In this document: positions 1-33,716 of the stretch, piece by piece
Position numbering within the stretch: the stretch's first letter is position 1
Layout of the letters: every line of letters begins with the position of its first letter
NCBI GenBank assembly: GCA_018242105.1
Contig: JAFECP010000042.1
Location: 1-33,716, forward strand
Direction of reading: 5' to 3'
Origin: Pseudomonadota bacterium
GTDB lineage: Bacteria; Pseudomonadota; Alphaproteobacteria; Micropepsales; Micropepsaceae
DNA: 33,716 nt
The notes under the pieces: generated by a model
The model's database searches: none
What the model saw: only the letters and a program-made list of their open reading frames with translations
What the model was told of the DNA's origin: nothing
Translations under genes and position numbers: made by a program

Positions 1-213
1 TTCCGGCAGCATGCCGACGATTTCCGAATGCGCGTGCTGCGAGATCTGGCGCACCAGAGTCTTGCGATAGGCGTCCGGCATCCAGTCCTTCGGCTCGATG
101 AAATCATCCGCCGCGACACGGGCTTCAAACGCTTCCAGCCGCGCGGGATCTTCCACCACGGCGGGCGCCGCCGAAGTCCTCTGGCTCTTGTCCTTGAGCT
201 CGGTCGTATACAT
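1..213 (-). CDS. paaA: Phenylacetyl-CoA 1,2-epoxidase subunit PaaA, N-terminal part (runs off left edge)
   Basis: The 71 visible residues begin [11 protein letters not shown] and contain the stretch [22 protein letters not shown] followed by [10 protein letters not shown], which is characteristic of PaaA, the catalytic di-iron subunit of the ring 1,2-phenylacetyl-CoA epoxidase (PaaABCE). The family is about 310-330 residues, so most of the protein lies outside the window. The ATG at 211-213 is preceded on the minus strand by GAGGAA with a 6-base spacing, a good ribosome binding site. A PaaR-type palindrome lies 34 bases upstream of the start. The remaining epoxidase genes (paaBCDE) would be expected further left. 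The family call rests on recognised sequence; the complex role is established family knowledge. Confidence 0.93.
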
Positions 214-246
214 GCGCGTTTCCTCGCGACTGAGAACCAATCTTAT

Positions 247-270
247 AATAAACCGACCGGACGGTCAATT
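247..270. promoter_or_regulatory. Candidate PaaR operator before paaA
   Basis: Inverted repeat with arms AATAAACCG (247-255) and CGGTCAATT (262-270) around the 6-base centre ACCGGA. The arms match at 7 of 9 positions. It lies 34 bases upstream of the paaA start and overlaps the end of paaI. Two more copies of the same pattern occur in this cluster (728-751 and 8127-8150). The site is seen directly; binding by the TetR protein encoded at 8231-8833 is inferred. Confidence 0.75.
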
Positions 271-700
271 AATCCGGCTTGAGGACCGGCCCGCCCAGTG
301 AGCGGGAAAGCCCTTGGAAAACCGCGATTTTCTCGCCCTTCTGGTTGGTCACCGTCACGGCATAAACGCCCGAGCGGCCGGTCAGCGCCTGCTCCCGGCA
401 TTCGGCCACCAGCCGGTCGCCTTCCCGCCCCGGCGCTAGGAACGAGATGGTCGCGTTCTGCGCCACCGTCTCCACATTGCGCGAGTTGCAGGCATAGGCG
501 AACGCCGTATCCGCCAGCGAGAAGATCATGCCGCCATGGCAGGTCTTGTGACCGTTGAGCATGGCCGCCCGCACCACCATCGCGATGCGCGCGTAACCTT
601 CGCGCGCTTCCTCGATTTCGATATTCCACGCAGCGCTCGTGCCTTCGCTGGCGCGAAGGTGATCGGCGATTCTGCGGGCAAGCTCATCTGTGGCGCTCAT
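269..700 (-). CDS. paaI: Hydroxyphenylacetyl-CoA thioesterase PaaI (hotdog fold)
   Basis: This 143-residue protein has the PaaI-type hotdog thioesterase signature: N49, H-G-G at 55-57 and the acidic residue D64 in FSLADTAFAYACNS. PaaI hydrolyses ring-hydroxylated phenylacetyl-CoA and related dead-end CoA esters, freeing CoA if the phenylacetate pathway stalls. The length is typical of the family. The ATG at 698-700 follows GATGAGGAACA on the minus strand, giving a usable ribosome binding site. It precedes paaA in the same direction with 55 bases between them, in which an operator-like palindrome sits. The gene is divergent from paaG, and the shared 104-base intergenic region carries a second operator-like site. 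Confidence 0.93.
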   Translation of the reverse strand: MSATDELARRIADHLRASEGTSAAWNIEIEEAREGYARIAMVVRAAMLNGHKTCHGGMIFSLADTAFAYACNSRNVETVAQNATISFLAPGREGDRLVAECREQALTGRSGVYAVTVTNQKGEKIAVFQGLSRSLGGPVLKPD

Positions 701-727
701 TGTTCCTCATCAAAATTGACCGCCAAA

Positions 728-751
728 AATTGACCGTATGGGCGTTCTATT
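728..751. promoter_or_regulatory. Candidate PaaR operator between paaI and paaG
   Basis: Arms AATTGACCG (728-736) and CGTTCTATT (743-751) surround the 6-base centre TATGGG, with 7 of 9 paired positions matching. The right arm is more degenerate than in the other two copies. An extra half site AATTGACCG is present at 714-722. The site lies 28 bases upstream of paaI and 54 bases upstream of paaG, so it could control both divergent genes. Regulator assignment is inferred. Confidence 0.65.
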
Positions 752-804
752 TTAAGCCTATCGCCAACGGCGGGGCCAGCCCGCGGACGAATTGGGAGGT
801 GGCC

Positions 805-1596
805 GTGGCTTACGAAACCATTCTGTTCGATGTGGCGGACGGCGCGGCGCGCATCACGTTGAACCGGCCGGACCGGCTCAATTCCTTCACCGTGCAGATG
901 CACAGCGAAGTCACCGATGCGCTCTCTAAAGTGGAAAGCGATGCGGGCATCCGCGCATTGTTGCTGACCGGCGCGGGCCGCGGCTTTTGCGCGGGACAGG
1001 ATTTGAGTGATCGCGCGGTGGCGCCGGGCGGCGAAGGCGTCGATCTCGGCGAGTCGCTGGAGAACCGCTACAACCCGCTCGTCAAACGCATCATGGGATT
1101 GGCCAAGCCCGTGGTCTGCGCGGTGAACGGCGTCGCCGCCGGCGCGGGTGCGAACATCGCATTCGCCTGCGACATCGTTCTGGCGGCGAAGAGCGCAAAG
1201 TTCATTCAGTCCTTCTCCAACATTGGTTTGGTTCCAGATTCCGGCGGCACTTGGATATTACCGCGCCTCGCGGGCCATGCGCGCGCGATGGGACTGGCAC
1301 TGACGGGTGAAGCGTTGAGCGCCGAGAAAGCCGAACAATGGGGCATCATCTGGCGCGCGGTGGATGACGCGGAACTGAAAACGGAATCCGGCAAGCTGGT
1401 GGAGAAACTGGCGATGGGGCCAACGAAAGGCCTCGCTGCCATCAAGAGTGCGATGCAGCGCGGCTGGCGTAACGAATTGAACGCACAGCTCGATCTCGAA
1501 CGCGATCTGCAGCGCGAGCTGGGCCGTTCGCAGGATTACAAGGAAGGCGTCGCCGCTTTCGGTGAAAAGCGCGCGCCCAGGTTCAAAGGCCAATAG
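805..1596 (+). CDS. paaG: PaaG: 1,2-epoxyphenylacetyl-CoA isomerase (enoyl-CoA hydratase family)
   Basis: The 263-residue crotonase-fold protein closely resembles PaaG, which converts ring 1,2-epoxyphenylacetyl-CoA into oxepin-CoA. Visible hallmarks are LNRPDRLNSF (19-28), GAGRGFCAGQDL (56-67), the oxyanion-hole segment CAVNGVAAGAGAN (105-117) and GLVPDSGGTW (141-150) with the acidic residue D145. I chose the GTG at 805 because GGGAGG (794-799) sits 5 bases before it and the product begins MAYETILF, matching the family length of about 262. An in-frame ATG at 700 would add 35 residues covering the operator and is unlikely. An in-frame GTG at 799 is possible but overlaps the ribosome binding site. 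It is the first gene of a paaG-paaZ-paaK run. Confidence 0.94.
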   Translation: MAYETILFDVADGAARITLNRPDRLNSFTVQMHSEVTDALSKVESDAGIRALLLTGAGRGFCAGQDLSDRAVAPGGEGVDLGESLENRYNPLVKRIMGLAKPVVCAVNGVAAGAGANIAFACDIVLAAKSAKFIQSFSNIGLVPDSGGTWILPRLAGHARAMGLALTGEALSAEKAEQWGIIWRAVDDAELKTESGKLVEKLAMGPTKGLAAIKSAMQRGWRNELNAQLDLERDLQRELGRSQDYKEGVAAFGEKRAPRFKGQ

Positions 1597-1613
1597 GCCG
1601 TCAGGAGCATTCC

Positions 1614-3617
1614 ATGAAATTGCAAAGCTACGTCGCGGACCAATGGATCGCGCCGACGGGAAATCTCACGCCTATCGCTTCGGCGGTGACGGGTGAGGCG
1701 GTCGCTGAAACCGGCGCGACGGTGCGCGACTTCAAGGCGATGCTCGATCATGCGCGCAATGTCGGCGGCCCTGCCCTGCGCAAGATGACCTTCCACCAGC
1801 GCGCCAAGATGCTCAAAGCGCTGGGCGATGCGGTGATGGCGAAGAAGGATGCGCTCTACGAACTCTCTTACAATACAGGCGCGACGAAAGCCGACAGCTG
1901 GATCGACATCGAAGGCGGCGCGGGCACACTGTTCGCCTATTCCTCCAAAGGCCGCCGCGAGCTGCCGAACGACACCATCATCGTGGAAGGCGCGCCCGAA
2001 GGATTGTCCAAGCGCGGCACCTTCATGGGCCAACATGTGCTCACCTCGCGCCAGGGCGCGGCGGTGCATATCAATGCGTTCAACTTTCCCGTCTGGGGCA
2101 TGCTGGAAAAGCTCGGCCCCACATTGCTCGCCGGCATGCCCGCCATCGTGAAGCCCGCGACGGCGACGGCCTATCTCACCGAGGCCGCGTTCCGCATCAT
2201 GATCGAAGCGAATGTGCTGCCGAAAGGCGCATTGCAGCTCATCATCGGCCCGACGGGCGATCTGTTCGATCATCTCACCGGACAGGACGTCGTGTCCTTC
2301 ACCGGCTCCGCCGACACGGCGCAGAAGCTGCAGCGCCATCCGGTTGTGGCGCGTGAAAGCGTGCGCTTCATCGCCGAGCGTGACTCGCTCAACGCCGCGG
2401 TGCTGGGGCCGGACGCCGTGCAAGGCACGCCGGAATTCGATCTCTTCGTCAAAGAGGTCGTGCGTGAGATGACGGTGAAAGCGGGCCAGAAATGCACCGC
2501 CATCCGCCGCGCGCTGGTGCCCGCCGCGCAGATGGATGCCGTGGAAGCCGCGTTGAAAGAGGCGCTCGGCAAGATCGTCGTCGGCGATCCGCGCGACGAG
2601 AAGACCCAGATGGGCGCGCTTGTCTCCACCGCACAGCGCAACGATGTGCGCGAAAAGATCGACACGCTGTCGAAAGAAGCGCGCATTGTGTTCGGCGATC
2701 CGGGCAAAGCGGAGGGCAAAGGCGCGTTCCTGTCGCCGGTGCTGCTGCGTTGCGACGATCCGGCGAAAGCACAGCGCGTGCACGACACCGAAGCGTTCGG
2801 CCCGGTTGCAACGCTGATGCCGTACAAAGACATCGGTGAGGCCATCGCGTTGGTGAACCGTGGGCAAGGTTCCTTGGTGATGTCGCTCTACACTTACGAT
2901 CCCAAAGTTGCGCGCGATGTGCTGACCGGTTCGGGCGCATTCCACGGCCGCCTACTCATTCTGGATCGCGATTGCGCCAAGGAATCTACCGGACACGGCT
3001 CGCCGCTTCCGGCATTGATCCATGGCGGCCCCGGCCGCGCAGGCGGCGGTGAAGAGATGGGCGGCCTGCATGGCGTCTATCATTATATGCAGCGCACCGC
3101 GCTACAGGGTTCACCCCGCATGCTCACGGGCGTGACGCATGAATGGATGCGCGGTGCGCCGGAGATGCGCGAAGGCCCGCATCCCTTCCGTTTGCGTTTC
3201 AACGAGCTGGAGCTGGGCAAGACGCTCGTCACAAAATCGCGCACCATCACCTTGGACGATATCGAGAAGTTCGCGCATTTCACCGGCGATACCTTCTACG
3301 CGCACATGGACGAAGAAGCGGCGAAGGCCAATCCGCTGTTCGGCGGGCGCGTGGCGCATGGCTATCTGCTGCTCTCCTTCGCGGCAGGATTGTTCGTCGA
3401 TCCGCCGCCGGGGCCGGTATTGGCCAACTACGGCCTCGACAATCTGCGCTTCACCAAGCCGGTGAAGCCGGGGGACAGCATCACCGTGCAACTCACCGCG
3501 AAATCCAAATCGCTGCGCAACCCCGAAATGGGCGAAGTGCGCTGGCAGGTGATTGTGACCAACCAGAACGGCGAACTCGCGGCGACCTACGAGCTGCTGA
3601 CGATGAACGCGGTGTGA
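1614..3617 (+). CDS. paaZ: PaaZ: bifunctional oxepin-CoA hydrolase / semialdehyde dehydrogenase
   Basis: This 667-residue fusion has an N-terminal aldehyde dehydrogenase (about 1-505) and a C-terminal MaoC-type (R)-hydratase domain (about 520-667). PaaZ opens the oxepin ring of oxepin-CoA and oxidises the resulting aldehyde to 3-oxo-5,6-dehydrosuberyl-CoA. The catalytic pair of the dehydrogenase is visible as E255 (FIAERDSLNAAVL) and C294 (GQKCTAIRR). The hydratase pair is D559 and H564 in FTGDTFYAHMD. Both active sites therefore look intact. AGGAG at 1603-1607 lies 6 bases before the ATG. The stop shares one base with the paaK start (TGATG), suggesting translational coupling. Confidence 0.96.
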   Translation: MKLQSYVADQWIAPTGNLTPIASAVTGEAVAETGATVRDFKAMLDHARNVGGPALRKMTFHQRAKMLKALGDAVMAKKDALYELSYNTGATKADSWIDIEGGAGTLFAYSSKGRRELPNDTIIVEGAPEGLSKRGTFMGQHVLTSRQGAAVHINAFNFPVWGMLEKLGPTLLAGMPAIVKPATATAYLTEAAFRIMIEANVLPKGALQLIIGPTGDLFDHLTGQDVVSFTGSADTAQKLQRHPVVARESVRFIAERDSLNAAVLGPDAVQGTPEFDLFVKEVVREMTVKAGQKCTAIRRALVPAAQMDAVEAALKEALGKIVVGDPRDEKTQMGALVSTAQRNDVREKIDTLSKEARIVFGDPGKAEGKGAFLSPVLLRCDDPAKAQRVHDTEAFGPVATLMPYKDIGEAIALVNRGQGSLVMSLYTYDPKVARDVLTGSGAFHGRLLILDRDCAKESTGHGSPLPALIHGGPGRAGGGEEMGGLHGVYHYMQRTALQGSPRMLTGVTHEWMRGAPEMREGPHPFRLRFNELELGKTLVTKSRTITLDDIEKFAHFTGDTFYAHMDEEAAKANPLFGGRVAHGYLLLSFAAGLFVDPPPGPVLANYGLDNLRFTKPVKPGDSITVQLTAKSKSLRNPEMGEVRWQVIVTNQNGELAATYELLTMNAV

Positions 3618-4888
3618 TGTTGCCCATCTTCGCATCGCGCGCGGAGCTAGAAGCCGAGCAGATCAAACGGCTGCAATGGTCGCTGGCACATACTTACAGG
3701 CATGCGCCCTACTACCGCGCGAAATGCGACGCCGCGGGCGTCAGGCCGGACGATCTGAAAACACTGGCTGATCTGGCACGCTTTCCCTTCACGTTGAAGA
3801 GCGATTTCCGCGAGAACTATCCCTTCGGCATGTTCGCCGTGCCGCACGATCAATGCGTGCGGCTGCACGCCTCATCCGGCACCAGCGGCAAGCCGACCAT
3901 CGTGGGCTACACACAGAACGATCTCGATCTCTGGAACACGCTGATCGCGCGCTGCATCACGGCAGCGGGTGGCAAGCGCGGTGACGTTCTGCACAATGCT
4001 TACGGCTATGGCCTCTTCACCGGTGGCCTTGGCCTGCATGGCGGCGCGGAGAAGCTAGGCTGCGTCGTCGTGCCGGCAAGCGGCGGACAGACGGAGCGGC
4101 AGATCCAGCTCATCACCGATCTGAAGCCGCGCGTCATCTGCTGCACGCCTTCATATATGCTCGCGCTTGGTGAAGCATTGGAGCGAGCCGGCATCGATCC
4201 GCGCAGTACGTCGCTCGAAATCGGAATTCATGGCGCCGAGCCCTGGAGCGAAGAGATGCGCTGCGAGATCGAGAAGCGCTTCGATATCGCGGCGCTCGAC
4301 ATCTACGGCTTGTCAGAAGTGCTTGGCCCCGGTGTCGCGCAGGAGCGCGCCGATGCGCGAGGGAGCCTGACGGTGTGGGAAGACGCTTTCCTGCCAGAGA
4401 TTGTCGATCCTGACACCGGCGAACCGCTACCGGACGGCGAAGAAGGCGAACTGGTGTTCACCTCGCTGTCCAAAGAAGCTCTGCCGGTCATCCGCTATCG
4501 CACCGGCGATCTTTCGCGGCTTTCCGCGCCGGTGGGCGATGTGCCGATGCGGTGCATGGATCGCATCACCGGCCGCAGCGATGACATGCTCATCATCCGT
4601 GGCGTGAACATCTTTCCGCGCCAGATCGAAGAACTGATCGTGTCGGAGCCGGTGCTGTCGCCGCACTACCGCATCGATGTGCATCGCGAGGGCGCGCTCG
4701 ACCGGCTGGTCGTCACCTGCGAGGCCGCGGGGGCTTGCGATATCGCCACTTGCGATACCGCGCGCGAGAACGTGTCGGTGCGGATGAAGTCGCGGTATGG
4801 CTTGCACGCGGAGATCGTCATCGCCGATCCGGGCTCGCTGCCCCGTTCCGAAGGCAAGGCGAAACGGGTGTTCGACCACCGGAAATGA
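3617..4888 (+). CDS. paaK: Phenylacetate-CoA ligase PaaK
   Basis: The 423-residue adenylate-forming enzyme activates phenylacetate with ATP and CoA to phenylacetyl-CoA, the first step of the pathway. The phosphate-binding loop ASSGTSGKPT is at 85-94. Further motifs are YGLSEVLGPG, the hinge region YRTGDL and RSDDMLIIRGVNIFP, and a C-terminal SEGKAKRV with a likely catalytic lysine. The ATG at 3617 overlaps the paaZ stop by one base. The reading frame stays open upstream into paaZ, but the upstream part has no PaaK similarity. The gene ends directly against the stop codon of the convergent E2 gene with no spacer, leaving no room for a separate terminator. Confidence 0.95.
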   Translation: MLPIFASRAELEAEQIKRLQWSLAHTYRHAPYYRAKCDAAGVRPDDLKTLADLARFPFTLKSDFRENYPFGMFAVPHDQCVRLHASSGTSGKPTIVGYTQNDLDLWNTLIARCITAAGGKRGDVLHNAYGYGLFTGGLGLHGGAEKLGCVVVPASGGQTERQIQLITDLKPRVICCTPSYMLALGEALERAGIDPRSTSLEIGIHGAEPWSEEMRCEIEKRFDIAALDIYGLSEVLGPGVAQERADARGSLTVWEDAFLPEIVDPDTGEPLPDGEEGELVFTSLSKEALPVIRYRTGDLSRLSAPVGDVPMRCMDRITGRSDDMLIIRGVNIFPRQIEELIVSEPVLSPHYRIDVHREGALDRLVVTCEAAGACDIATCDTARENVSVRMKSRYGLHAEIVIADPGSLPRSEGKAKRVFDHRK

Positions 4889-6037
4889 TCAGACTTCGGC
4901 CGGCCAGTTCTCCAGCGTCTCGACGAATTTCGCCAGCCAAGCATTCGTCTGGAACGCGTCAATCACGCGATGGTCGATGGTGAGCGTCACATAGGCCATC
5001 GGGCGGATGACGATCGCATCGCCCCGCACCACGGCGCGCTTCTCCAGCTTGCCGACGCCCAGGATCGCCGATTGCGGCTGGTTGATGATGATGGGCGCGG
5101 CCACCAGCGAACCCGATACGCCGTGATTGGAGATGGAGAACGTGCCGCCGCGCACGTCGTCCTGTGACAGTTTTCCGCTGCGCGCTTTCTCCGTCATTTC
5201 GGTGAGGCGTTTGGCGATATCGAGCAGCGACAGGGTCTGCGCGCGGTGGATCACCGGCACGATCAGGCCCTTCTCGCCCAGCGCCGTGCCGATGCCGATG
5301 TTCACATCGTCATAGATATCGATGCGGTCGTCATACCAGCGTCCGTTCACCGCGGGCGCGGCGCTCATCGCGGCCACGCAGGCCGCCACGAAATAGGCGG
5401 TGAAGGTAAGATTCGCGCCGTCTTGCGCGAAGACATCCTTGTGCGCGGCGCGATGGGCGGTGATGGCGCTGAAATCGGCCTCGAACACGGCGGTGACATG
5501 CGGCGCCGTCTGGACGGAATGGGCGAGGTGTTCGGCGATGCGCTTGCGCATGGAGTCATGCGGCACGCGCTTCACGCCCGCGACGGGTGCTTTCGCGCGG
5601 CGGTCCAGTTCGGCCTGAATGTCCTCGCGCGTCAGCCGCGCGCCGCCGATCGGCACGTCGCGCGCGTCCAGCCCATTGTCCGCCAGCATCTTGCGGATGC
5701 CGGGCGGCAGTTGATCGCTCGGGGAAGCCGTGCGCGGCGAGGCTGTTTTCGGCGCGACGATACCGGCGCCTTGCGCCATCGCTTTCGCGGTTTCTTCCCC
5801 CGCGCTGCCGGCGGCGATGCGGCCGAGCACCGTGCCGGGCTCCACTTCCGCGCCGTCTTCGACAAGGATTTCCGACAGCACACCCGCCGATGTCGCGGCG
5901 ACTTCCACCGCGACCTTGTCGGTTTCCAGTTCGACGATGGGGTCGTCCACCTTCACGGTGTCACCCACCTTCTTCAGCCACGCCTTGACGACGGCCTTGG
6001 TGCCTTCCTGTTCGGTGGGAACGAGAATGTCGGTCAT
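4889..6037 (-). CDS. Dihydrolipoyl acyltransferase (E2) of a 2-oxoacid dehydrogenase complex
   Basis: The 382-residue E2 has an N-terminal lipoyl domain (1-76) with the lipoylated lysine K41 in VELETDKVAVE, a peripheral-subunit-binding domain (about 109-143, PPGIRKMLADNGLDARDV) and a catalytic acyltransferase domain (about 155-382). The active-site motif reads DHRVIDAF (H356, D360); most E2 proteins have DHRxxDG, so the glycine is replaced by alanine. The ATG overlaps the E1 stop by four bases (ATGA), so E1 and E2 form one transcription unit. No E3 (lipoamide dehydrogenase) gene is in the window. The acyl substrate is not readable from sequence; branched-chain or aryl 2-oxoacid complexes are the likely options. 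Confidence 0.92.
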   Translation of the reverse strand: MTDILVPTEQEGTKAVVKAWLKKVGDTVKVDDPIVELETDKVAVEVAATSAGVLSEILVEDGAEVEPGTVLGRIAAGSAGEETAKAMAQGAGIVAPKTASPRTASPSDQLPPGIRKMLADNGLDARDVPIGGARLTREDIQAELDRRAKAPVAGVKRVPHDSMRKRIAEHLAHSVQTAPHVTAVFEADFSAITAHRAAHKDVFAQDGANLTFTAYFVAACVAAMSAAPAVNGRWYDDRIDIYDDVNIGIGTALGEKGLIVPVIHRAQTLSLLDIAKRLTEMTEKARSGKLSQDDVRGGTFSISNHGVSGSLVAAPIIINQPQSAILGVGKLEKRAVVRGDAIVIRPMAYVTLTIDHRVIDAFQTNAWLAKFVETLENWPAEV

Positions 6038-8094
6038 AGGCTGGTCAGTTCTTCCATTTTCGCGCGGATGCCGTCGACGGAGGGCAGCGCCCATTCCATC
6101 AGCGCCGGATTGTGCGGGCTTGGAATATCCGGCATCGCGAGGCGCGAGACCGGCGCGTCCAGATCGAAGAAACATTCCTGCGCCACGACGGCAGCAATCT
6201 CCGCGCCGAAACCGGCGCTCATCAGGTCTTCGTGCACGATCAGACAGCCGCGCGTGCGCTTCACCGATGCCAGCACGGCTTCGCGGTCCCACGGCATCAA
6301 GGTGCGCAGGTCGATGATCTCCACCGACAAGCCGTCCGCCGCCTGTTCGCAGCGTTCGACCATCGCGCCCCAGGTGACGATGGTGAGGTTATTGCCTTCC
6401 TGCACGATGCGCGCCTTGCCGAAGGGCAGCACGAAATCGTCGCCCGGATAGGGGCGGCGCGCGCTGGTGGCGTCCAGCATGGCGCGATGCTCGAAGAAGA
6501 TCACCGGATCGTTGCCGCGCAGGCTCGCGCGCAGCAGGCCCACCGCGTCTTCCGCATTGGACGGCACGGCCACTTTCCAGCCCGGCGAATGGACGAACTG
6601 TACCTCGTTGGTCTGGCTGTGCCAGGGATCGCCGCATTTGAAGAAACCGATGGGCATGCGCACGACCATCGGCGCGGCGAAGCGGTTGTTGGTACGCCAG
6701 CGCATGGTGCCGCAATCGTTGAGCTGTTCCATCGCTGGGTCTGCATATTTGCGGAACTGGATTTCCGGCACCGGCATCAGCCCGGCAATCGCCATGCCCA
6801 CGGCGCGGCCGATGATGCCCTCTTCCGACAGCGAGGTGTCGAACACACGCGCGACACCGAACTTCTCCTGCAGGCCGAGCGTCACCGCATGCACACCGCC
6901 CTTGGGGCCGACATCTTCGCCGAACACCAGCACGCGCGGATTGATTTCCAGCTCATGATCCAGAGTGCGGCGGATTGCCGTGACCATGTTGATGCGCTGG
7001 CCTTCCGGCTGTGCCTCTTCGCTGGCGGCGGGCGCATTGTAGCCGGCGTTGGCCTGCCCGCCCTTCTCCTGCATCTTGCCTTCGAAGAAGACGTTTTCCG
7101 TGGTGCGTTCCGGATCGGTGACGGGGCGCGCCTCGGCACTCACACGCGCTTGCTCCACGGCACGTTGCGCATCGGCGGCGATCTTGTCCCATTCCTTCGC
7201 ATCGAACAGATCCTGCAGCCTGGGCAACGGGTCACGCGCCCATTCGGATTTCACGAAGGATTCGGATTTGTAAGTTTGCGTGTCCTGGAAGGAATGGCCT
7301 TCAAGGCGCGGCACGGTGAGACGTAGCAACACCGGCGCGCGTTGTTCGCGCACGAAAGTCACCGCCTCGTCGATCAATGACGCCGCTTCTTCGGGATTGG
7401 CGCCATCGCCCGCGATCACCTTGAGCCCGTTGAAGCTGGAAAGGTTCGCCGCGATGTTCGCGCCTGGCGTCTGAAGGTTGCTCGGCACCGAGATGCCGTA
7501 ACCGTTGTCTTCTATATAGAAGAGCATCGGCAGCTTGAGCGTGGTCGCCATGGTCAGAGCAGACCAGAAGCCGTTGGTGGCCACCGAGGCATCGCCACCG
7601 AGCGCCACGGCAATGGCGTCGCTGCAATCTTTTTCCTTCAGAACCTTCGCGCGGTATTCCAGCGCCTGCGCCCACCCGGCGGTGGGCGTGTATTGCGCGC
7701 CGACGCCGCCGCACATGGGCAGCGCGCTCGCGCCGGCCTTGTTCGGATAGTTGAACACCGCGCCGATGTCGCGGCCATCGCTGTAACCGCCGGCACGCGC
7801 CATCGAGGAGCCGAGCGCATCGGCGGGATCGACACCCAGCGCCAGCAGAATAGGCCGCGAGCGGTAATAACCGCAGATCGCATCGTCCTTGCGCGTGAGC
7901 TTCAGCCCCAACAGGATCTGCGCCATGTCGTGGCCGCGCGCTGAGAACTGGTAGAAAATCTTGCGCTCGGGGACGAGCGTCTTCTCTTCCAGCGAATCCA
8001 GCGCCCGCGAGACATGCAGATGATAGGCGACCGCGCGCCAGTCCGGCGCGGCAGCGTTGGCACCTTTCACCTTCTCCCGCAGGCTTGCGGACAT
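6034..8094 (-). CDS. Fused E1 alpha-beta subunit of a 2-oxoacid dehydrogenase (TPP-dependent)
   Basis: The 686-residue protein joins both E1 halves in one chain. The alpha part (about 1-330) holds GYYRSRPILLALG (75-87), GGYSDGRD and the thiamine diphosphate motif starting GGDASVATNG (166-175) and ending EDN at 195-197. The beta part (about 368-686) begins INMVTAIRRTLDHELEIN, with GEDVG (392-396), SLSEEGIIG holding the candidate catalytic Glu, and WHSQTNEVQFVHSPG. It decarboxylates a 2-oxoacid and transfers the acyl group to E2. An alanine- and charge-rich linker joins the halves. An operator-like palindrome shared with paa genes lies 33 bases upstream, which suggests an aromatic substrate such as phenylpyruvate; branched-chain 2-oxoacids remain possible. 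Confidence 0.92.
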   Translation of the reverse strand: MSASLREKVKGANAAAPDWRAVAYHLHVSRALDSLEEKTLVPERKIFYQFSARGHDMAQILLGLKLTRKDDAICGYYRSRPILLALGVDPADALGSSMARAGGYSDGRDIGAVFNYPNKAGASALPMCGGVGAQYTPTAGWAQALEYRAKVLKEKDCSDAIAVALGGDASVATNGFWSALTMATTLKLPMLFYIEDNGYGISVPSNLQTPGANIAANLSSFNGLKVIAGDGANPEEAASLIDEAVTFVREQRAPVLLRLTVPRLEGHSFQDTQTYKSESFVKSEWARDPLPRLQDLFDAKEWDKIAADAQRAVEQARVSAEARPVTDPERTTENVFFEGKMQEKGGQANAGYNAPAASEEAQPEGQRINMVTAIRRTLDHELEINPRVLVFGEDVGPKGGVHAVTLGLQEKFGVARVFDTSLSEEGIIGRAVGMAIAGLMPVPEIQFRKYADPAMEQLNDCGTMRWRTNNRFAAPMVVRMPIGFFKCGDPWHSQTNEVQFVHSPGWKVAVPSNAEDAVGLLRASLRGNDPVIFFEHRAMLDATSARRPYPGDDFVLPFGKARIVQEGNNLTIVTWGAMVERCEQAADGLSVEIIDLRTLMPWDREAVLASVKRTRGCLIVHEDLMSAGFGAEIAAVVAQECFFDLDAPVSRLAMPDIPSPHNPALMEWALPSVDGIRAKMEELTSL

Positions 8095-8126
8095 GCCCGT
8101 TTCCTTCCGGCCGGTCTTCCGCTAAT

Positions 8127-8150
8127 AATTAACCGAACGGACGGTCAATT
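8127..8150. promoter_or_regulatory. Candidate PaaR operator between E1 and paaR
   Basis: Arms AATTAACCG (8127-8135) and CGGTCAATT (8142-8150) flank the 6-base centre AACGGA, with 8 of 9 paired positions matching. It is nearly identical to the site before paaA (247-270). It lies 33 bases upstream of the E1 start, almost the same distance as in the paaA case (34), and 80 bases upstream of the TetR gene. This placement fits repression of E1-E2 and autoregulation of the TetR gene. Binding is inferred. Confidence 0.78.
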
Positions 8151-8230
8151 ATCAAGGACCGGACCCGCTTGCTGTTTTTACAACGGGTTGCCGGTTTATA
8201 CAGATTGCGATTCACGGATTCGGAAAGCGA

Positions 8231-8833
8231 ATGGCGCGCACACAATCGGCTGACTATGCGATCCGGCGCGAGGCCATCGTGGACCGCGCGGCGGAACTCT
8301 TCGCGGAGCGCGGGTTCCTGGGCGCTTCGATCGCCGATCTTGCGGATACGCTGAAAACGTCCAAGTCGCTAATCTATCACTACTACGACTCGAAAGAGGA
8401 CATCCTGTTCGATGTCATGCACAGCCACGTTCGGGCGCTGCTGGATCAGGCGGAAGCGATCGCCGCCAAACCGCTTGCGCCCGCACAAAAGCTTCGCGCG
8501 CTGACGCAGGCTTTCATCGAACTTTATGTGGACGCCGCCGCGCGCCAGCGTGTGCTGCTGAACGAGCTTTCGCGGCTGCCGGACGAGCAGCGCAAGACCG
8601 TCGTCGGCATCCAGCGGCGGCTCATCGAAATCGTGGAGAAGATCGTTGGCGAATTGCGGCCCGAGCTTTCGGGACGTGCGGCGCTGAAGCGGCCTAGCGC
8701 TATGCTCTATTTCGGCATGATCAACTGGATGCACACCTGGCTCGATCCGGACGGCAAAGCCAGGCCGCAGCGCATCGCCGATCTCGCGGTGAGCACGTTT
8801 CTGGACGGAATTGAGAAGGCGGAACTGCCTTAA
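8231..8833 (+). CDS. paaR: TetR-family regulator, probable PaaR
   Basis: The 200-residue protein has an N-terminal TetR helix-turn-helix (about 14-60), including ASIADLADTLKTSKSLIYHYYDSKEDIL, and a C-terminal helical ligand domain ending MINWMHTWLDPDGKARP, which resembles TetR_C domains of acyl-CoA-responsive regulators. TetR-type PaaR proteins of proteobacteria repress phenylacetate genes and are released by phenylacetyl-CoA. The gene sits at the cluster edge, divergent from E1, with an operator-like palindrome in the shared promoter region. No strong ribosome binding site is visible before the ATG. The stop overlaps the convergent MFS stop by three bases within TTAA. The family is certain; the PaaR role follows from context. 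Confidence 0.85.
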   Translation: MARTQSADYAIRREAIVDRAAELFAERGFLGASIADLADTLKTSKSLIYHYYDSKEDILFDVMHSHVRALLDQAEAIAAKPLAPAQKLRALTQAFIELYVDAAARQRVLLNELSRLPDEQRKTVVGIQRRLIEIVEKIVGELRPELSGRAALKRPSAMLYFGMINWMHTWLDPDGKARPQRIADLAVSTFLDGIEKAELP

Positions 8834-10380
8834 TCCGCCGCGGCCACCGCGCCGCCGTGGCTGTAAGCTTTGCGGGCGATCCAGATCACGCCGATCAGAA
8901 CCACGCTCAGCCAGCCGGAAATCCAGAACAGATCCAGCGACGACAGCAGATAGGCTTGCTGCATCATCGTATGCGCCAGCGCGCCATAGGCTTGCAGATC
9001 GGTGAGGCCGAAGCTGTGCAGATGCGCGACGGCCTGTTGCATGACCGGGTCGAAAACCGAGGAATGATCCGCCATCCGGCTCTGATGCAGCGCCTCGCGG
9101 CGATCCCACAATGTCGTGATGATCGAGGCCGCGAAGCCACCGGCGGTGATGCGCGCGAAGTTGGAAATACCGGATGCGGATGGAATGCGCTCCGGCGGAA
9201 TTCCATCCAGCGAGATGGTGAGCAGGGCGACGAAGAAAGTACTCATCGCCACACCCTGCACCAGCATGGGCATGACGAAATCCCAGAAGCTTGCATCTTG
9301 CGTATAACCCGCGCGCATGAAGTAGGAGACGGTGAAAGCGACAAAGGCCACCGTCGCCACAAGGCGGGCATCGACCTTCGCCATGAAGCGCGCGGCGATC
9401 GGCGTCAGCACGACGGCCACCACGCCGCTGGGCGCCGCCACAAGGCCCGCCCACGTGGCGGTGTAGCCGACATTGGTCTGCAGCCATAGCGGCAGCAGCA
9501 ACACATTGGCGAAGAACAATGCGTAGCCCAGGCAGAAAGCGATGGTGCCGAAGGTGAAGTTCCAGAATTTGAACAGCGACAGATCGACAACCGGATGTTC
9601 CTCCGTCAATTCCCAGATGAGAAAGGCGCAAAAGCCGACGGCGGCGATGATCGCCTCTATGACGATCGAGGTGGAGGAGAACCAGTCCGCATCCTTGCCG
9701 GTGTCGAGCATCACCTGCAGCGTGCCAACCCACAGAACGAGCAGGCCCAAACCCACCGTATCGATGGGAAGCTGGCGCGTCGGCGTTTCGCGGTTGGAAA
9801 GATTGCCCCAGCACAGGAACGCCGCGGCCAATCCGACAGGCACATTGATGAGGAAAATCCAGCCCCAATGATAATTGTCGGAAATGTAGCCGCCGAGGAT
9901 CGGGCCCATGATGGGCGCAACCAGCGTGGTGATCGACCAGATGCCAAGGGCAGTAGCGCGTTTCTGCGGCGGGAAAATGGAAATGAGGAGTGCCTGCGAT
10001 CCCGGGATCATCGGGCCCGATATCGCGCCCTGCAGAACGCGGAAAGCGATCAGCGAGGACAGGCTCCATGCGATGCCGCACAGAAAGGATGCGAGCGTGA
10101 AACCGAGAACGGAAAACACGAAGGTGCGCACCACGCCATAACGCTGCATCAGCCAGCCGGTGAGCGGCACGGCCACGCCATTCGCCACCGCGAACGATGT
10201 GATGACCCAGGTCCCCTGGTTGACGCTGACGCCGAGATTGCCGGCGATGGTCGGCAGCGACACGTTGGCGATAGACGAGTCCAGCACCTGCATGAAGGTG
10301 CCGAGCGCCAGCGCGATCGAGGTGATCGCGAGCGGCAGGCCCGCAAGCGGTTTGAGTTCGGGTGTACCCTGGCCGCTCAC
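8830..10380 (-). CDS. emrB: DHA2-family MFS drug exporter (EmrB/QacA type)
   Basis: The 516-residue protein has about 14 hydrophobic segments. TM1 carries FMQVLDSSIANVSLPTIAG (D34 at the family position), loop 2-3 has RYGVVR (80-85), and the antiporter motif reads APIMGPILGG (155-164). It is expected to export hydrophobic compounds by proton antiport across the inner membrane. With the adjacent EmrA-like and TolC-like proteins it forms a tripartite pump. Translation starts at GTG (10378-10380), preceded by TGAGGAAC, whose TGA is the emrA stop; the genes are 10 bases apart and probably coupled. The substrate is unknown. Confidence 0.93.
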   Translation of the reverse strand: MSGQGTPELKPLAGLPLAITSIALALGTFMQVLDSSIANVSLPTIAGNLGVSVNQGTWVITSFAVANGVAVPLTGWLMQRYGVVRTFVFSVLGFTLASFLCGIAWSLSSLIAFRVLQGAISGPMIPGSQALLISIFPPQKRATALGIWSITTLVAPIMGPILGGYISDNYHWGWIFLINVPVGLAAAFLCWGNLSNRETPTRQLPIDTVGLGLLVLWVGTLQVMLDTGKDADWFSSTSIVIEAIIAAVGFCAFLIWELTEEHPVVDLSLFKFWNFTFGTIAFCLGYALFFANVLLLPLWLQTNVGYTATWAGLVAAPSGVVAVVLTPIAARFMAKVDARLVATVAFVAFTVSYFMRAGYTQDASFWDFVMPMLVQGVAMSTFFVALLTISLDGIPPERIPSASGISNFARITAGGFAASIITTLWDRREALHQSRMADHSSVFDPVMQQAVAHLHSFGLTDLQAYGALAHTMMQQAYLLSSLDLFWISGWLSVVLIGVIWIARKAYSHGGAVAAAD

Positions 10381-10390
10381 CGCGCGTTCC

Positions 10391-11542
10391 TCAAGCGCCG
10401 TTCTGCGCGAGGATTTGCTTGATCAACCGGCTAATGGAGGCATCGCTGTAATCGCCGATATAACCGCGCACCTCATGCTTGACGTTTGGCGCGCCGATCG
10501 AGGAACCGGCGGTATCGCGCACATCGACCTCGACATCCATCGAGAGGCCGACACGCAGCGGATGATCGCGCAACTCTTTGGGATCGAGCGCGATACGCAC
10601 GGGCACGCGCTGCACGATCTTGATCCAGTTTCCGGATGCGTTCTGCGGCGGCAAAAGCGCGAAGGCGCTGCCCGAACCGGCGCCGAGGCCCGCCACTTTT
10701 CCGTGATAGGTCATGCCGCCGCCATAGATGTCGGCAGTCGCTGTCACCGGCTGGCCGACGCGCATATCTTCGAGCTGGCCTTCCTTGAAGTTGGCGTCGA
10801 TCCACACGGTGTCGAGTGGGACGACCGCCATCAACGGCGTTCCTGCGGCGACCTGCTGGCCCACCTGCACGGTGCGCTGCGCCACCACGCCGTCCACGGG
10901 CGCGTAAAGCTTCATATGCGAGAGCGTGATGGCGGCAGAGCGCAATTGCGCGATGGCGGCCAGCACATCGGGATTGGTGGAGACTCGCGTGCCCTGCACC
11001 GCCGCCTGCGCTTGCGCCAATCCGCTCTGCGCGGATTTTAGGCTGGCTTGTGCGGACGCAACGGCATCGCGCGCGTGATTGAGTTCTTCGCGCGAAACGG
11101 AGTCGCCGGCGGTCTGGCGGCGGCGATAATCGGCCTGCGCCTGATCGAGCGCGACGCGCGCGGCATTCACCTGTGCGTGGAACTGATCGACCTTGGAGAA
11201 ATTGGTGCGGGTGCCGCGCACGGCGCGCGCCAGATCCGCTTTCGCCGCTTCGAACGCAGCTTCCGCCTTGCTGGGATCGAACTCGATAAGAAGCTGTCCG
11301 CGCCGCACCGTCTGTGTGTTGTCGGCGTGAAGCGCCACAACGGTAGCCGGATCGCGGCTGGTGATCGATACCACGTCGCCGCCGACATAGGCGTCGTCGG
11401 TGGACACGAAATGGCGCGCGTAGAACAGCCAGTAGAGTCCGTAGATCAGCACGCCGGCGGCGACAGCGGCGGCCAGAATGGTCAACCAGCGGCGGCGCGC
11501 GTTCTGCGCATCGGTTTTGCCATTTTCGCTTGGATATTTCAT
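10391..11542 (-). CDS. emrA: HlyD/EmrA-type membrane fusion protein
   Basis: The 383-residue adaptor has a short cytoplasmic tail, one membrane helix (about 19-40) and a periplasmic part. The first biotinyl-lipoyl half motif (DPATVVALHADNTQTVRRGQ) is followed by an alpha-helical hairpin rich in Ala, Gln and Lys, then a second half (KLYAPVDGVVAQRTVQVGQQV) and a beta-barrel (DTVWIDANFKEGQLEDMRVG). This order is standard for EmrA. It bridges the MFS pump to the outer-membrane channel. The ATG overlaps the stop of the upstream TolC-like gene by four bases (ATGA), and the MFS gene follows after 10 bases. Confidence 0.93.
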   Translation of the reverse strand: MKYPSENGKTDAQNARRRWLTILAAAVAAGVLIYGLYWLFYARHFVSTDDAYVGGDVVSITSRDPATVVALHADNTQTVRRGQLLIEFDPSKAEAAFEAAKADLARAVRGTRTNFSKVDQFHAQVNAARVALDQAQADYRRRQTAGDSVSREELNHARDAVASAQASLKSAQSGLAQAQAAVQGTRVSTNPDVLAAIAQLRSAAITLSHMKLYAPVDGVVAQRTVQVGQQVAAGTPLMAVVPLDTVWIDANFKEGQLEDMRVGQPVTATADIYGGGMTYHGKVAGLGAGSGSAFALLPPQNASGNWIKIVQRVPVRIALDPKELRDHPLRVGLSMDVEVDVRDTAGSSIGAPNVKHEVRGYIGDYSDASISRLIKQILAQNGA

Positions 11543-12960
11543 CGGCTACGGTCCTGATCGTTGGAAGCAATGCCGGCTCTGGTATAGCCGCCACCCAGCG
11601 CCATCAGCAGCGACACGCGCGCGGACAGAAGATCGGCAGCGATCGACGCATCTTGCCGCTTGGCCTGGATGAGAACGTCTTCGGCGCTGAGCACATTGAG
11701 TTGCGGCGAAAGCCCGCTGCGGTAGCGCCGCGTGGCAAGATCGAAGCTCGCATTGGACGCGCGCAAGGCTTCGCCCTGCTGCGCGGCCTGACCTTCCAGC
11801 GCCTGAAGCTGCGTAATCGCATCGGCTGTCTGCTTTACGGCGCCGACGACAGACTCATTGTAATTGGCAACCGCTTCATCGAGCTGCGCGGTGGCGCCGG
11901 CATATTTGGCGCGCAATTCGCCCGCGTCGAAGATCGGCAGATGAATGGCCGGTCCGATGCCGTATTGACTGGAACTGCCGTTGAACAGCGTGCTCAGACC
12001 GATGGCGGCGAAGCCCGCTGCGCCAATCAGATTGATGTCGGGATAGAACGCCTGATGCGCAGCCTGACGGCCCGATGTGGCCGCATCGATGCGCGCTTCG
12101 GCGGCGGCGATGTCCGCGCGGCGCGCGAGAAGATCGGCAGGCAGCACTGCCGGGAGCGTCAGCGCGCTGCGGCTCAGGTTCGGCCGGGCGATGTCATAGG
12201 CATCCGCGCCGCGGCCGACGAGCGCTGCGATCTGATGCACCGCGAGATCCTTCACCGCCTGCGCGCGGATCAGGTCTTCCTTCGCGATGGCCAGAAGCGC
12301 CTTGGCCTGCTCGTCCGATGCCTTGCTGTCGAGGCCGCTGGTCACACGGCCCGCCGTCAGATGCAGAACGCCTTCGCGCTGCTTGACCGTTTCGGCCGCA
12401 ACATCCGCAAGCCGATAGGCGCGGTCGAGCCCGATATAGGCTTGCGTGACGGTGCCGGCGAGCGCCAGACGCGCGGCTTCCGCATCGAGCGCGGCGGCTT
12501 GGGCGCTGGAGCGCGCGGCATCCACCTCCGCGGCTTGCTTGCCGAACAGATCGAGCGACCAGGACAGATTGGCCTGCACCGTGCCAAACCATTGCATCGT
12601 TCCGGCATAAGGCGGCGGGATGATGTAATTGCTGCTGAAATGCGTGCGCTGGTCCTGCCCGTCGAGTGTGAGTTGCGGGTAAGTGGCGGCGCGGCTGACG
12701 GAGAGTTGCGCCTGCGCTGCGCGCATGCGCGCAAGCGCCACTTGCAGCGTCGGGCTTCCCTTGAGCGCCCGATCGACCAGCGCGTCAAGCTGCGGATCGC
12801 CGAAGGCTTTCCACCACGCATCTTCGATCGCGGGTGTTGGGGCGGCGCTCAAGCCGAGAGACTGAGGCTTGAGCGCCGTCTGGCTCGGGGCAGTGGATGG
12901 GGCGTCCACACATCCGGCCAACAAGCTTGTTGCGAGCAGAGCACCGAGAAGGCGTTTCAT
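11539..12960 (-). CDS. NodT-family outer-membrane efflux lipoprotein (TolC-like)
   Basis: The 473-residue protein starts with a lipoprotein signal ending LLAGC, putting the lipidated cysteine at residue 17. The mature part holds two outer-membrane efflux protein repeats, with typical segments DLFGKQAAEVDAARSSAQAA and RRADIAAAEARIDAATSGRQ, and GPAIHLPIFDAGELRAKYAG in the second half. It is the outer-membrane channel of the EmrAB-type pump encoded directly downstream. The start overlaps the marR stop by four bases and its stop overlaps the emrA start by four, so marR, this gene, emrA and emrB form one tightly coupled operon. Confidence 0.92.
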   Translation of the reverse strand: MKRLLGALLATSLLAGCVDAPSTAPSQTALKPQSLGLSAAPTPAIEDAWWKAFGDPQLDALVDRALKGSPTLQVALARMRAAQAQLSVSRAATYPQLTLDGQDQRTHFSSNYIIPPPYAGTMQWFGTVQANLSWSLDLFGKQAAEVDAARSSAQAAALDAEAARLALAGTVTQAYIGLDRAYRLADVAAETVKQREGVLHLTAGRVTSGLDSKASDEQAKALLAIAKEDLIRAQAVKDLAVHQIAALVGRGADAYDIARPNLSRSALTLPAVLPADLLARRADIAAAEARIDAATSGRQAAHQAFYPDINLIGAAGFAAIGLSTLFNGSSSQYGIGPAIHLPIFDAGELRAKYAGATAQLDEAVANYNESVVGAVKQTADAITQLQALEGQAAQQGEALRASNASFDLATRRYRSGLSPQLNVLSAEDVLIQAKRQDASIAADLLSARVSLLMALGGGYTRAGIASNDQDRSR

Positions 12961-13469
12961 TTCACGGCCCTCTTCTTTGCTTTGACCTTTTCTTTTGCCG
13001 CAGGTTCGTGCATCGGCTCCGCTTCGAGGCGAGCGATCAGGCGTGTCATCAACGAAAGAAGCTGCTTGATCTCTGCGGTGGAGAACTCATCCGTCACGCG
13101 GTTCCAGAAATGGACAATCGGCGGCACATGCATCTTCGCGACGGCCCTGCCCTGCGGCGTCAGGATCAGTTTCACCACGCGCCGGTCGGATTTGCTGCGC
13201 TCGCGGCGCAGAAGGCCGCGCTTCTCCAACTCGTCGACCACGCGGGTGACCGCACCGGCGTCATGGTTGAGATGGCGGGCCAGGTCGGCGCTGGTTTCGG
13301 CCACGCCTTCGCGCAGGCCCATCAGCGAAATCCATTGGGTGAAGGTCAGATCCTGGTCGGCGAAGATCGCTTCGGCATGCGGGTTCGTCAGGTTCTGCAC
13401 CCGGCGGGTCAGATATCCCAGCGACTGGTGACAATTGAAATTGTCCGCACAGAAATAAGGTTTTGGCAT
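12957..13469 (-). CDS. MarR-family transcriptional regulator of the efflux operon
   Basis: The 170-residue protein has the MarR winged helix: recognition region ETSADLARHLNHDAGAVTRVVDELEKRG (58-85) and wing with SKSDRRVVKLILTPQG (92-107). Two cysteines lie near the N-terminus (C7, C13). It heads the tolC-emrA-emrB operon and probably represses it until a toxic ligand binds. I chose the ATG at 13467-13469. An upstream in-frame TTG at 13514 would add 15 residues, but it lies inside a perfect palindrome that looks like the operator. The ribosome binding site is weak. The C-terminus is lysine-rich (AAKEKVKAKKRAVK) and probably disordered. Confidence 0.9.
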   Translation of the reverse strand: MPKPYFCADNFNCHQSLGYLTRRVQNLTNPHAEAIFADQDLTFTQWISLMGLREGVAETSADLARHLNHDAGAVTRVVDELEKRGLLRRERSKSDRRVVKLILTPQGRAVAKMHVPPIVHFWNRVTDEFSTAEIKQLLSLMTRLIARLEAEPMHEPAAKEKVKAKKRAVK

Positions 13470-13487
13470 GACGGCCCGCTCAAACGT

Positions 13488-13514
13488 CTGCCGAGACAAT
13501 GGTTGCCTAGGCAA
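13488..13514. promoter_or_regulatory. Candidate MarR operator (palindrome plus degenerate copy)
   Basis: TTGCCTAGGCAA at 13503-13514 is a perfect 12-base palindrome, 34 bases before the marR ATG. A degenerate copy CTGCCGAGACAA at 13488-13499 matches 9 of 12 bases and lies 3 bases away. On the minus strand TTGAAA lies just upstream at a position suitable for a -35 box. The pattern fits autoregulation by the MarR protein; binding is inferred. Confidence 0.7.
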
Positions 13515-13532
13515 GTATTTTCAAGCGAGAGG

Positions 13533-13553
13533 CCATGCGCGCTGCGCGCATGG
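13533..13553. repeat. Perfect inverted repeat between acylase and marR
   Basis: Arms CCATGCGCGC and GCGCGCATGG are fully complementary around a single central T. It lies in the 144-base gap between the acylase gene and marR. Neither side has a T run, so it is not a classical intrinsic terminator. It could fold as a stable hairpin at the end of the acylase transcript or act as a protein site. Confidence 0.6.
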
Positions 13554-13613
13554 GGTGCGCAGCGGATGCTGTCACAAAGCGGGATATCCCCGACGTGAAT
13601 GCGGAGAAGCGCA

Positions 13614-15800
13614 CTAAAGCGTTGGAATTGCTTCGCCAGGACGATAGCGCCGCTCGACATGGCCCTTAAGGTCTTCCGGATAGAAGTAAACTTGTCGCAG
13701 CTCACCCCGCGCATAGCGAACGGCTTCGTCGTTGAAATGGGGCGACTTCGGATCGCCGCTCTCCCCGCCCGCGGTGATCGCGATGGCCCGGACTTTCGGC
13801 CCGAATTCCACAACCGCGACGAAGCTATTTCCGGACGTGCCATAATAGCGCTTGGTGTTCGGGTAGCGCTTGGCGCCGAATGAGGCGAGTGAACCCCAGC
13901 GCGATGACACGAACGGCACCGGAATGCTTGGCAAAGCGTCGTCGAAATGCGGTTCGATCGCATCGGTGACGCGCTGGAAGCGGTTGATCTCGCCCCACGG
14001 CGTGCGCCAGTTGCCGAAATCCTTCTGCAGGCGATCCGACGCCTCGGCGAGCGCCTTTAGCTTCTGCGCCGCCGTCGCATGATCGGCCATATAGTCATAA
14101 GGATTGACGCCCTGCGTCTTCGCGGCTTCGATGGTTTCATCCCACAGCGTGTCGCCCCAGAACACCGCGAGCGAGGTCGCCAATGAATGGTCCGACCATT
14201 TGAAATCCCAGCCGCGCAGAAGAGCGGCCTGCTCCTTCAGCCGCGCCTTCAGCGGATCGCGCGACGGCAAATCGTCATACGCCTTCACCAAAATCGGGAT
14301 GAGCCGCGCGAAGGCGGGCATATAGGGATCGAAGGCGGCAGCGAGCAATGAATCCGGCGTGAAGTCCTTGTGGCTCGACAACACGCGGATCGCGTGAATG
14401 CCGCGCGGCGTCTCGCCGGCTGTGTCCATATATTTGGGATAGTCCGCGCGCTTGGGGCTGTCGGCGCCCGCCGCCGAATAAGGCCAGTTGTTGCCGTTGT
14501 AGAGCCAGCCGTTTTTCGGGTTCACCACCTGCGGCAGATCGGCCAGCGGCGTTGGGCCCTGCCAGTCCGTCGCCGGATCGGAGCCATCCACCGGCTTGGT
14601 GTAGTCGAATTTATCGTTCCGCTTGGGCATGAATTGCGGCAGCAGGAATGCCGTCTCGCCCTTGTCGTCGGCGAAGATCGTGTTGTTGGACGAATTCGCA
14701 TCCAGCGCCGCGACTTTCATATAGGACGCATAGTCCGTCGCTTTGGTGCGCAACCAGCTTTGCTCCAGCGCCGCAATGGGTGTGTTCATCAGCGCCATGC
14801 TGATCCACTTGCCATTCGCTTCGCGCACAATGGGGCCATGGCTGGTGTAATAGGCGGTGAAGCTTCGTTCGCCTTTGCTGCCATCCGGTTTGCGATAGGC
14901 GATGGCGATCGCCTTCTCGCCCATCGGCCGCAGCCCGGCGCCATAGCGATAGAAGAGTTTGCCGTCCTTATGTACGACGTCTTCCGCGAACTCATCGACA
15001 TTGTCGACGGCGCTGGAGGTGTGCATCCAGCCGATGTGCGGGTTGAAGCCCTGATAGATGAAGAACTGCCCCCATGTGACCGCGCCATAAGCATCCAGCC
15101 CCTCATCGCTCGACATCTGCAATTCGGAGCGGAAGAAGAACGTGGTGTGCGGGTTTATGAGCAGCAGCGCATAGCCGTCGCGCGTGTCGGACGGCGAAAT
15201 GGCGATGCCGTTCGAGCCGCGCGGCTCGTGGAAAATCAACCCGCGCTCGTCGCGCGTCATGCCGAGCTTGCGGTCGCCGTAGAAATTCTCCAGTGGCGTC
15301 AGCTTCACGCGCTCGATATCGCCGCCGATGCTGCCCTCGCTGAACGACAGCGCCATCCACGGCTCAAAATGCGCAATCAGACGCGGCTTCACGTCCGGAT
15401 GTTTCGCGAGATAGAAATTTAGCCCATCCGCCCACGCGTTCATCAGCGCCTTCAGCCAGCCTGGGCTTTTGGCGTAATCGGCCTTGAGCACTTCGGGATC
15501 GATGAAAAGCCGTTGCCGCAGATCCTGCCAGATCGCGTTCTCGCCTTCGGCTTCGGCGGTGCGGCCCAGCGCGGTGATGTAGTTCGTCTCCACGCGATTG
15601 AAATCGTCTTCCGCCTGCGCATAGGCCATGCCGAACACCGCATCGGCGTCGGTTTTGCCGTGCACATGCGCGATGCCCCAATCGTCGCGCACGATCTCAA
15701 CGCGCGCCGCTTCCATGTTCCATCGTGCTTCGTCACGCGCATGGGCGGCGGAGGCCGCAAGCGCCAATGCGAAGATGGCAAGGAAACCGAGCGTGCGCAT
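13614..15800 (-). CDS. Penicillin acylase family Ntn-hydrolase, periplasmic
   Basis: The 728-residue precursor starts with a signal peptide (1-21, ending AHA). It continues with the family N-terminal block VEIVRDDWGIAHVHGKTDADAVFGMAYAQAEDDFNRVE in the alpha-chain region. The autoproteolytic site is RGSNGIAIS, giving S196 as the new N-terminal nucleophile after G195. Later blocks YQGFNPHIGWMHTSSAVDN and WSDHSLATSLAVFWGD fit the beta chain. Members hydrolyse amide bonds of acylated compounds: penicillin G, aculeacin or acyl-homoserine lactones. The ATG at 15798-15800 follows AGGGG with a 5-base spacing; upstream in-frame codons would hide the signal peptide. It is divergent from the HutD-like gene. 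Substrate is not readable; a phenylacetyl amide is attractive given the nearby paa genes. Confidence 0.88.
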   Translation of the reverse strand: MRTLGFLAIFALALAASAAHARDEARWNMEAARVEIVRDDWGIAHVHGKTDADAVFGMAYAQAEDDFNRVETNYITALGRTAEAEGENAIWQDLRQRLFIDPEVLKADYAKSPGWLKALMNAWADGLNFYLAKHPDVKPRLIAHFEPWMALSFSEGSIGGDIERVKLTPLENFYGDRKLGMTRDERGLIFHEPRGSNGIAISPSDTRDGYALLLINPHTTFFFRSELQMSSDEGLDAYGAVTWGQFFIYQGFNPHIGWMHTSSAVDNVDEFAEDVVHKDGKLFYRYGAGLRPMGEKAIAIAYRKPDGSKGERSFTAYYTSHGPIVREANGKWISMALMNTPIAALEQSWLRTKATDYASYMKVAALDANSSNNTIFADDKGETAFLLPQFMPKRNDKFDYTKPVDGSDPATDWQGPTPLADLPQVVNPKNGWLYNGNNWPYSAAGADSPKRADYPKYMDTAGETPRGIHAIRVLSSHKDFTPDSLLAAAFDPYMPAFARLIPILVKAYDDLPSRDPLKARLKEQAALLRGWDFKWSDHSLATSLAVFWGDTLWDETIEAAKTQGVNPYDYMADHATAAQKLKALAEASDRLQKDFGNWRTPWGEINRFQRVTDAIEPHFDDALPSIPVPFVSSRWGSLASFGAKRYPNTKRYYGTSGNSFVAVVEFGPKVRAIAITAGGESGDPKSPHFNDEAVRYARGELRQVYFYPEDLKGHVERRYRPGEAIPTL

Positions 15801-15922
15801 GAAAGCCCCTGTGAACGGTGGGCGCAAATCTGAAACATGCGGTTGGCGATGTCGATTCACCGGACGGCTTGTGCCGCGCGGCGAATAGACCGAGAAAGGC
15901 GGTATATTTTTTGGAGACGGGC

Positions 15923-16504
15923 ATGCGCATCCTTCGCGCCAGCGATCGCGTGGCGGCGCCGTGGAAGAATGGCGGCGGCACGACGACGGAAGTCGCGGTG
16001 TTTCCTGCCGGCGCAGGCTTTGACGATTTCGGCTGGCGCATCAGCATTGCCGATATCGTGCGCGGCGGCCCGTTCTCGCAATTTCCCGGCATCGACCGCA
16101 CGCTCGCCATGTTGAAGGGCGAGGTTTCGCTATCCGTCGCCGGCCGCAAGACCATCGCTCTGTCCGCCGGCATGCCGCCCGTAGAATTTCCGGGCGACGT
16201 TGCGACGAGCGCCGAACTCACCGGCGAGGCGGCAGCCGACCTGAATGTGATGACGCGGCGCGGCGTGTTCACGGCCCGTGTGACACGCCGAAGCTGCGCG
16301 GACGCGATCCTGGCGCCGTCCAGTGCAGCCGCGATGTTCGCCTTTCCGCTCATCCCTGCAACGCTACGCAATCCCATCGCGGATATTCCGTTGGTTCCGC
16401 GCGACGCCATCGCCCTTTTGCCCGGCGAATCGGCCGTTCTCTACGGGCCGCCCCAGGCCGATTTTTACGCGGTGGAGATATTTCCGGCCGGAAAAACGGC
16501 CTGA
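15923..16504 (+). CDS. HutD/Ves family cupin-like protein
   Basis: The 193-residue protein has the HutD family signature WKNGGGTTTEVAVFPA near the N-terminus (14-29), then FGWRISIADIVRGGPFSQFPGIDRTLAMLKGE. HutD proteins often accompany histidine utilisation genes, and the family has a bicupin fold; the biochemical role is not settled. No hut gene is present here, so the link to histidine is unsupported in this window. ATG at 15923 has GGAG (15913-15916) six bases upstream; the frame is open 35 codons further but without family similarity. It is divergent from the acylase gene, sharing a 122-base promoter region. Confidence 0.85.
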   Translation: MRILRASDRVAAPWKNGGGTTTEVAVFPAGAGFDDFGWRISIADIVRGGPFSQFPGIDRTLAMLKGEVSLSVAGRKTIALSAGMPPVEFPGDVATSAELTGEAAADLNVMTRRGVFTARVTRRSCADAILAPSSAAAMFAFPLIPATLRNPIADIPLVPRDAIALLPGESAVLYGPPQADFYAVEIFPAGKTA

Positions 16505-16605
16505 AAAGCGCTAACCAAGCGCGATTTTGCTCTGGCCGGGTGGCCCAAATCGGCGCATGATTTCTCCACTAAGCGGGTCGCAGAATCCGCCTTGGGAGGA
16601 AAAAA

Positions 16606-16743
16606 ATGGCATTGGTCCATCATCAACCGGACCGGGCGCACGATCTTTCGGTCGTCGGTTTGGTGCTGATCGTTTTCGCGATTATCGCCGCCGCCGTGCC
16701 CCTTCTGAAAATTGCCGTCGATCAGTTGTTCGCACTGATCTGA
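16606..16743 (+). CDS. Small single-pass membrane protein (45 residues), unrecognised
   Basis: This short reading frame starts at an ATG preceded by GGGAGG and a run of A, an excellent ribosome binding site. The product begins MALVHHQPDRAHDLSVVG and then has one hydrophobic helix (about 16-34, LVLIVFAIIAAAVPLL), ending KIAVDQLFALI. I do not recognise a family. It lies between the HutD-like gene (101 bases upstream) and the RND operon, in the same direction. The strong ribosome binding site and clear amphipathic layout argue that it is translated. It could be a small inner-membrane accessory peptide, but no partner is evident. Confidence 0.6.
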   Translation: MALVHHQPDRAHDLSVVGLVLIVFAIIAAAVPLLKIAVDQLFALI

Positions 16744-16771
16744 AGGCAGGATCAGAACTTCCATCGGCACC

Positions 16772-16806
16772 GCGCATGAATGATGCGCAGCGGTGCGCAA
16801 TATAAT
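16772..16806 (+). promoter_or_regulatory. Possible promoter with inverted repeat before the first RND operon
   Basis: TATAAT at 16801-16806 is a perfect -10 hexamer. Just upstream, GCGCAT (16772-16777) and ATGCGC (16783-16788) form an inverted repeat with a 5-base centre, overlapping the expected -35 region; no good -35 box is visible. This could be a repressor-controlled or activator-dependent promoter for the downstream RND genes. It is a sequence-only guess. Confidence 0.35.
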
Positions 16807-16890
16807 TTCATAACATCCGAAATAGTCACATGCGCGCCAACTGCATAGCCATTCAAAATGGTGTGCGGAGACCTAGATTATTGCGGTTGC

Positions 16891-16943
16891 GAAGGCTACG
16901 CAGGGACCCGATAGCCGTTCCCCTGCGGCAGCCTTCTTTGTTT
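16891..16943 (+). terminator. Terminator-like hairpin in the leader of the first RND operon
   Basis: The left arm GAAGGCTACGCAGGG (16891-16905) pairs with the right arm CCCTGCGGCAGCCTTC (16921-16936): two 7-bp helices separated by a small mismatch, with a 15-base loop. TTTGTTT follows immediately (16937-16943). This looks like an intrinsic terminator on the plus strand. It ends 24 bases before the adaptor start, so it either terminates upstream transcription or attenuates the RND operon. Confidence 0.65.
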
Positions 16944-16967
16944 CATCCGCATTGAGCGATCCTCTGC

Positions 16968-18089
16968 ATGAGTCACCACATCACACAGACCACGCGCCTG
17001 AGCATCGTGCTGCTCGGATGTTTCCTCGTCGCCGGTTGTGGACAAGGCGCGCCGCCCAAGCGCCCGCCGCCGACGGTTGGCGTCATCGTGGTCAGGCAGC
17101 AGCCGGCGCAACTCACCGCCGAACTTCCCGGCCGCACGGATTCCTTTGCGGTGTCGGATGTGCGCCCGCAGGTCAGCGGCATTCTGCTCAAGCGTCTTTT
17201 CACCGAAGGCGCGCTGGTGAAGGCCGGGCAGCCGCTCTACCAGATCGATCCCGCGCCGTATCAGGCGGCCTATGACAATGCGAAAGCCGTGCTCGTTACG
17301 GCGCAAGCCAAAGCGCGGCGCTATGCAGCGCTCATGAAACTGAACGCGGTCGCGCCGCAGGACTATGACGATGCCCTCGCCGCCTATAAGCAGGCACAGG
17401 CGAACACCGAAACCGCGCGCATCAACCTGGACCGCACGCGCATCGTGGCGCCAATCAGCGGGCGCATCGGCCGCTCGTCCGTCACCGAAGGCGCGCTTGT
17501 CACATCGGACCAGACCAATGCGCTCGCCACGATTCAGACTCTCGATCCGATCTATGTGGACATCACGCAATCCAGCGTGGAGCTGCTCGACCTGAAGCAG
17601 GCGATGCAGGGCGGAAACCTCACGCGCAACGGCCCCGCTTCCGCGCGCGCGACGCTGACGCTCGACAACGGCACAAAATATCCGATGCCGGGCACCTTGC
17701 AGTTCAGCGAAGTCACCGTCGATCAGACAACGGGCGCAGTGACCTTGCGCGCGATCTTCCCCAACCCGGACGACATCCTGCTGCCGGGCATGTTCGTGCG
17801 CGCCACCATCATCGAAGGTGTCGATCCGCATGCGATCCTGATTCCGCAACAGGGCGTGGGCCGCAATGAAAAAGGCGATCCCACCGCCATCGTCGTCGAT
17901 AACAAAGGCATCGCGCGCTTGCGCCTCATCAAGATCTCGCGTGCCATCGGCGATAAATGGCTGGTGACCGGCGGACTGAAAGCGGGTGACAGGCTCGTCG
18001 TCGAAGGCCTGCAGAAAGCGCAACCCGATACGCCGGTCAACGCCGTTCCCGCCTCTTTCGTGAACAAGCCGCAGGCCGGTGCGCGCTAA
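16968..18089 (+). CDS. RND periplasmic adaptor lipoprotein (AcrA/MexA type)
   Basis: The 373-residue protein has a lipoprotein signal ending VAGC (lipidated C24). It then follows the AcrA plan: barrel part [26 protein letters not shown], lipoyl half [29 protein letters not shown], helical hairpin with the [27 protein letters not shown] block, second lipoyl half [19 protein letters not shown], and a distal beta domain. Adaptors of this type couple an RND pump to an outer-membrane channel. Its stop overlaps the permease start by one base (TAATG). The ribosome binding site is weak. A terminator-like hairpin lies directly upstream. Confidence 0.94.
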
Positions 18090-21000
18090 TGGGCTTGTCG
18101 CAGTTCTTCATCGAACGGCCGGTCTTCGCCTGGGTGATCGCCATCGTGATCGCCTTGATGGGCGTGCTTGCGATCCGCGTCCTGCCGGTGACGCAATACC
18201 CCTCCATCGCGCCCCCGGCGGTGAACATCTCCGCGACCTATCCGGGCGCTTCGGCGGCGACTGTGCAGAACTCCGTGACACAGGTGATCGAGCAGCAGCT
18301 CACTGGCGTGGACAATCTTCTTTATTTCTCCTCGTCCTCCAGTTCGAACGGAGAGGTTTCCATCACCGCCACCTTCGCGCCCGGCACCAATCCGGACATC
18401 GCCCAGGTGCAGGTGCAGAACAAGGTGCAGCAGGCCCTGCCGATCCTGCCACAGGAAGTGCAGCAGCAAGGCGTCGTCGTCCGGAAATCGCAATCCAGTT
18501 TTCTTCTGATCGTCGCGCTGTACGACGACAGCGGGCGTTACACCAATGTCGATATCTCCGACTTCCTGGCGAGCAAGCTGCAAGATCCGCTGAGCCGCGT
18601 ATCCGGTGTGGGCCAGGCGCAGGTGTTCGGTTCGCCCTATGCCATGCGCATCTGGCTCGATCCGTTCAAGTTGGAGAGCTTCGGCCTGACGCCCGGCGAC
18701 GTGCAAACCGCGGTGCAGGCGCAGAACGTGCAGGTTTCCGCTGGCGAACTCGGCGCGTTGCCGGCGGTGAAAGGCCAACAGCTCAACGCCACGGTGACCG
18801 CGCAATCGCGCCTGGAAACGCCGGCGCAATTCCGCAATATCGTGCTGAAAGCCACACAGAACGGCGCGACGGTGCGCCTCGGCGATGTCGCGCGCGTGGA
18901 GCTTGGCGCGCAGAGCTATGCCGTCACCAGCCGCATGAACGGCCATCCCGCCGCCGGTATCGCGATCCAGCTCGCGCCGGGCGCCAATGCGCTCACCACG
19001 GCGGATGCGGTGAAGGCGAAAGCGACGGAATTGTCGTCCACCTTCCCGCCCGGCGTGAAGCTGGCCTTCCCGGTGGACAACACAACGTTCATCCGCCTGT
19101 CGATCAACGACGTCATCAAGACGCTGGTGGAAGCCACCTTGCTCGTCATCATTGTGATGTTCGTGTTCCTGCAAAACTGGCGCACCACGCTTATTCCCGC
19201 CATCGCGGTGCCGGTGGTTCTGCTGGGCACATTCGGCGTGCTCGAAGCGTTCGGCTATTCGATCAACACACTGACCATGTTCGCGCTGGTCCTCGCCATC
19301 GGCCTTCTGGTGGACGATGCCATCGTCGTGGTCGAAAACGTCGAGCGCATCATGCGCGAGGAAGGCCTTGGCCCAAAAGAAGCGACCAAGAAATCCATGG
19401 GCGAAATCACCGGCGCGCTGATCGGCATCGCGCTGGTGCTGTCCGCCGTGTTCCTGCCCATGGCCTTCTTCGGCGGATCGACAGGCGTCATCTACCGGCA
19501 ATTCTCCATCACGATCGTATCGGCAATGGTGCTGTCGATCACCGTGGCGCTGATCCTGACGCCCGCTTTATGCGCCACGCTGCTGAAACCGCTGCCGAAG
19601 GACCAGCACGAACGGCATGGCCGTTTCTTCACCTGGTTCAACGAGACCTTCGAATATGGCCGCGAACGTTATCGCCACGCCTTGCAGCGTTTTCTAGGTT
19701 GGGTGCGCCCGGCGCTGCTGATTTATGCCGGCATTCTTGCCGTTCTGGTTCTGCTCTTCATCCGCTTGCCAACCGCGTTTCTTCCCGAAGAAGACCAGGG
19801 CGCGGTGCTGACGCAGTTCACCCTGCCCGTCGGCGCCACACAGGCGCGCACGCTCGCCGTCGCCAAGCAGGTCGAGCATCACTACATGGTGGACGAGAAG
19901 AAGAACGTCGATACGGTATTTGTCGTCGCCGGTTTCAGCTTCGCGGGCGCGGGGCAAAATTCCGGCCTTTCCTTCGTGCATCTAAAGCCATGGAACCAGC
20001 GCTCCGGTTCGCAAAATCACGCGCAGGCGATCGTGCAGCGCGCGATGCGGTCGTTCTCGCAAATCCGCGATGCGATGGTGTTCGCGCTGGTGCCGCCGGC
20101 CGTGCAGGAACTGGGAGAGTCCTCCGGCTTCGATCTGGAAATGGAAGACCGCGGCAATCTGGGCCATGACGGGCTGATGAAGGCGCGCAACCAGTTCCTC
20201 GCGCTTGCCGCCAAAGACCCGATCCTCGCCGGTGTGCGCCCCAACGGTCTCGACGACGCGCCGCAGCTTCACATCGACATCGATCAGGAGAAAGCGACCG
20301 CGCTGGGCCTGTCGCTGTCAGACATCAACAAGACGCTCAGCGCCGCATGGGGCGGGCTTTTCATCAACGACTTCGTGGATCGCGGGCGCGTGAAGCAGGT
20401 CTATATGCAGGCCGACGCGCCCTATCGCATGGTGCCGGAAGATCTTTATCGCTGGTATGTGCGCAGCTCGTCCGGCGAGATGGCGCCGTTCTCCTCCTTT
20501 GCCACGTTCAAATGGGCGCTCGGCCCGGCAAAGCTTGAGCGTTACAACGGCGTCGGTTCGCTGGAGATTCAGGGCACGCCGGCCCCGGGCCAGAGCTCCG
20601 GCACGGCGATGGATGAAGTCACCAAACTCTTCCAGCAACTGCCCAAAGGCGTCGGCCTGGAATGGACGGGGCTTTCCTATCAGGAGCGCCAGGCTGGCTC
20701 GCAGACTTACGCGCTTTACGGAATCTCCGTGCTCGTCGTTTTCCTGCTGCTGGCTGCGCTCTATGAAAGCTGGTCGATCCCGGTTTCGGTGATGCTGGTT
20801 ATTCCTCTGGGCATCATCGGCGCGATCATCGCCGCCACACTGCGCGGTCTCTACAACGATATCTATTTCCAGGTCGGCCTTGTGACCACAATGGGCCTAT
20901 CGGCCAAGAACGCGATCCTGATCGTGGAGTTCGCGGTGGATGCGCAGAAGCGCGGCGAATCCATCCGCGATGCGGCGGTGGAAGGCGCACGGTTGCGCCT

Positions 21001-21217
21001 GCGTCCCATCCTGATGACATCGCTGGCTTTCATCGCGGGCGTGATGCCGCTGGTCGTTTCGAGCGGCGCGGGTGCTGCAAGCCAGAACGACATCGGCACC
21101 GGCGTGGTGGGCGGCATGCTCACGGCCACGGTGCTGGCGATCTTCTTTGTGCCGCTGTTCTACGAAATCGTGCGCGAACGCTTCAAAGGCAAGAAGCCGG
21201 ACGAATCCAAAGCGTAA
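18089..21217 (+). CDS. RND multidrug efflux permease (AcrB/MexB, HAE1 type)
   Basis: The 1042-residue inner-membrane pump begins [22 protein letters not shown]4 holds the proton-relay pair D409-D410 in [18 protein letters not shown], and TM10 has [14 protein letters not shown] with its lysine. Two large periplasmic loops and full family length are present. It exports hydrophobic drugs, dyes, detergents or solvents by proton antiport. It is coupled to the adaptor gene upstream. No outer-membrane channel gene follows: the next gene is a convergent permease of a different class, so the pump must borrow a channel encoded elsewhere, possibly one of the two NodT-type proteins in this window. Confidence 0.95.
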
Positions 21218-21249
21218 GCGTTCCAGGATCGGCATATGTCCAAGCTGCT

Positions 21250-21314
21250 CATGCTTCGACAGGCTCAGCATGAGGACTTGGTCCCACTCCTCACCCTGAG
21301 CTTGTCGAAGGGTG
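21250..21314. repeat. REP-like inverted repeat between convergent RND genes
   Basis: Two 27-base arms (21250-21276 and 21288-21314) are inverted copies with 5 mismatches and an 11-base loop. The conserved core reads CTTCGACA-GCTCAG followed by TGAGGA. Cores of this kind (CTTCGACAAGCTCAGG) are widespread as intergenic palindromic repeats in many proteobacterial genomes. The position between two convergent stop codons fits a role in transcript ends. Confidence 0.75.
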
Positions 21315-21328
21315 AGAAGCCATAGACG

Positions 21329-24300
21329 TCAGTTCTGCGGCCCCGTCCGCCCGAACCGCGCTGCCAGCGCGGGGAGCAGAAACAGGTTCAGAATGGTCGA
21401 ACTGGCGAGACCGCCCAGCACGGCAATCGCCATCGGTCCGCTGATCTCCTGCCCCGGCTGATCGATCGCGATGGCAAGCGGCGCGAGGCCCATCGCGGTG
21501 AGAATCGCGGTCATCAGCACCGGCGCCAGGCGCTCGTTCGCGCCAAAGATCAGCGTCGCGCCATCCCAGGGCCGGCCTTCCTGCGTCACCAACTGCTCAT
21601 AATAAGAGAGAAGTAGAATCGCGTTGCGCGCGCTGATCCCGAAAACGGTAACAAGCCCCACCAGCGCGCCCAGCGAAAGCCCGATGCCGGCATAGTAAAT
21701 GGCCAGAATTCCGCCGATGAGGCTAAATGGCAGGTTGGCCATCACCAGCCACACATCGCCGCGCCAGCGCAAACCAATCAGAAGAATGACGAACACCAGC
21801 GCGAGCGCCAATGCCGAATAGAAGGCAAGTTCGAGGCGTGTGTGCTGTTCCGCCGCCGCCGCGCCGGAGAACTCCACATGCACGCCGGGCGGAACGATTT
21901 GGGCACGGGCGATGCGGTCGCTCGCTTCTGACACCGCGCCCTGCAGAGAGCGGTTGCTGACGTTGAAGGTGATCGGCACAAAGCGCATGCCGTTCTCATG
22001 CAGGATGCTGTAGCGCCCTTCGCCCGGTGTGATCTTCGCCACGCTGGACAGCGGCACGGGGCCGAATGCGCCGCCGATGGTGAGATCGCGCAACTGGTTG
22101 GGCCGCTTGCGCCAGCTATCCGAAAGCTGAATCAGCACATTGACCGTCGCCGTTCCGGCATAGGCTTCGCCGACCTGCGTGCCTGCATAATCCGAGGCGA
22201 CAGTGTCCAGAACGTCTTGTGCCTTCAGGCCCGTGGCGGCGAGTGCGTTGGGATCTGGCGTTACATCCAGCACCGGCATGCGGCTCTGGCGCTTGAACTG
22301 CAGATCGACAATGCCCTTTTCCGGCGCCAGCACCTTCACCGCCTTGGCCGCGGTCGCATCCAGCGTGTCGAGGTCGTCGCCGAAGAGCTTGATCGCCACC
22401 TGCGCGGTCTGGCCGGTCAGCGTTTCGCTGATGCGATCGCCCAGGAAGGTCACCACTTCGCTCTGGATGCCCGGATAGCGGCCTGCGATCTGCCGCATCT
22501 GCGCTTCTGCTTTTGCCTGATCGACAGGCACATCGGGGCGCAGTTCCACCTGGAATTCGCTTTGGTGCGGGCCGAATGTGTCGTCGGAATCTTCCGCGCG
22601 GCCGACCTGCTGCTCCACGGTGGCCACATACGGTAGCGCCATCATGTCAGCGCTCATGCGCCGGCCCAGCGCCAGCATCTCGTCGATGGAGGTGCCCGGC
22701 AGCGTGCTTGTCACCTGCACGACAAGATGGCCTTCGCGGAATTCCGGCAGGAAGGCGCCGCCCAGCGTGGAGAGCAACCAAAGCGAGGCCGCGAAGGCCG
22801 CAGCGACCAGCGCCATCGGGATATAGGTATGGTCGTAGAAGAATTCGATCAGCCGCGCTTGAATGCGCTTGAGCAGAACGATCCATCCCGCATCGACATG
22901 CGCATCTTCCGGATAGAGCAGCAGCGCGGACAACGCGGGCGTTGTCGTCAGCGCCACGGCCAGCGAAGCCCCGACGGACAACATGAAAGCCATCGCCAGC
23001 GGGCCGACAAAGCGGCCCTGCACACTGGACGACAGAAGCTCCGGCAAAAAGACGACGAGCACCACCAGCGTCGCGTAGAAGATAGGGCCATGAACTTCGA
23101 ATGACGCGTTACGGATAACATCGATGCGGGGCAGCGGTTCGCGCGCCTGCGCATTGTCGCGCAAGCGGCGCAGGATGTTCTCCACGCTGACGACGGCATC
23201 GTCCACCAAAACCCCCAGCGCCACGATCAGCCCGCTCAGGGTCATGGTGTTGAGCGTGTAGCCGAAGTGCCCCAGCACAGCGATGGCGGCCAGCACCGAC
23301 AGCGGAATGGAGATGAAACTGATGATCGCCGAGCGCATGTCGCGCAGGAAGGCATAAAGCGTGAAGAAAATGAGCAGCGCGGCAATGGCCATGGAGCGTT
23401 CAAGCCCGCCCAACGCGCGTTCGATGAAGGTCGCGGGCTGGTGCAGCGTCGGATAAAGCGTGATCCCTTGCGCCTTCAGGCTGGGCGCCAGGCCATTCAG
23501 CGCCTTCTCGACCGCGCGCGTCGTAGCCAGCGTATTCGCGCCGGACTGGCTGGAAACGGAGAACAGCACGCCCGGCATACCTTGAATCAGCGCATCGCCC
23601 GTGCGTTGGGCGGGCTTCTGCTCGATGACGGCAACGTCGCGCAACCGCACCGGCGTTCCGTTGCGCACACCCAAAATCCCGTCGCCGATGATGCGCACAT
23701 CCGGCGACGGCGTTGGCGTCTGGATCAGGACGCGCTGCCCTTGCAGATCGATGAAGCCAGCGCCGCGCAATGCCAGCGCTGCCGGCGCGGCCTTGATGAG
23801 ATCGGGGATCGAGAAGCCATAAGCCGTGAGCGTGTTGGGATCGGGCTGAATGTGAATCTCCCGCACGGCGCCGCCGAAGATCTTCACCACCGCCACGCCG
23901 GGCAAGGCCAGTAGCCGCGGCTTGATCACATATTCAGCGATGTCGCGCAGCGCATAGGGATCAATCTTGCTCGACGTCATGCCGACCTTGAGGATGTCGC
24001 GCGTGCCCGGCGTCAGCGGCGAAAGCTGCGGCGTGCCTGCCTCACTGGGAAGTTGCGCGCGCACGGCGGCGATGCGGTCGGTGATGTCCTGCCGCGCGTT
24101 GTAGAGATTGGCGTTGCTCGCGAAGGCCACCGTGATGACGGACAATCCCGGAATGGACTCGGATCGCACAGTGGCAACACCGCTGGCGCCGTTCAGCGTC
24201 TTCTCGATGGGATGGGTGATCAGTTCTTCGATCTGCTCGGCAGTGAACCCGGCGGCTTGCGTGTAAACCGTCACCTGCGAAGGCGCGAATTCGGGGAACA

Positions 24301-24409
24301 CGTCCAGTGGCGTGTTCCACGCGCCCCACACTTCCAGCACCAGTGCAAGCACGCTGAGGATCACCGCGATATGGCGGCGGCGCACGCAAAGGGAGATGAG
24401 CCATTCCAT
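21329..24409 (-). CDS. RND efflux permease, CzcA/CusA-like with unusual TM4
   Basis: The 1026-residue protein resembles heavy-metal-type RND pumps in its N-terminus (NTPLDVFPEFAPSQVTVYTQAAGF, HPIEKTLNGASGVATVRSES) and in QADKAEAQ-like periplasmic segments such as KAEAQMRQIAGRYPGIQSEVVTFLGDRISE. TM4 reads ALGVLVDDAVVSVENILRRL (397-416): D403, D404 and E410 are present but the DFG aspartate of CzcA-type pumps is absent, and the DD pair is like that of drug pumps. The substrate is therefore uncertain. It follows its short adaptor after 5 bases. There is no outer-membrane channel gene. The gene ends toward the convergent AcrB-type pump with a REP-like element between. Confidence 0.88.
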   Translation of the reverse strand: MEWLISLCVRRRHIAVILSVLALVLEVWGAWNTPLDVFPEFAPSQVTVYTQAAGFTAEQIEELITHPIEKTLNGASGVATVRSESIPGLSVITVAFASNANLYNARQDITDRIAAVRAQLPSEAGTPQLSPLTPGTRDILKVGMTSSKIDPYALRDIAEYVIKPRLLALPGVAVVKIFGGAVREIHIQPDPNTLTAYGFSIPDLIKAAPAALALRGAGFIDLQGQRVLIQTPTPSPDVRIIGDGILGVRNGTPVRLRDVAVIEQKPAQRTGDALIQGMPGVLFSVSSQSGANTLATTRAVEKALNGLAPSLKAQGITLYPTLHQPATFIERALGGLERSMAIAALLIFFTLYAFLRDMRSAIISFISIPLSVLAAIAVLGHFGYTLNTMTLSGLIVALGVLVDDAVVSVENILRRLRDNAQAREPLPRIDVIRNASFEVHGPIFYATLVVLVVFLPELLSSSVQGRFVGPLAMAFMLSVGASLAVALTTTPALSALLLYPEDAHVDAGWIVLLKRIQARLIEFFYDHTYIPMALVAAAFAASLWLLSTLGGAFLPEFREGHLVVQVTSTLPGTSIDEMLALGRRMSADMMALPYVATVEQQVGRAEDSDDTFGPHQSEFQVELRPDVPVDQAKAEAQMRQIAGRYPGIQSEVVTFLGDRISETLTGQTAQVAIKLFGDDLDTLDATAAKAVKVLAPEKGIVDLQFKRQSRMPVLDVTPDPNALAATGLKAQDVLDTVASDYAGTQVGEAYAGTATVNVLIQLSDSWRKRPNQLRDLTIGGAFGPVPLSSVAKITPGEGRYSILHENGMRFVPITFNVSNRSLQGAVSEASDRIARAQIVPPGVHVEFSGAAAAEQHTRLELAFYSALALALVFVILLIGLRWRGDVWLVMANLPFSLIGGILAIYYAGIGLSLGALVGLVTVFGISARNAILLLSYYEQLVTQEGRPWDGATLIFGANERLAPVLMTAILTAMGLAPLAIAIDQPGQEISGPMAIAVLGGLASSTILNLFLLPALAARFGRTGPQN

Positions 24410-24414
24410 GGGCG

Positions 24415-25359
24415 TCAGTAATGCAAGGCGCTGGCGCCGAGTTCGCGCGCAAGCAGAAGCCCCGAACCGCGCACCACGGCCGACGGGCCTGGCCTGGCAT
24501 TAACAAAATACCCGCTGCCCTGCGGATGGCTGAGATCGATCTGCATGCGCTGGAACTGGCCGGGCGCGATCTGCAGATAGCACCAGGTCTTTTCTTCGCT
24601 CAGCACCACGGCATCGGACGGGATCTGCACGCCGTCCACCGCCGGCCCGATGGGCGAGGTGACAAGCACATGCTCCCCCGATTGCAGATCGCTTTTGGAA
24701 ATCAGCACGAAGAAACTGCGGCCCGGAATGGTGGGGTCGGCGGGCGCACTCCAGATCCGCTTCGAGGTCCAGCCCACGGGGTCCTGCTGGGCGCTCAAAT
24801 GTGTGACGGAGATTTCCGGCGGCTGCGCGGCCGAAATCGCATCGAGCGGGAATGTCGCGCGGACGAGAACGGCGCGGCCCGATGTCAGATCGCGCAGGAT
24901 CGACGCATCGGCATGTTTCCCGCGCCAGGGCAGTTGCGGACCGAACTGCACCACTTCCTGCCGCTGCGCCAACAGCAACGCTGCCCGATCCGTCGCCGCC
25001 TGCTTCTCCGCAGCATCGACGCTTTGCCTCGACACCGCCCCACCCTGCGCGAAGAGGATGTGCGCGCGCTGCACATCGGCCTGGCTCTGCCGTGCGGCGG
25101 CGGCGGCGGTTTCCACCGCGGCATCGGCCGTCGCCAGCGCGGTGAGATTCGAAACGACGCCATAGCCGTGAACGCGCGGGGTGTAGCGCGCCGGCTGAAG
25201 CGGCTGCATCCGAAGGCCCAGATGCGCGATGTCGCTCCGGGTCAGAACAAGAATGCGTCCGGTCGCCGGCTTCCCGTCATGCGGCGCCACGCCCGCAAGC
25301 GCAGCGGGCGCGCCGAAAAGCGCAAATGTGACCGCGAAGGCGGCGCGGAACCAGAACAT
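24415..25359 (-). CDS. Short RND periplasmic adaptor (HlyD family)
   Basis: The 314-residue protein has a signal peptide (about 1-22, ending ALAG), then TGRILVLTRSDIAHLGLRMQPLQPARYTPRVHGYGVVSNLTAL, which fits the membrane-proximal and lipoyl start of CusB/CzcB-type adaptors. A short helical hairpin follows (VETAAAAARQSQADVQRAHILFAQGGAVSRQSVDAAEKQ). The rest holds barrel-like strands and the end PSAVVRGSGLLLARELGAS. It is shorter than usual adaptors (about 370-420) and lacks the usual long hairpin. No Met- or His-rich metal-binding N-terminus is visible. It is the first gene of the pair with the permease; a 110-base gap separates it from osmC. Confidence 0.8.
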   Translation of the reverse strand: MFWFRAAFAVTFALFGAPAALAGVAPHDGKPATGRILVLTRSDIAHLGLRMQPLQPARYTPRVHGYGVVSNLTALATADAAVETAAAAARQSQADVQRAHILFAQGGAVSRQSVDAAEKQAATDRAALLLAQRQEVVQFGPQLPWRGKHADASILRDLTSGRAVLVRATFPLDAISAAQPPEISVTHLSAQQDPVGWTSKRIWSAPADPTIPGRSFFVLISKSDLQSGEHVLVTSPIGPAVDGVQIPSDAVVLSEEKTWCYLQIAPGQFQRMQIDLSHPQGSGYFVNARPGPSAVVRGSGLLLARELGASALHY

Positions 25360-25469
25360 TGAAAGCCGGAAAACAAACCCCGGACTTTTCTACCCGCAGC
25401 CGTCCGTTAACGGGGGTGAAGCTTGCGCAGAAGGTAAAGATCGGCAGCCTCCCGCAAGGCGTTAAGATG

Positions 25470-25871
25470 TTAACGCCCGGCCGGCGCCAGTGTCGTTAAG
25501 ATCGGCAGCCCGCGCTTCAGCGTCAGTGTCACCGGCGTGCGCTCCGCAATGGCGCCGAAACGCGCGCGTTGTTCTTCGCTCAGATCGCCTTCCAGATGAA
25601 GGACGCGGTCGATCTTTTCGTTCTTTTCGGCATCGCGCGTGAAGTGGAGTTCCACGGTTGCGCGTGTCAGCGGCCACTGCTTGCGATCGGCATACATCTT
25701 CAAGGTGATCGCGGTGCAGGCCGAAAGCGCCGCCAGCAGCAGATCGTAGGGCGCAGGCCCCGCATCCGCGCCGCCATTGGCGGGCGGTTCATCGGCGACA
25801 ATTCGGTGGCCGCCCGCGTCGATCGCCGTCGCGTAATGCGCCGTTTCAATCACGGCTTTCGCGTGTGCCAT
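25470..25871 (-). CDS. OsmC-family protein with one of the two redox cysteines missing
   Basis: The 133-residue protein matches the OsmC fold: GPAPYDLLLAALSACTAITLKMYADRKQWPL (39-67) and a C-terminal half ending AERTPVTLTLKRGLPILTTL. Classical OsmC/Ohr peroxidases use two cysteines; here C52 is kept in SACTA, but the second position, usually in a CPV-type motif, is T112 (RTPVT). Peroxidase activity of the classical type is therefore doubtful. The ATG follows GGGAGCGGAAC on the minus strand, a good ribosome binding site. It is divergent from a TetR gene whose operator-like palindrome lies about 120 bases upstream of this start. Confidence 0.88.
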   Translation of the reverse strand: MAHAKAVIETAHYATAIDAGGHRIVADEPPANGGADAGPAPYDLLLAALSACTAITLKMYADRKQWPLTRATVELHFTRDAEKNEKIDRVLHLEGDLSEEQRARFGAIAERTPVTLTLKRGLPILTTLAPAGR

Positions 25872-25989
25872 GTTCCGCTCCCTGCAGAGTGCGAAACCAC
25901 CGTGCCGGGTTCTCGCCGCTCCGGCAACCGCGCGGATCGACGCCGTTCGCGGTCACGATTTTGCAGGATTGAGGCCGTTAAAGCCATTA

Positions 25990-26005
25990 TGTATCGTCCG
26001 ATACA
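25990..26005. promoter_or_regulatory. Candidate TetR operator (perfect palindrome)
   Basis: TGTATCG (25990-25996) and CGATACA (25999-26005) are perfect inverted arms with the 2-base centre TC. It lies 18 bases upstream of the TetR gene start, in the region shared with divergent osmC, so autoregulation is the simplest reading. Binding is inferred. Confidence 0.75.
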
Positions 26006-26023
26006 ATAAAAGAGGAATGCCCG

Positions 26024-26662
26024 ATGAGGACGGGTCGGCCCAGAGGATTTTGCATAGAGACGGCGCTCGATCGCGCAATGACGGTTTTTTGGCAGAAGGG
26101 TTATGAAGGCGCGTCGCTTTCCGGCCTTACGCAAGCCATGGGCATCAATCCGCCCAGTCTCTACGCGGCCTTCGGGAATAAGGAGGGCCTCTTCCGGGCC
26201 GTTCTGGAACGCTACGATGCGCGCCGCAAAGGCCTTATGGACCGTGTGATCGCCGCGCCGGATGCGAAGAAGGCAGCGCAGCTATTTCTGGAAGGCGTGG
26301 CGGAATTCTCTGCGGACACGAACGGGCGCAATCCGCCCGGATGTTTGCTGGTGCAAAGCGGACTCTCCTGTTCGGATCGGGATATTCCCGAAATTCTGGC
26401 GCAGCATCGCGCGGAAAAAGAGAAGATGTTGCGCGAGCGTTTCGAACGCGATCGCAAGGACGGCAATCTTCCCAAAAGCGCAAACCCCGCTGTGCTCGCG
26501 AGCTATCTGGTGGCGATGGCGAACGGCATGTGCGTGCAGGCGTCGGCCGGCGCAACCATCAAAGACCTCATGGACGTTGTAAAATTGGCGCTCCATGCGT
26601 GGCCGGTGGCCGAAAAACCAGCGCCGAAGAAATCCGCGCACCCGCTGCAACGCGCGCTGTGA
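26024..26662 (+). CDS. TetR-family transcriptional regulator
   Basis: The 212-residue protein starts MRTGRPRGFCIETALDRAMTVFWQKGYEG with the typical GRPR arm, then the helix-turn-helix ASLSGLTQAMGINPPSLYAAFGNKEGLF (30-57). The C-terminal domain holds GRNPPGCLLVQSGLSCSDRD with two cysteines, as in the YcdC/AcrR-like group. AGAGGA lies 7-8 bases before the ATG. A perfect palindrome just upstream is the likely operator, and a degenerate copy occurs before the next gene (26727-26742). It may control itself, osmC and the DoxX-like gene. The ligand is unknown. Confidence 0.92.
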   Translation: MRTGRPRGFCIETALDRAMTVFWQKGYEGASLSGLTQAMGINPPSLYAAFGNKEGLFRAVLERYDARRKGLMDRVIAAPDAKKAAQLFLEGVAEFSADTNGRNPPGCLLVQSGLSCSDRDIPEILAQHRAEKEKMLRERFERDRKDGNLPKSANPAVLASYLVAMANGMCVQASAGATIKDLMDVVKLALHAWPVAEKPAPKKSAHPLQRAL

Positions 26663-26681
26663 TTATATCACCCGCGGCGTG

Positions 26682-26707
26682 CGCATGAGGGCATTGCAGC
26701 CCATGCG
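26682..26707. repeat. Inverted repeat after the TetR gene
   Basis: CGCATG-GGC on the left (with a 2-base AG insert) pairs with GCCCATGCG on the right around a 6-base loop. It could form a hairpin 20 bases after the tetR stop. It lacks a T run, so an intrinsic terminator role is uncertain. Confidence 0.4.
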
Positions 26708-26726
26708 GCGCGAAAATTCTTGAACC

Positions 26727-26742
26727 GATAGCGATCGATACA
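26727..26742. promoter_or_regulatory. Possible second, degenerate TetR site before the DoxX-like gene
   Basis: The right arm CGATACA (26736-26742) is identical to that of the palindrome at 25990-26005. The left arm GATAGCG matches TGTATCG at only 4 of 7 positions; the 2-base centre spacing is kept. It lies 68 bases before the DoxX-like start. Confidence 0.35.
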
Positions 26743-26810
26743 TAAATCACCCCGCGAAGAGACATTTCCGAAAGATGCGCGTGGGGCGCGCGTCGGGTGC
26801 CGAGGGTGTT

Positions 26811-27152
26811 ATGGCTGATCCTGATTTTTCCACATTCATCGCCTGGGTACTCGCCGCGCTGTTCGCGGTGAGCGCGCTTGTCCACCTGGCCGGTCTGCGC
26901 TTTATCCGCGAAGCTTATGAGCGCTGGAATTTCGCCCCGAAGTTTTACCGCGTAACCGGCGGCATCGAATTGCTGGCGGCGGCGTTCCTCGCCAACCCGA
27001 TCACCCGTATCTGGGGCATCGCGCTGGCGGCGCTCACCATGTTCGTCGCGGTCGTGACGCTGCTGAACAACAAGCAATACGCCTATACGGTGCCGGGCAT
27101 TCTGGTGATGATCGCGCTGATTCCGGCCTCGCTGTCCGCTGCGGCATTCTAA
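26811..27152 (+). CDS. DoxX-like small membrane protein
   Basis: The 113-residue protein has four hydrophobic segments: about 8-29 (FIAWVLAALFAVSALVHLAG), 46-61, 65-83 and 93-112. The arrangement and the GGIELLAAAFL segment after a charged loop (YERWNFAPKFYRVTGG) fit the DoxX-like family, whose members are mostly uncharacterised and sometimes linked to oxidative stress. ATG at 26811 follows GAGGG with a 4-base spacing; the frame is open 12 codons upstream. It ends 2 bases from the stop of the convergent heavy-metal RND permease. Its place after TetR and near OsmC suggests a small stress-response group. Confidence 0.78.
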   Translation: MADPDFSTFIAWVLAALFAVSALVHLAGLRFIREAYERWNFAPKFYRVTGGIELLAAAFLANPITRIWGIALAALTMFVAVVTLLNNKQYAYTVPGILVMIALIPASLSAAAF

Positions 27153-27154
27153 AG

Positions 27155-30100
27155 TCAGACTTCCAGCCGGTCGTCGGGCCGCGCCGCCAGCGCATAGAGC
27201 GCTGGCATCAGGAACACGCTGATCGCAAGCCGCGTGATAAGCCCGGCCACGATGACCAGCGCGAACGGCCGTTGCGAATCCGTGCCCACACCCGTTGCCA
27301 AAGCGGCGGGCAGCAATCCCAACGCCGCGACCAGCGCCGTCATCATGATTGGGCGCAACCGCAGAATCGCGCCTTCGCGGATCGCGTCGTTGAGCGCCAT
27401 GCCGCCGCGGCGAAGTTCGTTGACATAAGAGATGTAAACGACAGCCGTCAGCACCGAGACGCCGAACAACGCCAGGAATCCGACGCCGGACGATACCGAA
27501 AATGGCGTGCCGGTGATCCACAAGGCGGCGAACCCGCCCACCGGCGCCGACAGCAACACGCCCAGAACCGTGATGAACGGGAATTTGAAATTGCTGTAGA
27601 GCACGAACAGCAGAAGAAAGATCAGGAACAGCGTCAGCGGCAGGATGATCGCCATCTGATGGCTTGAGGCGGTGTATTCGGTGTATTCGCCGCCCCAGTC
27701 CAGGCGATAGCCTTGCGGCATGGAAACTTTCTGGCCGACGAGCTTGATGGCGTCGTTCACCGCATCGGCGAGGTCGCGCCCTTCCACCGAGAACTGCACG
27801 CCGATATAGCGCGAATTGTTCTCGCGGTAGATAAACGACGCGCCATTCGTGACCTGGATGTCGGCGAATTCCTTGAGCGGAATCTGCTGGCCGCCCGGCG
27901 TCGCCACCGGAATGTTGCCGATCTCATCCGGGTTGTCGCGATACTGGCGGTCGAGGCGGACGACGAGATCGAACTCCTTTTCGCCCTGCACCACTTGCGT
28001 CGCCGTATCGCCGCCGATGGCCGTTTGAATCAGGCTGTTGATGTCGGCGACGTTGACTCCATAGCGCGCGATCTTGGCGCGATCGATCTTGATGGTCAGG
28101 CTGGGTTGTCCCAGTTCCTGCACCAGCGTCACATCCGTGATGCCGCGCACCTGCCCCAGCAGCTTCTTTATCGCGCCGCCTTTCTGTTGCAGCGTCCTCA
28201 GATCGGGCCCGAAGATCTTCACGGCCAGCGCGCTTTTCAATCCGGTTTCCGCTTCGTCCACCGCGTCTTCGGCCGGCTGCGTGTAGTTGAAGATGATGCC
28301 CGGAAATTGCTCCAGCTTGGCGTCGATAGCCTTGATCAGCGCGGGCTTGGTGCGATAGGGCCCGGTCCATTCCGAATAGGGTTTCAGGCCGACATAGAAT
28401 TCGACATTGAAAAAGCCCGTTGCGTCCGTGCCGTCATCCGGGCGGCCAAGCTCGGATGCGACGGTGGTGACCTGCGGGAACGAACGCAGGATGGCGCGCA
28501 CCTTCGGCGCGATCTTCGCCGATTCATCGAAGGAGATAGTGTAGGGCATCGTCGCGCGCACCCATAGCGCGCCTTCATCCAGTTGCGGCATGAACTCCGC
28601 ACCGATGAACGGAATGAGCAGCAGCGACAGGGCCAGCAAGCCGGCCGACACGAATGTCGTCCCCCATGGGCGGGCGAGGCAGAAATCCAGCCCATCGGCA
28701 TAAGCGGATTTAATCGCTTCGAACGCCGCGTTGCGCCGCTCCGTCACGCCGTTGCGCATGAACCAGGAACATAGAACCGGCAGCAAGGTCAGCGTCACGA
28801 TCAGCGAGCCGACCAGCGCGAACACCATCGTGTCCGCCATCGGCTTGAACAAGACGCCCGACGGCCCCGACAGAACGTAGATCGGAAGAAAGCTGACCAC
28901 GATCACGGCCACCGCGTAGAATAGCGGCCGGTCCACTTCCGCCGCCGCGTCCTTGATGATCTCGATAATGCTGCGCGACGATCCGCGGTGCAGGGCGATC
29001 TGGCGGAAGATATTTTCCACCATGAAAATGGCGCCATCCACCAGAATTCCGAAATCCACCGCGCCAATGGACAGCAGATTGGCCGAAGCGTTCTGGATAT
29101 CCAGGCAAACGAACGCGAACAGAAGCGCCAGCGGAATGGTGATCGCCACGATCATCCCGGCCCAGAAATCATACAGGAAGAATATGAGGACCACGACGAC
29201 GAGGAACATGCCGCGCAGCAGATTGTCCTCCACGATCTTCGTCGTCAGCGCGATCAGATCGCTGCGGTCGTAGAAGGGATGTATCTTCACATCCTTGGGC
29301 AGGATCTGCTCGTTGAGCTCCTTGGTCTTGGCTTCGACCCGCTTGAGCACGTCCTGCGTCTTCTCGCCGGTGCGCATCAGAACGACGCCTTCCACCGCAT
29401 CGTCCTGATTTTCATAGCCGAACTCGCCAAGACGCGGCGCGATGCCGATGACCACCCGGCCAACGTCTTTCACCAGAACCGGAATGCCGTTGTGGACCGC
29501 CAGCACGACATTGCCGATGTCATCCACCGTGGCGAGGCGGCCTTCGCCGCGAACGTAGTAGAACTGCCCGCCCTGCGAATAGAACCCGCCGCCAGCGTTG
29601 GCGTTGTTGGCGGCCAGCGCGGATTCCACCTGTGAAACCGAAAGCCCCAGCCCCGCGATGCGCGCGGGATCCAGCAGCACCTGATACTGCATTTCGCCGC
29701 CGCCGAAACCGGAGTCATCCGCCACGCCGGGAACGGACCGGAACGCGGGCTCGATCGTCCAATCCTCGAACGTCTTCAATTCCATCGCGGAGCGGTCGGG
29801 GCTTTGCAGCACATAGCGGTAGATAAGCCCGGAAGGAGACGTCAGCGGCGAGACCGAGGGCGCGACGCCATCCGGAAGGGAAAGATCGCCCATGCGGTTG
29901 AAGACCTGCTGGCGCGCGAAATAATTGTCCGTGCCTTCATCGAAGGTCAGCGTGACGTCGGACAATCCATAGAGCGAGATCGAGCGCACTGTCGCCATGT
30001 GCGGAATTCCATTCATCCCCCGCTCGACAGGAACGGTGATGAGCCGCTCCACTTCCTCTGCGGCGTGACCGGGCCATTGGGTCACGATATCCACCATCGG

Positions 30101-30280
30101 CGGCGAAAGATCGGGATAGGCGTCCACCGGCAGCCGGTTCAATGCCCGCGTGCCCGCGACCAGAAGCACCGCCGTCATCAGCAGGACAAGAACGCGCTGC
30201 CCCAGCGACGACGCCACGATGCGGTTCATGACCGAAGCGGCGCGCAGCGGCGCTTCGGTGGGAGGAAGATGCTCGCTCAT
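27155..30280 (-). CDS. Heavy-metal RND efflux permease (CzcA/CusA family)
   Basis: The 1041-residue permease has the HME hallmark in TM4: AVDFGILVDGAIFMVENIF with D409, D415 and E422, the acidic residues needed for proton-coupled metal transport in CzcA. The N-terminus shows LPVDAYPDLSPPMVDIVTQWPG and VPVERGMNGIPHMATVRSIS. It should export divalent or monovalent metal ions from periplasm or cytoplasm through the adaptor and outer-membrane channel. The metal cannot be read from sequence alone. The ATG overlaps the adaptor stop by four bases. It is the last gene of the DUF2946-like, NodT, adaptor, permease series. Confidence 0.94.
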   Translation of the reverse strand: MSEHLPPTEAPLRAASVMNRIVASSLGQRVLVLLMTAVLLVAGTRALNRLPVDAYPDLSPPMVDIVTQWPGHAAEEVERLITVPVERGMNGIPHMATVRSISLYGLSDVTLTFDEGTDNYFARQQVFNRMGDLSLPDGVAPSVSPLTSPSGLIYRYVLQSPDRSAMELKTFEDWTIEPAFRSVPGVADDSGFGGGEMQYQVLLDPARIAGLGLSVSQVESALAANNANAGGGFYSQGGQFYYVRGEGRLATVDDIGNVVLAVHNGIPVLVKDVGRVVIGIAPRLGEFGYENQDDAVEGVVLMRTGEKTQDVLKRVEAKTKELNEQILPKDVKIHPFYDRSDLIALTTKIVEDNLLRGMFLVVVVLIFFLYDFWAGMIVAITIPLALLFAFVCLDIQNASANLLSIGAVDFGILVDGAIFMVENIFRQIALHRGSSRSIIEIIKDAAAEVDRPLFYAVAVIVVSFLPIYVLSGPSGVLFKPMADTMVFALVGSLIVTLTLLPVLCSWFMRNGVTERRNAAFEAIKSAYADGLDFCLARPWGTTFVSAGLLALSLLLIPFIGAEFMPQLDEGALWVRATMPYTISFDESAKIAPKVRAILRSFPQVTTVASELGRPDDGTDATGFFNVEFYVGLKPYSEWTGPYRTKPALIKAIDAKLEQFPGIIFNYTQPAEDAVDEAETGLKSALAVKIFGPDLRTLQQKGGAIKKLLGQVRGITDVTLVQELGQPSLTIKIDRAKIARYGVNVADINSLIQTAIGGDTATQVVQGEKEFDLVVRLDRQYRDNPDEIGNIPVATPGGQQIPLKEFADIQVTNGASFIYRENNSRYIGVQFSVEGRDLADAVNDAIKLVGQKVSMPQGYRLDWGGEYTEYTASSHQMAIILPLTLFLIFLLLFVLYSNFKFPFITVLGVLLSAPVGGFAALWITGTPFSVSSGVGFLALFGVSVLTAVVYISYVNELRRGGMALNDAIREGAILRLRPIMMTALVAALGLLPAALATGVGTDSQRPFALVIVAGLITRLAISVFLMPALYALAARPDDRLEV

Positions 30281-31434
30281 TGGCTTTGCATGAATTGAAC
30301 GAAGATCGCGCCATCGACGACGATCTTTTCGCCGGCTTTCAAGCCCTGGGTGATGTCGTTGCGGCTGCCCGATCTGTAACCGAGGGTCACATGCCGCCGC
30401 GCAAAGCTTCCGTCACGCTGGACGACATAGACGAACGGCAGGTTCTCATCGTCGCGCAGGATCGCGGAGGCAGGCACAAGAAGCCCGGTGCTCGCTTGCC
30501 TGGCCTGGATGTGCACCCGCACATACATCTGCTTCTTCAGAATCTCGCCGGGATTCGCCACGGCAACGCGCACGGTCACCGCGCGTGTATCGGAGTTCAC
30601 CAGCGCCGCGATGTTCTCGACTTTTCCGGGCAGGCCTTGTGCGCCGCCGTCCACTTCCACCTGCGCGCTGTCGCCGGTATGCACCGAAGACAGATCGGCG
30701 CCGAAGATCTGCGCCATGACCCACATGCGTGACAGGTCGGCCACGGTGAAGCAGGCGGTGCTGCCTGCCTGCAGAAGCTGGCCGGGCGAAACGAGTTTTT
30801 CCACCACCGTTCCGGCGATGGGCGAGCGGATCGCGCCTTCGATATGCGCGATCGGCCGTCCTTTGCGCACATCGGCGATGATCTTCGGATCGACGTTGAG
30901 GGACATCAATGTCTGCAACGCGGCATAGCGGTCTGCCTCGGCGCTGGCGGCATCGGTTTGCGCCTGCTCGGCTTCGCGCCGCGCCACGCCCTGATGCGCC
31001 AGAAGATCCTTGTCCATATCGGCCAGTTCGCGCGTGGTCTTGGCGGTGACGAGCGCCTTGCGATAGGCGCCGATGGCCGCCGCGAAGTCCGGCGAATCCA
31101 CCGCCGCCAGCTCTTGCCCTTTTCGGACCCGATCGCCCGGATTGACGAGCAGCCGGGACACGGGGCCGGAGATGGGCGCCAGCACGCTCGTCGCCTGATC
31201 GTTGTCGAAATCCACTACGCCCGTGGTGTCGATCGTCTTGTGGAATGTGGTCTGCGCGACGGTGAATATCCTGATGTGCCGGCGCTGCGCGTCCGTCAAC
31301 GTCACATTGCTCACCTTGGTGTCGCTCTGCGATTTGTTGCCTGGCGAACATGCGGCCAACGGCGCCACACCCGCCAAGGCAAGGATGGCGAGCCCAAATA
31401 CCCGCGCGCGCGGCGTTAGAGTTTTTCTTTTCAT
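30277..31434 (-). CDS. Heavy-metal RND periplasmic adaptor (CzcB/CusB type), lipoprotein
   Basis: The 385-residue protein has a lipoprotein signal ending PLAAC (C29). It continues with TLTDAQRRHIRIFTVAQTTFHKTIDTTGVVDFDNDQ and the lipoyl half APISGPVSRLLVNPGDRVRKGQELAAVDSPDF. A helical hairpin follows (TTRELADMDKDLLAHQGVARREAEQAQTD), then the second lipoyl half GAIRSPIAGTVVEKLVSPGQLLQ and a beta-barrel. This is the CzcB/CusB layout. The ATG at 31432-31434 overlaps the NodT gene stop (ATGA) and follows AAGGACGACCG; an earlier in-frame start would bury the signal peptide. No His-rich metal-binding N-terminus is visible. Confidence 0.93.
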   Translation of the reverse strand: MKRKTLTPRARVFGLAILALAGVAPLAACSPGNKSQSDTKVSNVTLTDAQRRHIRIFTVAQTTFHKTIDTTGVVDFDNDQATSVLAPISGPVSRLLVNPGDRVRKGQELAAVDSPDFAAAIGAYRKALVTAKTTRELADMDKDLLAHQGVARREAEQAQTDAASAEADRYAALQTLMSLNVDPKIIADVRKGRPIAHIEGAIRSPIAGTVVEKLVSPGQLLQAGSTACFTVADLSRMWVMAQIFGADLSSVHTGDSAQVEVDGGAQGLPGKVENIAALVNSDTRAVTVRVAVANPGEILKKQMYVRVHIQARQASTGLLVPASAILRDDENLPFVYVVQRDGSFARRHVTLGYRSGSRNDITQGLKAGEKIVVDGAIFVQFMQSQ

Positions 31435-32954
31435 CGGTCGTCCTTGGCCAAATCTGTGTGGTGCCACCAGCCGCCGCCGAGCGCCTGGAAAAGCGCCGCC
31501 GTATCGGCGTAGCGATTGGCCTGAGCCTGTATGAGTGCGATGCGGGCTTGCTGATAGGTCTGTTCCGCGGTCAGCAGCGAGAGATAACCCGCATAACCGT
31601 CGCGATATTGGCGCTGCGACAGATCCAGCGTCACCTTCGCCGCGTCCAAGGCGTTGGCTGCCGCTTTCAACGCTTCGGCATCCTGCTGAAGCGCTGTCAG
31701 GGTATCGGCGACGTTCTGAAACGCCGTCAGAACCGCGCTGCGATATTGCTCCGCGGCCTGCGTGTAGTTTGCACGCGCGGCGCGCTCCTGATGCAGCAAT
31801 GCGCCGCCCTGGAATATCGGCGCCGTCAGCGCGGCGCCGATATTCCAGAATTCCGTGCCCGGCGTGAAAAGTTGGCTCATCGCCAGCGCGGTGCTGCCGG
31901 CATTGGCGGTTAGCTGGATGTTCGGCAGGCGGTTCGCAACGGCGACGCCGATCTGTGCGCTCGCCGCGTGCAGATTGGCTTCGGCCTGGCGCACATCCGG
32001 GCGCTGCTCCACCAGCGCGGACGGCAGACTCAGCGGAATGTCCTGCGGCAGTTGCAGGCTGGCGAGTTCGAACTTCTCCTGTGGCATCTGGCTGGGAAAC
32101 TGGCCGGTCAGCACAGCCAACTGATCGTGAAGTTGCGCAAGCTGTTTGACGAGCGGCGGCAGCCCTGCCGCGGTTTGCGCGAGCTGCGATTTCTGCGCGG
32201 CGAGATCGAGGCCGCTCGCGTATCCTTTATCCAGTTGATACTGCAGAATGCGCACCATATTCGTATCGATGCCGATCAACTGATGCGTTGCGTCGATCTG
32301 CGCCTGCGCCGCCGCTTCCTGGATCGCCGTCACGACGACATTCGATGTCAGCGTCGTGTAAGCCGCGAACATCTGGAAGCGGACGGACTTCTCCTGTGCT
32401 TCCAGCGATTCCACCGTGCGGCGATTGAGGCCGAAAACATCGGGCGCATAGGAGACGCTGACCTGTGGCGTGAACAGGTTGTAGAGGAAGGCATTGTTGC
32501 TGGGCACAGGCGCGAGCGCGCCGGGCGGATTCTGCACGCGGCTGGCGGAGAATCCCGCCGACACATTGGGGAAATAAGCGCCGCGCCCCGCCGCTGTATT
32601 TTCCCGTGCGGCGCGCAGCGCCGCTTGCGCGGCCTTCAGATCGTGATTGTTCGCCAGCGCCTGCGTTATCAGATCGTTGAGCGGCTTGGAGTGGAAGAGC
32701 GCCCACCAATCCGCAGGAATGTCGCCGCCTTCCGCGAAATGCTGCGCGCCGCCGCCCGCAACATTAGGGGTTGCAGCGGTGGTTGAAAGCGGCGCTGCGG
32801 TGTAGCTCTTCACATCGGGGGGGGCGGGCTTCTTGTAATCCGGCCCCACCGCGCAGCCCGCAACCAGAGCCGTCATGGCCGCAATGCAAGCGGCCGCGCG
32901 CAACGATGACGAAAAGACGAGCGGCAAGCTCTTTGCTCTCCTCACATGCGCCAT
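31431..32954 (-). CDS. NodT-family outer-membrane efflux lipoprotein
   Basis: The 507-residue protein has a lipoprotein signal ending ALVAGC (C34) followed by AVGPDYKKPAPP, the classic NodT mature start. It has two outer-membrane efflux repeats, with LNDLITQALANNHDLKAAQAALRAAREN in the first and RPDVRQAEANLHAASAQIGVAVANRLPNIQL in the second. The start at 32954 follows GGAG with an 8-base spacing; the frame extends 90 codons upstream without signal or family features. It supplies the channel for the adjacent adaptor and heavy-metal permease, and could also serve the channel-less RND systems of this window. Confidence 0.92.
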   Translation of the reverse strand: MAHVRRAKSLPLVFSSSLRAAACIAAMTALVAGCAVGPDYKKPAPPDVKSYTAAPLSTTAATPNVAGGGAQHFAEGGDIPADWWALFHSKPLNDLITQALANNHDLKAAQAALRAARENTAAGRGAYFPNVSAGFSASRVQNPPGALAPVPSNNAFLYNLFTPQVSVSYAPDVFGLNRRTVESLEAQEKSVRFQMFAAYTTLTSNVVVTAIQEAAAQAQIDATHQLIGIDTNMVRILQYQLDKGYASGLDLAAQKSQLAQTAAGLPPLVKQLAQLHDQLAVLTGQFPSQMPQEKFELASLQLPQDIPLSLPSALVEQRPDVRQAEANLHAASAQIGVAVANRLPNIQLTANAGSTALAMSQLFTPGTEFWNIGAALTAPIFQGGALLHQERAARANYTQAAEQYRSAVLTAFQNVADTLTALQQDAEALKAAANALDAAKVTLDLSQRQYRDGYAGYLSLLTAEQTYQQARIALIQAQANRYADTAALFQALGGGWWHHTDLAKDDR

Positions 32955-33075
32955 CCAGGAATCTCCAACGGGAATTGATGTGTACGATCGGTCCGCGCGC
33001 TGCGAACCGAAGTGCTGTGCAAGAATGGCGCGGCACCGCTTTCGCGGCGTGCTCCATACGCTCAGATGCGCGATG

Positions 33076-33447
33076 TCAGTGCTGGGGAGGCGCGCGGCTT
33101 TGCCAGCCATGCGTGCGGGTGACGGCGATCGCCTGCACCACGAGGCATAGCGCGATGCTCTGCACCCAGACGGGCAGCAGCAGCGCAGCGGCTGTTGGCG
33201 TGAGGAAGGCGCCCGTGTGCGCAACGGCCTGGCATAACGGACAGTCGGCCGGACTCTTGTTGTGGGGGTTATTGCTGTGCGATGGGGCCGCGCTGATCGC
33301 CGCCGGGCCGTTCAGCGATCCGCCATGGATATGCGTCTGGATGATGAAGGATTGCAGCGCGAAGGCCAGAACGGTGACGAATGCGAGAAGACGCGACGCA
33401 GTGCTCGTGCGCCGAATTTTCGAATGTCTCGCCGCGGCAACCTTCAT
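33076..33447 (-). CDS. DUF2946-like Cys/His membrane protein
   Basis: The 123-residue protein has an N-terminal hydrophobic segment (about 20-36), a His-rich stretch with QTHIHGG (37-43) and SHSNNPH (56-62), the motif PADCPLCQA (67-75) and a second hydrophobic segment (about 82-110). This layout fits the DUF2946 family, often found near metal receptors and exporters; function is not established. The paired cysteines (C69, C72) and histidines suggest binding of a soft metal in the periplasm. It lies 121 bases upstream of the NodT gene in the same direction, so it probably belongs to the same metal-response unit. The ribosome binding site is weak. Confidence 0.78.
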   Translation of the reverse strand: MKVAAARHSKIRRTSTASRLLAFVTVLAFALQSFIIQTHIHGGSLNGPAAISAAPSHSNNPHNKSPADCPLCQAVAHTGAFLTPTAAALLLPVWVQSIALCLVVQAIAVTRTHGWQSRAPPQH

Positions 33448-33716
33448 GAAACCCGCAATCGACCGGTCAGGCAGACTTTATGCACATCAACCGGAACTCC
33501 GCAAATCCGCGGAGAACCGTTGCGTATTGCTGGGCATAACGGGCGAGAACCCTTGGTGTCATCAGGCCGCACCGGCGAAAAACACCTGGCGCTTATCTGC
33601 AGAAGGCTGCGTCTCGCGAGAATAAGGCGCTGGCTGCGGGCGCTTTGCGCCCTATCCCCTTGAAAACTCTATCTTCCTACGCTCAAGAATAATTACTTGA
33701 CGACCGTAACGGTCAG
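33448..33716. other. Right-edge intergenic region with inverted repeats, no clear gene
   Basis: I see no convincing gene in these 269 bases. An inverted repeat with arms CGGAACTCCGC (33492-33502) and GCGGAGAACCG (33509-33519), 9 of 11 positions paired, lies 45 bases upstream of the DUF2946-like start. GGGCGC-TTT-GCGCCC (33638-33652) is a perfect hairpin without a T run. GACCGT-A-ACGGTC (33702-33714) lies at the edge. The last 24 bases could be the end (LTVTVVK, stop) of a minus-strand gene outside the window, but this is too short to call. Confidence 0.5.

Follow-up and report, generated by a model that had tools for sequence, protein, structure and literature searches.

A fused E1 and an E2 of the 2-oxoacid dehydrogenase type were found inside the phenylacetate (paa) gene cluster of a Micropepsaceae bacterium, and the pair is read here, with a probability of roughly 0.75, as a dedicated phenylpyruvate dehydrogenase complex in phenylalanine catabolism. 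The conversion of phenylpyruvate to phenylacetyl-CoA by this pair was the core of the original prediction, and it was supported by the linkage to paa genes in relatives, the presence of paaA in all 50 whole genomes carrying the pair, an aromatic transaminase adjoining the pair in 23 loci, the presence of a separate branched-chain E1 in 40 of the 50 genomes and the occurrence of carriers without PaaK.

In the proposed route, an aromatic transaminase would convert phenylalanine to phenylpyruvate, followed by the conversion of phenylpyruvate, CoA and NAD+ to phenylacetyl-CoA, CO2 and NADH by E1-E2 together with an E3 (lipoamide dehydrogenase), which is presumably encoded elsewhere and common to other complexes. 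The phenylacetyl-CoA would then enter ring cleavage via PaaABCDE/G/Z, with no need for free phenylacetate or for the ATP that PaaK spends, and PaaK would handle phenylacetate from outside the cell. Both E1-E2 and paaA are probably repressed by the TetR regulator via a common operator. What we infer here is the substrate, which way the regulation runs and which E3 takes part.

Gene layout and operators of the window

The window, that is, the whole stretch of 33,716 nucleotides that was analysed, was found to begin with the 5′ part of paaA (1..213, minus strand), which runs off the left contig edge. PaaA_PaaC matches were located at C36:1-99 and C28:37329-37676, and the end of contig C28 was found to carry the remaining paaA and paaBCDE. 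The fragment is followed by genes for the PaaI thioesterase (269..700, minus strand; TIGR02286 above cut-off), the PaaG isomerase (808..1596, plus strand, the open reading frame being listed from 700; TIGR02280 above cut-off), the ring-opening and semialdehyde dehydrogenase PaaZ (1614..3617, plus strand; TIGR02278 above cut-off) and the phenylacetate-CoA ligase PaaK (3632..4888, plus strand; TIGR02155 with 630 bits, slightly below the cut-off of 646). The minus strand then carries the E2 dihydrolipoyl acyltransferase of 382 aa (4889..6037), containing a lipoyl domain and a 2-oxoacid_dh catalytic domain, and the fused E1 (alpha and beta) of 686 aa (6034..8094), a ThDP-dependent 2-oxoacid dehydrogenase and the proposed phenylpyruvate dehydrogenase E1; the stop of E1 and the start of E2 share an ATGA, a 4-nt overlap. 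A TetR-family regulator gene (8231..8833, plus strand) with TetR_N and TetR_C_24 domains is located next to E1, its domains and synteny suggesting a PaaR-like repressor of the cluster, and an EmrAB-type efflux set was found beyond tetR on the right-hand side. No E3 gene was found adjoining E1-E2 in the window. The location of the fused E1 and the E2 between paaK and tetR, as first described, agreed with the coordinates and the domain searches.

A palindromic operator, TTAACCGAACGGACGGTCAA (8129..8148, unstranded), was found 5′ of E1 in the region common to tetR, and a matching operator, TAAACCGACCGGACGGTCAA (249..268, unstranded), was found 5′ of paaA; the 29-base regions around the two sites are identical at 25 of 29 positions. 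The exact 14-base core ACCGNNCGNNCGGT occurred just twice in the window, at the paaA promoter (252-265) and 38 bp 5′ of E1 (8132-8145), and the 20-base operator consensus, with up to three mismatches, had no further match in the window and none in 10 shuffles. The core alone was not significant since it was found at 7 places in the whole 3.2-Mb genome as compared to 16 for a reversed control; being not rarer than chance, it was dropped as a genome-wide signal and the extended site was used instead. The operator consensus was conserved at both the E1 and the paaA promoters of six relatives (L050, L052, L054, L065, L069 and L080), some of which also contained it in the paaG/paaI gap. Judged by sequence, the extended operator and its recurrence at the same two promoters in relatives are significant, unlike the core, and the 25/29 identity and the six relatives bear out the earlier claim that E1 and paaA share an operator-like site. 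The tetR gene was found to adjoin E1 in G023, G035 and G003, and paaE in G030. The E1-E2 pair thus shows both features by which membership of the phenylacetate (paa) regulon was judged, namely clustering and a common operator.

The E1 site lies in the intergenic region that E1 shares with the divergent tetR, and therefore, taken by itself, could reflect simple autoregulation, TetR regulators usually binding their own promoter; it would then be uninformative on the co-regulation of E1-E2 and paa. This explanation is unlikely, as the operator is located about 35 bp from E1 as compared to 83 bp from tetR, and the same operator recurs at the E1 and paaA promoters of relatives. In most other loci (59 of 80), moreover, the neighbouring regulator was of the Lrp/AsnC type. 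Autoregulation would touch the regulation only, the evidence from linkage being independent of the operator.

Neighbourhoods in relatives and co-occurrence with paaA and PaaK

The neighbourhood set consisted of 80 loci from named genomes, and genes within 10 kb were considered linked. The paa genes were found to be linked to E1-E2 in 43 of the 80 loci, in several gene orders, and the linked loci span Rhizobium, Sinorhizobium, Sphingomonas and its relatives, Pseudoroseomonas, Pararobbsia and Pseudomonas. No paa gene was present in the examined flank of the other 37 loci, some of these flanks being short. Within the same genus, five genomes (G034, G023, G035, G013 and G003) were found to contain E1-E2 inside a paa cluster; paaK was located on another contig in G034 and was not found in G003. 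In a control of 50 whole genomes, 27 had paa genes no further than 10 kb from the fused E1, and none of the 45 branched-chain-type E1alpha genes of the same genomes was located within 10 kb of paaA. A lack of conserved linkage in relatives had been set beforehand as a ground for rejecting the phenylpyruvate reading; the opposite was found, the linkage being strong and occurring in several gene orders. In Sinorhizobium meliloti 1021, the E1-E2 pair was found on pSymB, with E1 at 27357-29414.

An aromatic amino acid transaminase gene was found to abut E1-E2 on the same strand in 23 of the 80 loci, its position being immediately 5′ of E1 in 11 of them and immediately 3′ of E2 in the other 12. The four members tested scored 454-500 bits against the family NF006719, as compared to the cut-off of 377. 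The transaminase and E1-E2 together are predicted to be a gene set for the conversion of phenylalanine via phenylpyruvate to phenylacetyl-CoA. A lipoamide dehydrogenase E3 gene (TIGR01350) was found 3′ of E2 in 8 of the 80 loci.

The paaA gene was present in 50 of 50 whole genomes carrying E1-E2 orthologues and in 51 of 387 sampled Alphaproteobacteria (52 with the split gene of this genome); all four E1 carriers within that sample contained it. The Fisher value for paaA in carriers against the sample (2e-37) ignores shared ancestry and is a guide only. Within the genus, the six genomes with a strong PaaK all belong to the seven E1 carriers (Fisher 3e-6, shared ancestry ignored), and this patchy pattern, together with the differing gene orders, argues against simple co-inheritance.

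PaaK was present in 36 of the 50 carriers and was not found (E <= 1e-60) in the other 14. The paa genes were located beside E1-E2 in 11 of these 14, nine of which also contained the transaminase. Half of the PaaK-less carriers were, judged by record title, isolates and not MAGs (7/14), several others being draft MAGs, and the paa-adjacent isolates include Sphingomonas, Sphingosinicella, Sinorhizobium saheli, Sphingorhabdus and Allosphingosinicella. A further genome, G311 (99% complete), was found to contain paaA and E1 and to lack PaaK; it probably duplicates one of the fourteen, since its contig coordinates equal those of G427 (L064). The absence of PaaK was weakly enriched in carriers (14/50 vs 6/48, p=0.08), and six sampled genomes (G064 and five of family f70) contained paaA with neither PaaK nor the fused E1; the absence of PaaK was for these reasons dropped as a standalone proof. 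Barring another ligase family, no source of phenylacetyl-CoA other than E1-E2 is visible in the PaaK-less carriers, and in some bacteria the pair appears to stand in for PaaK. The odds are slightly in favour of a wider proposal, that a widespread and unrecognised catabolic phenylpyruvate dehydrogenase, serving specifically the aerobic breakdown of phenylalanine via phenylacetyl-CoA, with its adjacent aromatic transaminase displaced PaaK in several proteobacterial lineages, phenylalanine being degraded without free phenylacetate.

Conserved residues and the possible substrates

In the single chain of the fused E1, a ThDP-binding alpha-type domain (E1_dh) precedes the pyrimidine-binding beta-type part (Transket_pyr and Transketolase_C), each match exceeding its gathering score, as expected for a PDH-type E1. 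The catalytic His267 and His492, the Gly166, Gly167 and Asn197 of the ThDP motif and Glu424 were invariant in 81 orthologues, and position 168 of the ThDP motif was occupied by either Asp or Glu. In the E2, the lipoyl Lys41, His356 and Asp360 were invariant in 78 orthologues. The invariance of the pattern stretches is partly selection, because the related loci were retrieved with two peptide patterns specific to the fused E1. The peripheral subunit-binding domain of the E2 had no Pfam match; a shortened look-alike was found at about residues 110-145, and it appears canonical in the E2 orthologues of L055 and L056.

Across 61 related genomes, the E1 orthologues were 74-93% identical, followed by a drop to 34-36% for the next proteins, and the branched-chain E1 of the genome itself was only 34% identical to the fused E1. 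By these identities, the orthologues (70-93% identity) form a clean group apart from the branched-chain E1. The same genome was found to contain a separate, conventional branched-chain E1 (contig C62), a pyruvate dehydrogenase (C16) and an acetoin-type E1 (C12), the types being assigned by sequence inspection, and a separate branched-chain E1alpha (at least 60% identical to that of this genome) was found in 40 of the 50 carriers of the fused E1. The identity of the pair as the canonical branched-chain complex (BKD) was not supported, in view of the 34% identity, the separate orthologous group and the separate BKD of those 40 carriers.

The same candidate also failed on the pocket. The residues Phe66, Tyr95, Met128 and His131 are what we take to be the side-chain pocket of the Thermus thermophilus branched-chain E1alpha, and only Tyr95 was kept (Tyr77 in E1); Phe66, Met128 and His131 were found to be replaced by Tyr48, Ile110 and Asn115-Tyr116 with a 3-residue insertion. 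These aligned residues were fixed across the 81 orthologues except for position 116. The pocket of E1 thus reads as not branched-chain, without saying that it is a phenylpyruvate pocket. An AlphaFold2 model of E1 with 14 orthologues was poor (mean pLDDT 56.8).

The pair might still be a further 2-oxoacid dehydrogenase, branched-chain or of broad specificity, whose position in paa clusters is fortuitous and which forms phenylacetyl-CoA only as a side activity. By fold and domains, the PDB relatives of E1 are E1s of the branched-chain and pyruvate types, 10 of the 50 carriers had no full-strength separate branched-chain E1alpha, and on a Shinella plasmid the pair was found together with the E3 gene lpdA, which is followed by an acyl-CoA dehydrogenase gene, a neighbourhood that would suit an aliphatic acyl-CoA. 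This alternative is nevertheless improbable, as the carriers with a canonical branched-chain E1 never contained it within 10 kb of paaA, paaA itself accompanied the fused E1 without exception, the neighbouring transaminase belongs to an aromatic family and the branched-chain pocket residues differ. A complex for indolepyruvate, 4-hydroxyphenylpyruvate or phenylglyoxylate, giving indoleacetyl-CoA, 4-hydroxyphenylacetyl-CoA or benzoyl-CoA, would fit the broadly aromatic transaminase family and the match of the PaaI beside paaA to a hydroxyphenylacetyl-CoA thioesterase model, but it is very improbable given that the constant partner is PaaA of the phenylacetyl-CoA epoxidase and that paaABCDE, paaG and paaZ are the recurrent neighbours.

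Comparison with known systems

The members of the E1 family, at least several hundred in number (471 related stretches), are named in public records as pyruvate dehydrogenase or as transketolase C-terminal domain-containing protein. If the phenylpyruvate reading is true, a function would be assigned to this family, and phenylalanine would gain an aerobic connection to phenylacetyl-CoA that is direct and saves ATP. It would also explain the use of the pathway by bacteria with paaABCDE and without paaK, and would alter what is predicted from genomes for the breakdown of phenylalanine, the release of phenylacetate and the supply of tropone precursors.

The pair resembles the BKD complexes of Thermus thermophilus (1UMB), Pseudomonas putida (1QS0/2BP7) and human (1DTW) in the order of the E1alpha and E1beta domains, the ThDP motif, the catalytic His residues and a lipoyl E2 with a DHRxxD active site, whereas it differs from them in its single-chain E1, in its low identity to the branched-chain E1 of its own genome, in the replaced Phe66/Met128/His131 pocket and in the company of paa genes and an aromatic transaminase. 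Like the PaaK route through phenylacetaldehyde and phenylacetate, E1-E2 would supply phenylacetyl-CoA to PaaABCDE; unlike it, E1-E2 would need neither free phenylacetate nor ATP, and PaaK is missing from more than a quarter of the carriers (14/50). A PDH-like complex reportedly loads phenylacetyl-ACP in ripostatin biosynthesis. GapMind may list a phenylpyruvate 'PPDC' step, and the available passages of the GapMind paper contain no discussion of it.

In the open-access papers searched, no PDH-type complex was described as acting in paa catabolism. A direct route from phenylalanine to phenylacetyl-CoA was reported for Phaeobacter inhibens (PMC7497051), the net step from phenylpyruvate to phenylacetyl-CoA being the same as the one proposed here. 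The indolepyruvate:ferredoxin oxidoreductase IorAB of Aromatoleum, described as anaerobic (PMC9765128), also converts phenylpyruvate to phenylacetyl-CoA, but it is ferredoxin-dependent and of another enzyme class, whereas the complex proposed here would be lipoyl-containing and NAD-linked. In the phenylglycine biosynthesis of Streptomyces pristinaespiralis, a PDH-like complex of PglB and PglC was proposed to carry out the same reaction with a PDH-type E1 (PMC7089894), a likeness by description; PglB/PglC belong to the secondary metabolism of an actinomycetote and contain separate alpha and beta subunits, whereas the E1 described here is fused, paired with paa and placed in primary catabolism. 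The reaction from phenylpyruvate to phenylacetyl-CoA is thus already known, and, measured against the papers searched, the proposed PDH-type complex for paa catabolism would be the new part.

Related loci and genomes

In the Shinella plasmid locus L149, the stretch L149:11399-17965 was found to contain the gene order E1-E2-lpdA followed by the presence of an acyl-CoA dehydrogenase gene, and no paa genes were found in this stretch. The gene set of this locus does not fit phenylacetyl-CoA as the sole product of E1-E2. In genome G064, PaaK and the fused E1 were both not found, though paaA was present. Five genomes of the alphaproteobacterial family f70 (G107, G204, G283, G350, and G411) were likewise found to contain paaA, and neither PaaK nor the fused E1 was found in them. 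In the same-genus genome G003, which is without PaaK, two overlapping reading frames (L054:13030-15046) were both found to match paaZ; this paaZ may be frameshifted or mis-sequenced.

Neighbouring genes in the window

The tetR-E1-E2 genes were found to be adjoined by an EmrAB-type MFS pump, an HlyD adaptor and an outer-membrane protein (8830-12960, minus strand), and this block was retained next to tetR-E1-E2 in the close relative L062 (5100-9800). A single stretch (16968-33224) was found to encode three further RND pumps of the AcrB family along with adaptor proteins, as well as a second TetR. Roughly 5 kb away from the paa/E1-E2 block, a penicillin-amidase family protein (PF01804) was encoded at 13614-15860 on the minus strand. 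Certain proteins of this family release phenylacetate from phenylacetyl amides, and a connection of this gene with paa is possible.
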